Source: Ideonella azotifigens
GTDB taxonomy: Bacteria; Pseudomonadota; Gammaproteobacteria; Burkholderiales; Burkholderiaceae_C
DNA length: 56,899 bases
Assembly (NCBI RefSeq): GCF_006519715.1
Contig: NZ_VIDT01000001.1
Span: 1-56,899, forward strand
Direction of reading: 5' to 3'
The notes beneath the pieces were generated by a model. It was not told the origin of the DNA. It searched no databases and worked only from the letters and a program-made list of their open reading frames with translations. The position numbers were made by a program, and so were the translations under genes. Shown one piece after another: positions 1-56,899 of this stretch; within the stretch, counting starts at the first letter, position 1; every line of letters starts with the position of its first letter.

Positions 1-293
1 CGCGCATCACCCAGCACCGACCAGTTCAGCGCGGCGGTTTCAGGCGTGGCTTGCTGGGTCAGGCCGAGCACGGCGGGTTCGGTCCGGGCCAGCGGCGTGT
101 GGTCCGGGCCAGGGCTGGCGCAGCCGGTCAGCAGCACCGCGGCCGAGACCAGCGCCACCGCGGTGGTGAGGCTGGCAGGACCGAAGGCGCGGGCCAGGTT
201 CGAGAGGCTGTGAATGGACATGGGCAACAGAGACGACAGGAGATGGGTTCTGGAGGCATTGCCGCGGCGCGGCAGCAGGGGAAAGTGGGCCAT
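1..293 (-). CDS. Outer-membrane efflux lipoprotein, NodT/TolC type (N-terminal part)
   Basis: Only the first 97 or so residues are in the window; the gene runs off the left edge. The translation has a basic start, a hydrophobic stretch and the lipobox LLTGC, followed by a Pro/Thr-rich mature start and NWSVLGDAR, which resembles the opening of NodT-family outer-membrane factors of RND or EmrAB-type pumps. Such lipoproteins form the outer-membrane duct. A second in-frame ATG at 221 (MSIHSLSNL) is an equally good start. The gene follows the MarR gene by 25 bases on the same strand, the usual regulator-pump arrangement. The family call rests on the lipobox, the context and a short match, so it is moderate. 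Confidence 0.6.
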   Translation of the reverse strand, partial: MAHFPLLPRRGNASRTHLLSSLLPMSIHSLSNLARAFGPASLTTAVALVSAAVLLTGCASPGPDHTPLARTEPAVLGLTQQATPETAALNWSVLGDA

Positions 294-318
294 GTGCAGG
301 CTCCTTGTTCTTGAAGTT

Positions 319-930
319 TCAGCCGCTGACATCCGCAGCAGGGGGCGTGGTGCCGGCCATGACCGCGCTGGCGACGATGGCTGCGCCGACATTGCCGCAG
401 CAGCCCGGTTTGAGTGCTTCGCCGTTGGCGATCATTCGCCGCAGGAACTGCAACAACTGCTGCCATTCGGCGGCCGAGAAGCCAGCCAGGTGCCGGTTCA
501 TCTCGTCGGACAGCACCGGCGGCACCTGCGCGGCAACAGCCCGGCCTTCATCGGTCGGCACCAGGTGCACCACGCGGCGGTCCGCAGTGGAACGTTCGCG
601 GCGCAGCAGGCCTTTGGCTTCCAGCCGGTCCAGCGAGCGGGTCATGGCACCCGGGTCGGTGCCGAGCTCACGCGCCAGGCTGGCCATCGTGTGGTCCTTG
701 TCGGCCACCAGCTTGAACAGGGGCAGCCACTGGGCATGGGTCATGTCGAGTGCCGACAGCCGGGCATCCACCCGCGTCATCACGGAGTTCATCACCAAGC
801 GCATCAGGTAGCCCACGCTGTCCTCGGACTTGTACTGGCCGGGCGCGTAAAAAGCGATGCCCGCAGGCGCGTCCCCTGTCCCTTCAAGGGCGGTAGACGG
901 CGAGACGGGAGAGGCCTGGGTCGATTTCAT
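319..930 (-). CDS. MarR-family transcriptional regulator
   Basis: 203 residues. A winged helix-turn-helix region is visible: MTHAQWLPLF, then TMASLARELGTDPGAMTRSL as recognition helices and RRERSTADRRVVHLVPTDEG as the wing. This is typical of MarR repressors that sense phenolics or drugs and control an adjacent efflux pump. The start at 930 (MKSTQ) is preferred over a longer start at 996, because a perfect inverted repeat lies immediately upstream of 930, which fits autoregulation. The C-terminal tail after the dimerisation helix (about 25 residues, Gly/Ala-rich with CCGN) is longer than in most members. The likely target is the efflux operon that begins downstream at 293. Confidence 0.85.
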   Translation of the reverse strand: MKSTQASPVSPSTALEGTGDAPAGIAFYAPGQYKSEDSVGYLMRLVMNSVMTRVDARLSALDMTHAQWLPLFKLVADKDHTMASLARELGTDPGAMTRSLDRLEAKGLLRRERSTADRRVVHLVPTDEGRAVAAQVPPVLSDEMNRHLAGFSAAEWQQLLQFLRRMIANGEALKPGCCGNVGAAIVASAVMAGTTPPAADVSG

Positions 931-953
931 GCCTGAACTATATTTGTTCAGGC
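931..953. promoter_or_regulatory. Inverted repeat, probable MarR operator
   Basis: Arms GCCTGAAC (931-938) and GTTCAGGC (946-953) are perfectly complementary, with a 7-base AT-rich centre. The site abuts the MarR start codon and lies in the divergent space before the ABC exporter at 1048. Read on the minus strand, the centre contains TATAGT, a plausible -10 element. If it is used, transcription would begin at or next to the ATG. Size and position match MarR operators; binding is inferred. Confidence 0.7.
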
Positions 954-1047
954 AAGTATTGATCAGGCGATGATTGAATAGGCTTGCGTTTTGCAAGGTT
1001 TTGTCTCAACGGCGCCTCGTCACGAAGCGCTGCCTACACTGGCCGGC

Positions 1048-2856
1048 ATGACCCAGCCCGCTTCTGCCGACCGACCCACCGCCCGCAGCCCCCGCTCACT
1101 CAGTGGCCTGCTGCCCTTCCTGCGCCCCTATCGCTGGCGCATCGCGCTGGCCCTGGTTTCGCTGGTCGCCGCTGCCGCCGCCACGCTGGTGATGCCGGTG
1201 GCGCTGAGGTCGCTGATCGACCAAGGCCTGGTGGCCGCCGAGCCTGGCGCGCGGGTGATGCAGTTGCGCGAGCATTTCCTGGCGCTGTTCGTCGTCGGCG
1301 TGCTGCTGGGCGTGTTCTCGGCGCTGCGGTTCTACATGGTCAGCTGGCTGGGCGAGCGTGTCACTGCTGATTTGCGCAATGCTGTCTATCGCCACGTCGT
1401 CTTGCAAAGCCCGGGCTTTTTTGAGACGACCTCCAGCGGCGAGGTCATCAGCCGGCTGACGACCGACACCACGCTGGTCCAGACCGTCGTCGGCTCCAGC
1501 CTCAGCATGGGGTTGCGCAACAGCGTGATGGGCCTGGGCGCCCTGGGCATGCTGATCTTCACCAATGCCCGAGTGATGCTGCCGGTGCTGGCGATGCTGG
1601 TGCTGATCGTTGGACCAGCGCTGTACTTCGGCCGCCGCGTGCGCCGCCTCTCGCGCGCCAGCCAAGACCGCGTGGCCGACGCCAGCGCACTGGCCAACGA
1701 GGTGCTGAATGCCATTCCAGTGGTGCAGAGCTACACCCAGGAAGCCGGCGAGGCCGCGCGCTTCGACCGCGCAACCGAGGCGGCCTTCGAGACCGCCCGC
1801 CGCCGCACCCGCGTGCGCTCGGTGCTGATCGCCTTCATCATCAGCGCCACCTTCGGCGCGCTGCTGTTCGGCCTGTACCAGGGCACGCAGGCGGTGATCC
1901 GTGGCGACGTGTCCGCCGGCCACCTGGGACAGACGGTGCTGTACGTGATCGTGCTGGTCAGCTCGGTGGCGGTGCTGTCCGAGGTCTACGGCGACCTGCT
2001 GCGTGCTGCCGGGGCAACCGAGCGGCTGATGGAGTTGCTGGCCACCCAGTCCACCGTGGCCGAGCCCGCCCAGCCGCAGGCCTTGCCGGTCACGCGTGGC
2101 GGCTCGGCGGTGGCGCTGAACCATGTGCGTTTCCATTACCCTTCCCGGCCGGCCCAGGCCGCGCTGGCCGACCTGAACCTGCAGATCAAGCCGGGCGAGA
2201 CGGTGGCGCTGGTCGGCCCCAGCGGCGCCGGCAAGTCCACGCTGTTCCAGCTGCTGCTGCGCTTTTACGACGTGGACGCCGGCACCGTCACGCTGGACGG
2301 GGTGGACGTGCGCAGCACGCGCCTGCACGACCTGCGCGAGCGCATCGGCATCGTGCCGCAGGACAGCGTGATTTTTTCGGCCAATGCGATGGAAAACATC
2401 CGCTACGGCCGCCCCACGGCGACGGACGAGGAAGTCATGTCAGCGGCCAAGGCGGCCTTTGCGCACGACTTCATCCTCGCGCTGCCCGGCGGCTACCAGA
2501 GCTTCCTCGGCGAGCGCGGTGTGCGCCTGTCGGGCGGCCAGCGCCAGCGCATCAGCATTGCCCGCGCGATCCTGAAGAACCCGCCACTGCTGCTGCTGGA
2601 CGAAGCCACCAGCGCGCTGGACGCCGAGAGCGAGCGGGTGGTGCAGGCCGCCCTGCAGGCCGCGATGGCCGACCGCACGACGCTGGTCATCGCCCACCGG
2701 CTGGCCACGGTGCAGCAGGTCGACCGCATCGTCGTGCTGGACCAGGGCCGCATCGTCGACCAGGGCCGGCATGCCGAGCTGATGGCCAGAGGCGGGCTGT
2801 ATGCACGGCTGGCGGCGCTGCAGTTTGGCGGCGAATCGCAGGTCCGCGCCGCTTGA
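1048..2856 (+). CDS. ABC exporter, fused transmembrane and ATPase domains (MsbA/BmrA type)
   Basis: 602 residues from the ATG at 1048; an upstream in-frame start at 991 would run back into the MarR control region. The N-terminal half (about residues 20-320) is a six-helix type-I exporter domain. The C-terminal half has Walker A GPSGAGKST, Q-loop IVPQD, signature LSGGQRQR, Walker B LLLLDEATSALD and the switch histidine in IAHRLATV. Proteins of this layout form homodimers in the inner membrane that export lipids or drugs. The substrate cannot be read from sequence. It is divergent from the MarR gene, so it may share the 931-953 operator. Confidence 0.88.
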   Translation: MTQPASADRPTARSPRSLSGLLPFLRPYRWRIALALVSLVAAAAATLVMPVALRSLIDQGLVAAEPGARVMQLREHFLALFVVGVLLGVFSALRFYMVSWLGERVTADLRNAVYRHVVLQSPGFFETTSSGEVISRLTTDTTLVQTVVGSSLSMGLRNSVMGLGALGMLIFTNARVMLPVLAMLVLIVGPALYFGRRVRRLSRASQDRVADASALANEVLNAIPVVQSYTQEAGEAARFDRATEAAFETARRRTRVRSVLIAFIISATFGALLFGLYQGTQAVIRGDVSAGHLGQTVLYVIVLVSSVAVLSEVYGDLLRAAGATERLMELLATQSTVAEPAQPQALPVTRGGSAVALNHVRFHYPSRPAQAALADLNLQIKPGETVALVGPSGAGKSTLFQLLLRFYDVDAGTVTLDGVDVRSTRLHDLRERIGIVPQDSVIFSANAMENIRYGRPTATDEEVMSAAKAAFAHDFILALPGGYQSFLGERGVRLSGGQRQRISIARAILKNPPLLLLDEATSALDAESERVVQAALQAAMADRTTLVIAHRLATVQQVDRIVVLDQGRIVDQGRHAELMARGGLYARLAALQFGGESQVRAA

Positions 2857-2986
2857 GCTGAACGGGCTGACACTCGCCGATACAGCGGCAGCTGAACTTT
2901 TACGCCGTTTCCGGTCCCTAATGGCTGCGACGGCGCTCGCGTGGCTGCGGCGCCCGCATCCCAACTCGAACACACAGGAGTCTTCC

Positions 2987-3670
2987 ATGCAGGTTAAAAT
3001 CAACACCCCACGCTTCAACTTCCGCCCCCTGGCGCACGCGGCCGGCCTCACGCTGCTCAGCGCCACGGTCTTCGTGACCGGCTGCGCCAACATGGGCGAG
3101 CGCGAAAAAGGCACCGCCGGCGGCGCTGCCATCGGCGCGATCGGCGGTGCGGTGATCAGCTCGGCCACCGGCGGCAAGGCCGGCACCGGCGCGCTGATCG
3201 GTGGCGCGCTCGGCGCGGTCGCCGGCAACGTCTGGTCCAAGCGCATGGAAGACAAGCGCCGCGCCATGGAGCAGGCCACCGCCGGCACGGGTGTGCAGGT
3301 CACCCGCACGGCAGACAACCAGCTGCAGGTCAACGTGCCCAGCGACATCAGCTTCGATGTCGGCCGCTCGGCGATTCGACCGGAACTGCGGCCGGTGCTG
3401 GACAAATTCGCGGCTGGCCTGGACAGCAGTGTGATGCAGGTGCAGATCGTCGGCCACACCGACTCGACCGGCAGTGATGCCATCAACAACCCGCTCTCGG
3501 TCGACCGCGCTGCCAGCGTCAAGGACTACCTGGTCACCCGTGGCGTTGCCGCCGGGCGCATCAGCACCGACGGCCGTGGCTCGCACCAGCCCATCGCCGA
3601 CAACAGCACCGACGACGGCCGTGCACGCAATCGTCGCGTGGAGATCTTCCTGGCCGAGAAGCAGGGCTGA
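2987..3670 (+). CDS. OmpA-family lipoprotein with glycine-zipper domain
   Basis: 227 residues, start at 2987 with a CAGGAG ribosome site seven bases upstream. A signal peptide ends in the lipobox VTGC, so the protein should be lipidated. Residues about 38-85 are Gly/Ala-rich (GTAGGAAIGAIGGAV), a glycine-zipper type membrane segment. The C-terminal third is an OmpA-like peptidoglycan-binding domain: SFDVGRSAI, IVGHTDSTGSD and NRRVEIFL. It would tether the outer membrane to the cell wall. A strong terminator follows it. Confidence 0.88.
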   Translation: MQVKINTPRFNFRPLAHAAGLTLLSATVFVTGCANMGEREKGTAGGAAIGAIGGAVISSATGGKAGTGALIGGALGAVAGNVWSKRMEDKRRAMEQATAGTGVQVTRTADNQLQVNVPSDISFDVGRSAIRPELRPVLDKFAAGLDSSVMQVQIVGHTDSTGSDAINNPLSVDRAASVKDYLVTRGVAAGRISTDGRGSHQPIADNSTDDGRARNRRVEIFLAEKQG

Positions 3671-3702
3671 ACCAAGGCTGATCCTCGACTTCTACAATCC
3701 CG

Positions 3703-3731
3703 GCCGGGGCGCTTGTGCCCCGGCTTTTTTT
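3703..3731 (+). terminator. Rho-independent terminator
   Basis: A perfect 8-bp stem, GCCGGGGC (3703-3710) with GCCCCGGC (3717-3724), a 6-base loop GCTTGT, and a run of seven T (3725-3731). It closes the OmpA-lipoprotein transcript. The thyA start codon lies only 11 bases past the T-run. Confidence 0.9.
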
Positions 3732-3742
3732 CGCCTGCACAC

Positions 3743-4606
3743 ATGACCAGCCAGCCCTCGCCCACCTCGCGCCCGGTTCGCCCCCCGGTTCGGCACCAGT
3801 ACGAGGACCTGATGCGGCATGTGTTCGAACACGGCGTGGCCAAGGGCGACCGCACCGGCACCGGCACGCTCAGCGTGTTCGGCCACCAGATGCGCTTCGA
3901 CCTCTCCGAAGGCTTCCCGCTGGTCACCACCAAGAAGGTCTTCACCAAGGCCATCATCGTCGAGCTGCTGTGGTTCCTGCGCGGCGACTCCAATGTGCAA
4001 TGGCTGCAGGAACGCGGCTGCACCATCTGGGACGAATGGGCCCGCGACGACGGCGACCTCGGGCCGGTCTACGGCGTGCAGTGGCGCAGCTGGCCCACGC
4101 CCGGCGGCGGCCACATCGACCAGATCGCCCAGGTCGTGCAGCAGCTCAAGACCAACCCCGATTCGCGCCGCATCCTGGTCAGCGCCTGGAACGTGGCCGA
4201 GCTGGACAAGATGGCGCTGATGCCCTGCCATGCGATGTTCCAGTTCTACGTGGCACCGGCCACCGAACCCGGCGGCCGCGGCAAGCTCAGCTGCCAGCTC
4301 TACCAGCGCAGCGCCGACATCTTCCTCGGTGTGCCCTTCAACATCGCCAGCTACGCGCTGCTGACCCACATGCTGGCCCAGCAGTGCGACCTGGACGTGG
4401 GCGACTTCATCTGGACCGGCGGCGACTGCCACCTCTACAACAACCACTTCGAGCAGGTCCAGACCCAGCTGGCACGCGAACCGTTTGCGTACCCCACGCT
4501 TCAGATCAAGCGCCGCCCCGCATCGATCTTCGACTACACGCTGGAGGACTTCGAGATCGTCGATTACCAGCACCACGCAGCGATCAAGGCCCCTGTCGCG
4601 GTCTGA
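3743..4606 (+). CDS. thyA: Thymidylate synthase
   Basis: 287 residues. It makes dTMP from dUMP using 5,10-methylenetetrahydrofolate. The protein matches the bacterial ThyA family throughout: [19 protein letters not shown] near the start, the catalytic cysteine in [32 protein letters not shown] and [14 protein letters not shown]. The start at 3743 (MTSQ) adds about 13 residues to the E. coli N-terminus; [10 protein letters not shown] aligns with its beginning. folA lies 2 kb downstream, and the two enzymes form one cycle because ThyA produces the dihydrofolate that FolA reduces. The start sits just after a terminator, so its promoter or transcript leader is unusual. Confidence 0.97.
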
Positions 4607-4621
4607 CCGGACGCTGCCCCT

Positions 4622-6571
<1,950 letters not shown>

Positions 6572-6647
6572 GTTGCAGTGCAGTCTAGGCGCATCACCTC
6601 GCAGTCGAATGGGTGCTCACCCGCAGCAAGGGCGACAATGCCCGCCG

Positions 6648-7163
6648 ATGATCCGCCGAACCCTCGTCACCCTGATCGCCGTCGTGGCCCGCAATGGCTG
6701 CGTTGGCCGAGACAACCAGTTGCTCTGGCAGTTGCCCGAGGACCTGGCCCATTTCCGCCGTGCCACCCAAGGCTGCCCGGTCATCATGGGCCGCAAGACC
6801 TGGGATTCGCTGCCACCGCGCTTCCGCCCGCTGCCAGGCCGGCGCAACGTGGTGCTGTCGCGCCAGCCTGGCCTGCAGTTGGAAGGCGCGGAATGCGCCA
6901 CCAGCCTGCACGAGGCCCTGCTGCTGGTCCAGGCCGCACCGCAGGCCTTCGTGATCGGCGGCGCGCAGGTCTATCAACTCGCCTTGCCGCGCGCCGACCA
7001 GCTGCTGCTGACCGAAGTGCAACAGGACGCCGACGGCGACGCCTTCTTTCCGAGCTTCGACCGCACGGAATTCCACGAAGTCGCCCGAATCGCTGGCCAG
7101 CCCGCGGACGGTCAACCGGCTTACGATTTCGTCACCTATCAACACGTCCCTCTGAGGAGCTGA
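6648..7163 (+). CDS. folA: Dihydrofolate reductase
   Basis: 171 residues from the ATG at 6648 (MIRRTLVTLIAV). It reduces dihydrofolate to tetrahydrofolate with NADPH. Family marks: IAVVARNGCVGRDNQLLW with the substrate-side loop, LPEDLAHFRRAT, VIMGRKTWDSLP, RRNVVLSR, and FVIGGAQVYQLALP for the nucleotide-binding end. The length is normal for bacterial FolA. The stop codon is three bases before the DUF4337 start, so the two are probably one transcript. It is divergent from the histidine kinase. Confidence 0.95.
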   Translation: MIRRTLVTLIAVVARNGCVGRDNQLLWQLPEDLAHFRRATQGCPVIMGRKTWDSLPPRFRPLPGRRNVVLSRQPGLQLEGAECATSLHEALLLVQAAPQAFVIGGAQVYQLALPRADQLLLTEVQQDADGDAFFPSFDRTEFHEVARIAGQPADGQPAYDFVTYQHVPLRS

Positions 7164-7166
7164 CCC

Positions 7167-7745
7167 ATGTCCGGCGACGGATTCCACGTGCACGGTCCCC
7201 ACGACCACGAACTTGAACATGCCGCGCAACACGGCGGCGCCGGCAGCATGGCCGGCCAGCTGGCCGTGATCACTGCCATCCTCGCCACGGTCGGCGCGAT
7301 CTTTTCCTACATGGGCGGCGCCACCCAGGCCGCGGCTGGCCTGTACAAGAACGACGCCGCGATCCGCAAGACCGAGGCCGCCAACCAGTGGGCCTTCTAC
7401 CAGGCCAAGAGCGGCAAGCAGAACATTGCCGAGCTGGCCGTGGTGCTGGTGGCCGAAGACAAGCGTGGCGAATACGAAAAGCAGGTCGCCCGCTACCAGC
7501 ACGAAAAGGAAGAGATCAAGGTCGCCGCCGAAAAGCTGGAAGCCGAATCCCGCGAATTCGACGAAAAATCCGAAGCGCAGATGCACCAGCACCACCGCTG
7601 GGCCCAGGCGACCACCGCGCTGCAGATCTCCATCGCGATGGCCGCCATCGCCCTGCTCACCCGCCGGCGCTGGCTGGAATACGCCACCATCGGCCTAGGC
7701 GGCCTGGGCGTGGTGATCGGCGTCGCGGCCTGGTTCCACCTCTGA
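7167..7745 (+). CDS. DUF4337 membrane protein
   Basis: 192 residues. A His-rich N-terminus (GFHVHGPHDHELEHAAQHG) is followed by a membrane helix (LAVITAILATVGAIFSYM), the segment AAIRKTEAANQWAFYQAKS typical of DUF4337, a charged central coiled coil, and two C-terminal membrane helices. The function of the family is unknown. The ribosome site GAGG lies inside the last codons of folA, which suggests coupled translation. The name is recognised from the conserved N-terminal block. Confidence 0.8.
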   Translation: MSGDGFHVHGPHDHELEHAAQHGGAGSMAGQLAVITAILATVGAIFSYMGGATQAAAGLYKNDAAIRKTEAANQWAFYQAKSGKQNIAELAVVLVAEDKRGEYEKQVARYQHEKEEIKVAAEKLEAESREFDEKSEAQMHQHHRWAQATTALQISIAMAAIALLTRRRWLEYATIGLGGLGVVIGVAAWFHL

Positions 7746-7813
7746 AGCAACCCACCGGGGGCCCACCCTGAAGTGCGCCACCTGTGCCGGACATGCCCGC
7801 GACGAGAAAGCGT

Positions 7814-8716
7814 CTACATGGCCGCCGGAGGCTGTTGAGACGTCAACACCGCAGCTGCCACCAGCGCCCCCAGCAGCAGGACTGATTCCAGGCGCAAGAT
7901 CGCGATGACTTTTGCGGAGGCGCTGTCGTGCCGGATCAGGGTCGGAAAGCCGATGAGCTTGTTGTAGCCCCCCAGCCCGGCAGCAGCACCGACGCACACC
8001 AGCTTCACGATCAGCGTCACGCCGTAGCCGGTGTCGACCAGGTGGATTGGGACACCCAGGCGTTGCCAAGCGTTGACCAGGCCCGTCACCACAATGCCCC
8101 CCAATGCGATCGTTGCGGCGAACGACAGACTTTCCAGGTAGCGGTGGAACACCGCATTCGCCGGGGCGGTTGCCTGTGCCGCCGGCAGCACGCACCAGGC
8201 AGCAATCGCAACACCGCCAACCCACAGCGCAATCAGGATCAGGTGCAGCCACTCGGTCGCCAGCCCCAAGCTCAACAGCCCGCCCTCACCGCCGTGGCTC
8301 ACTGAGGCACGGGCCAGCGCGAACAGGGCGAGCAATGCCAGGGCCGCAACGCACTGGCCTGCAGTCAATCGGGACCGCCACACCATGAAGGACGCACAGG
8401 CGAGCAGCACGAATGCAAGCACGCCCGCTCGGCCGTAGGAGGTCTTCACGAGCATCGTGGGCAGCATGGCGGCGGCCTCTGGAAGCGTGTGTCCCATCAT
8501 GACGGCCGCCGCCGCCCACATCGCCAAGCCTTGGCTGACGAGTCCGAGCCCTGCGGCGAACCGCTCCCACGTGCGCAGATGCACCAGCAGGCCGCCCTGC
8601 GGCCGCGCACCGGCCCTCAGCAGCCACCAGCGCGCGAGCACGCAGCCCAAAAGTGCGGAAAGGCTGGCGTTGACGGCTGCAGCCGAGCCGATCTGCAGCA
8701 GCGTGGTGGCGTCCAT
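7814..8716 (-). CDS. copD: CopD-family copper resistance membrane protein
   Basis: 300 residues and highly hydrophobic, with about eight membrane spans. Family features include the His-containing segments LATEWLHLILIALWVGGVAI and VFHRYLESLSFAATIALGG in the CopD domain. CopD is thought to move copper across the inner membrane, taking it from periplasmic CopC. The ATG at 8716 overlaps the copC stop codon by one base (TAATG), so the pair is translationally coupled. It is the last gene of the copper operon. Confidence 0.9.
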   Translation of the reverse strand: MDATTLLQIGSAAAVNASLSALLGCVLARWWLLRAGARPQGGLLVHLRTWERFAAGLGLVSQGLAMWAAAAVMMGHTLPEAAAMLPTMLVKTSYGRAGVLAFVLLACASFMVWRSRLTAGQCVAALALLALFALARASVSHGGEGGLLSLGLATEWLHLILIALWVGGVAIAAWCVLPAAQATAPANAVFHRYLESLSFAATIALGGIVVTGLVNAWQRLGVPIHLVDTGYGVTLIVKLVCVGAAAGLGGYNKLIGFPTLIRHDSASAKVIAILRLESVLLLGALVAAAVLTSQQPPAAM

Positions 8717-9081
8717 TACTTGACGGTGAAGTTGAAGTTCCCGGTGCGCCGATGACCGTCCGCGCCGACTGCGACCCACTGCACGCTGTAGCCCCCAGGC
8801 GTCAGCGTCGGCAAGTCGACGTGCAATGTCGTGACGTCAGCCGTGTCGATGTGTGGCTTTGGGGTGGCCACATCCTTGCCCGCAGCGTCCTTCAAGGTCA
8901 CGGCGCTGAAGGACTCTTCGACCTTCTCGTTGAACGTCAGAGAGAGGTCCTTGGGCGCCGAAACCGTCGATCCAGCTGCTGGTGTCGAATTCTTCAGCGA
9001 AGCGTGCGCCTGCGCCAACTGCGGCGACAAGACCGCGCTCGCAACGGCGAGGACAAGACCGAGCATGTTGAGTTTTTTCAT
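8716..9081 (-). CDS. copC: CopC-type periplasmic copper-binding protein
   Basis: 121 residues from ATG 9081 (MKKLN). A signal peptide ends in AQA just before HASLKNSTPAAG, so the mature protein would begin with histidine, the copper ligand conserved in CopC. The Ig-like beta-sandwich shows as DLSLTFNEKVEES and PGGYSVQWVAVGADGHRRTG. No Met-rich loop is evident, which suggests a single Cu(II) site. An upstream TTG at 9096 is in frame but a less likely start. Confidence 0.9.
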   Translation of the reverse strand: MKKLNMLGLVLAVASAVLSPQLAQAHASLKNSTPAAGSTVSAPKDLSLTFNEKVEESFSAVTLKDAAGKDVATPKPHIDTADVTTLHVDLPTLTPGGYSVQWVAVGADGHRRTGNFNFTVK

Positions 9082-9121
9082 GAGGTTCACTTTCAATTCA
9101 ATGCGATGGCGCGAGAGGGAA

Positions 9122-9451
9122 TTACTTGGCGACCTGCAGCGCGGTCACGGTGAGGGCGCCGCCGACCTTTTCGGCGACGAAATGGATCTGGTCGCCCACC
9201 TTGACCTGGGTCAGCATGGCGGGATCCTTGACGCGAAACACCATCGTCATGCCTGGCATGCCGATGTTCTTCAGCTCGCCATGCTTGATGGTGAGCTTGC
9301 CGTTGTCCTTGTCGATGTTCCTGATCTCGCCCTGGGACATCTCCGCATGGGCGGCCGCCATCGGCTCGTCGTGCGCAAAGCTGGGCGCGGTGATGGTTGC
9401 AAGCGGGCCGGCAATGAGGACGGCGGCAGTGAGCTTGAGCAGTTGCTTCAT
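9122..9451 (-). CDS. CusF-like periplasmic copper-binding protein
   Basis: 109 residues. A signal peptide (MKQLLKLTAAVLIAG to SFA) is followed by an OB-fold type domain with GEIRNIDKDNGKLTIKHGEL, the metal-site block GMPGMTMVFRVKD and VGDQIHFVAEK. CusF-like proteins bind Cu(I) through His and Met residues and hand it to efflux pumps. It is the fifth gene of the operon, between the multicopper oxidase and copC. No CusA or CusB pump is seen in this window. Confidence 0.88.
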   Translation of the reverse strand: MKQLLKLTAAVLIAGPLATITAPSFAHDEPMAAAHAEMSQGEIRNIDKDNGKLTIKHGELKNIGMPGMTMVFRVKDPAMLTQVKVGDQIHFVAEKVGGALTVTALQVAK

Positions 9452-9480
9452 GGTCTTGCTTTCAAGGTTGCAGTGGGAAG

Positions 9481-10881
9481 TCATTGATGTCCTGAATGAC
9501 CGGACGGCTTGCGCACGGTCATCTCGATGGGAGCCGACTTTCCTGTCGGCTGCATGAGGTGCCCTCCAGGGCTCTCGTTGCGCTGGGTCGCGGGCATCCC
9601 GCCCTGCCATTCATAGGCCAGCGTGCCGGGTGGATGCCGGTACCAGCCAGGGTCGCTGTAGTCGCCAGGCTTCTGCTCGGCGCGGACCTTCATCACGGTG
9701 AACATGCCGCCCATCTCGACGCCGCCGAACGGACCTTCGCCACCCATCATGGGCAGCGTGTTCTCCGGAATCGGCATTTCCATGCCGCCCATGGACTGTC
9801 CCTTGTCGCCCATCGCCATGTAGTCGGGCATCAACTGGGTGATCTTCTCGGCCACGCCGCGCTGATCCACGCCAATCATCGTTGGCACGTCGTGACCCAT
9901 CGCATTCATCGTGTGGTGCGACTTGTGGCAGTGGAAGGCCCAGTCGCCAGGCTCACTGGCCACAAACTCAATCGCCCGCATCTGCCCAACCGCAACGTCG
10001 GCAGTGACCTCCGGCCAGCGGGCCTGCGGCCGCACCCATCCGCCGTCGGTGCCGGTCACCTCGAACTCGTGACCGTGCAGGTGGACGGGGTGGTTGGTCA
10101 TCGTGAGGTTGCCAACCCGGATGCGCACCTTGTCGCCTTGGCGCACGACCAGTGGGTCGATGCCCGGAAACGCACGGCTGTTGAACGTCCAGAGGTTGAA
10201 GTCCAACATCGTGTTGACGCGCGGCGTGAAGCTGCCGGGATCGATGTCGTAGGCATTCAGCAGGAACACGAAATCGCGATCGACGCGCATCGTGCCGATG
10301 TCCCGCGGATGCGTGACCCAAAAGCCCATCATGCCCATTGCCATCTGGGTCATCTCGTCGGCATGCGGGTGATACATGAAGGTGCCGGCACGGCGGGCGA
10401 CGAATTCATAGACGAAGGTCTTGCCAGGTGCAATGCCTGGCTGTGTCAGCCCGGTCACACCATCCATGCCGTTGGGCAGGCGCTGGCCATGCCAGTGGAT
10501 GCTGGTGACTTCGGGCAATCGGTTCGTCACGAAGACGCGCACGCGGTCTCCCTCCACCACCTCGATGGTGGGACCCGGCGACTGGCCGTTGTAGCCCCAC
10601 AGGTTGGCTTTCATGCCAGGGGCAATTTCTCGAACCACTGGCTCGGCAACCAGGTGGAACTCCTTGACGCCGTCTTTCATGCGCCACGGCAAGGACCAGC
10701 CATTGAGCGTGAGCACGGGATTGAACGGGCGGCCGTTGGGCGGGGCTGGCGGTGGCTGGGTCAGCGGGCTGGCTTGACTGACGGCTTCAGGCAGCATCGC
10801 CGCGCCCACTCGGCTGACAGCCGTGGCACCCACAAGGGTTGCGCCTGCAGCCTGGAAAAACGTTCTGCGGTTTGTCATCAT
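9481..10881 (-). CDS. Periplasmic multicopper oxidase (copper detoxification)
   Basis: 466 residues. The N-terminus has RRTFFQAAG, a Tat-like signal. All four copper-ligand motifs are present: HWHG near residue 138, HPHADEM near 180, HPVHLHGHEF near 275 and HCHKSHHTMNAM near 330, with the type-1 histidine and axial methionine in place. The C-terminal 100 residues are Met-rich (MAMGDKGQSMGGMEM). Such enzymes oxidise Cu(I) to the less toxic Cu(II). Two adjacent ATGs (10881 and 10878) follow GAGGGA. It is eight bases downstream of the TolC-type gene. The final motif HCHKSHH is unusual in having a histidine before the type-1 His. Confidence 0.92.
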   Translation of the reverse strand: MMTNRRTFFQAAGATLVGATAVSRVGAAMLPEAVSQASPLTQPPPAPPNGRPFNPVLTLNGWSLPWRMKDGVKEFHLVAEPVVREIAPGMKANLWGYNGQSPGPTIEVVEGDRVRVFVTNRLPEVTSIHWHGQRLPNGMDGVTGLTQPGIAPGKTFVYEFVARRAGTFMYHPHADEMTQMAMGMMGFWVTHPRDIGTMRVDRDFVFLLNAYDIDPGSFTPRVNTMLDFNLWTFNSRAFPGIDPLVVRQGDKVRIRVGNLTMTNHPVHLHGHEFEVTGTDGGWVRPQARWPEVTADVAVGQMRAIEFVASEPGDWAFHCHKSHHTMNAMGHDVPTMIGVDQRGVAEKITQLMPDYMAMGDKGQSMGGMEMPIPENTLPMMGGEGPFGGVEMGGMFTVMKVRAEQKPGDYSDPGWYRHPPGTLAYEWQGGMPATQRNESPGGHLMQPTGKSAPIEMTVRKPSGHSGHQ

Positions 10882-10889
10882 TGATTCCC

Positions 10890-12287
10890 TCAGTGCGCGC
10901 GCGGCTCGCCCGCTGCCGACTTGCTTGGCGCGCCGAAGCCGGCCAGGTTCGGCGAACGGCCGGTGAGCGCACTTTGCAGATCGGTGTCGGCGATCCAGAA
11001 GTCGCGCAGCGACTCGACTGCGCCGGTCACGCTGTTGACTTGATCGCGTGCATCGGCGAGCAGTTCGAAGACGCCCGTCAGCATCCCGTTGTAGCGAAGC
11101 ATGTTTTCATCCGAGATGCGCTTGCGCAGCGGCACCAGTTCGTCGCGGTAGTGCCTGGCCAAGTCGTAGGCCGTTCGATAGGCCGAGTACGACTCGCGAA
11201 CTTCCGAGCGGGCATTGGTTGCCACTTCGGCAGTGCGGTGGACCGCCTGCATGTACATCGCCTCCGCACGCGCGGTGCGGGTCGATCCAAAGTCGAACAG
11301 GGGCAGTTCCAGCTCGATCTCGTAGCCAGTCTGGCGGGCTTCGCCGGTCTGGCGCTTGTCGGCATAGCCGACATCAAGCACATTGATGAAGCGGGTCGTC
11401 TTGGTCAGCCCAAGCGACTTTGCCGTGGCTTCCGCATCGCGCTTGGCCATCAGGACGTCCAGGCGCTTGCTGACCGCGGTTTGCTCGGCGTCCTTGGGTT
11501 CAAGCGCCGAACTGGGCGGGTCCGGCAGCCTTTCGGGCAGCGTGAAGCCAAGACTTTCGCCAGAGAGGCCCAGCGCGCGGATCAGTCGCTCTCTTTCGGC
11601 GACCACTTGATGGCGCGCACGCGCCAGGTCGGCCGTGGCATCTGCGTAGAAGGACTGCTCACGCATCTGTTGCAGCCTGCTCAAGTTGCCCGCCTGCAGC
11701 ATGCGTCGCGCCAGTTCGCTCGATGCGTCGGCCGCAAGCTTGACTTGCTCGGCGTACCTCGCGAGTTCCTGCGCGGCCACTGCAGCAAAGAACGCCTTGC
11801 GGGCCTCTGCAGCGATGCCGACCGCTTCGAAGGCAGCCTGGTACTGCGCCTGCTCTAACTGCCGTTGTGCCACCTCGTTGGCAATGGGCATCGTCAAGAG
11901 GCCTGCGAGGTCGAACACCACCGAGCGGTCAACCTCGGTGATACCTCCGCCGGCAAGGTGCCCGAGGCTCAGCCGGGGATTGGCCAGACGACCTGCCCGC
12001 ACCCGTTCCGCTTCTGCAATGCCCAGCTCGGAGAAGCTGGCTTGAAGGCCACGGTTGTTCAGGAACGCGATCTCGACCGCCGCGTCGGCCGTCAGCGGCT
12101 GTTGGAGCAGTTCGCCAACGCGCGCGGCGGCTGAATCGACATCGGACGCCGTTCGCTGAAAGCCGACGCCTTGTCCAGTGCGCTCCCTGGTGAGCTCGGA
12201 GACTTGGCCGGCGCCGCCATCAGGCGAAAACGAAGCGCAGCCGGCCAGAGCCAGTGCTGCTGCAGCAGCAATCGTCAGCCGCATCAT
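10890..12287 (-). CDS. TolC-family outer-membrane lipoprotein of the copper operon
   Basis: 465 residues from ATG 12287, preceded by AAGGAG with good spacing. Signal peptide and lipobox LALAGCASF. The rest is a long alpha-helical, Ala/Gln-rich protein with two TolC repeats: LNNRGLQASFSELGIAEAERV, then EKLAGLL and ELPLFDFGSTRTARAEAMY. The block PLFDFG before a helix is typical of outer-membrane efflux proteins such as CusC. It overlaps the upstream gene by four bases. No inner-membrane pump is encoded beside it, so it may serve a pump elsewhere. Confidence 0.87.
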   Translation of the reverse strand: MMRLTIAAAAALALAGCASFSPDGGAGQVSELTRERTGQGVGFQRTASDVDSAAARVGELLQQPLTADAAVEIAFLNNRGLQASFSELGIAEAERVRAGRLANPRLSLGHLAGGGITEVDRSVVFDLAGLLTMPIANEVAQRQLEQAQYQAAFEAVGIAAEARKAFFAAVAAQELARYAEQVKLAADASSELARRMLQAGNLSRLQQMREQSFYADATADLARARHQVVAERERLIRALGLSGESLGFTLPERLPDPPSSALEPKDAEQTAVSKRLDVLMAKRDAEATAKSLGLTKTTRFINVLDVGYADKRQTGEARQTGYEIELELPLFDFGSTRTARAEAMYMQAVHRTAEVATNARSEVRESYSAYRTAYDLARHYRDELVPLRKRISDENMLRYNGMLTGVFELLADARDQVNSVTGAVESLRDFWIADTDLQSALTGRSPNLAGFGAPSKSAAGEPRAH

Positions 12288-12625
12288 CGCGCGTCTCCTT
12301 GCGGGTGATGCCCCCCATGGGCCGACGCCGCTGGCAGAGAGACCGTGGGCGCGGGAGATCGAGCGGCCGGTGGTGCCGCCAGGGGCATCGCAGGGGCCTC
12401 CTGGCCGGCCGCGGCGCCGTCGTCCCGCAACGCGTCGTTGAGCGCGCGCCAATCGCCGGTCTTGATGTCTTGCCAGCGCGTGTAGTCAGCGAAGGCTGAC
12501 AGGTAGCGCAGCGCCGGAGCCAAGGCTTTCGGGTCCACTGGATCGGGCGGCCTGGACTGGGCAGGCGCGAGCAGCGGCAAGCCGAGCGCGACCACAGGCG
12601 CGAGCCTGCAGAAGAAGTTGTTCAT
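12284..12625 (-). CDS. Small exported protein of the copper operon, function unknown
   Basis: 113 residues from ATG 12625 (MNNFFCRLAPVVAL). A clear signal peptide ends near LLAPAQS. The mature part has LAPALRYLSAFADYTRWQD and DWRALNDALRDD, then a Pro/Ala-rich tail ending SAHGGHHPQGDAR. The conserved YLSAFADY block suggests a real family that accompanies TolC and multicopper oxidase genes; the His-rich end could bind metal. The stop overlaps the start of the TolC-type gene (ATGA), so the two are coupled. Confidence 0.75.
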   Translation of the reverse strand: MNNFFCRLAPVVALGLPLLAPAQSRPPDPVDPKALAPALRYLSAFADYTRWQDIKTGDWRALNDALRDDGAAAGQEAPAMPLAAPPAARSPAPTVSLPAASAHGGHHPQGDAR

Positions 12626-12738
12626 GAATCGCAACCAATTGAGTCGGCGGCTCAGCAATGCGAGCCGCAAGACGCTCGGCACGACCGCTTTGCGGACGCG
12701 CGAGCCCCGTCAGGCCTCCTGAAGAGGCCCAAGGTGGG

Positions 12739-13155
12739 TCAGGTGGTTCGGGGAGGGCGCTCCTGGCCGCCCGAGAAGAAGCTGGGCAACGGCGCCGTGT
12801 AGGAAGCAAACCGCACAGCCGTGAAGCCCAACGGCTCAGCAAGCACCGGCACGGCACTCACCAGGGGTGTCAGCGAGCAGCATGCCGAACACATGTTGCA
12901 CTTGTCCGAGCCCGCATGATGATGGCGTTGCTCGCCGTGGGCATGTTCGGCATCTGCCCGGGCGTCAGACGGACCCGCCTCGTGAACCACGTGGTGCGCC
13001 ATTCCCGCGTTCGCCTCGGAGGAACCTTCGGCCATGCGGAGCTCGTTGTGCGAGCCTGCATCACCTGCCGAGCAGAGCATGGCGGCCGCCACCGCGCCCC
13101 GCAAGGGAAGCAGCACGGCCAGCAGCAGCAGGAAGCAGAGGCGAACGGTTTTCAC
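12739..13155 (-). CDS. Exported His/Cys-rich protein, DUF2946/CopL-like
   Basis: 138 residues from a GTG at 13155; a GTG at 13215 is also in frame but lies almost at the predicted transcription start. The N-terminus VKTVRLCFLLLLAVLLP is a good signal peptide. The middle is His-rich (MAHHVVHE, HAHGEQRHHHAG) and is followed by KCNMCSACCS, the Cys cluster seen in DUF2946 and CopL-like periplasmic proteins of copper loci. It is the first gene after the CueR-type promoter and probably binds copper. The exact start is uncertain because no clear Shine-Dalgarno is visible. Confidence 0.7.
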   Translation of the reverse strand: MKTVRLCFLLLLAVLLPLRGAVAAAMLCSAGDAGSHNELRMAEGSSEANAGMAHHVVHEAGPSDARADAEHAHGEQRHHHAGSDKCNMCSACCSLTPLVSAVPVLAEPLGFTAVRFASYTAPLPSFFSGGQERPPRTT

Positions 13156-13224
13156 AAAGGCTGAAAAGACTGGAAATTGGCTTTTTTGCCATTCATGGCA
13201 ATGGGTCCAACTCACCGAAACATG

Positions 13225-13255
13225 ATCCTAAACCCTCCACCTGTGGCAAGGTCAA
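13225..13255 (-). promoter_or_regulatory. CueR/MerR-type copper promoter with 19-bp spacer
   Basis: On the minus strand, -35 TTGACC (13250-13255) and -10 TAGGAT (13225-13230) are separated by exactly 19 bases, the over-long spacer that needs a MerR-family activator. The spacer holds the imperfect dyad ACCTTGCC with GGAGGGT, the half-site pattern of CueR operators. It points into the copper operon that ends at 7814. No MerR-family gene is visible in the window, so the activator must be encoded elsewhere. Confidence 0.88.
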
Positions 13256-13400
13256 GCATGGGCAAGTGGTCCAGCGGCTGCGGCCGAACCTGCTGGTATG
13301 GGGAAAGCCTACGTCGGGCCTGCGCAAGCTGGACAAGTGGCTGCGTCATCGACTGCGGGCGATCCAGCTCTGGCACTGGGCCCATCGTCTACTTGAACCG
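13255..13400 (+). pseudogene. Remnant of a group II intron reverse transcriptase/maturase
   Basis: One frame reads LRKLDKWLRHRLRAIQLWHW (about 13318-13380), which matches the conserved maturase end of group II intron proteins (a leucine/arginine block followed by a Trp). The protein before and after this block is missing, and the frame dissolves into unrelated sequence. No intron domain V could be identified. It marks an old insertion at the junction between the copper operon and the ICE. Confidence 0.45.
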
Positions 13401-13494
13401 ACTTGGCGCCCCCCAGACTCTCCTGACCTCAAACTCCCGAGCCGCCCGGTGCGGACCCGTAGGCCGGGTGGTGTGGCAGGGGCGCCGAAAAAAC

Positions 13495-13519
13495 AAAGCC
13501 CGCGACATGCGCGGGCTTT
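13495..13519 (-). terminator. Strong hairpin terminator, minus strand
   Basis: AAAGCCCGCG (13495-13504) pairs perfectly with CGCGGGCTTT (13510-13519) over a 5-base loop. On the minus strand it is followed by TGTTTTTT, a T-run, so it ends a leftward transcript. It stands next to a tRNA-end-like sequence, as terminators often do after tRNA genes. Confidence 0.7.
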
Positions 13520-13522
13520 GAC

Positions 13523-13545
13523 TGGCGGAGGGAGTCTTTCGAACC
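13523..13545 (-). other. Candidate attachment site / tRNA 3'-end remnant
   Basis: On the minus strand the sequence runs GGTTCGAA, a short gap, then CTCCCTCCGCCA, which looks like the T-loop and acceptor end of a tRNA with encoded CCA. The T-stem does not pair, so this is not a working tRNA. It lies between a terminator and the integrase gene, where tyrosine integrases of this type leave attL. No matching copy was found near 49.4-50 kb, so the call is tentative. Confidence 0.35.
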
Positions 13546-13690
13546 GGTATCTCAGGACGTCCCACTAGATCCCGACACCTCATCTAGGCCATTGATTTCA
13601 TTTGATTTTTCTTCCACTCATGTCCATAGTGATTTCATGACGTCTTGTCAAAGCGCGGCGCGCTCTGTAGGTACATCTGTAGGTAGAGAA

Positions 13691-14929
13691 ATGACCAGCC
13701 CAATACACCGACTGTCGGCACGCGCCGTTCAGAGTCAGGCCGAACCTGGGTACTACGCCGACGGCGCCGGGCTCTATCTGCAGGTCAAATTGACCGCGAA
13801 GAACACCGCTGTGACGCGGTCATGGCTGTTCCGTTACAGCCATAGCCAGCGTGCGCGATGGATGGGCCTTGGTTCGGCTCGTGACGTCAGCTTGGCGCAG
13901 GCACGACAACAGGCTGCCGATTGCAGGCGCCTTTTGGCACAGGGCAAGGATCCCATTGACGAGCGCAATGGGGAACGCACTCTCCTGCTTGTCAAAAAGC
14001 AGCGCGCAATGAGCTTCGACAAATGCGCCGAGGCCTACATCGCCGCGCATCGTGATGCGTGGAGGAACGCCAAACATGCGGCGCAATGGGAAAGCACACT
14101 TCGGCTTCACGCGAGCCCTGTGATCGGGAAGTTGCCAATCCACGAAGTCGAGTTGCGGCACCTACTGTTGATCCTTGAACCGATTTGGCGAGATCGCACG
14201 GAGACCGCTTCACGTGTGAGGGGCCGCATCGAGTCCATATTGGATTGGGCGACGGTTCGTCAGTTGCGGCACGGCGACAACCCTGCACGCTGGCGCGGGC
14301 ACTTGGACCAACTGCTGCCAGCACCAACCAAAGTCAAAAAGGTCGAGCATCACGCGGCCATACCCTTCACGGGCATGCTCGACTTCATGCAGAAGCTCGC
14401 AGGACAAGAAGGCACCGGCGCACGCGCCCTCACCTTCTTGATCCTCACCGCAGCGCGCTCGGGTGAAGTCCGTGGCGCGACCAGCGGCGAAATTGACCCT
14501 CAGACCCGCGTTTGGAACATCCCGGCCACGCGGATGAAGGCGGGGCGCGAACACAGAGTGCCACTATCGGACGCGGCCTGGAGGCTCTTGCCAGACCCAC
14601 TGCCGCAAGATTCCACCGTCCTGCTCTTCCCCTCGCCCCGTGGAGAGCAACTCTCGGACATGACTCTGACCGCGGTGATGCGACGCATGCAGGTTGGCGC
14701 GGTTCCGCATGGGTTTCGTTCGACCTTCCGTGACTGGTGCGCGGAAGCTACCGACGTGTCCCGCGAGGTCGCCGAAATGGCACTCGCACACGCAATCGGT
14801 GACAAGGTTGAAGCAGCATATCGCCGAGGCGATCTGTTTGAAAAGCGGCGAAAGCTCATGGACGAGTGGGCACACCACTGCTCCAGCAAGCCAAGCCGGC
14901 TCAAGTCGACGGTATCGACCAACGGCTGA
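13691..14929 (+). CDS. Tyrosine-type integrase (P4/DUF4102-like) of the ICE
   Basis: 412 residues from ATG 13691. The N-terminal arm-binding part (DGAGLYLQVKL, WLFRYSHSQRARWMGLGSA) is followed by a core-binding domain and the catalytic domain. The catalytic residues are visible: Arg in TAARSGEVRGAT, HGFRSTFRDWCAE with the H-x-x-R pair, the second His in ALAHAIGD and the nucleophile Tyr in VEAAYRRGDLFEKR. It should integrate and excise the element at a tRNA-like site. It opens the mobile element and reads inward, and AlpA lies 300 bp downstream. Codon use is less GC-biased than in the backbone genes. Confidence 0.93.
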   Translation: MTSPIHRLSARAVQSQAEPGYYADGAGLYLQVKLTAKNTAVTRSWLFRYSHSQRARWMGLGSARDVSLAQARQQAADCRRLLAQGKDPIDERNGERTLLLVKKQRAMSFDKCAEAYIAAHRDAWRNAKHAAQWESTLRLHASPVIGKLPIHEVELRHLLLILEPIWRDRTETASRVRGRIESILDWATVRQLRHGDNPARWRGHLDQLLPAPTKVKKVEHHAAIPFTGMLDFMQKLAGQEGTGARALTFLILTAARSGEVRGATSGEIDPQTRVWNIPATRMKAGREHRVPLSDAAWRLLPDPLPQDSTVLLFPSPRGEQLSDMTLTAVMRRMQVGAVPHGFRSTFRDWCAEATDVSREVAEMALAHAIGDKVEAAYRRGDLFEKRRKLMDEWAHHCSSKPSRLKSTVSTNG

Positions 14930-15234
14930 TCGGCACAAAGCCCGCGCTTTCGCCCACGGCCGCGCGGAACTGGCGGGCAAGCAGTCGCTCACGAGCAAAC
15001 GCCGCACGACTTCGCGTTGCGAATGCAGTTGGCGGGCGATGGTGGCCAACAGCTCCTTCGTGATGCAGTTCAGGCGCCGGGGCGAGATCCGCGCTACCAA
15101 GTCCAGGGGCGGTGACCATGGTGCCGCCCTGGATGCGAAGCAGGTAACGAGCAGGATTGCAGCCCGAATCGAGCACATCGCCGATCCCGCGCGCGTCCTA
15201 GAGTTGCGCACATGCCTCTCACCGGAGATCGCCT
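14930..15234. other. No gene identified
   Basis: 305 bases between the integrase and AlpA. Open frames exist on both strands, but none has a recognisable motif, ribosome site or family match. The space may carry the arm sites for the integrase and the AlpA promoter; I could not identify them. Confidence 0.4.
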
Positions 15235-15465
15235 GTGCAATCCAACCCTTCCGAACAATCGCGTGGCCACGCGGAGGCCGTGACGCCGGTCTTTCTACGG
15301 ATGCCCACTGTCATGCGCATGACAGGCCTCGGCCGGTCGACAATCTATCGACTGATCGCGGACCACAAGTTCCCGAGCCCGGTGCGCCTTGGCCCTCGCG
15401 CAGTTGCGTGGAGGAGTTCAGACCTCGATCAGTGGAGCGAAGCTCGTCCTTTGGTTGCGCACTGA
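15235..15465 (+). CDS. AlpA-family excisionase/regulator
   Basis: 76 residues with a GTG start at 15235, preceded by GGAG. The helix-turn-helix reads FLRMPTVMRMTGLGRSTIY, followed by RLIADHKFPSPVRLGPRAVA and WRSSDLDQW, the standard AlpA signature (phage P4 AlpA/Vis-like). Such proteins activate or direct excision by the neighbouring integrase. It is the only likely excision factor in the element. Confidence 0.92.
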   Translation: MQSNPSEQSRGHAEAVTPVFLRMPTVMRMTGLGRSTIYRLIADHKFPSPVRLGPRAVAWRSSDLDQWSEARPLVAH

Positions 15466-15688
15466 CCTGCGAAACGCGCAGCGGCCTTCATCGGGGCCAG
15501 CTTCGTGTCGCATCTGACGGTCTCACCGGCAGCGCCAATTTCAGCACCGCATCGCCGACCACCTGCCGTGCAACCACCGCAGCCCGGCGTCATGCCGTGA
15601 ATCAATGGCGTGAAGGCACAGTGCAACGACCAACCGGTCCGACGCCCACAAGCACTGCCAACGCGGTGATGCGAGGCACATACGACCG
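15466..15688. other. No gene identified
   Basis: 223 bases between AlpA and the small membrane protein. I see no convincing frame, terminator or repeat. Confidence 0.35.
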
Positions 15689-16000
15689 CTACGCAGTGAG
15701 CAGCGTCGCAAGTTTCAGCGCGTACCCGAAGGCGAGCACGAGCACCACCCAGCGCCCCCAACGCCATGTCGTGAAGTGGTAGCGAGGATTCTGGACCACC
15801 GCTTGATGGGCGCGCTGAATCGCCGCGAAGCCGCAATATGCCAACACGCATTGCCCCGCCAGTCCCAGGTGAGCCGGCAGACCGAAAACGAAGTTCGCCC
15901 ACGCCACCGGCCAAGCCACGGCATCGGCAAAAGCGAGCAGGCGTCGACCCGGCCAGACTCGGGCGTCTGGCTGCGGCGTGCGCTGAAGGATCATCAACAT
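15689..16000 (-). CDS. Small membrane protein, unknown function
   Basis: 103 residues from ATG 16000 (MLMILQRTP), preceded on the minus strand by GGGAG. At least two membrane helices are evident: AWPVAWANFVFGLPAHLG with VLAYCGFAAIQ, and WVVLVLAFGYALKLATLL at the C-terminus. I do not recognise the family. It stands alone on the minus strand inside the ICE, next to AlpA. Confidence 0.6.
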   Translation of the reverse strand: MLMILQRTPQPDARVWPGRRLLAFADAVAWPVAWANFVFGLPAHLGLAGQCVLAYCGFAAIQRAHQAVVQNPRYHFTTWRWGRWVVLVLAFGYALKLATLLTA

Positions 16001-16737
16001 CGTGTTTCTCCCAAAGTGAGCAGAACCCGGATCTCGTCTGCCAACGACCACCGGCCTATTGAAGTCAGGCCTGTCTTCCCTGCCTGCCCAAAGTTCCGAG
16101 GGAGCCGCTTGTGGCTGTTGTTCCCTCGGAGAAAGCCAGGCTGTCGAGCTGGTGCTTGCCCCGCATTCGTCGGTCGCCGTGCGGCATCAAGCGCGCCGCC
16201 TGCGAGCGCGGCGGCAAGGGGACCGTGGAATAAACAGAGGGCACCCGCGTGAGCGGGGCGCAGGCCGTTTATGCCGCGAAAGCCCCTTGCGGCTGCGCGT
16301 GCGGCGCGACGATCCGCATGTCTGGCGACCGGCGAGGCGAGGCATGGGCGAATGCATGGCGACGAGGGGATCGGGCAAGCATAGGCCCTGGGCCGTAGCG
16401 CAGACCGCAGTCTCCGTGCGTGCGGAAGCATGCGCGCCCATTGCTGGCATTTACGCTTTGTGACGTAACGCCTCTGGACAATACCTCCCTCCGTAGACAT
16501 CAATAGCGACTTGAACAAGGCCGACTCCGAAGCGGTCCGACAAGCACCCGTCGCCCGATGTGGTTCGCTTGGAAAAACGGGGGGCGCCTGAACAGCAACG
16601 ACGTCAGTCTGAGCGACCCGATGGCGCACCCCGGCATCGACGCAGATCGTTTCCAGTGCCCACGGCAACGGGACCACCGTCTCTGCGGCCGCGAACGGCT
16701 GTACGCCTCGCGCGTCGTCCGGACAGGAGATTGCGCC
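16001..16737. other. Long intergenic region without a gene
   Basis: About 740 bases with only shadow-like frames and no family match. There is a short GC-rich stretch of alternating repeats near 16180-16330. It must contain the promoter of the ArgP-like regulator at 16738 and of the small membrane protein at 16000. No terminator or clear operator was seen. Confidence 0.4.
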
Positions 16738-17724
16738 ATGCTGGACAGAGATCAACTGGAGACGTTTGCGAGCGTGGCCGAGCAACAGAGCTTCGAGCGC
16801 GCAGCCACGCTTTTGAACGTGACGCGAGGTGCCGTCTCGCAACGGATCAAGGCACTCGAAGAGTCGCTCGCGACCATCCTTCTCCTGCGCGACAAGCCCG
16901 TCACACCGACGCCTGCTGGCGAGGTGCTGTTGCGTCACGTCAAGGCGCTGCGCCTGCTGGAGGCGTCCTCTCTGCGCGAGCTCTTGAACCCATCGGTTGG
17001 AGAAGGCCCTGTGCCGCTGGCAATTGCGGTGAACGCGGACTCCCTGGCCACCTGGTTCATGCCGCTGCTGCGCGACCTCTTCGCGCAGCGCGCCGTCGCG
17101 CTTGAGGTCGTCACCGATGACCAGGACCACACATCCGGACGCTTGCGCCGTGGCGAGGTCGTCGGTTGCATCTCGACTGATGCCAAGGCAGCCTCGGGCT
17201 TCGTCGCAGAACCTCTCGGAGCCATGGAGTACCGCTGCTACGCGACACCAGCTTTCGTGGCAGAGTTTCTGGGTGACGGTCTGACGGTCGCGAACGTGTT
17301 GCGCGCGCCCGCGATCCATTTCAATCGCAAGGACGCGCTGCATGCGGAATTCCTGCAACGGCGCTTCGGTGTTCGCATCGACCGCTATCCACGCCACTAC
17401 CTGCCCTCCCCGTCCGCTCTGCTCGAAGGCATCGCCATGGGTGCCGGCTACGGGTTGGCGCCCTCCACCCAAGCCCAACGTCTGCTTCAGGAAGGGGTGC
17501 TGCAAGAGCTGGCACCGGGCGATCCTGTGCACGTCGACTTGTTCTGGCATCACTGGGAGATGGAGCCGCCCATCGCCAGGGAGATCACCGACTTGATCGT
17601 TGGCCATGCGGCGAAGTGCCTCATCCAACCGCGCCGGCCGACCGGCAAGCCACGCCGGCAGCGGACGCTGTCTCCGCTACCGGCGCGACGCAGGGCACGC
17701 GAGGTGGTCATCGCGTCGATGTAG
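16738..17724 (+). CDS. LysR-family regulator, ArgP/LysG-like
   Basis: 328 residues from ATG 16738, with ACAGGAGA upstream. The N-terminal helix-turn-helix reads LDRDQLETFASVAEQQSFE and AATLLNVTRGAVSQRIKALE, the pattern of ArgP (IciA) and LysG regulators, which usually control basic amino-acid exporters. The C-terminal effector domain has FNRKDALHAEFLQRRFG, close to ArgP. A basic tail of about 30 residues (GKPRRQRTLSPLPARRRAR) extends past the normal end and overlaps the last 48 bases of the convergent transporter gene. No LysE-type exporter is adjacent; the possible target is the transporter itself. Confidence 0.87.
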   Translation: MLDRDQLETFASVAEQQSFERAATLLNVTRGAVSQRIKALEESLATILLLRDKPVTPTPAGEVLLRHVKALRLLEASSLRELLNPSVGEGPVPLAIAVNADSLATWFMPLLRDLFAQRAVALEVVTDDQDHTSGRLRRGEVVGCISTDAKAASGFVAEPLGAMEYRCYATPAFVAEFLGDGLTVANVLRAPAIHFNRKDALHAEFLQRRFGVRIDRYPRHYLPSPSALLEGIAMGAGYGLAPSTQAQRLLQEGVLQELAPGDPVHVDLFWHHWEMEPPIAREITDLIVGHAAKCLIQPRRPTGKPRRQRTLSPLPARRRAREVVIASM

Positions 17725-18942
17725 CGTGGCTCGCGCCACGCCGGCGCACGCCAATCCGGCAAGGAGCGAGACAAGCTCGCGATTCGGAATTGGTAAACCC
17801 AGCCAGCTCACAACGAAGACAGCCGACGCGACAAGAAAGCCCGTCGCGATCACCCAGGTTTCGTCAACCTTGTGCCCATGCCTTCCCCGCAGAAAGCCAT
17901 AAAGGCTGACACCGACACTGGCGATGTAGACCACATTGACCGACACCATCATGTCCACAATGGGCAAGCCGCTGGCCGTCAAAGTCGCTGAGACGGCCAT
18001 GGCGATGGCCGCCGGGACAATAGGCCTCACCGATAGATGGCGAGGCTCCGCTGCCTGCAACGCTGACACCATGGCGCGAAGCACCGCGCCCCCCGATCCC
18101 AGCGCTGCGACGCCGAGCGCTCCAAGCATCGTCGGGCCGGCACCGACCGCCAGATGCTTCGCCGCCAGAGACAGCGCCTGCGGCACGACCTGCTTGGGAT
18201 CCGCTACGCCAGGCCACCCGGGCTGGGCAATCGTGGACAGCACGACCGCAGGGGGCAGGAAGGCCAGGAAGAGCAGGCCCACGCCAGCCAGCAGGCATCC
18301 ACAGATGGCTGCGCCTGGTCCACGCGCAGCAAGAACGAACTGGTGGTAGTCCGCTCCGGTGCAGACGAGCAGGCCCACGCCAATGGCGATCGTGAAGGTC
18401 TGCGCCACGCCAAGCGACGGCAAGGCCTGAGCGAATGCCGGCAATGATCCGATGTAGAGGTCAACACCGCCGCTCGTGACCAATGCAAACAAGAGGACCA
18501 TCGCGCTGACTGCGAGGCAACCGGCGAAGACGACAGAAGCCGCGCGCAACTCGACGCGAGACGCCGCGAAGATCAGCGCAATGGCGGCGGCATGTGCTGG
18601 CACGGCGCGGACACCCAACAGGCGGATGACGGCGACGGCGCCATGGATCTGCGCGGCCAGCACGCCCGCCATCCAGACGACAGATAGCAGTGCGACCAGT
18701 CGTCGCACGCGCTCCCCGCACTGATCCCCAAGCAGGTCCCACACCGAAAGACCCGCCTGCCACAGCCGGCCCGCGACAGCAGCCATCGCAATCATCCCCA
18801 GCCCAGTCGCAACGCCGTAGACAGCACCCGCCATGCCGAATCTCAGGGCGTATTCGCCCGAACCGAACAGGAAGCCAGTGCCGTAACTGGCCGAGATTAG
18901 GAGTGCGCCGACCTGAAGAGCGCCCAGCGTCCGTGCCGTCAT
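17677..18942 (-). CDS. Sodium:solute-symporter-like transporter (LeuT fold)
   Basis: 421 residues, about 11 membrane helices. The start MTARTLGALQVGALLISASY leads into GTGFLFGSGEYALRFGMAG, the unwound first-helix motif of sodium/solute symporters, and later LLVCTGADYHQFVLAARG. Substrate unknown. The ATG at 18942 overlaps the stop of the upstream desaturase gene (ATGA), so the two are translated together. Its 3' end overlaps the LysR gene by 48 bases on the opposite strand. A transporter of this family coupled to a desaturase is an unusual pair. Confidence 0.75.
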   Translation of the reverse strand: MTARTLGALQVGALLISASYGTGFLFGSGEYALRFGMAGAVYGVATGLGMIAMAAVAGRLWQAGLSVWDLLGDQCGERVRRLVALLSVVWMAGVLAAQIHGAVAVIRLLGVRAVPAHAAAIALIFAASRVELRAASVVFAGCLAVSAMVLLFALVTSGGVDLYIGSLPAFAQALPSLGVAQTFTIAIGVGLLVCTGADYHQFVLAARGPGAAICGCLLAGVGLLFLAFLPPAVVLSTIAQPGWPGVADPKQVVPQALSLAAKHLAVGAGPTMLGALGVAALGSGGAVLRAMVSALQAAEPRHLSVRPIVPAAIAMAVSATLTASGLPIVDMMVSVNVVYIASVGVSLYGFLRGRHGHKVDETWVIATGFLVASAVFVVSWLGLPIPNRELVSLLAGLACAGVARATLHRRDDHLACPASRR

Positions 18943-19880
18943 CGCGCCGGCTCCTGCTGCCAAGAAGCCACCGCTCGCTCGGGACCCGAGAAATAGGCCT
19001 CGCACACACAGGCTCGTTCCCGGTACTCGGGCAGCGTCGCAAAGAGGCGCTGCGCGTCGGGCAGCCGGTAGTACGGGATGGCCGGCAACAGATGGTGGGT
19101 CAGGTGGTACGCATTGTTCCGCGGATGGATGAGCGCCGACCACAGTCCTGTAGCCTTGAGGTCGCGCGTGAAGCTGAAAACGCCGCCAGGCATCAGGCCA
19201 TGGTGATCGCACATCTCCCGGACGATGGTGATCAGGTGAAAAACCGTGCATCTGGCAGCCAGCCAGAGGGCAAGCATCCTGAGCACCGCACCGGCGCCGG
19301 TCACCGCAATGAGCGCTGCGACGAGCAGCGCCCACCACGCGAGGACGTACAGCCTCTCTCGGCGCGGAACGCCTTTGTCCAGCAAGTGCCCGAAAGCGGA
19401 ACCCAGCACCGCCCGCACGGACAGCGCGTTGACCGCCACCGCCGACACCCAGGATCGAGCCTTCATCGGCGGAATCGGGATCAAGTCGGGGTCGGCGCCC
19501 TTCGCCCCGAGGTCCAGATGGTGGCGGAAGTGCAAGTCTCGATAGCGCGGAAGGCTCACGAAAAGCAGAGGCGCGATCAACGCCCACGTCACCAGATCGT
19601 TCAACACCTGATCGCGCATCAGGTTACGGTGCGCAGCGTCATGCAGGATGTTGCCCAGCGCCCGCTGGCGATTGCCGAGGACCAGCAGTGCAAGCGACGA
19701 TGTCCAGGGTTCGTGCAGCGCGACAGCGAGCGCTGCACAGATCGCTGCAACATCGACAAGGATGTCCATGATCGGGCGCCAGCCCTCCAGCTTCAGCAGC
19801 GGCAAGTGGGGGCTGCCGGCGCGACGCAAGGACTGCCGGAGCAGCGCGATGTCGGACAGTACTTCCGAGCGGGTGGCCAT
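18939..19880 (-). CDS. Fatty-acid desaturase, membrane di-iron type
   Basis: 313 residues. The three histidine boxes are present: HDAAH near residue 81, HFRHH near 118 and HLTHH near 264, with paired hydrophobic spans between them. These ligate the di-iron centre that introduces a double bond or hydroxyl into an acyl chain. An extra histidine pair, REMCDHHG, precedes the third box. It is the first gene of a two-gene minus-strand operon with the symporter-like carrier. The substrate is not known; phospholipid acyl chains or a diffusible acyl signal are both possible. The promoter lies in 19881-20137. Confidence 0.85.
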   Translation of the reverse strand: MATRSEVLSDIALLRQSLRRAGSPHLPLLKLEGWRPIMDILVDVAAICAALAVALHEPWTSSLALLVLGNRQRALGNILHDAAHRNLMRDQVLNDLVTWALIAPLLFVSLPRYRDLHFRHHLDLGAKGADPDLIPIPPMKARSWVSAVAVNALSVRAVLGSAFGHLLDKGVPRRERLYVLAWWALLVAALIAVTGAGAVLRMLALWLAARCTVFHLITIVREMCDHHGLMPGGVFSFTRDLKATGLWSALIHPRNNAYHLTHHLLPAIPYYRLPDAQRLFATLPEYRERACVCEAYFSGPERAVASWQQEPAR

Positions 19881-19988
19881 GGCAGACCTCCTTGAGCGCG
19901 GCCGACGGGCGCCGTGGAAAGGGCCCGCACTCGACAGGATCGTCCCAGCCGCGACCCCAAGGTACCAAGCCGCCGCTGCCGGTGATCG

Positions 19989-20029
19989 CGGTTTAGCAAC
20001 TTTCGCTTCACGTCAAGAACGCTAAACCG
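19989..20029. promoter_or_regulatory. Inverted repeat between the desaturase and ACT-like genes
   Basis: Arms CGGTTTAGC (19989-19997) and GCTAAACCG (20021-20029) match perfectly, with a 23-base centre. It lies in the divergent promoter space, about 110 bases from either start. A GTTTAGCA copy also occurs at 20582-20589, upstream of the next operon. It is probably an operator for a dimeric regulator, possibly one of the LysR or LuxR proteins encoded nearby. Confidence 0.5.
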
Positions 20030-20137
20030 GAGCCGAGCTCATCTCCCGCCTCGCTGTCTGATTGAGGGTTCCTTCGGCGCTGGAGGATGGTCATAATCTC
20101 GGCCGTGGTGGGTCCAAGCAGGCTCGAGGAAATCACG

Positions 20138-20545
20138 ATGAACGCAGTTCGCGATCTGCACGACCTGTGCCGAGAGATGACGCCGAGCATTGCCGATGGC
20201 GTTTTCGTCTTCTGCACCTTCAGTGACTTCCGCCTCCCGCAGGGCGTCGATCCCATCTGCACATTCCGGGAAGCCGAGGGCCTCACCGCCATCATCGACA
20301 AATCGCAGGCGGAGGCAGCAAGCGTTCGCTACACCTTTCCGTGTCGCCTCATCACCCTCACCGTCCACTCATCGCTTGATGCGGTCGGCTTTCTGGCATG
20401 CATCACGGACAGGCTCGCGCAGGCAGGCATCGCCTGCAATGCCGTGGCAGCCTTCCACCACGACCACCTCTTCGTGCCGGAGGCGTGCGCTACGGAAACG
20501 ATGGAAATTCTCCGCCGGCTCTCCGCGGACGCCAGCATCTCCTGA
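20138..20545 (+). CDS. ACT-domain-like protein
   Basis: 135 residues from ATG 20138, with GAGGA upstream. The pattern LHDLCREMTPSIADGVFVFCTF, then YTFPCRLITLTVHSSLDAVG and a second half LAQAGIACNAVAAFHHDHLF, resembles the small two-part ACT proteins that bind amino acids or similar ligands. It could sense the substrate of the neighbouring carrier; that is inference. It is divergent from the desaturase. Confidence 0.7.
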   Translation: MNAVRDLHDLCREMTPSIADGVFVFCTFSDFRLPQGVDPICTFREAEGLTAIIDKSQAEAASVRYTFPCRLITLTVHSSLDAVGFLACITDRLAQAGIACNAVAAFHHDHLFVPEACATETMEILRRLSADASIS

Positions 20546-20602
20546 TTTCGATTGAGGCTCACCACGGCACGCTTGGCCGTCGTTTAGCAGAGTTGACGCT
20601 GC

Positions 20603-20614
20603 CACAAATTTGTG
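20603..20614. promoter_or_regulatory. Perfect 12-bp palindrome
   Basis: CACAAATTTGTG, 19 bases upstream of a -35-like TTGACA at 20633. It could be an operator for the regulator operon at 20744. Confidence 0.4.
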
Positions 20615-20632
20615 CAATCCGGCCCTCACGCA

Positions 20633-20662
20633 TTGACAGGCACTACAGCTGCTTTCTAGGCT
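20633..20662 (+). promoter_or_regulatory. Candidate sigma-70 promoter for the regulator operon
   Basis: TTGACA (20633-20638), 18-base spacer, TAGGCT (20657-20662). It lies about 80 bases upstream of the 20744 start. The -35 is perfect and the -10 is weak. Confidence 0.5.
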
Positions 20663-20743
20663 GCGCTCCCGGTATCACTCGGATAGTCCACCCCGTAATC
20701 GGGCGACGGATTAACAGGTACCGGATTTATTGGGAGCGCCGCC

Positions 20744-21142
20744 ATGAGCACGTCGCAGTCACGAGCCAAGAAGCATTCGACCGACAGCCCTGCTTTCGAT
20801 CGCCATCGTAATGGGCGTCGAACGCCTGCGGGACGACAGCGATTTGCATCCGATCCGTCTGTCCGCCCAGCGGTCGCATCGTTCACCCGCGATTTACGTC
20901 ATGTCCGTGCATCGTGGACCTCCAAGTACGGCTGGCTCGAACTCGTCGTGGGCGCTGATCCCGCCGGCCTGCAAGTCCAACTGAGCACCTGGCTGCACAC
21001 CGGCACGGCATTGGAGGAGTGCTTCGTCATTCACTCCTTGGCCGAGTTCGAACAGTGGCTCGTCAAGGCACCAACCAAATTCGATCATCCCATCGCGCAC
21101 GACGAGCTGCGGAGGTTTGCGCATGGCAACCTCGCTCGATGA
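20744..21142 (+). CDS. Hypothetical protein upstream of the LuxR-type regulator
   Basis: 132 residues from ATG 20744. The first 50 are basic and probably disordered (SRAKKHSTDSPAFDRHRNGR). The rest may be a small folded domain (SKYGWLELVVGADPAGLQVQ, HSLAEFEQWLVKAPTKFDHP). No family recognised. It overlaps the next gene by 20 bases, so the pair is likely co-translated and may act together in controlling transfer. Confidence 0.65.
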   Translation: MSTSQSRAKKHSTDSPAFDRHRNGRRTPAGRQRFASDPSVRPAVASFTRDLRHVRASWTSKYGWLELVVGADPAGLQVQLSTWLHTGTALEECFVIHSLAEFEQWLVKAPTKFDHPIAHDELRRFAHGNLAR

Positions 21143-21887
21143 CGCCGACCGGTGCAGCAAAGCACCGCCTTCCGCTTGCCCAAGTGCCGCATTCGAGCTT
21201 TGCGAGTTGACCAGTTCGCTGACCTTCGCCGACCTGGCGAGCGTCATCTCTGCGCTGGAGCTGGCCGCAAAGACGGGCGGTGCAAGCGCAGCGCTTTTCG
21301 TCTGGGCAATCACAGACGACGACCATGGCTGGTACCGATCCATCGCGGCCCTGGACCCGGCCTGGACCGCAAGCGCCCTGCGGCGGCTCCAGAGCAATCC
21401 ATGCAACTGGTTGGCCCATGCTGCGCGATCGAGCGAGCCCCTGCTCGTTCAGCAGTCCCTCGATGAGCGAGAGGCGGGCGACCAAGACGACAACCACTGC
21501 GCGCGTGCCAGAGCAGTCTGGCTGATTCCTGCGCCGCTTCCGCAAGGTTCCGACGCGCTCGGCCTCCTGATGCTGGCGGGCGAGGATGCGCACTGCCTCG
21601 ACGCCATCAGCCGACTGATGCCGGTCTACCGTGCGCTGGCTTTGGGTATGACGGACTGGTTCCAGCGTCGAGGGCGCGACGAACTGGTTCAACGCGCGCA
21701 CCTGACGGACCGCGACCTCGAACTGCTGCGTCGCGAGTCGCTTGGGCAGGGTTCAAAGCAAATTGCATCGGCCCTGAACACGGAGCCCAAGACCATCGAC
21801 TGCCGCTTTCATCGGCTCAACGTGCGGCTGGGCGTCGCCAGCCGCCGAGATGCGGTCTGGCTGTGCAAGCGATATGGGTTGCTCTGA
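21123..21887 (+). CDS. LuxR-type transcriptional regulator
   Basis: 254 residues from ATG 21123, with GGAGG seven bases upstream; an earlier TTG at 21117 is less likely. The C-terminus carries a LuxR helix-turn-helix: LTDRDLELLRRESLGQGSKQ, then IASALNTEPKTIDCRFHRLN and VRLGVASRRDAV. The N-terminal 170 residues look like a ligand- or partner-binding domain (LFVWAITDDDHGWYRSIAAL then DPAW), but the spacing of Trp, Tyr and Asp does not match acyl-homoserine-lactone receptors. It lies directly upstream of the conjugation operon and is the best candidate for its regulator. Confidence 0.85.
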   Translation: MATSLDDADRCSKAPPSACPSAAFELCELTSSLTFADLASVISALELAAKTGGASAALFVWAITDDDHGWYRSIAALDPAWTASALRRLQSNPCNWLAHAARSSEPLLVQQSLDEREAGDQDDNHCARARAVWLIPAPLPQGSDALGLLMLAGEDAHCLDAISRLMPVYRALALGMTDWFQRRGRDELVQRAHLTDRDLELLRRESLGQGSKQIASALNTEPKTIDCRFHRLNVRLGVASRRDAVWLCKRYGLL

Positions 21888-22024
21888 GACAAGCCTGGGG
21901 CCGGCGCGCAAGAAAGTCGCGCATTTGAAGCAGTCGTTCTCGCGGATTCGGCGCATAGAGTGAACTCAATGCAAGGCGCCGAGCTTCCCGAAGCGGCCTC
22001 GCAGCCTCTGAAGGAGCCGCGAAC

Positions 22025-22588
22025 ATGACCACTGCAATGGCCGCCAGCCTTTCCTCGCCGTCGAGCTTCCCGTTGCGCCAACGCTGGACCGCCTCGGTGC
22101 TGGCTACCGTCGCAGCCATCACCGGTGCCTTCGCAGCAGGTCCGGCCCATGCGGTCGACGGCTGCCTCGTGCTGCTCTGCTTCGCCGCGCCCAGCTGGCA
22201 CTCAATCCCGCAGTGCGTGACGCCCATCAAGCAGGTGTTGCATGACCTGGCCCGTGGCAAGCCGTTCCCGACCTGCAGCATGGCCGGTGGGGGGAATTCA
22301 GCCAACAACGCCTGGGCCAGCGCGCCGAGCTACTGCCCGCCGCAGTACACGCGGGTCTTCGAAAGCGACATCGGCCCTGTCTACACCTGCGACTACACCG
22401 GCGCGGTGTCCGTCTCGATCAATGGCGAGCCCTTCACCCGCACGTGGTGGAGCATGAGCGGCGACACCGTGACCGAATTCAGCCCGGCTGCGAAAACACA
22501 GCTCGGCACCTGGGACACACGGTTCGACGACGACTATGCAGCATGGCTTTCCTCGCTGCCGCCGCCACCAGTCGAACCAGGCAACTGA
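22025..22588 (+). CDS. TrbM/KikA-like conjugal transfer protein
   Basis: 187 residues with a signal peptide ending near GPAHA. The cysteine pattern in GCLVLLCFAAPSWHSIPQC and ARGKPFPTC matches TrbM-type periplasmic proteins found at the start of type IV secretion operons. The rest has SYCPPQYTRVFES and a Pro-rich end. It lies 10 bases upstream of virB1 and is the first gene of the transfer operon. Confidence 0.65.
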   Translation: MTTAMAASLSSPSSFPLRQRWTASVLATVAAITGAFAAGPAHAVDGCLVLLCFAAPSWHSIPQCVTPIKQVLHDLARGKPFPTCSMAGGGNSANNAWASAPSYCPPQYTRVFESDIGPVYTCDYTGAVSVSINGEPFTRTWWSMSGDTVTEFSPAAKTQLGTWDTRFDDDYAAWLSSLPPPPVEPGN

Positions 22589-22598
22589 GGCCTCAGCC

Positions 22599-23108
22599 AT
22601 GGATGCGTCCACCTTCCTCGCGCTGGCAATGACCTGTGCACCGCAGGTGCACGCCGACACCGCGCGGGCACTGGTCAGCGTCGAAAGCGCCTTCAATCCC
22701 TGGGCGATCGGCGTCGTCGGTGGTGCGCTGGTGCGCCAGCCTCGGCACCGCGCAGAAGCCCTGGCCACGGCTCGCGCGCTTCAAGCGGCAGGCTGGCGTT
22801 TCAGTGTCGGTCTCGGCCAGATCAACATCGGCAACTTCGAGCGTCTGGGCCTGACGGTCGAATCGGCCTTCGAGCCCTGCAGGAACCTGGCGACCATGCA
22901 GTCCGTGCTGGTCGAGTGCTTCGACCGCGCGCGCACACCGTCCGCGGCAACGCCGGTCGACCAAGCGGCCTTGCGACAGGCCTTGTCCTGCTACTACAGC
23001 GGCAACTTCGTCATCGGCTTTCACCACGGCTACGTGCGCAGGGTCGTGACAGCCGCGGTCACCGCCTCACGTCCCGCTTCAACCACCCAACCCAAGGAGA
23101 AGACATGA
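22599..23108 (+). CDS. virB1: VirB1-like lytic transglycosylase
   Basis: 169 residues from ATG 22599. The fold is of the SLT type: the catalytic Glu in ALVSVESAFNPWAIGVVGG, then FSVGLGQINIGNFERLG and a C-terminal LSCYYSGNFVIGF. It opens the cell wall for the secretion channel. No signal peptide is obvious at the N-terminus (MDASTFLALAMTCAPQVHAD), although VirB1 proteins are usually exported. Its stop overlaps the virB2 start. Confidence 0.9.
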   Translation: MDASTFLALAMTCAPQVHADTARALVSVESAFNPWAIGVVGGALVRQPRHRAEALATARALQAAGWRFSVGLGQINIGNFERLGLTVESAFEPCRNLATMQSVLVECFDRARTPSAATPVDQAALRQALSCYYSGNFVIGFHHGYVRRVVTAAVTASRPASTTQPKEKT

Positions 23109-23395
23109 AACCCCTCGCATTGAGCCGCCGCGCTGCACCGGTGCTGGCCGCCCTGCTGTCGCAAACAGCCTCGCAGCTGGCCTTGGCCGACGGCTTCGAC
23201 AAGATCAACACCACAGTGATGAACGTCAACGCGATCCTGGTGACGATCTCGATCGCGGTGGTGACCATTGCCATCATCTGGGCCGGCTTCAAGATGATCT
23301 TTCAGGGGGCCCGCCTGGCCGACGTGTCCAACGTGCTGATCGGCGGCACCTTCGTCGGCGGCGCGGCGGCCTTCGCCAGCTACATCGTCAGCTGA
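23105..23395 (+). CDS. virB2: VirB2-like pilin subunit
   Basis: 96 residues. A signal peptide ends near LALA, followed by a two-helix pilin: VNAILVTISIAVVTIAIIWA and VLIGGTFVGGAAAFASYIVS. This is the standard size of VirB2 prepilins, which polymerise into the conjugative pilus. It overlaps virB1 by four bases. Confidence 0.9.
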   Translation: MKPLALSRRAAPVLAALLSQTASQLALADGFDKINTTVMNVNAILVTISIAVVTIAIIWAGFKMIFQGARLADVSNVLIGGTFVGGAAAFASYIVS

Positions 23396-23413
23396 GCGAC
23401 GACGGGGCGGACC

Positions 23414-23746
23414 ATGCAAGTCGAAGCCATTTACAAGGGCGCCACGCGCCCGGCAATGAAGCTGGGCATCCCGCTGGTGCCACTGGTGGTGCTGTTTGGC
23501 TCGGGAATGCTGTTGGTCATCTGGGGCGGCATCCTGGTGAGCTGGTGGATTGCCCTCGGCGTGGTGTTCGCGTTTGTGCCTGCGCTGCTGTGGATGCGCT
23601 TCGTGACCGGCAAGGATGACCAGCGCTTTCGGCAGATGTTTGTCGCCATGAAGCTGCGCCTGCATGACCGCAACCGCCGCTTGTGGCACGCGCGCAGCTA
23701 CGCACCCACCATCTATCGGAGCAACCGTGATGCTTGGCATTTCTAA
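23414..23746 (+). CDS. virB3: VirB3-like inner-membrane protein
   Basis: 110 residues. N-terminal EAIYKGATRPAMKLGIPLVP, then two membrane helices, then FRQMFVAMKLRLHDRNRRLW at the C-terminus. VirB3 works with VirB4 in pilus assembly. Its last 17 bases overlap the virB4 start. Confidence 0.9.
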   Translation: MQVEAIYKGATRPAMKLGIPLVPLVVLFGSGMLLVIWGGILVSWWIALGVVFAFVPALLWMRFVTGKDDQRFRQMFVAMKLRLHDRNRRLWHARSYAPTIYRSNRDAWHF

Positions 23747-26222
23747 AGGCAATGCCGCCGACGCGCGGCCGGGCCGCGATGCTCGCGTGGCTTCGCGGCC
23801 TCGGTACTGGGCGCAGGCCCGCACCGAGAACCCGCTGGCCCGCTTCATCCCGTTTTCGTCGCTGCTCAGCCCGCATGACGTGATCACGCGTGGCGGCGAC
23901 TACCTGCGCGTGTGGCGCCTGGATGGCGTGGCCTTCGAGTGCGCCGATGAGCACCAGATCAGCGAGCGGCACGAGGCCTTGTGCAGCCTGCTGCGCAACC
24001 TGGCCGGTGGCCAGTGGGCGCTGTGGACGCACCGCCTGCACCGGGTCGCCAGCGACAGTCTGCAAGATCCGGCGCAGCCCGGCTTCGCCCGGGACCTGTC
24101 CATCGCCTATCAGGCCAAGCTCGGCGAGCAGCGGATGATGAGCAATGAGCTCTACCTGACGCTGGTGTACCGGCCCAATGTGTCGCGCGTGAGCCGCGCC
24201 CTGCAGTCGACGCAGCGCACGCGTGCCGCCATCGCCGAAGCGCAAAGCGAGGCCACGCGGATCATGGAGGAGCGCAGCGCGTTGGTGGGCCGGGTGCTGC
24301 GTGGCTTTGGCCCTCAGTTGCTCGGCAAGCGCGAGCACCGCGGGCGGACCTACTCCGAACTGGCCGAATTCCTCGGCTACCTGGTCAACGGGCGCTGGCG
24401 CCCGATTCCGATGACGGCGGGGCCGCTCTATCGCATGCTGCCGACCGCCCGCCTGTCCTTTGGCGGCGACAAGCTGGAACTGCGCCAGGGAAATCAGAGG
24501 CGCTATGCGGCCTTGGTGGACATCAAGGAGTACGCCGACGCGGTTGAGCCAGGCATCCTCAACGCGCTGCTCTACGAGGCCAGCGAATTCATCGAGACGC
24601 AAAGCTTCTCGATCCTGCCGCGCCGCGAGGCGATGCGCTCGCTCGAACTGCAGCGCGACCAGCTCATCGCCAGTGACGACGTCGTGGCCAGCCAGGTGGC
24701 TGAGATGGACGTGGCGCTGAACGAACTCGGCGACGGCCAGTTCTGCATGGGCGAGTACCACTACAGCCTGGTCGTGTTCGGGGAGAGCGTGGCCGATGCC
24801 GGCCGCCGGGCTTCGCAAGCCATCGGCGCAATCGGTGAAGCCTCCAGCTTGCAGATGTCGCCAGTGGACCTGGTGGCGGACGCCGCCTGGTTCGCCCAGA
24901 TGCCAGGCAACTGGCAGTGGCGGCCCAGGGATGCCAAGCTGTCCTCGCGCGCCTTTGCGGCACTCGCCAGTGCCCATAACTTCGCGCGGGGCAAGCGCGA
25001 GGGCAACCCGTGGGGCGAGGCGCTGGCCCTGTTGCGCACGCCCTCAGGCCAACCGTTCTACCTGAACCTGCACAGCAGCCCCGAAGGCGAGGACTCGGCA
25101 GACAAGAAGCTGCCCGGCAACACGCTGATCATCGGCTCCACCGGTGTGGGCAAGACGACGCTGGAGATGTTCCTGCTGACGCTCACGCGCAAATGGAACC
25201 CGGCGCCGCGGCTCGTGCTGTTCGACCTGGACCGTGGCTGCGAGATCGCGATCCGGGCCCTGGGCGGACGCTACTTCACACTCGAAGCCGGCAAGCCCAC
25301 CGGCTGCAACCCATTGCAACGCGAGCCGACACCGGCGCGCATCCAGTTCTGGGAACAGTTGATCCGCACCTGCATCGCCACGCCGAGCATGCCGCTGCTG
25401 CCGGCCGACGAACGGGCCATCGCCGATGCCGTCAAGGCCGTGGCAATGATGCCGGCGCCACTGCGCCGCTTCTCGACCGTGCGCCAGAACTTGCCGAAGG
25501 CGGGCGAGAACAGTCTGTTCGAGCGGCTCGGCCGCTGGTGCCAGGGAGGCGCGCTGGGGTGGGTGTTCGACCTGGCAGACGATCAGCTGCTCGACCTCGA
25601 CGAAGCATCGGTCATCGGCTTCGACACGACAGAGTTCCTGGACCTGCCCGAAGTTCGCACGCCGGTGATGATGTACCTGCTGCAGGTCATGGAAGAGCTC
25701 GTAAACGGTGAACGCCTGATCTACGTGATCTCCGAGTTCTGGAAGGCGCTCGACCACGAGATTTTCAGCGACTTCGCCAAGCAAAAGCAGAAGACGATCC
25801 GCAAGCAGAACGGCCTGGGCATCTTCGACACACAGAGTCCGTCCGACGTGCTGCGCCACCCCATCGGCCGCACGATGATCGAGCAGAGCGTGACCAAGAT
25901 CTTCCTCGCCAATCCGGAAGCGGTGCGCGAGGAATACATCGACGGTTTCGGCCTGACGCAGGCCGAGTTCGACATCGTGCGCAGCCTCGGCGCACAAGGC
26001 GGCCGGCGCTTCCTCGTCAAGCAGGGCCATGCCAATGCGATCTGCGAGTTGGACCTCGCGGGGCTGGAGGATTTCATCACTGTGCTCTCGGCCACCACCG
26101 ACAACGTGGCCCTGCTCGATGCGGTGCGCGGACGACACGGCAACGATCCGTTTCAATGGCTTCCCGTCCTGCTCGCCGAGGTTCACGATCGCAAGTTTCG
26201 AACCTCCAGGAGAGCCGCATGA
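23730..26222 (+). CDS. virB4: VirB4 ATPase of the conjugation machine
   Basis: 830 residues from ATG 23730. The N-terminal domain is typical (DVITRGGDYLRVWRLDGVAF). The ATPase has Walker A GSTGVGKTT (near residue 467), LFDLDRGCEI and, later, LIYVISEFWKALDHEIF, where Walker B normally reads D-E-F-W; here the Asp is Ser while the Glu is kept. The motif TQSPSD and the C-terminal VEL-like ends are present. It energises pilus assembly and substrate passage. It overlaps virB3 and the next gene. Confidence 0.95.
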   Translation: MLGISKGNAADARPGRDARVASRPRYWAQARTENPLARFIPFSSLLSPHDVITRGGDYLRVWRLDGVAFECADEHQISERHEALCSLLRNLAGGQWALWTHRLHRVASDSLQDPAQPGFARDLSIAYQAKLGEQRMMSNELYLTLVYRPNVSRVSRALQSTQRTRAAIAEAQSEATRIMEERSALVGRVLRGFGPQLLGKREHRGRTYSELAEFLGYLVNGRWRPIPMTAGPLYRMLPTARLSFGGDKLELRQGNQRRYAALVDIKEYADAVEPGILNALLYEASEFIETQSFSILPRREAMRSLELQRDQLIASDDVVASQVAEMDVALNELGDGQFCMGEYHYSLVVFGESVADAGRRASQAIGAIGEASSLQMSPVDLVADAAWFAQMPGNWQWRPRDAKLSSRAFAALASAHNFARGKREGNPWGEALALLRTPSGQPFYLNLHSSPEGEDSADKKLPGNTLIIGSTGVGKTTLEMFLLTLTRKWNPAPRLVLFDLDRGCEIAIRALGGRYFTLEAGKPTGCNPLQREPTPARIQFWEQLIRTCIATPSMPLLPADERAIADAVKAVAMMPAPLRRFSTVRQNLPKAGENSLFERLGRWCQGGALGWVFDLADDQLLDLDEASVIGFDTTEFLDLPEVRTPVMMYLLQVMEELVNGERLIYVISEFWKALDHEIFSDFAKQKQKTIRKQNGLGIFDTQSPSDVLRHPIGRTMIEQSVTKIFLANPEAVREEYIDGFGLTQAEFDIVRSLGAQGGRRFLVKQGHANAICELDLAGLEDFITVLSATTDNVALLDAVRGRHGNDPFQWLPVLLAEVHDRKFRTSRRAA

Positions 26223-26647
26223 ACGCTGTTCGTCATCTCGCCGCAGTGATCGCAATCGCACTTGCCGCCACAACGGCCAGCGCCCAGTTCGTAAAGGGCA
26301 ACGAGGCTGTCAAGTTGATGCCTGATGGGAGTAAGCGCGCTGAAACCGCCCCCCTTCCGTCAACTGGTCCGATCCGAAGCACGAAGCGCTGCAACGCCGA
26401 CGCGGGATGCAACGCAGGACCCTGGCACATGGTCGAGACCAACGATGGACTTGTGGAGTGCACCGAGGCCTATGCCCGGCCGGGCACCTGCCGCAAGTCC
26501 ACGTTCGGAACGACGAGGCACTCCCGCCTTTGGGTGGTCAAGTTCGGCAACAACTGGCTTCAATGCCAATTCCCTGACTTGGGTAGCAAGTGCGTGAACA
26601 TGTTTGCGCGGCCACCCGCCAACCTTCCGTTTGACGCCGTTCAGTAG
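26219..26647 (+). CDS. Exported Cys-rich protein in the virB5 position, unknown
   Basis: 142 residues from ATG 26219, overlapping the virB4 stop by four bases. A clear signal peptide ends at TASAQ. The mature protein has paired cysteines (RCNADAGCNAGPWHMVE, LVECTEAYARPGTC, WLQCQFPDLGSKC), which suggests two to three disulfides. I do not recognise the family. In most VirB operons this slot holds virB5, but the VirB5-like coiled-coil gene is after virB6 here. It may be a pilus-tip or periplasmic accessory. Confidence 0.7.
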   Translation: MNAVRHLAAVIAIALAATTASAQFVKGNEAVKLMPDGSKRAETAPLPSTGPIRSTKRCNADAGCNAGPWHMVETNDGLVECTEAYARPGTCRKSTFGTTRHSRLWVVKFGNNWLQCQFPDLGSKCVNMFARPPANLPFDAVQ

Positions 26648-26659
26648 GAGATCAATGCC

Positions 26660-27739
26660 ATGTTTGCCTGGGTCGGTGCCAAGTTCGACGCCATCCTCAG
26701 CACCTACGTGCTCAGCGTGGTCTCGACCCTCATGACTGCCATCGCACCGGTCGCGCTGACAGCGATGACGTTATGGGTGGCCTTGTACGGCTGGGCCGTA
26801 CTGCGAAACGAGGTCTCCGAGACCTTGCCCACCTTCATGTGGAAGGTCTTCAAGATTGGCTTGGTCCTCGCCTTCGCGCTCCAGTCCGGCTTCTACATCT
26901 CGAACGTGTCGGACAGCGCCAATGCCTTGGCAATGGGGGTTGCATCGACCTTCGTTCCGTCCGGCGTCGATCCGGCGACTGTCTCCACGCCCTATGCACT
27001 GCTCGACAAGTTCAACGACGATGCCAGCGCTCAGGTAGCAGACATCATGAAAGAGGCCGGTATGTTCCGCCTGGACCTGGTTCTGGCCGCCGCGATCTTT
27101 TCCATCGGCTCGGTCTGCTTCCTCTGCATTGGGCTCTTCGTGGTGACGTTGGCCAAGCTGTTCCTGACGTTCGTGATTGCGGTCGGGCCTCTGTTCATTC
27201 TCTGCCTTGCTTGGCGGCCCACCGCACGATTCTTCGACAGCTGGTTGTCGATGGTCCTCAACTCTGTGGTGCTCACCTGGTTCGCCTTCTTTGCCCTCGG
27301 CCTGAGCACGTACATGGGAGCTGCCATGTTCAAGGCGATCATTGACGGCGGGGGATTCCTGGGAGCCACGTTCAACGTCCTGGGCGAGGCCACGCGCTAC
27401 TGCGTGCTGATGATCCTCATGGCCATCATCTGCTTCCAGGCGCCCAGCCTCGCCTCCGCACTGACAGGCGGCGCAGCAGTCCAGCAGGGCATGCAGATGA
27501 TCCAGAACGCCCTGATGGTCTCGGGCCTGCGCTCCGCCGCTTCTGCAAGCATTGCAGGTGGTGCTGGTGCGGCCGGCGGTGTGGTTCGCGCCGGAGCTGG
27601 CCTACCCCATATGGCCGGCCAGGCCACGAATGCCGCTGCCGCGACCACCGGTCGCGCAGCGGGCATCGCGGTTCGCCAGGGCTACAGCGTGGTTCGTACC
27701 GCTGCCTACAAGCTCGCCGCGTTGCGCGGCCGAGCTTGA
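26660..27739 (+). CDS. virB6: VirB6/TrbL-like polytopic channel protein
   Basis: 359 residues, with six or seven membrane helices: LMTAIAPVALTAMTLWVALY, LAAAIFSIGSVCFLCIGLFV and WFAFFALGLSTYMG. The central block FVIAVGPLFILCLAWRPTAR is characteristic. The C-terminal 80 residues are Ala/Gly-rich and cytoplasmic or periplasmic. AGGAG precedes the start. VirB6 guides DNA through the inner membrane. Confidence 0.9.
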   Translation: MFAWVGAKFDAILSTYVLSVVSTLMTAIAPVALTAMTLWVALYGWAVLRNEVSETLPTFMWKVFKIGLVLAFALQSGFYISNVSDSANALAMGVASTFVPSGVDPATVSTPYALLDKFNDDASAQVADIMKEAGMFRLDLVLAAAIFSIGSVCFLCIGLFVVTLAKLFLTFVIAVGPLFILCLAWRPTARFFDSWLSMVLNSVVLTWFAFFALGLSTYMGAAMFKAIIDGGGFLGATFNVLGEATRYCVLMILMAIICFQAPSLASALTGGAAVQQGMQMIQNALMVSGLRSAASASIAGGAGAAGGVVRAGAGLPHMAGQATNAAAATTGRAAGIAVRQGYSVVRTAAYKLAALRGRA

Positions 27740-27765
27740 TCGTCAACCTGCACAGGAGCCTTGTC

Positions 27766-28470
27766 ATGCACACACGTCTCAAAGTCGCTGCTGCCGCCTG
27801 CGTCATCGCGAGCACGTTCGGCGCAAGCCATGCCCGCGCCCAGGGCATCCCGGTCATCGATGCCGCAAACCTGATGCAGACGGTCCAGCAGGTCCTCAAC
27901 GACATCACCGAAATCAACAACCAGGTGCAGCAGATCACCCAGTTGCAGGGGCAGCTCGACAGCATCAACGGCATGCGCAATCTCGGCAACGTCTTCAACA
28001 ACCCGATGCTGCAGAACTACGTGCCGGCCGAGGCCTATACCTACGTCAACGCCATCAACTCGTCGGGCTATGCCGGCCTGAGCGCCACGGCCAAGGCGCT
28101 GCGCGACGATGGCATGGTCTACAACTGCACAGACCTGAGCAGCGACGCCCGGACCAGCTGCCAGGCGTCACTGGCCCAGCCGTATCAGTACAAGGGCATG
28201 CTGCAAGACGCGATGAAGTCGGCCGCAGGGCGCCTGTCGCAGATCCAGTCGCTGATGGGCCAGATCAACGCAACCACGGATCAGAAGGCCGTGCAGGAGA
28301 TCCAGGCCCGTGTCGGCGCAGAAAACGCCCTTCTCGCCCACGAGATGTCCCAGCTGCAGATGGTGCAGGGCATGGCCGACAGCGAGGAGCGCATCGCAAG
28401 GTCGCGAGAGCGCGAACGCCAGTACCAGATGCTCGTCCGAACCGGGAAGGTGTCCGACTACCTGCCCTGA
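27766..28470 (+). CDS. virB5: VirB5/TrbJ-like minor pilin component
   Basis: 234 residues from ATG 27766, with AGGAG upstream. Signal peptide ends near ARAQ. The mature protein is Gln-rich and helical: VLNDITEINNQVQQITQLQG, then NNPMLQNYVP and a C-terminal coiled coil rich in Met and Gln. VirB5 sits at the pilus tip. The order virB6 then virB5 is inverted relative to the Agrobacterium operon. Confidence 0.8.
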   Translation: MHTRLKVAAAACVIASTFGASHARAQGIPVIDAANLMQTVQQVLNDITEINNQVQQITQLQGQLDSINGMRNLGNVFNNPMLQNYVPAEAYTYVNAINSSGYAGLSATAKALRDDGMVYNCTDLSSDARTSCQASLAQPYQYKGMLQDAMKSAAGRLSQIQSLMGQINATTDQKAVQEIQARVGAENALLAHEMSQLQMVQGMADSEERIARSRERERQYQMLVRTGKVSDYLP

Positions 28471-28536
28471 TGCCTGATCCCTGAACCACTGCGCCCTGCC
28501 CCCAAGGCCCGCGCGCAGTCCAACTGAGGTCCCACC

Positions 28537-29322
28537 ATGAGTGCTGTCCTGACGCCAGGAATCGCCGCTGCATTGCCTGATCGCTCCCGCAGCACAGCGC
28601 ACGACGGTGCCGAGGCCACCGCCGAGCAGGCTGTGATCGACGCCAACCGGGCGTGGGAGATCGACCGTGCGGTGATGCTCGAACGCTCCGAGCGCCGGGC
28701 CTGGCGGGTGGCCATCGCCGGCCTCACGCTGGGCTTCATCGGCATCGCAGCCGTCTTCGTCCAGGGCCCACTCCGCCGCGTGGTCGAGATCCCCATCGTC
28801 GTCGACCGTGTCACCGGCGAGGCCACGGTCCAGCAGCGGCTGGACGTCGAGACCATCCCGCCGATGGAGGCGCTCGACAAGCACAACCTCGCCACGTTCG
28901 TGCGCGCCAGGGAAGGCTACAGCTGGACCTTCCTGCAGCGCGACTTCGACCAAGTGGCCCGAATGGCGGTGCCAGCCGTGTTCGCCGACTACAACCGTCA
29001 GTTCGAGGGCGACGGAGCGCTGCAGAAGAGGATTGGCCCGGCCGAGGATTGGCGCATCAACGTCATCGGCGTGCGCCTGACCGCCTCCGCTCGAAGCGGC
29101 AGCAAGGGCCAGGCGACCGTCACCTACGACAAGGTCGTGCGCCTGACGGAGCGCAAGCTGCCTGAGGTCACCACGCGGCACGTGGCCAGCGTCAACTTCC
29201 AATACCAGCCCAGGGTGTTGGCCAAGGAGCGCGACCGAATCGAGAACCCGTTTGGCTTCGTCGTCACCGCGTATCGGTCCGATCCCGAGATCAACACGAC
29301 CGCAGCGGAGAGCAAGCCATGA
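28537..29322 (+). CDS. virB8: VirB8-like core assembly protein
   Basis: 261 residues. A short cytoplasmic N-terminus, one membrane helix (VAIAGLTLGFIGIAAVFVQG), then a periplasmic NTF2-like domain with REGYSWTFLQRDFDQVARM, VIGVRLTA and a C-terminal NPFGFVVTAYRSDPEI, the family end. It nucleates the secretion channel. It overlaps virB9 by four bases. Confidence 0.92.
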   Translation: MSAVLTPGIAAALPDRSRSTAHDGAEATAEQAVIDANRAWEIDRAVMLERSERRAWRVAIAGLTLGFIGIAAVFVQGPLRRVVEIPIVVDRVTGEATVQQRLDVETIPPMEALDKHNLATFVRAREGYSWTFLQRDFDQVARMAVPAVFADYNRQFEGDGALQKRIGPAEDWRINVIGVRLTASARSGSKGQATVTYDKVVRLTERKLPEVTTRHVASVNFQYQPRVLAKERDRIENPFGFVVTAYRSDPEINTTAAESKP

Positions 29323-30230
29323 AAGCCTGCACCTGGCTGACAGTGATCACTGGACTGGCCATGTGCGGCCCGGCCCTGGCCGCTCCAGAGCCCGCAGACC
29401 CGCGCCTGCGCGAAGTGATCTACGACCCCGCCGCGGTGGTGACAGTGCCGGTCAAGCGTGGCGTCGTCACCCTGGTCGTTCTCGACGCCAACGAGTCGAT
29501 TACCGAAGTAGCGGCAGGCCTCGGCGGCGACTGTGCAAAGGCCGAAGCCGCATGGTGCGTTGCTGCGCAAGCCGGCGGCCGGAACATCTTCGTCAAGGCC
29601 AAGAGTTCGGCCAGCGCGGCGAACAACCTGGCCGTTGTCACCGACCGTAGAACGCATGCCTTCCGCTTTGTCGTGCTGGCCGATGGCGACCCCAAGCCGC
29701 CGGTGTACCGGCTGGTGGTCAGGGCGCCGGCCCAGGTGATGCCTGTTGCTCGGCTCACGCAGCGCGAGACGGCGCCCCTGATCGCACTGCCAGCCGTGCC
29801 GCCGCCATTGCCGCCTGAACAAGTCGTCGCCGAACGGCTGCAGGCCAAGCCGCAGGTGATGAACACCCGATATTCGGTTGCCGAAGGCGACGGCTCGCAG
29901 GACATCGTGCCGACGCTGGTCTTCGACGATGGCCGTTTCACCTACCTGCGCTTTCCAGGCAATCGCGAGGTCCCGGCCGTGTTCCATGTCCTGGGCGATG
30001 GCAGCGAGACGCTGGTCAACGCACGCATGGAAGACGACCTGCTCGTGCTGGACCGCGTCAGCCGGCGGCTGATGCTGCGCGCGGGCGCGGCTGTCGTCGG
30101 CCTCTGGAACGAGGCCTTCGACCTGGATGGCAGACCGCCAGCTGATGGCACCACCGTGCCAGGCGTGCAGCGCGTGCTCAAGGACGACACCGGTGGCCAC
30201 GCCGCTGCGGCCACCAGCACAGAGGAGTGA
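29319..30230 (+). CDS. virB9: VirB9-like outer core-complex protein
   Basis: 303 residues with a signal peptide ending ALAAPEP. N-terminal domain: DPRLREVIYDPAAVVTVPVK and NIFVKAKSSASAANNLAVVT. The C-terminal domain has QDIVPTLVFDDGRFTYLRFP, typical of VirB9/TrbG. It forms the outer-membrane ring with VirB10 and a small lipoprotein. Confidence 0.93.
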   Translation: MKACTWLTVITGLAMCGPALAAPEPADPRLREVIYDPAAVVTVPVKRGVVTLVVLDANESITEVAAGLGGDCAKAEAAWCVAAQAGGRNIFVKAKSSASAANNLAVVTDRRTHAFRFVVLADGDPKPPVYRLVVRAPAQVMPVARLTQRETAPLIALPAVPPPLPPEQVVAERLQAKPQVMNTRYSVAEGDGSQDIVPTLVFDDGRFTYLRFPGNREVPAVFHVLGDGSETLVNARMEDDLLVLDRVSRRLMLRAGAAVVGLWNEAFDLDGRPPADGTTVPGVQRVLKDDTGGHAAAATSTEE

Positions 30231-30234
30231 CGCC

Positions 30235-31698
30235 ATGAAGCGCGACGCCAACCCGAGCGACAACGGCGATCCTGAACTCGGCGCCGATGCCAGTGCGGAT
30301 GCCGAAGCTGACGGCCACACGATCTCACCACTGCCCGGCGAGGCCGGCATTCCCAACGTCGCCGCCAGGCCGCGCGTGTCGATGTCGAAGAAGGGCTTGC
30401 TGGCCGTCGCGCTGCTGATGGGCTCACTTGTCGCCGTCGCAAGCTTGACGATCCAGCGCTTCACGGCCAGCGGCAAGAAGGCTGACGACGCAGCGGCAGC
30501 GCTGGTGAAGAACAAGCCAACGGCGGCCACCGTCGAGCCACGCCAGCTTGACATGTCTGCTGCACCAGCGGCGAGCGCGCCGCCGGCCACGGCGTCGCGC
30601 ATCCCTGCCCTGACCCCGACGGCCGAAGAACTCGCCGAGCCCATCGGCGTCCGGCGGACAGGATCCGGTGACGCCGCGTCAGGCGGTCCGAAGATGGCGT
30701 CGCCACAGGACGCCCCTGTCCTGCTGGTCACATCCCGCCCGGGCGCACTCACCCGAAAGGCGGACGCAGCCGCGCCTCCTGCTCAAGACGGCGCGACTTC
30801 GCCCGATGCTGCTGGCCCGATCGATCCAATGGCAGCAACCTCGCGCAACTTGCAGGGCTACCAGCGCCAGCTCCAGGGCCTGCTCGACAACATGACCAAG
30901 TCCGCAGCACTGGCCGCCGGACAGGCCACCGGCCAGACGCCATCAGGAGCCCTTCTCGGCGGGCGGCCAATGGCTGGCACGTCACCCGTTGGTGGCGCCA
31001 ATGCCGGGGCTGGCCTGTTCGGCGGCCAGCTGCAAGGCTCCGCAACGCCCAGAGTGGCCGCCTCGACGCTCGGCAACCGCAGCCTCACACTGCCCAAGGG
31101 CACCGCCTTCACCTGTGCGCTCAAGACCAAGGTGATCAGCGCCGCATCCGGCCTGGTCGGCTGCCAGGTGCAGCGCAACGTCTTCAGCGACGACGGGCGC
31201 GTGCTGTTGATCGAACGTGGCTCGCACATGGATGGCGAGTACCGCGTCGCATCCGTGAAACCCGGCACTGTGCGCATTCCTGTGCTGTGGACCCGCATCC
31301 GCACGCCGCTGGGCGTCACGGTCGACATCGACTCCCCCGGCACAGGTCAGCTGGGCGAGTCCGGCATTGATGGCTACGTCGACAACCGCTGGGGCGAGCG
31401 CATCGGCGCGGCCATGCTGCTGTCCTTGATCGACGACTCGGTCAATCTGGTCATCCAGAACCAGGCCAACGAAAGTGAGAGCAGCGGCCAGGCCAACACC
31501 GTCGTGCTGCCGTCCACCACGGCCAACACCAACAAGCTGGCCGAGAAGGTGCTGGACAGCACCATCAACATCCCGCCGCTGATCTACCAGAATCAAGGCG
31601 GCATCGTTGGCATCTACGTCGCTCGGGACGTGGACTTCTCGTCGGTGTACGCGCTGAGGCCCACCGCCAGCGAGCTGGCACGCGAGGTGGCGCCATGA
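30235..31698 (+). CDS. virB10: VirB10-like core-complex protein
   Basis: 487 residues from ATG 30235. Cytoplasmic N-terminus, one membrane helix (LLAVALLMGSLVAVASLTIQ), a long Pro/Ala-rich periplasmic linker, then the VirB10 barrel: LPKGTAFTCALKTKVISAA, MDGEYRV, TRIRTPLGVTVDIDSPGTG and the pore region GERIGAAMLLSLIDDS. It spans both membranes and gates the channel. Confidence 0.94.
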   Translation: MKRDANPSDNGDPELGADASADAEADGHTISPLPGEAGIPNVAARPRVSMSKKGLLAVALLMGSLVAVASLTIQRFTASGKKADDAAAALVKNKPTAATVEPRQLDMSAAPAASAPPATASRIPALTPTAEELAEPIGVRRTGSGDAASGGPKMASPQDAPVLLVTSRPGALTRKADAAAPPAQDGATSPDAAGPIDPMAATSRNLQGYQRQLQGLLDNMTKSAALAAGQATGQTPSGALLGGRPMAGTSPVGGANAGAGLFGGQLQGSATPRVAASTLGNRSLTLPKGTAFTCALKTKVISAASGLVGCQVQRNVFSDDGRVLLIERGSHMDGEYRVASVKPGTVRIPVLWTRIRTPLGVTVDIDSPGTGQLGESGIDGYVDNRWGERIGAAMLLSLIDDSVNLVIQNQANESESSGQANTVVLPSTTANTNKLAEKVLDSTINIPPLIYQNQGGIVGIYVARDVDFSSVYALRPTASELAREVAP

Positions 31699-32780
31699 AC
31701 CCGCACACCTGTGAGCACGACACCCTGGGCGAAGGCTGGTGCGGTGACGCGACCTCGGTGGTCGAGTTCCTGCGCCCGTTGCGCGATCAGCTCGATGCAC
31801 CCGGCGTGCTGGAAGTCTGCATCAACCGGCCGGGCGAGCTGATGGTCGAGACGGTGCGTGGTTGGCAGACCGTGCCTGCGCCGGAGATGACGCAGGAGCG
31901 CTGCCTGTCGCTGGCCACAGCCGTGGCCACCTTCTGCGACCAGCAGGTCAACCAGGAGCGGCCGCTGCTGTCGGCCACGCTGCCCAGCGGCGAACGCATC
32001 CAGTTTGTGATCCCGCCGGCGGTGCCGCGCGGCACGGTGTCGGTCACGGTGCGCAAGCCGTCGCAACTGATCAAGCGGCTGGACGACTTCGAGCGCGAAG
32101 GCCTGTTCGAGCGCACAGCCACAGTGGCGCGCACGGCGAACGCCGAACTGCAGCCTTTCGAGCGCGAACTGGTGGCGCTGAAAGACGCCGGCCGCTGCGC
32201 CGAATTCCTGCGGCTGGCGGTGCGTACCCACCAGACGATCGTCGTCAGCGGCAAGACCGGCTCGGGCAAGACCACCTTCATGAAGGGCCTGGTCGAGGAA
32301 GTACCCAGGCATGAGCGGCTGATCACGATCCAGGACACCGCCGAGCTGACGCTGCCCAACCACCCGAACGTGGTGCACCTCTTCTACAGCAAGGACGCAC
32401 AGGGAACGGCCCGCGTGACGGCCAAGTCGCTGCTGGAGGCCTGCCTGCGCATGAAGCCGGACCGCATCTTCCTGGCCGAGGTACGCGGCGACGAGTGCTT
32501 CCACTTCGTGCGCCTCGCAGCCTCTGGCCACCCAGGCAGCATCACCAGCGTGCATGCCGGCAGCTGCGCGCTGGCCTTTGAGCAGATGTCACTGATGATC
32601 CGCGAGACCGGCGCTGGCGGCGGACTGCGCTTGAATGAGATCAAGTGGCTGCTGAACGTCGTGGTCGACGTGGTCGTGCAGTTCGATCGCGACGAGCGCG
32701 GCCGCTTCATCTCCGAGATCCTCTATGAGCCCCGCGGCCAGCGGCTCAGCCGAGGGGATGCACAGGTGGCACCAGCATGA
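31695..32780 (+). CDS. virB11: VirB11-like traffic ATPase
   Basis: 361 residues. Walker A SGKTGSGKTTFMKG near 188, Asp box ITIQDTAELTLP, Walker B-type FLAEVRGDECF and the His box SGHPGSITSVHA. The N-terminal domain has VLEVCINRPGELMVETVRGW. It forms a hexameric ring that drives pilus assembly and transfer. It overlaps virB10 and virD4 by four bases each. Confidence 0.95.
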   Translation: MNPHTCEHDTLGEGWCGDATSVVEFLRPLRDQLDAPGVLEVCINRPGELMVETVRGWQTVPAPEMTQERCLSLATAVATFCDQQVNQERPLLSATLPSGERIQFVIPPAVPRGTVSVTVRKPSQLIKRLDDFEREGLFERTATVARTANAELQPFERELVALKDAGRCAEFLRLAVRTHQTIVVSGKTGSGKTTFMKGLVEEVPRHERLITIQDTAELTLPNHPNVVHLFYSKDAQGTARVTAKSLLEACLRMKPDRIFLAEVRGDECFHFVRLAASGHPGSITSVHAGSCALAFEQMSLMIRETGAGGGLRLNEIKWLLNVVVDVVVQFDRDERGRFISEILYEPRGQRLSRGDAQVAPA

Positions 32781-34783
32781 GCAGCGTCACTGCCTTGCCG
32801 TTTTCTGCATGGTCGAAGGGACGCAAGGTCGCTGCCTGCGGCTTTGCAGTCATGGGCTACGTCGTGTTGGCCTGTGCGGCGTTCTACGTGGCAGGGGCCC
32901 TGTTCCTGGTGCTGAACAAGGCCAACCCGCGTCAGGCGCACTTCGCCAGCATCGTGCACTACTGGGCCCTGTATGCGGACGATGCTCAACTCCGCAAGAA
33001 GCTGCAGCTCTCAATTGGCGCCTCGGGGTTCGGCCTGCTGATCCTGCTGCCTGCGGGCCTTGTCGCCGCAGCACGGCCGCGTCGCGCGCTGCATGGCGAT
33101 GCCCGCTTCGCCAGCCCCGCCGAGGTAGACCGCGCTGGATTGACCCGCAGCGACAGCGACGGTCAGCCCGGCATCCTCATCGGCCGGCACCGCGGCAAAT
33201 TCCTGTCGCTGCCCGGCCAGCTGTCGGTGATGTTGTCTGCCCCCACTCGCAGCGGCAAGGGCGTGGGTGTCGTGATCCCCAACCTGCTGAACTGGCCCGA
33301 CTCGGTCGTGGTGCTGGACATCAAGGGCGAGAACTACGACATCACAGCGGGCTACCGCGCCACGCATGGCCAGGCTGTCTTTGCCTTCTCGCCCTTCGAC
33401 GAGGACGCGCGCAGCCACCGCTGGAACCCGCTGACCGCCGTGCGCTCCAGCCTGCTGCACCGCGTGGGGGACATGCTCACCATTGGCCAGGTCTTCTTCC
33501 CCAACGATGGCGGCGGCACTTCATCGGAAGCCTTCTTCAACGACCAGGCACGCAACCTGTTCCTGGGCCTGGGCCTTGTGCTCTTGGAGACGCCCGCACT
33601 GCCACGCACCATCGGCGAGATGCTGCGCCAATCCTCAGGCAAGGGCCGCTCGCTCAAGGATCATTTGAGCGGCCTGCTCACAGCACGTAGGAACGAAGGC
33701 GCCCCCTTCTCCGACGAGTGTGCGGACGCCCTGCAGCGCCTGTTGTCAAACTCCGAGAACACGCTGTCCAGCGTGGTGGCCACCTTCAACGCGCCGCTGA
33801 CCATCTTTGCGGATGCCGTGGTGGATGCGGCCACGAGCGCCGACGACTTCCGGCTCCAGGACGTGCGCCGTCGTCGCATGTCGGTCTATGTGCGCATCCC
33901 GCCGAACCGGCTGGCCAACGCCCGGCCGCTGCTGAACCTGTTTTTCTCGCAGCTCGTCAACCTGAACACCCAGCACCTGCCCGAGCAGGACCCGACGCTG
34001 ACAGTGCAGTGCCTTCTGGTCAATGACGAGTTCACAGCCATGGGCCGCGTTGGCGTCATCACCAGCTCAGCGGCCTTCCTTGCCGGCTACAACCTGCGGC
34101 TGCTGACCGTGGTGCAGGCCATGTCCCAGCTGGACGCCGTCTATGGCGACAAGGAAGCCCGCACCTTCGCCACCAACCACGGCTTGCAGATCCTCTTCGC
34201 GCCGCGCGAACAGCGCGATGCCGACGAATACAGCGCCATGCTGGGACAGTTCACCGAGCGCGCCACCTCACGCGGGCGCAGCCGGTCCATCGGCGGCCAT
34301 GGGCACAGCAGCGTGAGCCGCAACGAAAGCGAGCAGCGCCGAGCCTTGTTGCTGCCACAAGAATTCAAGGAGCTGGGCAGCGAACGGCTGGTGGTGATCT
34401 TTGAGAACTGCAAGCCGATCCTCGCCGAGAAGATTCGCTACCACCGCGACAACGCCTTCACCTCACGCTTGCTGTCCCCGCCGGGCGTGCCGCGCATGAA
34501 CATGGACCTGCACCTCGCACGCGTGCAGGAGCGTTGGCGCTACGCCGACGACGAACTGGCGTCCGGTGAGAGCCTGGACGTCGAGCAACTCGTCTGCGAC
34601 ATGAGCCGTTTGCCTGAGCTGCCCGACGGGCAGCCAGGCGAAGTGGCCGAGGCCGTGCTGGACTTCGTCGTCGGCCCCAGGGCGGGCCAGGCCGCAAGCG
34701 GTGGCTTGATCGAGGCCGCTGCAGACGAAGACGGCGTGCTCATCGACGACCCATGCATCTTCGAGCGCGCAGACATCATTTGA
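32777..34783 (+). CDS. virD4: VirD4/TraG-type coupling protein
   Basis: 668 residues. Two N-terminal membrane helices (FAVMGYVVLACAAFYVAGAL and FGLLILLPAGLVAA) precede the ATPase domain with SAPTRSGKGVGVVIPNLLNW as Walker A and LVNDEFTAMGRV as Walker B. RATHGQAVFAFSPFDED is typical of the family. It recruits the relaxase-DNA complex to the secretion channel. The C-terminus is acidic. Confidence 0.95.
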   Translation: MSSVTALPFSAWSKGRKVAACGFAVMGYVVLACAAFYVAGALFLVLNKANPRQAHFASIVHYWALYADDAQLRKKLQLSIGASGFGLLILLPAGLVAAARPRRALHGDARFASPAEVDRAGLTRSDSDGQPGILIGRHRGKFLSLPGQLSVMLSAPTRSGKGVGVVIPNLLNWPDSVVVLDIKGENYDITAGYRATHGQAVFAFSPFDEDARSHRWNPLTAVRSSLLHRVGDMLTIGQVFFPNDGGGTSSEAFFNDQARNLFLGLGLVLLETPALPRTIGEMLRQSSGKGRSLKDHLSGLLTARRNEGAPFSDECADALQRLLSNSENTLSSVVATFNAPLTIFADAVVDAATSADDFRLQDVRRRRMSVYVRIPPNRLANARPLLNLFFSQLVNLNTQHLPEQDPTLTVQCLLVNDEFTAMGRVGVITSSAAFLAGYNLRLLTVVQAMSQLDAVYGDKEARTFATNHGLQILFAPREQRDADEYSAMLGQFTERATSRGRSRSIGGHGHSSVSRNESEQRRALLLPQEFKELGSERLVVIFENCKPILAEKIRYHRDNAFTSRLLSPPGVPRMNMDLHLARVQERWRYADDELASGESLDVEQLVCDMSRLPELPDGQPGEVAEAVLDFVVGPRAGQAASGGLIEAAADEDGVLIDDPCIFERADII

Positions 34784-34798
34784 GCCGGGAGCACCGTC

Positions 34799-35452
34799 AT
34801 GCGAACAAGCATCACCCTCACGCCCTTCGTTCCCTGGCTGCTGCTGTTGGCATCCTGCAGTTCGCCGCCGCAGCCGCCGACGGTGGACGAATCGCAGAAG
34901 CGGCCGGTCAACGCGAAGACGACCGTCGAGCTGCAGGTCTGCAAGAACGACCTGCAGAACACTCGTCTGATGGCCACCGAGTCCGGACGCTTGGCGGAGA
35001 CAACTGCCGCCACGCTGGCGAACATGGCGGCGCGTCAGCAGATCCTTGCCGCCATGCAGGCGTCGTCGGGTCAGCAGCGCCAGGCAAACACCATCTTCAC
35101 CGTTCGATTCGAGTTCGGCAGCACGCGCGTTGCCATTCCGGCCGATGTCACGTCAGCCCTGGTCGAGGAGGCCAAGGCATCGCCACTGGTGCTGCTGCGT
35201 GGGCGCACGGACGGCACCAGCGATGCGCCGGCCGAGAGCCGCATCGCCAGGGACAGGGCGGCCGCAGTCCGCGACTACCTGGTGGCCGCCGGAGTGGAAC
35301 CCGGGCGAATTCGTACCACCTACCAGCCGACCGGTGACCCCGTGGCCGACAACGCCAGCGCCGGCGGCCGTGCCCTGAACCGCCGCGTCGAGATCGAGCT
35401 GTACAGCGCACTGCCGGTCGCACTGAGCGCGACCGCTGTCGCCCAGCCCTGA
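34799..35452 (+). CDS. OmpA-domain lipoprotein inside the transfer operon
   Basis: 217 residues from ATG 34799. Lipobox LLASCSS. A helical middle (LQVCKNDLQNTRLM) is followed by an OmpA-like domain: RFEFGSTRVAIP, VLLRGRTDGTSDAP and GGRALNRRVEIELY. It should be an outer-membrane lipoprotein that binds peptidoglycan. No small VirB7 lipoprotein was found in the operon, so this protein may take over that position; this is inference. Confidence 0.8.
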   Translation: MRTSITLTPFVPWLLLLASCSSPPQPPTVDESQKRPVNAKTTVELQVCKNDLQNTRLMATESGRLAETTAATLANMAARQQILAAMQASSGQQRQANTIFTVRFEFGSTRVAIPADVTSALVEEAKASPLVLLRGRTDGTSDAPAESRIARDRAAAVRDYLVAAGVEPGRIRTTYQPTGDPVADNASAGGRALNRRVEIELYSALPVALSATAVAQP

Positions 35453-35484
35453 TCCTCCATCCAACCTACGATTGCGAGGTCGCC

Positions 35485-36627
35485 ATGGATGCAGACAACT
35501 CATCAGTCGGCTCGGACACTCCGGCCCAGGGCGGCACTGTCGAACCTGCCAGCCGCGCGTCCGCGGCCATCTCCCGCACCCAGGCGTCGAACAGCAAGCC
35601 TGCGGAGCGCTTCGAACTGCGCGACCCCTTCGCGGAGGTCACCTACCGGGCGAACAGCCTCCCGGAGATGGTGGCCAAGGCCGATCAACTGGGCATCACC
35701 CGTTTCGTCGCGGTGGCTGAGGACGGCAAGCGAACGGCGATCCAGAAAGTCGATGGTGGGTGGCGGCGCGGTCAGCAGCACCCGGCGCAGCCCGAGCGCC
35801 CCCTGGACCCATTGCCGGCGCGAGATGAGGTGCCCGGCGCTGCAAACGCGGCCCCCATGCCCGGCGCCGCCAGGGTCCAACCAAAACCTGAGCGGGGCAC
35901 CGTCAAGACGACCGCAAGGATGGAAGGCCAAGCCGAACGCGCTGTGCTCGTCGCCCGCCTCGAAGCCGCGCTGATGGAGCGCTACGTCATCAAGCGCGCC
36001 CCGGTGAGCGTCGGCGATGTGTCCATCGGCCGCACCGAATACCGCTTCCGCGGCGACAGCTCCCGCGTGGCGTTCACCGAATCACCGTTCCGGCTGGCCA
36101 CGGAGACCAACAGTCCGTCGGTTGCGCGCTCGATGGTCGATGTGGCCGAGGCCCGCAACTGGAAGGCGCTGCGCGTCTCGGGCAACGAAGACTTCAAGCG
36201 ACTGGTCTGGCTGGAAGCGTCGGTGCGTGGCGTGAAGGCCCTGGGCTACGAGCCGAACCCGGGTGACCTGGAGGTGCTCAAGCGCGAGCGCGAGGCGCGC
36301 CTGGTCAATCGCATCGAGCCCGCCCGAGAGGCCAGCAGCGGCGCCGCAGCGGCCTCCGCCGAGAAGCCCTCCGCAAGGGGCAGTGGCGGCCGCAAGGCCG
36401 TACTGGCTGCCGTCGAAGCGGTGCTGGTCGCCAAGAATGTGCCTGAGAAGCAGCGTGCAGCCGTGATGGCGGCTGCGACCGAAAAGCTGGCCCAGCGAAT
36501 TCGCAACGGGGAGGCGCCCAAGGTCAAGGTCTATGACAAGTCGGCGCCTTCGCAGCGAACGCCTGTCGTGCCAACACCCGAGTTGCAGCGCTCGCGCGAG
36601 CGCGCCGCACCGGCGCCTGCACGGTGA
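35485..36627 (+). CDS. LPD7-domain protein of the conjugative element
   Basis: 380 residues. The N-terminal part has FELRDPFAEVTYRANSLPEM, a Pro-rich linker, then the LPD7 block MERYVIKRAPVSVGDVSI, TEYRFRGDSSRVAF and RNWKALRVSGNEDFKRLVWL. LPD7 is often part of large relaxases or other proteins carried by conjugative elements. Here it stands alone and the relaxase is short, so the two may act together. The C-terminus is basic and low complexity. Confidence 0.8.
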   Translation: MDADNSSVGSDTPAQGGTVEPASRASAAISRTQASNSKPAERFELRDPFAEVTYRANSLPEMVAKADQLGITRFVAVAEDGKRTAIQKVDGGWRRGQQHPAQPERPLDPLPARDEVPGAANAAPMPGAARVQPKPERGTVKTTARMEGQAERAVLVARLEAALMERYVIKRAPVSVGDVSIGRTEYRFRGDSSRVAFTESPFRLATETNSPSVARSMVDVAEARNWKALRVSGNEDFKRLVWLEASVRGVKALGYEPNPGDLEVLKREREARLVNRIEPAREASSGAAAASAEKPSARGSGGRKAVLAAVEAVLVAKNVPEKQRAAVMAAATEKLAQRIRNGEAPKVKVYDKSAPSQRTPVVPTPELQRSRERAAPAPAR

Positions 36628-36637
36628 GACCACGCCA

Positions 36638-37888
36638 GTGAAAACTTCCGCCGGAGACATGGAGGCGCTGACTGCGGCCTACGAGGTCGGCGGGCGACGG
36701 TTTGAAATCGGATCACCCGGCCTGGTGGCGGCCATTGCCGAGGCGTACGCAGCCCGCCTGCGACCTCGCTGCATGTGCTTCGCGGAAGGCGTCGAGATGT
36801 ACGTCGCCCGGGTGGCCAATGGCCACATCGTCAAGCGCATGCCGGGCACGGGCAGCCGCCATGCGCCCAACTGCCCGTCGTACGAACTCCCAGCGGAGTT
36901 CTACGAGTTGAACCAAACGCTGGGTTCTGCGATTACCGAAGACCTGAGCACCGGCAACATCACACTGAAGCTCGACTTCTCGTTGTCCAAGCTCGACAGG
37001 CGTCCGGCAACCTCGGCCCCCTGCCGAGTCAACGGCGGCTCGGTGAGCCGCGACGCTAGGCTGTCGATGCGCTCCCTGCTGCACTACCTGTGGGACCAGG
37101 CCGAGCTCACGCACTGGCATCCCGGTTTCGAAGGCAAGCGCTCATGGGCCACCGTTCGGCGCCATCTGCTGCGGGCTGCAGAAGGTAAATTTGCTCGCCA
37201 CGCTGAGCTTCTTGGTCGGCTCTACGTGCCGGAGGTGTTTTGTGTCCCGCGGCGCGATGAGATCAACGCACGCCGCATTGCGCGGTGTGCCCGCATTTCA
37301 GCTGCGCAAGGCAGGGCACAACACCTGATGCTGTTGATCGCGGAGCTCAAGGAGATCGTGCCGACACGCTTCGGCGCCAGGGCCACGGTGAAGCATCTGC
37401 CGGACCTCGCCTTTGCTCTCGACGAACGGCTCTACCGACGGCTGTGCCGACGCTTTGAGCCGGAGCTTTCGATGTGGGGCTCGGCGCCGGACCTGCACAT
37501 GGTGATCATCGCGACCTTCGGGGTCAGCACCCTCGGCGTGCCAACAATCTCGGAGCTGTCACTGATGCCCGTGAACCGGCAATGGCTGCCGGTGCAAGAC
37601 ACTTTCGAGTGCCTGCTGTTGGACACCCTTGCCCGTGAGAACCGGCACTTCATAAAGGTGCTTCGATACGACATGCCTCTCGAAGTGCTACTGCCCGCCG
37701 CCGCGCTGACTGATATTGAGCAGTCACCGCTTGCCTTGTACCTCTGGCGCAGCCTTGACGTGGATCAGTCGGCAGTCAACCCCACCCTCGATCACACCGA
37801 TCCATTGGGCACGACCTCAGCGTGGGTTTGGCGCGATCTCGGCGCCGAAATGCCGCCGCTTCCGCGGCCGACCATGCAAGGCAGTTAG
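36638..37888 (+). CDS. DUF1173 protein
   Basis: 416 residues from a GTG at 36638, ten bases after the LPD7 gene; an ATG at 36659 is also possible. Family marks: RPRCMCFAEGVEMYVARVAN, KRMPGTGSRHAPNCPSYE, SLLHYLWDQAELTHWHPGF and RSWATVRRHLLRAAEG. The first block with Cys and His could bind zinc. Its function is unknown, but DUF1173 genes are common in ICEs with type IV systems. It is the last intact gene before the IS scar. Confidence 0.8.
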   Translation: MKTSAGDMEALTAAYEVGGRRFEIGSPGLVAAIAEAYAARLRPRCMCFAEGVEMYVARVANGHIVKRMPGTGSRHAPNCPSYELPAEFYELNQTLGSAITEDLSTGNITLKLDFSLSKLDRRPATSAPCRVNGGSVSRDARLSMRSLLHYLWDQAELTHWHPGFEGKRSWATVRRHLLRAAEGKFARHAELLGRLYVPEVFCVPRRDEINARRIARCARISAAQGRAQHLMLLIAELKEIVPTRFGARATVKHLPDLAFALDERLYRRLCRRFEPELSMWGSAPDLHMVIIATFGVSTLGVPTISELSLMPVNRQWLPVQDTFECLLLDTLARENRHFIKVLRYDMPLEVLLPAAALTDIEQSPLALYLWRSLDVDQSAVNPTLDHTDPLGTTSAWVWRDLGAEMPPLPRPTMQGS

Positions 37889-38034
37889 GCAGCGTTCAGC
37901 CGCCAAGGCAGGTCCTCGTCCTGCATAGGATCCATCGGGGTGGTTTCTAGAAGCCGCCCCTTGATCGTTTGACCGTGCGAGGCTGCGGCAAGATGCCGAG
38001 ATGATCACGCCGCGCACTATAGCCTTCGAGCATA

Positions 38035-38560
38035 TTTCCCGAAGAGGTTCCCGACGACTTGTTCCTGCAGCGCCATCGCAAGGCCAGGCTTGAAGGCTAC
38101 CTTCAGACCCTCAAGGCAATGGACGCGCTGATCGACTTCTCGGCGATGGCGGTGGCCGTGGATTCGGCTTGACCCCGCGCAGACCGAAGCAAGAAGACTG
38201 CCCGCCGTACCCACCAAGGTGCTGATGCGCATGGCGTTCCTGCAGGGGCTGGTACAACCTCTCGGATGAGCAGTGCGGGCAACCAGGTGCTAGACCATTG
38301 AGCTTCCCGCGCTTTTGCCGGCGCGACTGGGCACTGCACGTCCCCGATGCCTGCACGCTATGGACTCTCCGGCAGCGACTGGCGCCGGGTGGGCCAGTCG
38401 CTCAACGAAGGCAAGGCGCTCGAAGGCTGAAGCGCAATGCGCCTGGCCCACACCGATCGCAACGCCCTCTTGGCAAAGAAGCTCGGCAAGGTTTTATACG
38501 GCTACAAGCTCATTCGCGAGATGCAAGTCACCCCGCGCCGACAATGGGCAGCAACTGCCG
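38035..38560 (+). pseudogene. Decayed IS5-family transposase
   Basis: Pieces in three frames fit one transposase: EEVPDDLFLQRHRKARLEGY and AMDALIDFSAMAVAVD (to a stop at 38171), then KVLMRMAFLQGL and DEQCG, then FPRFCRRDWALHVPDACTLW with LRQRLAPG, and finally GYKLIREMQVTPR. Each junction is a frameshift or deletion. About one third of the gene is missing. The element can no longer move. Confidence 0.8.
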
Positions 38561-38685
38561 CACCTGCAGCGGGCCTTGCAGACGCACCCGTGCTTTTGTC
38601 CAACCACACCAGCTCGCGCCCGCGTGCTTCTTTTATTAATGGGCCGCGCACTGCAACATGATGGCCAACGCGTTGCATGCCAGGG

Positions 38686-38960
38686 TCATGGCTCGGACGC
38701 ATCGCCGCCTTGCTGCCGCAGGGCCGCGAAGTCATGCTTTACCCGAGCTCTGATCTTGTTGATGGGCTGGTTGCGCCGGTTCAGTCTCGTCTCGGCTGTC
38801 TGTCCGGGCTTGGCTCGGCGGGCAATGTCGTCTTGCAGCCCGCGGGCCTGCAGCACCAGCCGGTTGGCCTGGTTGTCGTAGCCACGGTCGGCCAGCAACC
38901 GTTTGCGCCCATTGGCCGGCTGCGTGAGAGTTGAAATGCCGTCACTGAGCGCCGCGACGA
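38686..38960 (-). pseudogene. C-terminal fragment of an IS4/IS5-type transposase
   Basis: The minus strand reads GRKRLLADRGYDNQANRLVL, then IARRAKPGQTAETRLNRRNQ and INKIRARVKHDFAALRQQGG, the C-terminal DDE region with the catalytic Asp of ADRGYD and the R-x-x-V-x-x region. The N-terminal part is gone. The fragment faces the opposite way to its neighbours. Confidence 0.65.
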
Positions 38961-39130
38961 GCACAAACGCCGGTTCGGCGGTGACCAACCGGCACGCTCG
39001 GCCGCGCGCAGTCCTACTCACGCGGCTTTTACAGCTGTGCGAGGGGATTTGGGAAGCACCCTCAACGTCCACAGAATCGATGAGGTCCACGGAAGTGCAC
39101 GGGCTGCAGCCATCCGTGAGCTGGCAATAT

Positions 39131-40315
39131 AAGGCAACGCTGAACAAGGTCGAATTTGGCGCGGGGTTTGCATGTGTCGAGACAGCACAGACGAGCAGGT
39201 GAAGATGAAGCAGCAGACCCTCGCGATGGCAGCCGATCAAGGCCAAGGATTCGAGCAGCACCGAAAGCCGACCTGGCGCGATATCTTCCTGGCGACCATG
39301 GAGGAGATCGTGCCTTGGTCGGCGCTGTGCGAGGTCATTGAGCCTCACTATCCCAAGGCTGGCAACGGCCGCCCGCCGGTCGGGCTGGAACGCATGCTGA
39401 GGATGTACTTCGTGCAGCACTGGTTCTACCTGGCAGACGAAGCCTGCGAGGAGGCGCTGCTGGACAGCACGGCGCTGCGGCGCTTCGTGGGCATCGACCT
39501 CGGGCGTGAACGCGTGCCCGACGGCACCACGCTGCTGAAGTTCCGCCGCCTGCTGGAGACGCACAAGCTGGGCGAAGCGCTGTTTGCCAAGGTGAGAGAA
39601 GTCCTGCAAACGCGAGGCTTGAAGGTGGGCACGGGCACCATCGTGGATGCCACCATCATCGGAGCGCCCAGTTCGACCAAGAACGCCGACAAGAAGCGCG
39701 ACCCGGACATGCACCAGACGCGCAAGGGCCAGCAGTGGTACAACGGCCAAGAAGATGCACATTGGCGTGGACAGCCGCACCGGGCTTGCACACAGCGCCG
39801 TGGTGACGGCAGCCAACGTGCACGACAAACATCCGCTGCCCAATCTGCTGCACGGCAACGAACAGCGTGTGTATGGCGACAGCGCCTATGCCAGCCAGAA
39901 GGCGCTGATCCAGACCAAGGCCCCGAAGGCCAAGGACTTCACCAACCAGCGCGTGCGCAAGGCCGGCGAAAATCGATGAGGTCGAGCGCTCGAAGAACCG
40001 CAGCAAATCCAAGGTCCGCGCCCATGTGGAACACGTCTTTGCCGTGGTCAAGCGGCTGTGGGGCTTTGCCAAGGTGCGCTACCGAGAGCTTGCCAAGAAC
40101 GCCACACGCGCCTTCGTAGTCCTGGGTCTGGCCAACATCTACTTGGCGCGGCAGCGTCTGGTGGCATGAGCGCGTCCGCAGTGGGCGCCATGGGCCCCTG
40201 AGGACCCCGAGCGGAGCCTCAGGCGTCCTCAAAGCGTGATTCGCCGGCCTCATCTCGCAAGCCGAAATCGGCGGGCGGAGCTTGTTGAAATTCATGGCTT
40301 GTTCAGCGTAACCTT
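39131..40315 (+). mobile_element. IS5-family insertion sequence, about 1.19 kb
   Basis: The ends carry 18-bp inverted repeats: AAGGCAACGCTGAACAAG (39131-39148) and, on the other strand, AAGGTTACGCTGAACAAG (40298-40315), 16 of 18 identical. Between them lies one transposase gene, now frameshifted. The length fits the IS5 family. The flanks show no clear target duplication, which suggests a deletion next to the element after insertion. It separates the DUF1173 end of the transfer operon from the truncated genes at 40324-41484. Confidence 0.82.
39205..40169 (+). pseudogene. IS5-family transposase with two frameshifts
   Basis: From ATG 39205 the protein reads RKPTWRDIFLATMEEIVPWS, then VGLERMLRMYFVQHWFYLAD and [17 protein letters not shown]. 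Near 39750 one extra base breaks the frame within QQWYNG; the next frame continues [20 protein letters not shown] and [13 protein letters not shown] second extra base near 39972 (in GGCGAAAATCG) moves the end, EVERSKNRSKSKVRAHVEHV to RQRLVA, into a third frame. The DDE residues are all still encoded, so the decay is recent. Confidence 0.9.
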
Positions 40316-40323
40316 CATGTTCG

Positions 40324-40836
40324 ATGACGCCGGCCAGTTGGGTATTTCGCCGCTCAAGATGCGAGACGCATGAGTACAACGGCAAGGTTATCCCGTCGGG
40401 CTTCTTTCTTCAGCCAGGCGCCGAAAACATCAGCGCGGTGCTATTTTCCGCGTCCGGCACGATTTCCAAGTTCAACCGCATGGGAAAGCTGGCGGGGTTC
40501 GGCTTGCCCAACCAGACGATCAGAAGGTTCGGTGTGCGCCATGACCATGACCCGAACGCGGTGCTACCCAAGGGTTTCATGCACGTCGTGGAACAGGGCT
40601 CCGTCACCGAGTCGTGGGCAGAGGGGCTGTCGATGTTCCACAACCCTTCCGCCACACACCCAGTCGACCCAGACATGTTCCCAGGCATCGCCCACTACTC
40701 ACTGGTTGGCGGTCAGGTTCGAAGCATCCTTCCGGAATTTCACCCGTACAGCTCCTTCACCTTGAACATCATGATGAGGGACGACGATGCGCTTGCGGCT
40801 GACACGCAGTTCACGCAGAGGCTGGCCCCGAAATGA
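40324..40836 (+). pseudogene. C-terminal part of a hypothetical protein cut by the IS
   Basis: The frame opens directly at the IS end and reads HEYNGKVIPSGFFLQPGAEN, then SAVLFSASGTISKFNRMG and MFPGIAHYSLVGGQV to a stop at 40836. This is the C-terminal half of an uncharacterised protein of resistance and phage-defence islands; the N-terminal half is not found on the other side of the IS. No function can be given. Confidence 0.6.
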
Positions 40837-40965
40837 ACCGGCCAGCCACCGTAGGTGAGGGTTTTCGCCGGAGGAGCAAAGGGCAGTCGCCCCCTCAGCA
40901 CCACGCTAAACGGATATATTTTTGAAAACCAGGGTTTGACATCCAGTCACGCCAGGGAGAGAGCA

Positions 40966-41484
40966 TTGGACGAATCAGTTGCAGAGGCTCCGGCGCTTCC
41001 AAACATCGCGCTTCCGGTCTTCAAGTCACTGAAGATCGCGGGCTACGAGCTGTTCCCAGGCGTTGGCAGGACTGGGATCGACAGGCCCATCCTGCCTGGC
41101 ATCACGGTAATCGCGGGCATCAACGGCCTCGGCAAGACCACGCTGCTCAACGTGATGCTGCGGCTGTTGGTCGGACCGTTCAATCCTCAGAAGGTCAATC
41201 CGTTCGAGGTCGGCGCCAAGTCGCACGATCTGGTCGGGTGGAAACATGCCCGACGCTTCTTCAGGTCGCGGGTGAGCGATGGCGCGGTACACGCAACTGC
41301 ACGCGCGGAGATCTCGTTCGGAACGCACCATCTGACGGTCGAGCGCGCACTCAAGGATCTTTCGATCAAGCACCTCGAATACGACGGTGCCGACCTTGAT
41401 CCGACCGAGGCTGAATATGGGCGGGCCGTCGTGGAGGCCAATCGATACAGCGCATTGGGTGTGCGTTCACTTCGTTCGTATTGA
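40966..41484 (+). CDS. AAA/SMC-like ATPase, truncated
   Basis: 172 residues from a TTG at 40966, with GGAGAG upstream; a longer frame from 40855 also exists. The N-terminus is that of an ABC/SMC-type ATPase: FKSLKIAGYELFPGVGR, ITVIAGINGLGKTTLLNVML as Walker A, and LTVERALKDLS. The signature, Walker B and the rest are absent: the frame stops at 41484, only 21 bases before the convergent relaxase gene. It is probably the stump of a defence or repair ATPase cut when the modules were joined. Confidence 0.7.
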   Translation: MDESVAEAPALPNIALPVFKSLKIAGYELFPGVGRTGIDRPILPGITVIAGINGLGKTTLLNVMLRLLVGPFNPQKVNPFEVGAKSHDLVGWKHARRFFRSRVSDGAVHATARAEISFGTHHLTVERALKDLSIKHLEYDGADLDPTEAEYGRAVVEANRYSALGVRSLRSY

Positions 41485-41505
41485 CAGGACGATTTTAGCG
41501 GCGGC

Positions 41506-42480
41506 TCATCTCTGATGCACTTGCTTTTCTGGCTTGGGCCGATCGAAGTCTTTAGGAGCGGCACGTCCCTGCCCTGGTTGCTTCCTCCCGCTCATCTCCT
41601 CCACATACTTGGCGATCGACACCGCCAAACCTCGATCAGATCTGTCGTCTGACGCAGCCAGCGCTCGCGAAATCTCCACCCACGCACCGATCACCGTCTC
41701 ACGGCGGACCATCGCCTTGGCACCATCATTCTCGGTCGGCCGGTTCATGCGCAACCTCCCTTCTTCCTTCGCCTTGATGCGCCAGAGCGGGTCATAGCTG
41801 CGCGCCTGTCCGCGGGTTGCCTGCCTCGTGGCCTCGGCGTCAATGCCATGGCCTCGCAGCTTCTCCGCAAACGTCTCCCGCCAGCGATGCAGGTCGGCCT
41901 TTCGCGGATTCAGCCGCTTGCCTTGCCTGGACTCGGCCCGCACGCTGATGTGAACGTGGGGATTGGCCTGGTGGTCGTGCAGCACCATCACGTACTTGTG
42001 ATCCGCCAGCTCGTCCTGCGCAAACTCTCGCGCTGCGCGCTGGACGGTCAGCGGGTCGGTGCCGCGGGGCATCGACAGCATGATGTTGAAGGCCTCGCGC
42101 CGGTGTCCGGGCTCGGCGTCATCGGGAATCAGAGAACCACCAAAGCGCCACTCGTCAGCCAGATCCCGCAAGGTGTCATTGCCTCGCATCGTCTCGCCTC
42201 GTTGATCCTCGATCTCCAGCCGGCCGTTCTTGCTGATATATCGGAAGTGCGCAACGATCGCCCGCATGCCACGTCCGCCGCCAGTGACCTTGACCATCAC
42301 CTGCGGCGCTCGACGAACTACCGTCGCCTCGATGCGCCTTCGGATGGCCGCAGCACGTGAACGAGCAGCGTCGCCAGTCAGCCTTGGCTGCGGCTTTGCG
42401 CCGACCATCCGGTTGCCGGGATAGAACAGCCGGTCACCCCAGGTGATCAACACACCATCGATGTTGTGACGTTGCGCCAC
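41506..42480 (-). CDS. Relaxase/mobilisation nuclease (VirD2-like)
   Basis: 324 residues from a GTG at 42480, with AAAGGA nine bases upstream. The central domain has VMVKVTGGGRGMRAIVAHFR, YISKNGRLEIEDQRGE and the metal-binding motif VMVLHDHQANPHVHISVR, with the HxH of MOB-type relaxases. The C-terminus is charged (YVEEMSGRKQPGQGRAA). It would cut one strand at oriT and lead it into the VirD4 channel. No helicase or primase domain is present. The MOB subclass is uncertain. Confidence 0.85.
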   Translation of the reverse strand: MAQRHNIDGVLITWGDRLFYPGNRMVGAKPQPRLTGDAARSRAAAIRRRIEATVVRRAPQVMVKVTGGGRGMRAIVAHFRYISKNGRLEIEDQRGETMRGNDTLRDLADEWRFGGSLIPDDAEPGHRREAFNIMLSMPRGTDPLTVQRAAREFAQDELADHKYVMVLHDHQANPHVHISVRAESRQGKRLNPRKADLHRWRETFAEKLRGHGIDAEATRQATRGQARSYDPLWRIKAKEEGRLRMNRPTENDGAKAMVRRETVIGAWVEISRALAASDDRSDRGLAVSIAKYVEEMSGRKQPGQGRAAPKDFDRPKPEKQVHQR

Positions 42481-42495
42481 GACGAGGTCCTTTAG

Positions 42496-43077
42496 TCACG
42501 AGGCCGCTTGGCCCACGGATCGGGCGCTGCGACCACAAGGCTGCAAATCCGCTAACACGCGAGATACCAACGCGAGGTGCCGGCGCACGTCGCCCGCCAC
42601 CGTGTCCAACATGGCCCGATACGGCCTGGCCGGTTCGACGTCTGCAGTGCGAAGCAGTGCCGTCAGGCGGTGGATGTTGCGGCTGAGATTCGACAGCTCT
42701 GCGTTGGACGCCGTCAGCACAGCGATGCATTCGCTTCGGCCAGGCCCCGTCCCGCCGCCAGCAAGCGCCGGTACACCGGCCACCAAACCCGCCACATAGG
42801 CGCCCGGCGACAGGCCGGCCTGTCGCGCTGCCGCCAGCGTCTCGCGCATGGCCTCCTTGCTCATGCGCAACGAGAGGCGCACGCGGTCGGATGGGGCCGC
42901 AAACGAACCGGCTGCCGTGCCGTGCGAGGCACTCAGCTCAGCGCCACCAATCGCCGCAACCACAGCCTCGCGAACCAGCCGGGACGGCGAGACGCCGTGG
43001 GCACGCGCCCGCTCAAACAGCGCAGCCTTCAGGCCAAACAAGTCGACGCTGATTCGATCCCTTGAGGAGGAGGTCAT
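42496..43077 (-). CDS. MobC-like relaxosome accessory protein
   Basis: 193 residues from ATG 43077, with GGAGAA upstream. An N-terminal ribbon-helix-helix-like region (ISVDLFGLKAALFERARAHG then VSPSRLVREAVVAA) is followed by RVRLSLRMSKEAMRETLAAA and a MobC-like C-terminus (SNAELSNLSRNIHRLTALLR). Such proteins help the relaxase bind and melt oriT. It is upstream of the relaxase and faces the repeat-rich region. Confidence 0.75.
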   Translation of the reverse strand: MTSSSRDRISVDLFGLKAALFERARAHGVSPSRLVREAVVAAIGGAELSASHGTAAGSFAAPSDRVRLSLRMSKEAMRETLAAARQAGLSPGAYVAGLVAGVPALAGGGTGPGRSECIAVLTASNAELSNLSRNIHRLTALLRTADVEPARPYRAMLDTVAGDVRRHLALVSRVLADLQPCGRSARSVGQAAS

Positions 43078-43105
43078 GACCGGGTTCTCCGAGCTGGGTT
43101 GCACC

Positions 43106-43121
43106 ACACGCGTGAGCGTGT
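43106..43121. repeat. Hairpin in the mob-stb intergenic region
   Basis: ACACGC (43106-43111), loop GTGA, GCGTGT (43116-43121), a perfect 6-bp stem. It is one of two hairpins in the putative oriT region, near the MobC promoter. Confidence 0.5.
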
Positions 43122-43220
43122 CCGACATCGGCGCCACCGCGCCTATCTCTGCACTCACCTTGGAACCCAGTATCGGCCTCGAACGATGCAGCTGGTCTGC
43201 GAGATTCGGGCCGGAATCGT

Positions 43221-43245
43221 GCCCGCCACTCACCGGCTGGCGGGC
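43221..43245. repeat. Perfect 8-bp inverted repeat, candidate oriT element
   Basis: GCCCGCCA (43221-43228) and TGGCGGGC (43238-43245) around a 9-base loop. It lies directly before the first GAGAC repeat. Relaxases often bind such an arm next to nic. No known nic core was recognised. Confidence 0.55.
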
Positions 43246-43252
43246 CGATCAT

Positions 43253-43405
43253 GAGACGAATGAACCGGCACCGAGACCGAACCGAGACGAAACCGGGATG
43301 ACTGAGACAGCAGTGAGACAGATGCGAAACACAGCCGGTACGGCAATGAGACGGGTGAGACGCCACCGAGACAAAAAGCGAATCGGAACCGGATCAAACC
43401 GAATC
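43253..43405. repeat. Helically phased GAGAC repeat array (StbA-type binding region?)
   Basis: GAGAC occurs on the plus strand at 43253, 43273, 43284, 43304, 43315, 43348, 43357 and 43368. Steps are 20, 11, 20, 11, 33, 9 and 11, near-multiples of a helical turn. Weaker copies fill several gaps in the same phase: GAAAC at 43326, and GAATC, GGATC and GAATC at 43380-43405. In plasmid R388, StbA binds direct repeats of 11-bp period between oriT and stbA. The location here, just upstream of a StbA-like gene, is equivalent. Confidence 0.75.
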
Positions 43406-43415
43406 GAAAGCGCAC

Positions 43416-43865
43416 ATGAACGACCCCGATCCGAACCACCACGACGGCACGCAGTTGGCGCCCAGACGCCCGCCAGGCCGCGGTTCGCGCAAGGCCCGCG
43501 CCTACGCCGCCGAGATGGCACGGCTTCAAGCCTTGGACTACACGCTGGACGCCATCTGCGAGGCCTTGGCGGACATTGGGGTCACGGTCAGCAGGAGCAC
43601 GGTGCACCGAGAGCTGGCCAGGCGTAAAGCGATGGCTACATCGACGCACGCGATACCCGCCTGTGCCGATGCCGATACGTCTCCGCGTCAGCCTGCAAGC
43701 GGTGACGGTCTCTCCCGTAGGCCTGCACCGTCGCCTCCGGCCGCAAGTGCCCCGCCAAACCGCACCGTTGATCAACGCGGCAAGGACATTGCCGAGACCT
43801 TCATGCGCGGCCACATCACCAACCCCCTGATCCGCGCCAGGCAGCGCAACGAGGAGCAATCATGA
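43416..43865 (+). CDS. StbA-like DNA-binding protein
   Basis: 149 residues. Basic N-terminus (APRRPPGRGSRKARAYAAEM), then a helix-turn-helix-like LDYTLDAICEALADIGVTVS with RSTVHRELARRK, then a Pro/Ala-rich linker and a short helical end. It is upstream of a StbB-type ATPase and overlaps it by four bases, and it lies ten bases downstream of a phased repeat array. This is the layout of the R388 stbABC operon, where StbA binds upstream repeats to secure plasmid inheritance and tune transfer. The name is based on context and the helix-turn-helix. Confidence 0.65.
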   Translation: MNDPDPNHHDGTQLAPRRPPGRGSRKARAYAAEMARLQALDYTLDAICEALADIGVTVSRSTVHRELARRKAMATSTHAIPACADADTSPRQPASGDGLSRRPAPSPPAASAPPNRTVDQRGKDIAETFMRGHITNPLIRARQRNEEQS

Positions 43866-44611
43866 AACTCGCGGTCATCAACTTCTCCGGCAACGTCGGC
43901 AAGACCACGGTGGCCCGGCACCTGCTGCTGCCTCGTCTGCCGGGCGCCGAGTACGTGGCGGTCGAGAGCATCAACGCGGACGAGGGCCAGGGGCAGGCCT
44001 TGCGCGGGCGCCAGTTCGGCGAGCTGCAGGAGTACCTGCAGACCGTCGACAGCCTGGTGGTCGACATCGGCGCCAGCAATGTCGAGGACTTCCTGAACCT
44101 GATGCAGCGCTACCGCGGCAGCCAGGAGGATTTCGACTGCTTTGTCGTGCCCACGGTGCCACCGCTCAAGCAACAGCAGGACACCATCGCCACCCTGGCC
44201 GAGCTGGCCCGCCTCGGCGTGCCGGCCTCCCGCATGAAGGTCGTCTTCAACATGCTGGAACACGACGCCGAGCTGACCCAGTCCTTCGAGCCGCTGCTTG
44301 CCTTCCTGGCCAAGAAACCGGTCGCGCAGGCCAACCCGGCCTGCCGACTGGGCGCAAACGAGCTCTATGCGCGCATCCGAGGAACCGGTGTCGACCTGGC
44401 GGAGCTGGCCCGCGACGAGACCGACTACAAGGGACTGATCGCCCGTGCCAAGGACACCGCAGAGAAACTTGCCCTGGCACAGAAGCTCGCCACCCGGCGC
44501 CTGGCCTGCGGCGTGGTGCCTGAGCTGGACGCCTGCTTCGCAGCCCTGGCGCTGAGACTGGGATCCGAGGCAGAGCGTAGCCCCCGGCCGTCCTCCAGGA
44601 AGGCCGCGTGA
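43862..44611 (+). CDS. stbB: StbB-like ATPase
   Basis: 249 residues. A deviant ParA-type P-loop, FSGNVGKTTVARHLLLPRL, begins the protein; then SLVVDIGASNVEDFLNLM, FVVPTVPPLKQQQDTIATLA and VVFNMLEHD. These blocks are typical of StbB of IncW/N-like plasmids, which affects conjugation and maintenance with StbA. It overlaps both neighbours by four bases. Confidence 0.82.
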   Translation: MKLAVINFSGNVGKTTVARHLLLPRLPGAEYVAVESINADEGQGQALRGRQFGELQEYLQTVDSLVVDIGASNVEDFLNLMQRYRGSQEDFDCFVVPTVPPLKQQQDTIATLAELARLGVPASRMKVVFNMLEHDAELTQSFEPLLAFLAKKPVAQANPACRLGANELYARIRGTGVDLAELARDETDYKGLIARAKDTAEKLALAQKLATRRLACGVVPELDACFAALALRLGSEAERSPRPSSRKAA

Positions 44612-45066
44612 GCGAGCTCAGCAGCGCCCGCGAAGCGCTGATTGCCGAGGCGATCGGTGAGGCTGGGAGGCTGATCGAACGCCTGGAGGCGCTTGCGCCA
44701 GCACTGGACGCGAACCGCCAGGCCCTGGTCCAGTCCGGCCAGGCCATCGCTGGCCAGTTGGCCGCGTTCGAGACCCGGATGGCCGCCATCACGGAAAACG
44801 CCAAGCTGCAGGCGGTCAGGCACATCGCCCGCCGCACCGACGAGATGGCAGCGCGTACGCTGACTGCGCAAACCCGGGCCATGGAGGAGGCGGCTCTGGC
44901 GATGTTCAGGAGCGAGCTGGGCCCTGCCCTGCAGCGCCTATCAGCACAGCAACAACCTCCCGGCAAGCACGCCGGCCCCTTCGCGCGCTGGCAAACGCAC
45001 GCGGCGACGGCTGTGGTGACCTCTGCCCTCACCTGGGCGATGGCGGCATGGCTGTGGGCTCGGTGA
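44608..45066 (+). CDS. StbC-like membrane-anchored coiled-coil protein
   Basis: 152 residues. A long helical region (ALIAEAIGEAGRLIERLEAL then ARRTDEMAARTLTAQTRAME) is followed by a C-terminal membrane helix (AATAVVTSALTWAMAAWLWA). The third gene of the stb operon in R388 (StbC) has unknown function; this protein occupies that slot. It may anchor StbB or the element DNA to the membrane. Confidence 0.6.
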   Translation: MSELSSAREALIAEAIGEAGRLIERLEALAPALDANRQALVQSGQAIAGQLAAFETRMAAITENAKLQAVRHIARRTDEMAARTLTAQTRAMEEAALAMFRSELGPALQRLSAQQQPPGKHAGPFARWQTHAATAVVTSALTWAMAAWLWAR

Positions 45067-45123
45067 TGGCGCTCGCATCCATCGGCCCGGGCGACCCTGT
45101 CGCCGTGCGCTCGTCGGCCTGGT

Positions 45124-45140
45124 GTAGGATTAAATCCTAC
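45124..45140. promoter_or_regulatory. Palindromic operator of the ParDE operon
   Basis: GTAGGATTAAATCCTAC: arms GTAGGATT and AATCCTAC are perfect around one central A. It lies 19 bases upstream of the ParD start and is the only AT-rich stretch there, so it overlaps the promoter. ParD-type antitoxins repress their own operon from such sites. Confidence 0.8.
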
Positions 45141-45159
45141 GGAAATCGCGAGGACCGCC

Positions 45160-45438
45160 ATGCGCTCAACACAGCAGTTCAGCATCACGCTGCCCAACGA
45201 GATGGCCGACGCCGTGCGCGCCAAGGTGGCCTCGGGCGAGTACGCCACGGAGAGCGAAGTGATCCGCGACGGTCTGCGTACCCTGCTCGCGCGAGATCGG
45301 GCGGTCGAGGACTGGTTGCGCAAGGATGTCGCCACCGCCTACGACGCACTGAAGGCCGACTCGTCACGTGCGGTCGGGGTCAACGCCGTCAAGGCGCGAC
45401 TGGCAGCGGCGCACAAGAAGGTATCGGCGAAGGCCTGA
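45160..45438 (+). CDS. parD: ParD-family antitoxin
   Basis: 92 residues. The ribbon-helix-helix reads STQQFSITLPNEMADAVRAK, then SGEYATESEVIRDGLRTLLA, followed by the toxin-binding tail AVEDWLRKDVATAYDALKAD. It neutralises ParE and represses the operon at the palindrome upstream. Confidence 0.92.
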   Translation: MRSTQQFSITLPNEMADAVRAKVASGEYATESEVIRDGLRTLLARDRAVEDWLRKDVATAYDALKADSSRAVGVNAVKARLAAAHKKVSAKA

Positions 45439-45446
45439 GGCCGCAT

Positions 45447-45758
45447 TTGGTCGTCTTCGCCCCCGAGGCGAGCGACCAGCTCGAAGCGCTGTTCCTGTAC
45501 ATCGCGGAACACGCCTCGCCGACCACAGCACAGCGCTACACGGATGCGGTCGTCTCGACCTGCGAAGGGCTCGCGGTGTTCCCTCAACGCGGTGTGTCAC
45601 GCGAGGACATCCGCACAGGCCTGCGGCTCACGCATCACAGGGGGCGCACCGTGATCGCCTACACCGTCGACGATGAAGCCAGGACCGTGTCCATCGTCGG
45701 CTTGTTCCATGGCAGACAGGACCACGAAGGCGCTTTGACGGAGCGTTGGGACGATTGA
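45447..45758 (+). CDS. parE: ParE-family toxin
   Basis: 103 residues from a TTG at 45447, with TGAGG upstream; no ATG is available in the frame, so the unusual start limits toxin synthesis. Family marks: FAPEASDQLEALFLYIAEHA, RYTDAVVSTCEGLAVFPQRG, GLRLTHHRGRTVIAYTVDDE and VSIVGLFHGRQDHE. ParE toxins poison gyrase. The gene starts eight bases after parD. Confidence 0.9.
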   Translation: MVVFAPEASDQLEALFLYIAEHASPTTAQRYTDAVVSTCEGLAVFPQRGVSREDIRTGLRLTHHRGRTVIAYTVDDEARTVSIVGLFHGRQDHEGALTERWDD

Positions 45759-45796
45759 ATCGGAGCGCCGTGACTGCAACTGAGACGGTGCCGCCG

Positions 45797-46150
45797 TCAG
45801 CTACTGGCCGGCCACTGCAGGCCCCAGCGGTCGATCACGGCACGCAAGCGCCGATCACCATCGGGCACCAGCGTGTGCAGATCCGCGCGCGCCCACCGCA
45901 GTGCGTCCAGGCAGATCAGCATGTCGTCGCTGATGGCAACGTCGACAGCGCGCAGTTCGAACAGATCGAACTTGAAGGCCTCGCCGTTGTAGGCGGCGGC
46001 CAGGAAGCGTGCGATGCGCGGGATCTGGCCAGAGTCGCGTTCCTCGGCCAGCTTGAGCAGCCGTGCGAATGCGAGCGCGGCTGCTTGGGTGGCCAGGTGC
46101 GATCGGGACTCGCACAGCACGATCTCGGCAAAAATGGCATCGGGGTTCAT
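45797..46150 (-). CDS. DUF7673-like protein
   Basis: 117 residues from ATG 46150. Core: ALAFARLLKLAEERDSGQIP, RIARFLAAAYNGEAFKFDLF and DMLICLDALRWARADLHTLV. The block around FLAAAYNGEAF is conserved in a family of small ICE and plasmid proteins of unknown function. It is the last gene of the minus-strand block. It converges on parE. Confidence 0.72.
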   Translation of the reverse strand: MNPDAIFAEIVLCESRSHLATQAAALAFARLLKLAEERDSGQIPRIARFLAAAYNGEAFKFDLFELRAVDVAISDDMLICLDALRWARADLHTLVPDGDRRLRAVIDRWGLQWPASS

Positions 46151-46258
46151 GCGTGGCTCTTTGGTTTCTGGGAGGACGGCCGGCCCGATGGTCGGGCCCG
46201 CGCGCTGCCAACTGCGCGCCAGATTCGGAGAGAAATCTGGCGCGCGTTGCCGGGTGGT

Positions 46259-47134
46259 TCAGCCCTTGAGCTTGCGCATCTCCTCGGCCAGCATCCACAG
46301 CGCACGGTTGAGGCTCACGCCGCGGTCGATGCTGCCCACCGGCCGGGTCTGCAGGCGGCGCCCTTGGGCGCTGCGGCCGGGCTGCCCGCCGCGGATCACG
46401 TTCTCCTGCACCCGCTGGAACGTGATCCACAGGCTGTGGCCGATGTCCTCGGGCCGGCGCGCTTCAATCAGCTGCTCCGCCGTGACAGGCGCAGGACGCT
46501 GCACACCGGCCTCGTCCGGACCTCGCTCACCGAAACGCAGTGCCAGGGCGGCGTTTGCAAAGGCGATCTGCTCGGGCGGCCGCAGCTGCAGCGCCTTCAT
46601 CGCCTCGGTGTGCTCGGTCACCGCCTCGAACTCGTCGAGCACTCGGAAGGCGCCTTCGATCACTTCGCCCTGGATGTTGCCTTTGTGCGGGATGCGGATG
46701 TCGTCCACCACATCGCCCACGATCAGGCCGTTGCAGCAGACGAAGCGAAACATTCCCGCGAGCATCTGGTACGAGCTGGCGCCATCGTGGCTGTTGATCA
46801 GGATGATCTCGTTGGCCTCGGCGCGGGTGCTGAGTTGACCGCTGCCGTCACGATGGTGGCGCATGCGGATCATGTGCTTGGTGAATTCGCTCTTGCCTTC
46901 GATGCGGCTCTTGCCCTGCGCCACCATGAAGGGCTCGAAGCCCTCTTTGCGCAGGCCGCGCAGCACGTCGATGGTGGGGATGTAGGTGTAGCGCTCGGAG
47001 CGGCTGCCATGCTTGCCCTGGGCGAAGATGGACGGCGCTGCGGCGCGCATCTGGTCTTCGCTCAGTGCTTGATCGCCATGCATCACGCGGGTGTCGCGGG
47101 CAAAACGGGTGGCCAGTGTCGGGGTCGAGTACAT
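46259..47134 (-). CDS. DUF932 protein
   Basis: 291 residues. LSEDQMRAAAPSIFAQGKHG, YTYIPTIDVLRGLRKEGFEP and GKSEFTKHMIRMRHHRD are characteristic of DUF932, and so is FRFVCCNGLIVGDVVDDIRI. The family is common on plasmids and ICEs near ssb and antirestriction genes; the function is unknown. It lies in the same orientation as ssb, 89 bases downstream. Confidence 0.88.
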   Translation of the reverse strand: MYSTPTLATRFARDTRVMHGDQALSEDQMRAAAPSIFAQGKHGSRSERYTYIPTIDVLRGLRKEGFEPFMVAQGKSRIEGKSEFTKHMIRMRHHRDGSGQLSTRAEANEIILINSHDGASSYQMLAGMFRFVCCNGLIVGDVVDDIRIPHKGNIQGEVIEGAFRVLDEFEAVTEHTEAMKALQLRPPEQIAFANAALALRFGERGPDEAGVQRPAPVTAEQLIEARRPEDIGHSLWITFQRVQENVIRGGQPGRSAQGRRLQTRPVGSIDRGVSLNRALWMLAEEMRKLKG

Positions 47135-47223
47135 GATGATTTCCTTCGATCATTGAGTAAGGCACGAAGGGCGAGCGCGGTGCAGTGGCCTGTGGCCCAA
47201 CCCGCGACCCGCCGGGGAACGTT

Positions 47224-47706
47224 TCAGGCGTCGGCGTGTGCCGGCTGGCGCGCGGTGCGAGGCTTGCGGGGATTACGATTCGAGGCCGCGGTGCTGACAC
47301 GTTCGGCGCTGCGGTTGACGCCTTCGGCATCGGCGCCACCGTTGCGGCGGGCTTCGCTCTCGGCGCGGCTGTCGAGGTAGTCGATGTCCTCGGCCGTGAA
47401 CGCCATGCCGTAGACGGTCTCGCCGTCCTTCTCGAAGTTGTTGTTGCGCAGCCGGCCGACGATGTTGACGTGCGAGCCTTTGCCCAGGTACGCCGCTGCG
47501 TTCTCGGCCTGCTTGCCCCACAGCGTCCACTGGATCGCGGTGGCTTCCTCTTCGCGGGTGCCGGCTGGATCGCGGTTCGCGCGCCGGGTGTTGCTGATCG
47601 CGGTCAGCACCGCCTTGGCAACCTGGCCGTCGCGGCCGTTGACGAATTCGAGTTTGACGGCACCGGCCAGGTGCGCGTGACGCTGGATGACTTGAACGTT
47701 GGCCAT
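47224..47706 (-). CDS. ssb: Single-stranded DNA-binding protein of the ICE
   Basis: 160 residues. OB-fold blocks: NVQVIQRHAHLAGAVKLEFV, AIQWTLWGKQAENAAAYLGK, GSHVNIVGRLRNNNFEKDGE and YGMAFTAEDIDYLDS. The C-terminus is basic (NRNPRKPRTARQPAHADA) and lacks the acidic DDDIPF tip of chromosomal SSB, so it probably does not recruit the host repair partners. It would coat incoming single-stranded DNA. Confidence 0.9.
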   Translation of the reverse strand: MANVQVIQRHAHLAGAVKLEFVNGRDGQVAKAVLTAISNTRRANRDPAGTREEEATAIQWTLWGKQAENAAAYLGKGSHVNIVGRLRNNNFEKDGETVYGMAFTAEDIDYLDSRAESEARRNGGADAEGVNRSAERVSTAASNRNPRKPRTARQPAHADA

Positions 47707-47797
47707 GAGGGGCTCCTTGCAAGAACGATCAGCCGGACACCGCCCTGGTGTTCCTCAAAACTGATCCTCTCGCTCGGACTTCCTCGCTCCCGCCCAC

Positions 47798-47815
47798 GGG
47801 CGGGCGGGGGGTGGG
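47798..47815 (+). repeat. Canonical G-quadruplex motif
   Basis: Four G-tracts with one-base loops (GGG-C-GGG-C-GGGGGG-T-GGG), 90 bases upstream of the ssb start and on the strand opposite to it. Confidence 0.6.
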
Positions 47816-47820
47816 CATGG

Positions 47821-47842
47821 CCCCTTCCCTCACGGGAAGGGG
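47821..47842. repeat. 9-bp perfect hairpin
   Basis: CCCCTTCCC (47821-47829), loop TCAC, GGGAAGGGG (47834-47842). It lies directly beside the G-quadruplex motif. No T-run follows on either strand, so it is not a classic terminator. Confidence 0.6.
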
Positions 47843-48367
47843 TGGGGGATGGGTGGTGTGACCCGCAGCCGAAGCAGTGCGCCGGTTTCCCGGCCCACCG
47901 CTTGAAGATCCCCCCACAAGTCCCCCTCGCAATTCGATGGGGGCGCAGTTGGGGGGAGCGCGGTGGGACGACTGGCGCACGGGCTGCCCTCCCCTGTATC
48001 TCCACGGGAGGCGCAGCGTCGCGGCCGATGTGCCAGCTTGTCTGGCGCGGCGGTTGCAGCGAAGGCGCCCGAACGCCCACGAGCAGCGGCGCCTCTGCGG
48101 CCGACGTGCCACCAAGCGCAGCGACTGGCGCGGCGGTCGAGCCGCTGCGAACACTTCTTTGCACCCGATCTTCAGCGGCCCGGCTTCGGGCATGGCGGGT
48201 GACCGGGGTGGCGATCTGGCTGGCGCCGCATAGAGTGGAGCGCAGCGCAGCGAACTGCAAGCCGGTCAGTTCGCCAAGCAGGCCTCGTTCACGCGCAGCG
48301 TGAAGGAAACAAGGCCCGCGCGCCCCGGACACGGGAAAGGGCCGCCGTCGCCGTTCCCACCGGCCCA

Positions 48368-48486
48368 GCCGGCCTGACCGTGTTGCGTGAGAGATGGCAG
48401 CCCGTCAGGGGCGAGACGCTGAGCCCTTAACAGCGGCTCGCTGCGCAGCAGCGCAACAGCCCGCCCCCACGCAGCGGGGACACGCC
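48368..48486 (-). ncRNA. Conserved repeat copy A, candidate structured leader
   Basis: About 119 bases that recur at 49314-49429 in the same orientation. Shared blocks in order (plus strand): GCCGGCCT, TGCGTGA, a 20-base block at 48399-48418 that begins AGCCCGTCAGG, ACAGCGGCTCG, and GCGGGGACACGCC. The blocks are separated by variable bases, as in conserved RNA structure. It is upstream of the ssb operon on the minus strand. The setting resembles the radC RNA motif described upstream of DNA-related genes; identity was not tested. Confidence 0.5.
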
Positions 48487-48580
48487 CAGCGAGAGACTGT
48501 TCCCGCCACAGACGGCACGGCAGCCTCAGACGCCAGGCAGACTGCAGGCCAACGAGAGCGGACCAGGTCCGCCCAGGGCT

Positions 48581-49102
48581 TCACAAGAGCCCGCGTTCGG
48601 CAAAGCTCACTGCCGCCGCGCCTGCCACCACCAGGTGATCCAGCACCCGCACGTCCACCAGCGCCAGCGCAGCCTTCAACCCGCTGGTAACGGCTTCATC
48701 TGCACGACTGGGCTCCGCAAGCCCCGACGGATGGTTGTGCGCCAGGATCACCGCTGCCGCGTTCAGCGCCAGCGCTTCCTTGACCACCTCCCGGGGATAG
48801 ACCGACGTCTGGCTGACCGTGCCGCGGAACATCTCCTTGCAAGCCAGCACGCGATGCTGGGAGTCCAGGAAGAGGATCGCGAACACCTCGTGTTCCAGCA
48901 GCCCGATCTGCAGCGACAGGTACTCCCTGACTTCCTGCGGCGACGTCAGTTCCGGACCGCGCCGGATCCACTGCGACAGCACTTGCCGCGCCTCGTGCAG
49001 CACTTCTTCGGGCTTGGCCGCGCGGTGGTGGCCATCGGGCTCCTGCACCAGCAGCGCGGTGAACAGGCCGAACTGCGCAGACGATTGAACGGTCGAGGAC
49101 AT
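48581..49102 (-). CDS. radC: RadC-family JAB domain protein
   Basis: 173 residues from ATG 49102. The MPN/JAB metal site is complete: the conserved Glu in [20 protein letters not shown], then [37 protein letters not shown] is typical of RadC. The short form, without the N-terminal helix-hairpin-helix of chromosomal RadC, is the kind carried by ICEs and plasmids. Its activity is unknown. It heads the minus-strand block, with a conserved repeat on each side. Confidence 0.92.
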
Positions 49103-49313
49103 GGCGAGCTCCAGTCTGAGTCGGGCGGGATTGCCCGAGACCGGGACGCATCGACGCAGCGCAGCTGTCAAGGCTCGCCGACGACCGCAGGGCGCAAGCG
49201 CTCGCCACCGCGAGCGCGCAGGCCTTGACCGCGAGAACGTCGGGGCACGATGGGTCGACACGGCAACCCCCCCTCCGCACGCCACCAACACCAGCGGAAG
49301 GACCGCCGGCAAT

Positions 49314-49429
49314 GCCGGCCTCGCCGAACTGCGTGAGGGATCAAAGCCCGTCAGGGGCGAGACGTTGGCCGCAGGACAGCGGCTCGACGCCCAGCGCGCG
49401 AGCCCGGCCCAGCAAAGCGGGGACACGCC
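49314..49429 (-). ncRNA. Conserved repeat copy B upstream of radC
   Basis: About 116 bases, the second copy of the element at 48368-48486. The blocks GCCGGCCT, TGCGTGA, the 20-base block at 49345-49364, ACAGCGGCTCG and GCGGGGACACGCC are identical or nearly so. It lies about 210 bases upstream of the radC start, in the position of a leader RNA. Confidence 0.5.
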
Positions 49430-49629
49430 TGCCCCTTGCCCGAAGCTTGCAGCGACCGCCCACCAAGCCTCAAGTCATGCAGTTGCCCCCAAGCGATGGG
49501 GACAACGCTGTGGAGAACCCGTGCGCGGCGTCGCTAAGCCATTGCCATCACTGGGCCGGCGACGGATTGCCTCGAAAGACGGCACTTGTGTAACCGAAGG
49601 GCCGTTCGAGCGGATCTGCAACCGAGTTG
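49430..49629. other. Likely right end of the ICE, no gene
   Basis: About 200 bases between repeat B and the broken beta-lactamase gene. A hairpin-like GTTGCCCC / GGGGACAAC occurs near 49484-49508. I could not find a copy of the sequence next to the integrase, so the exact right junction is unknown. Confidence 0.35.
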
Positions 49630-50010
49630 CAAGCCTGACCAGGGTGCCCCATTGCCCGAGCTCGTCCTGCCGCAGCCGCCGACCATGGACATGGGCGGCC
49701 ACGGCCTCTACTCGACGGTGGGCGAGTACATGAAGTTCATCCGCATGTTGCTCAACGATGGCGCCGGAGCCAACGGACGCGTGTTGAGACCCGAGACCGT
49801 CGCATCGATGACGCGCAGCGGGTTGCCAAGCGGGCTGCGCAGCGGCGGGTGGACGACATCGATCGCTTCCTTGTCGAACGACGGCGAGTATTTCCCCACG
49901 GTGCCGAAGAACTGGGTTACACCTTTCAGATCAACGAGAAAGCGACGCCTTCCGGCCGACCGGCCGGCCGGTTCACTGATGTGGGCAGTTTGCACAACTA
50001 GCTCGCGCGA
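49630..50010 (+). pseudogene. C-terminal fragment of a beta-lactamase-family serine hydrolase
   Basis: The frame reads LPELVLPQPPTMDMGGHGLY, then STVGEYMKFIRMLLNDGAGA, NGRVLRPETVASMTRSGL and LSNDGEYFPTVPKNW. After this a frameshift occurs: GYTFQINEKATPSG is found in another frame, then PAGSLMWA returns in the first. The catalytic N-terminal half (SxxK, YxN) is missing. It is the C-terminal stump of an EstB-like esterase. Confidence 0.8.
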
Positions 50011-50233
50011 TCGCCGGCAACGGGTAACGCGCCGGGAACCAGATTCGAGGCCCTTCACCCCGTCTGGGATTTCGAGCGGCGGGGTAGTAAGACCGGTACG
50101 CGCAATGCGGGACGGGTGCCCGAAGTTTGCCGGGTACCGTACTCCCCCAGCAAACGCCAGCCCCTCGCCGGCCTTCTCGCTGGTGATGAAAGCGCCGCGC
50201 TTCAGTGGTCCACGGCGACAATGGCGTTCGCGG

Positions 50234-51148
50234 TCAGAAGCGGGCACTCTCAGTCGGCCCGCGGTACCTGAGCGCTTCGATGACAAGGGCCAACGCGGGC
50301 GCCATCTGGCGCCGACTCGCGTAATACAGGTGATAGCCCGGAAAGCTAGGCCACCAATCTCTCAGCACTGCCACCAGTGTGCCCTCGGCGATGTGCGGGC
50401 GGACAAGATCGAGCGGCACGTAGGCAAAACCCATCCCATCGACAGCAGCCCGCAGCATCAGAGGCGTGTTGTTGAAAACCGTCTGGCCCTCGACCTTCAC
50501 ATTGACGGACTTCTTTCCCTTCTCGAAATCCCACGCATACAGGTTGCCTCGGGTGGGCAGGCGCAAGTTCACGCACCGGTGGGCGGTCAGGTCCTGCGGC
50601 GTCTTCGGAATCGACTTGCCCTCGATGTATCCGGGCGATCCCACGACCGCCATTCGCATGTCGGGTGCGATGCGAACGGCCACCAAGTCCTTGTCCACCC
50701 GGTCTCCGACACGCACGCCGGCATCAAAACGCTGAGAGGCGATGTCCGTGAATCCATAGTCCACACTGAACTCGATCTGGATGTCGGGATATTGCCGGAG
50801 CAAGGGCAGCAGCCGCGGCCAGAGCGCTGTTGTGATCGCGTGGTCATGCGCGGTGATGCGCACGGTGCCGGCGGGCCGGTCGCGCATCGCACTGAGTGAA
50901 CCGAGTTCGTCCTCGATTTCCTGCAGCCTTGGTGCTACCGCGCCAAGGAGTCGGGCGCCGGCTTCGGTCGTCGAAACGCTTCTTGTGGTGCGCGTCAGAA
51001 GACGAACCCCGAGCCGCGCTTCCAGAGCCAACATGGCGTGACTCACTCCCGAACGCGACACACCTAGCTGGGCGGCGGCTCGGGTGAAGCTGCGCTCCCG
51101 CGCGACGACAACAAAAGCCTGTAGATCGTTCAGATTTTCTTTGGCCAT
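50234..51148 (-). CDS. LysR-family transcriptional regulator
   Basis: 304 residues from ATG 51148. N-terminal helix-turn-helix: NLNDLQAFVVVARERSFTRA and AAQLGVSRSGVSHAMLALEA. The effector domain has SVDYGFTDIASQRFDAGVR and ends PGYHLYYASRRQMAPALALV, like regulators of the AaeR/DsdC-like CrgA group. It is divergent from the cupin operon at 51278 and probably controls it. The 129-base space between them holds both promoters. Confidence 0.92.
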   Translation of the reverse strand: MAKENLNDLQAFVVVARERSFTRAAAQLGVSRSGVSHAMLALEARLGVRLLTRTTRSVSTTEAGARLLGAVAPRLQEIEDELGSLSAMRDRPAGTVRITAHDHAITTALWPRLLPLLRQYPDIQIEFSVDYGFTDIASQRFDAGVRVGDRVDKDLVAVRIAPDMRMAVVGSPGYIEGKSIPKTPQDLTAHRCVNLRLPTRGNLYAWDFEKGKKSVNVKVEGQTVFNNTPLMLRAAVDGMGFAYVPLDLVRPHIAEGTLVAVLRDWWPSFPGYHLYYASRRQMAPALALVIEALRYRGPTESARF

Positions 51149-51277
51149 TGGTGAGCGGCGTGCACAAGCGTGTTCAGATTCTCCTACCTTCTCAACCAAT
51201 GTGCTCGCAAATAGAGTTCGGCCATTGTCACCGCAACCATCGTGCAGCGGCACCCAACAAAATGAAGGGGCCTTCCA

Positions 51278-51742
51278 ATGAAGCTCATACACCCCGGCAC
51301 GGAGCCATCCGCCAGAGGACCCGCTGATTTTTTCACCGGCGAGGTCCGCATCGACATGCTGAACAGTCCGCCTGCGCCGGCACGGGCATCGTGTGCGAGC
51401 GTAACCTTCGAACCGGGCGCGCGTTCGGCCTGGCACACGCATCCCTTGGGACAGACCTTGATCGTCACGGCGGGCTGCGGCTGGACCCAGTGCGAAGGAG
51501 AGCCAATCGTCGAAATCCGTGCGGGCGACGTCATCTGGTGCCCGCCGGGTCACAAGCACTGGCATGGCGCGACCGCGACCACGGCCATGACACACATCGC
51601 CGTGACCGAGGCGTTCGACGGAAAGAACGTCGAGTGGTTGGAGCACGTGACCGAGCCGAGTATTTGGAAGGGCCATCGAGCAGCACGGCAGCGCACGGTT
51701 GACCTGCTCTCCACACCCTATCCCACCAGGAGTTCGAGATGA
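51278..51742 (+). CDS. Cupin-domain protein (cytoplasmic)
   Basis: 154 residues. Cupin motif 1 reads [20 protein letters not shown] and motif 2 reads [20 protein letters not shown], so the metal ligands are in place. These small cupins occur with carboxymuconolactone-decarboxylase proteins in LysR-controlled operons. No signal peptide is present. The stop overlaps the next gene by four bases. Confidence 0.9.
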
Positions 51743-52236
51743 ATGTACGTACGACCGGAATCACAGGCTGCCTCGCGGTGATGCATGCGTGTCTCGCCGG
51801 CGCCGTTGAGCCATCCCCAACGAGTGCCGCTGCACAACAACAGATCACTCGAGCTGGGTCTCAACCATCCGCGACTGGGCCCGAGGCCTTCTTCACGGGG
51901 CGAGTACGAGTCGATCCGATCTGGCCAGCGAGCAGCGACATCAACGCCTCGGGAGCCTACGTGACCTTCGAGCCGGGTGCGCGCTCAGCTTGGCATTCCC
52001 ATCCGAAGGGTCAGCAACTGGTTGTGCTTTCCGGATTTGGTCGAACTCAGGAATTGGGCAAGCCCGTGCAGGAACTCCGTCCCGGCGATGTCGTGTGGTG
52101 TCCGCCCGGCGTCAAGCACTGGCACGGCGCTTCGCCCACGACGGCGATGACGCACATCGCGGTCACGGGGACTGCCAATGGCAAAAATGTCGAATGGATG
52201 GAGAAGGTCAGTGATGAGCAGTACACGGCACGCTGA
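51739..52236 (+). CDS. Cupin-domain protein with signal peptide
   Basis: 165 residues. The core is a close relative of the preceding cupin: [32 protein letters not shown] and [20 protein letters not shown]. The extra N-terminus [20 protein letters not shown] looks like a signal peptide, so this copy may act outside the cytoplasm. The pair is a tandem duplication with different locations. It overlaps the next gene by 23 bases. Confidence 0.88.
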
Positions 52237-52996
52237 TCGATTTGGGCGATGCGCCGCCGGCTTAACGCTGGGCTTCGCGGCCGCGTTCTGCCAGGCAGCC
52301 GCACCGGCGCAGGAGTCACAAGCCATGTCCAATACCCAGCCCGCCTCACAAACGCTGTCGATTCGACAGCAAGCCATCATTCCGATTGCTGCGTTCGGCG
52401 CCGCCGGCGACATGCCCCGTTTGGTCGTCGCGCTGAATCAGGGCCTCGACGCGGGCATGACTGTGAATGACGCCAAGGAAGTGTTGATTCAGCTCTACGC
52501 GTACGCCGGCTTTCCGCGCAGCTTGAATGCCCTGGGCGAGTTGATGAAGGTCGTAGACGCCCGCAAGCAGCGCGGCCTCCAGGACGCGCAGGGCCGCACG
52601 CCGAGTCGCGCAATTGCACAGGGCGATGCGTTGCTGGCGGCCGGAACAGCAAATCAAACCAAGCTCGCTGGCGGCCCCGTGAAGGGTCCGCTGTTCGAGT
52701 TCGTGCCTGCGGCCGATGAGTACCTCAAGACGCATCTGTTCGGCGACATCTTCGAGCGTGACAACCTGGACTGGCAAACTCGCGAACTCGCTACAGTCAG
52801 CATGCTGTCGGCATTGCAAGGCACCGAATCTCAGCTGCGGTCGCACATAAGTTTTAGCATGAACATCGGAGTCACTGCCGCTCAGCTCGGCCGGTTGGTC
52901 GAGGTTCTGGCAGATCGCGTAGGCATCGAAGCCGCAAGCCGGGCACGGGCTTCGCTCGCCGCTCAACGGGCATCGCAACCGATGCCGCCAGTGTAG
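52214..52996 (+). CDS. Carboxymuconolactone decarboxylase-family protein, exported
   Basis: 260 residues from ATG 52214, with GGAGAAGG upstream. The N-terminus [20 protein letters not shown] is a likely signal peptide. Two CMD domains follow: one with [20 protein letters not shown] and another with [20 protein letters not shown] and [20 protein letters not shown]. The usual CxxC-H active site of AhpD-like members is absent, so it is not a peroxidase. It is co-operonic with the cupins. Confidence 0.87.
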
Positions 52997-53046
52997 TGCT
53001 TTGTTCTTGGGTGAACTTAACTGTGTTGGCGCCGACTGGAAACTGA

Positions 53047-53250
53047 GCAGCGCTTTCAGGCCATGGATTGGCCTTCCTGCCGGAAGACATGGTCCTGCCC
53101 CATGTCGAGGCCGGACGTCTCAAGAAGGTGATGCCCGAATGGTGTCCGCGCTTCCCCGGCCTGCATGCCTATTACACCAGTCGGCGGCATCCGACGCGGG
53201 CATTGGCGACGGTGATCGAAGCGCTGCAGCAGTCCGCCCAAACCGAGTGA
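53047..53250 (+). pseudogene. C-terminal fragment of a LysR regulator
   Basis: About 68 residues: ALSGHGLAFLPEDMVLPHVE, AGRLKKVMPEWCPRFPGLHA and YYTSRRHPTRALATVIEALQ. This is the end of a LysR effector domain, similar to the end of the LysR gene at 50234 but on the other strand. A stop codon at 53044 precedes it in the frame; the DNA-binding part is missing. Confidence 0.8.
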
Positions 53251-53273
53251 AGGCCAGGTCCTGAAGGTACCGG

Positions 53274-54242
53274 TCACCATTCAGGTGGGCAGCTCGCAAG
53301 GGTGTCTCTGGTGATCAAAGGGGTCTCGTAGGTCAAGAACTGAGCCTTTGCGGTGTTCTTACCCGTCGCAGCCTCGTAAAGGGCTTTGGCAGCGAGGCGG
53401 CCAATTGTACCTGGACGGGTGCAAACCGACCCATCAAAAACGCCACTGCGAACAGCCTCGTTGCCCAAGGCGGACCCCCCGCCAGTGGCAATCAGGCGGG
53501 TCTTTGCGCCTGCCGCCTGGATGGCGCGAGCGCAGCCAAGCGCCATGTCATCGGCATGACTGAATAGCAGGTCCAGCTTGGGATTTGCCTTCAGCATTTC
53601 ACTGCAGACGGCCTCTCCTTTGGCGGGAGACCAGTCCGTGGCGCGAGAAGCGACGATCTTGTAAGGAATGCCGGACTTGTCCAGCGCCTTTCGGAATCCT
53701 TCATTGCGCTGGGTAACTGCGGAAAAGCCAGCTGCCCCTTCCACCACGCCGATGGTGCCCGCATGGTCGTGCGGCAGCAACTTCACCGCCAGTTCACCGG
53801 CCCGTTCCCCGGCCACGACGTCATCCGTGGCGACAAACGCCGTGAGCTTCTCGTACACGTACTTGGGGCCCTTTTTCGGATCTCCGACCTGAGACGCTGC
53901 AGCCACAAAGGGGATGTTGTGACCGGCTGCATCATCCACCCATTGCACAGCCTGCCCGGCGTCGGCAACGATCGCAGCGATGCCATCGACCTTGTACCCG
54001 ACCATGTCCTCAATGGCGTGTGCCTGCCGCTCCACATTGGAGTGTGGATTCAGGATGATGGCTTTGCAGCCCAGCTCGACACAGGCCTTCTTGAAGCCGC
54101 TCGCCACGGCGGCGTCATAGGGATATTGGGTGTTATTGGCAACGTAGACAAGCGTGATGTCCTTGGCGGTTGCTGAATGGGTTGCGATGGCCGCTGAAAA
54201 CGCGACCAAGACAGAAGGCAGAATTTGGCGATACTTGATCAT
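53274..54242 (-). CDS. Periplasmic sugar-type binding protein (RbsB-like)
   Basis: 322 residues. A signal peptide ends near ATHSATA. The two-lobed fold shows in DITLVYVANNTQYPYDAAVA, GYKVDGIAAIVADAGQAVQW, HNIPFVAAASQVGDP and LLFSHADDMALGCARAIQA. No ABC ATPase or permease lies nearby; instead it follows a chemoreceptor gene by 87 bases on the same strand. It may bind a ligand and present it to that receptor. The ligand is not predictable. Confidence 0.88.
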   Translation of the reverse strand: MIKYRQILPSVLVAFSAAIATHSATAKDITLVYVANNTQYPYDAAVASGFKKACVELGCKAIILNPHSNVERQAHAIEDMVGYKVDGIAAIVADAGQAVQWVDDAAGHNIPFVAAASQVGDPKKGPKYVYEKLTAFVATDDVVAGERAGELAVKLLPHDHAGTIGVVEGAAGFSAVTQRNEGFRKALDKSGIPYKIVASRATDWSPAKGEAVCSEMLKANPKLDLLFSHADDMALGCARAIQAAGAKTRLIATGGGSALGNEAVRSGVFDGSVCTRPGTIGRLAAKALYEAATGKNTAKAQFLTYETPLITRDTLASCPPEW

Positions 54243-54271
54243 GTTGATCTCGCGTAACGTGGGCTCGGCCG

Positions 54272-54293
54272 ATCAAGCGCGGACGCGCTTGAT
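54272..54293. promoter_or_regulatory. 10-bp perfect inverted repeat between the MCP and binding-protein genes
   Basis: ATCAAGCGCG (54272-54281), two bases GA, CGCGCTTGAT (54284-54293). It could be an operator or an RNA stem that separates expression of the two genes. No T-run follows. Confidence 0.55.
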
Positions 54294-54329
54294 GCCTGCG
54301 CATGCTGTTAGGGATGGCTCGGCCGCGCT

Positions 54330-56258
54330 TCAAACGGCGATGCGGAAAACTGCAACCGCTTGCACCAAGGCTGCTGCCTCGTGACTCAGGCTTTCTGCAG
54401 CTGCGGCGGATTCCTCCACAAGAGAGGAGTTTTGCTGCGTGGACGTATCCATCGAGTTGATTGCCTCGCCAACCTGCGCGACACCGGTTCGCTGCACTGC
54501 ACTGGCGACATTGATTTCGCTCATGAGCGACGTGACATTGCGAATTGACGTCACCACCTCGTCCATGGTGCCGCCTGCGCGAGCCACCAACGCTGTACCA
54601 CGTTCGACCTGCTCCACGCTGGCAGAAATGAGACCTCGGATCTGCCGCGCCGCGTCGGCGCTTCGACCCGCTAAGGAACGCACTTCGCTTGCTACCACCG
54701 CAAACCCTCGCCCCTGTTCCCCCGCACGGGCCGCTTCGACGGCGGCATTGAGCGCCAAGATATTGGTTTGGAAAGCAATGCCATCAATGACGCCGATGAT
54801 CTCCCCTATCTTGCGGCTGCCGTCATTGATCACGCGCATGGTGTCCACGACCTCGGCGACCACTTCGCCGCCTCTGGCGGCCACCTCGGAGGCATCGCGG
54901 GCAAGATGATCGGCGCGTTCCGCTGCCGTGGCGTTGCGGCGGACGTTCGCGCCGAGTTCCTCCATCGTGGCCGCCGTCTGCTGCAAAGCGCTTGCCTGGC
55001 GCTCCGTGCGCTGGCTCAAATCAAGGTTGCCCTGGGCAATCTCAGAACTGGCATTTGCCACACTGTCACTGCCATCGCGAACCCGCCGTACCACATCGGT
55101 CAGGCGAAGGTTCATGTCCCTCAGCGCTGACATCAACTGGCCGACCTCGTCTGATCCCGTGACCTCGACCTCCGTCCTCAGATCTCCCTCCGCCACGTGC
55201 CGTGCGACCTGTACCGCTTTGGCCAGAGAATGTGACGTACTGCGCGCGATGGCCACGAGCATGAGCGCTGCCAAAGCTGCGACTCCCACCATCAACGCGA
55301 TGGTCCAACTCATGGTCACCCGCGATTGAGACTGCTGTCGAGCCAGCAGCGCATTGATCACGTTGAATGACTGCGTGATCATGGTGAACTGTGCATCAAT
55401 CAGAATTGTGGTTTCGCCGAAGTATTCGGCCGATGTACCTGAGGGCAATCGTTGCTGCAGAAATGTCTGGTCGATCACCGAGCCCATCACCTGGGCCGAG
55501 CCCAAGGCCGAACCAGCCACTTCTTTGAGCGCGCTGTCGTCTGCTGACAAAGATCGGGCGACACGCTGGAAGTCCACACGAACAGCGTCCAGTTGGAACA
55601 GCATTTGATCGAGTTGCAGCGACAGAGTGGCTTGATCGGCGCCGCTGACCCCCCGATGCGACAAGGCGCTGGCACTGACGGCCTGCATTCTGCTCATGCG
55701 CTCGGTGAGTGCGGGGAGGGACAGAAGCGCCATCTGCGCAAGATGCAGCGTCTCGCCCTCACGATCCAATCCTATCCGTGACACATCCGCCACCCGCCCC
55801 AGCAATGCCAACTCCGAGGCTGCCAAGGCTGCATGCTGATCCAGGCTGGTGGAGGGATCGATCGAGCCGGTTGCGGCAGCCTGTCGCAAGGGCATCCATT
55901 CGCTCGCCACCTTTTCTGCGGCACCCGTGAACTCATCAGAACGGACACGCAGGCGATCTAAAGCGGCATCCACCTCCGCAGCCTTGCCTTTGAGCGCAGC
56001 AACTTGTCCTTCATCACCCGCCTGTGCCATGGCCGCAATGGTTCGGTGCTGCTGCGTCAAACGCAGCAACTCCAGCACCGATTGAGCCTCGCTCAGACCT
56101 TCTCGCTGAGCCGCAACCCGCCGCTCCTCGTTGGCCAGGTTGGTCATGATCAACGCCGTCGGCACTGCTGCCATGAGCACCGCGCAACCACCAATCAAGG
56201 CAAACTTTCGACGGATTGGCCAACGATTGAGTAGGTCTGCAAAAGTTATCGCTCGCAT
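54330..56258 (-). CDS. Methyl-accepting chemotaxis protein
   Basis: 642 residues from ATG 56258, with AAGG eight bases upstream. The first membrane helix ([20 protein letters not shown]) is followed by a helical periplasmic domain of about 300 residues, then a second helix ([20 protein letters not shown]), a HAMP domain ([20 protein letters not shown]) and the signalling hairpin with [20 protein letters not shown] and [20 protein letters not shown]. No CheR-binding pentapeptide is seen at the end. It would signal through CheA/CheW. Confidence 0.94.
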
Positions 56259-56372
56259 GCGTATGGCCTTGTAGTGATGGGTTGCGAATTTGTCTCGATC
56301 GAGCAAGCATTCTTCGTCCACCGCCCACTTCACTTGAGCAGATAAAGGCGCCCTACTGGCCCCAATTCAAGA

Positions 56373-56655
56373 TCATCTGCTGTATTCGTCACGAAGTGTG
56401 ACATCGCGCGCACACGGCCAGTGATGCGGGGGTGGAGGCATGTCCGGGCGACACCAGGCTGTCTGAACCGGCCTTTCGTCGTCGGGGCCGATCTCAAGTT
56501 CAAGCGCTGGCAGATAGCCATCCCATTGCGCTTCGGTGCGCGGGCCTGCGATGGTGGCGCTCACGAGTGGGTTCTTCAACACCCATGCCAGTGCGAACAC
56601 CACGGATGTCGTCCCTCGTTGATCGGCATGGCGCGCGACAGCTGGGCGACCTGAA
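56373..56655 (-). pseudogene. C-terminal fragment of an aldo/keto reductase
   Basis: The minus strand reads RGTTSVVFALAWVLKNPLVS, then ATIAGPRTEAQWDGYLPALE and LEIGPDDER, the NADP-binding end of an aldo/keto reductase. A frameshift follows (the next frame reads SLVSPGHASTPA). Upstream the frame also breaks (VAQLSRAM in another frame). It is cut by the IS630-family remnant. Confidence 0.75.
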
Positions 56656-56689
56656 GTGATTCGGAGCGCCATTCCGTCTGTTGAGCAAC

Positions 56690-56898
56690 CGGTCGCCAAT
56701 GCGGGTGGCTTTGACCTGCCCAGGCACGCTGGTGAACACGCCTCGCCGCAGCGGCTCGGTCGTGATGTCGCGGAAGAAGCGCTCGACCATGTTCAGCCAC
56801 GGAGCAGAGGTCGGCGTGAGGTGCATGTTGAAGCTCGGATGCCTGGCCAGCCATTCCTGCACGGCGGGGTGCTTGTGCGTGGCGTAGTTGTCGGCGAT
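56690..56898 (-). pseudogene. IS630-family transposase, C-terminal fragment at the window edge
   Basis: From the right edge the minus strand reads IADNYATHKHPAVQEWLARH, then LTPTSAPWLNMVERFFRDIT and LRRGVFTSVPGQV. This is the DDE end of an IS630 transposase, with the catalytic Asp in DNYATHK and Glu in MVERFF. The last residues are replaced by unrelated sequence where the aldo/keto reductase fragment begins. The 5' part may be intact beyond the window. Confidence 0.8.
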
Positions 56899-56899
56899 C

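Follow-up and report, generated by a model that had tools for sequence, protein, structure and literature searches.

The window, by which we mean the whole 56,899-nucleotide stretch of the Ideonella azotifigens contig analysed here, contains an array of short direct repeats located between a pair of mobility genes and a three-gene stb operon that is read in the opposite direction. The features at this locus are as follows.

41506 to 42480, minus strand: relaxase gene, matching Pfam Relaxase (MobA/VirD2-type), with the NCBIfam MobP1 match below its cut-off.
42496 to 43077, minus strand: gene in the mobC position, a relaxosome accessory by position, with no family match.
43130 to 43143, plus strand: inverted repeat GGCGC / GCGCC adjoining the nic core, its pairing conserved in relatives.
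43143 to 43153, plus strand: nic-like core CTATCTCTGCA of a predicted oriT, located by a regular expression that matched in 46 of the 63 related loci described below, including the window.
43251 to 43409, plus strand: array of 15 direct units of 11 columns each, consensus ccGAgaCgraa; predicted StbA-binding (stbDR-type) array.
43416 to 43865, plus strand: stbA-like gene with an N-terminal helix-turn-helix, the predicted reader of the array, with recognition segment VSRSTVHRELAR.
43862 to 44611, plus strand: stbB, encoding a ParA-like ATPase, with an SGNVGKT motif in the translation and a match to NF041292 of 290.8 bits (cut-off 200).
44608 to 45066, plus strand: gene in the stbC position, with a moderately hydrophobic C-terminal stretch that is a possible membrane anchor, and no family match.

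The array is therefore flanked by the oriT-like core on one side and stbA on the other, with the relaxase and mobC-position genes diverging from it on the minus strand. The stbA, stbB and stbC frames overlap end to start within 43416–45066, as in the three-gene operon of the R388 type, and StbB is firmly identified by its sequence. The product of the gene at 43416 had no match to the ParB family, the mark of a ParB/parS system, in Pfam or NCBIfam at E 0.001. In the stbC-position protein of the window the best 19-residue mean hydropathy was 1.31, and a C-terminal hydrophobic stretch was found in 42 of the 48 relatives with a frame in this position at a lax cut-off (mean hydropathy >1.0); the values for R388 StbC, R46 StbC and R751 TraM were stronger (2.0–2.4). 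The stretch suggests a membrane anchor, which would complete a chain leading from the DNA through StbA, StbB and StbC to the membrane.

Genes of the VirB4, TrbL, VirB8, CagX, TrbI and VirB11 types and a coupling-protein gene lie at lower coordinates, and a tyrosine integrase is encoded at 13592; the presence of these transfer-type genes and the integrase makes it probable that the contig carries an integrative conjugative element. A tRNA scan of the window found no tRNA that could serve as its integration site. Near the integrase, 4622–14929 carries genes for a histidine kinase/response regulator, CopD, a multicopper oxidase and an outer-membrane efflux protein, a set that is possibly copper-tolerance cargo, and between the transfer genes and the relaxase, at 39172–40119, there are frames that by eye resemble an interrupted IS5-type transposase. 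Downstream of stbC, at 45160–45758, a ParD-like antitoxin (TIGR02606 just under and Pfam ParD just over the cut-off) is followed by a reading frame that resembles a ParE-type toxin by eye. Beyond the stb operon, 46259–49426 encodes DUF932, SSB and RadC-like proteins, a usual leading-region set in conjugative elements.

A preliminary description of this DNA had reported eight exact copies of GAGAC on the plus strand, and these were found at 43253, 43273, 43284, 43304, 43315, 43348, 43357 and 43368, with the steps it had stated (20, 11, 20, 11, 33, 9 and 11). Its chance expectation of about 0.1 copies was too low, as composition-matched shuffles contained about 1.1, but the excess over this corrected value is still clear. 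None of 5000 dinucleotide shuffles of 43234–43415 reached eight GAGAC (the maximum was 5, in 3 shuffles), and some 5-mer was present eight times in 1 of the 5000. Across the whole window no 5-mer exceeded eight copies in any 125-base stretch, and GTCTC, the same word on the opposite strand, was absent within 42900–43600. Autocorrelation, which had been proposed as a check, gave its main peak at lag 11 (z 5.7), followed by lags 42 (5.0) and 53 (4.4). Once degenerate units are counted, a chain fit resolves the array into 15 units with steps of 9, 11, 11, 11, 9, 11, 11, 11, 11, 9, 11, 12, 11 and 10 bp (mean 10.57 bp), and the span originally given, 43253–43405, is correct to within a few bases of the fitted one. 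When the window was scanned with the unit profile, this chain was prolonged by two weak units into stbA. No second array in the window stood above the null, the other best chains scoring at most 10.8 against maxima of 8.7–14.0 in six shuffled windows, and the pattern GAGACNNNTGAGAC was present once in the whole genome assembly, at the array. A consensus scan for sigma-70-like promoters and a terminator scan found nothing.

To compare this site with its relatives, we collected stb loci from 30 of the 299 genomes of the family (29 loci) and from named genome contigs (38 loci), which together with the window made 68; four further matches from the family-genome search were left out of the set. Removal of 5 duplicates left 63 loci including the window. 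Seventeen of these, in which the nic pattern was missing, were excluded from the period counts: 10 distant loci without the StbA motif, six with the motif, and one whose contig was cut 160 bases upstream. Among the six, L019 reads CTATCGCTGCA, a form missed by the nic pattern. No StbA start was recognised by pattern in L005, L006 and L056, for which the array end was fixed.

The preliminary description had made its reading depend on conservation of the phase in related elements, and such conservation was observed. The lag-11 z exceeded 2 in 40 of the 46 loci, including the window, and in 20 of the 22 that remained when the set was dereplicated at 80% StbB identity. As controls, stretches of equal length were taken from the upstream side of nic, where the DNA is partly coding, and none of these 46 exceeded 2. 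Across loci the mean z was also raised at lag 22 (2.2) and lag 33 (1.5). The loci in which lag-11 z was not above 2 were L006, L011, L012, L016, L050 and L056, and the chain model outscored all 6 shuffles in 44 of the 46 loci, failing in L046 and L012. Ten plasmid pieces beyond the controls were also considered, with L079, which has no stbA, left out of the period test. In seven further plasmid stb regions the period was present in C. gilardii (z 6.5), P. citrulli (3.7) and P. amygdali (2.7), borderline in the X. hortorum plasmid (2.0), and not clear in P. fragi (1.8, from a record that is truncated at the beginning), Sulfuriferula (1.2) and X. arboricola (1.0). Plasmids matching the window relaxase belong to what we take to be group PromA; in the one of them that was examined, mobC adjoins parB/parA and the period is absent (z 0.7). 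In L079, a Paraburkholderia sabiae plasmid, stbB begins 68 bases after an LPD7-domain gene with no stbA before it, and StbB may work there without an adjacent StbA. A search of viral contigs found no StbA relatives.

The nic-like core of the predicted oriT occurs upstream of stbB in two forms, CTATCTCTGCA in 33 of the 46 loci and CTATCCTGCA in 13. The shorter form contains the MOBP nick consensus, given as (C/T)ATCCTG(C/T) in PMC3772185, and TATCCTGC is kept in 13 of the 46 loci. The window departs from this consensus, reading TATCTCTGC with one base more, like 33 of the 46 loci. The longer core is possibly a nick-site variant of this relaxase group; since the window has the longer form, its nick site is a prediction. 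On the 5′ side of the core, the inverted repeat was scored at whichever of four loop lengths suited it best, and 37 of 46 loci then had 5 or 6 of the 6 arm positions paired; both arms carry changes across loci, e.g. GGCGGC/GCCGCC and TGCTGG/CCAGCC. The locus thus combines an inverted repeat directly 5′ of the nick region with a nearby MobA/VirD2-type relaxase, as in an oriT of the MOBP type, and its array is adjacent to the predicted oriT and divergent from the mobility genes, as in R388.

The spacing of the units departs from 11 bp mostly in one direction. Under the final chain model, in which short and long steps carried equal penalties, 98 of the steps off 11 bp were short (by 1–2 bp) and 10 were long over all loci, compared with 204:167 in shuffles, and after dereplication the short:long ratio was 40:5, 15 of the 19 loci having a surplus of short steps and 1 of long ones; these counts are less than independent, because the loci share descent. 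In six arrays from outside the set all six off-period steps were short, including the 32+20 bp gap of R388, and two of these arrays had none. The bias fits selection for units that stay near one face of the helix (about 10.5 bp per turn), in which case the occasional 9–10 bp steps would correct the drift of a strict 11-bp spacing against the ~10.5-bp helical repeat.

The period was kept among the relatives but the word was not, as subfamilies carry different words. GAGAC was found in the window and in L062 (five exact copies), GGACC in L063 and L021, CGAGTA/TGGGT in L024 and L023, TGCACAG in L059, L065 and L066, TGCAA in L020, a CTGAACAG-like word in L045 and others, and TCG-based words in L047, L051 and L057. 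The StbA family, for its part, has a conserved PPG..RKA N-terminus and a helix-turn-helix with a variable last helix (VSRSTVHRE in the window). A Mantel test of the raw 5-mer spectrum of the array against this helix was not significant (r 0.06, p 0.20; partial 0.05, p 0.25), and after that null result unit profiles from the chain model were adopted in its place, for the 39 loci with a chain score of at least 36 out of the 43 with a recognised StbA start. Given StbB identity, the partial Mantel correlation between unit profile and recognition segment was 0.384 in 14 loci (p 0.010), 0.373 in 19 and 0.497 in 33 (both p 0.0003, the permutation floor); these p values are not fully independent of the raw 5-mer result, because the profiles were chosen after seeing it.

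When StbB and the other StbA segments were controlled, the recognition segment kept 0.34–0.42 (p 0.001), while the other segments dropped to at most 0.18 with all controls, the second helix still giving p 0.03 in 19 loci. Given StbB alone, these other segments were partly correlated with the profile (second helix 0.29 in 19 loci; all three segments in 33 loci). Removal of array pairs sharing a 12-mer left partial Mantel values of 0.467–0.553 (p 0.0005), and the mean profile similarity was 0.64 for the 77 pairs with at least 70% segment identity versus 0.36 for the 94 pairs below 45%. These comparisons show that the word changes along with the StbA segment predicted as the recognition helix, beyond StbB relatedness. 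Among the loci with the VSRSTVH segment, L062 carries its five GAGAC copies and L008 three, one of them inside the analysed stretch, which in this locus starts 45 bases after nic and misses the other two. L055 is a counter-case, having the VSRSTVH segment of the window yet a CCGGA-type word instead of GAGAC. The P. citrulli plasmid, which was outside the test sets, combines segment VGWATVQREVAR with CGGGTA units; L023 and L024 have the same segment and similar units. Because its StbA looks close to that of L024 by eye, the shared word may reflect descent.

The structure of the window StbA was predicted from an alignment of the window with 28 relatives, every one of the 29 listed except L043. 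The model was weak overall (mean pLDDT 65, pTM 0.38) and confident at about residues 30–70. Its first PDB match in Foldseek was 7pc1, the DNA-binding domain of R388 StbA (probability 0.91, E 0.65, rmsd 2.0, 27% identity). With VIA-align, 7pc1 scored Z 6.3 (rmsd 8.2), about as high as phage small terminases did, so the fold by itself does not establish kinship with R388. Profile comparison of the window StbA with R388 StbA by hhalign gave E 0.00038 at a probability of 36%, and a PDB sequence search with the window protein returned nothing below E 0.1 (best E 0.18). On the basis of the model and these profiles, the link between the two StbA proteins appears to be a remote one.

We consider it likely, with a probability of roughly 0.77, that the array is an stbDR-type StbA-binding cis site of the element's own stb system, which would control the stb operon and tie maintenance to transfer. 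One StbA molecule would sit on each unit, all along a single face of the DNA, and together they would form a cooperative nucleoprotein patch that could repress or tune an stb promoter inside or beside the array. The same patch might be the platform for the ATPase StbB, and through StbB and StbC, the possible membrane anchor, the element would be tied, as reported for R388, to one of two things: stable inheritance (the role of StbA) or the transfer machinery (that of StbB). For an integrated element, a maintenance role would matter in the excised circle. In R388, loss of StbA is reported to increase both transfer and plasmid loss, and loss of StbB to abolish transfer; by analogy, our best guess is that a similar split applies to the window element.

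Alternatively, the array could be a transcriptional operator only, through which StbA autorepresses stbABC without any role in segregation or transfer. It does extend up to the start of stbA, and a chromosomally integrated element, such as the tyrosine integrase in the contig would indicate, needs little partition. However, an operator would not be expected to have as many as fifteen phased units, the site adjoins the conserved oriT-like core, and in R388 the effects of StbA on stability and transfer require the stbDRs (PMC3098194), and we regard a purely transcriptional role as unlikely. A role in oriT proper, with the array bound by the mobC-position protein or by another relaxosome accessory factor, would be in keeping with its place, which adjoins the nic-like core and separates the two divergent operons. 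Such a factor would not readily account for a word that tracks the recognition segment of StbA given StbB and the other StbA segments (the co-variation analysis was run on StbA), and we give this reading very little weight.

Iterons typically take the form of short direct repeats in phase, next to a divergent gene, and the array looks like this, but the repeats lie between nic and stbA in the relatives and upstream of stbA in R388, R46 and pWW0, and no replication initiator was matched in Pfam or NCBIfam among the ten neighbouring proteins scanned. An iteron-based, plasmid-like replication origin is accordingly a highly improbable reading. Least credible of all is chance or low-complexity drift: the local composition does yield ~1.1 GAGAC per shuffle and not 0.1, but 0 of 5000 shuffles reached eight copies and the period is conserved in 40 of 46 loci.

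A broader proposal can be made, although only tentatively and with more doubt than confidence. Conjugative elements may carry a fast-changing private address beside oriT, consisting of a conserved phased lattice (11 bp with 9–10 bp corrections) and a word that co-evolves with the recognition helix of StbA. Were this true, several elements sharing a cell could each run their own maintenance and transfer control by having different words, in a way that resembles incompatibility groups, and the StbA protein would allow its word to be deduced; words that are separate addresses would also have a bearing on which mobile elements can coexist. StbA/TraK-type proteins are a meeting point of plasmid inheritance and transfer, and at few sites is the assembly of their DNA complexes understood. 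The natural arrays, dozens of them with many words on one lattice, are a data set for decoding protein–DNA specificity, and helical phasing can be tested directly and cheaply thanks to the bias against long steps. A 2025 study in mBio reportedly describes partition proteins binding an oriT region, and it may bear on the window array. In the literature searched, which left most subscription papers outside its scope, the stb family of the window, its words and the step bias were not named, and the term stbDR was found in PMC3098194 only.

The closest known system is that of plasmid R388 (IncW), whose StbA the preliminary description had cited as a precedent with 11-bp direct repeats at the same place. 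The precedent was borne out as to the stb operon with its StbB, the oriT-like core and the 11-bp period, but the repeat unit of R388 measures 9 bp and is followed by a 2-nt spacer (PMC3098194), so that 11 bp is its period and not its length. As in the window, they lie upstream of stbA and beside oriT, with divergent mob genes and an SGxxGK-containing StbB. The lag-11 z of R388 is 6.1, the same period as in the window array, and the gap between its two sets (32+20 bp) falls short of multiples of 11, as steps in the window array do. According to PMC3098194, R388 StbA binds the stbDRs in gel shifts, and TraK of RP4, whose binding site lies in the interval from nic to traK, is a homologue of StbA. 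By contrast with the window, the R388 word is TTGCATCAT (ATGATGCAA on the stbA strand) and not GAGAC, and the two StbA proteins share 23% identity in alignment. Also according to PMC3098194, R388 has two sets of five repeats, where the window has a single run of 15 units, and extra stbDR copies at other promoters, which have no counterpart within the window; its relaxase is of the MOBF type, that of the window matching Pfam Relaxase (MobA/VirD2-type).

R46 (IncN) and pWW0 resemble the window in having an 11-bp period in the same place (lag-11 z 8.4 and 4.8), with the words TACATCA and TGCAG, respectively, unlike GAGAC. Comparing TACATCA of R46 (L073, 20300–20505) with TGATGCA of R388 (L071, 16240–16470), both on the stbA strand, we observed that the units read as if inverted relative to stbA. 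R751 (IncP-1) shares the layout of traJ, oriT and traK, and its traJ–traK interval contains a nic-like CATCCTGC in the orientation of traK, but its traK region, unlike the window, has no 11-bp period (lag-11 z 0.3). Paracidovorax citrulli pACM6 is like the window in its StbA subfamily (by eye), its nic-like TATCCTGC and its 11-bp array (z 3.7), and differs from it in the CGGGTA word and the GWATVQ recognition segment. The preliminary description had suggested that a different repeat unit might make this a new site. The word does differ from that of R388, but because words differ among subfamilies anyway, a differing word alone makes no new kind of site. The array would thus belong to a known kind, the stbDR-type site, and what would be new is a family-wide specificity code together with the phase rule.
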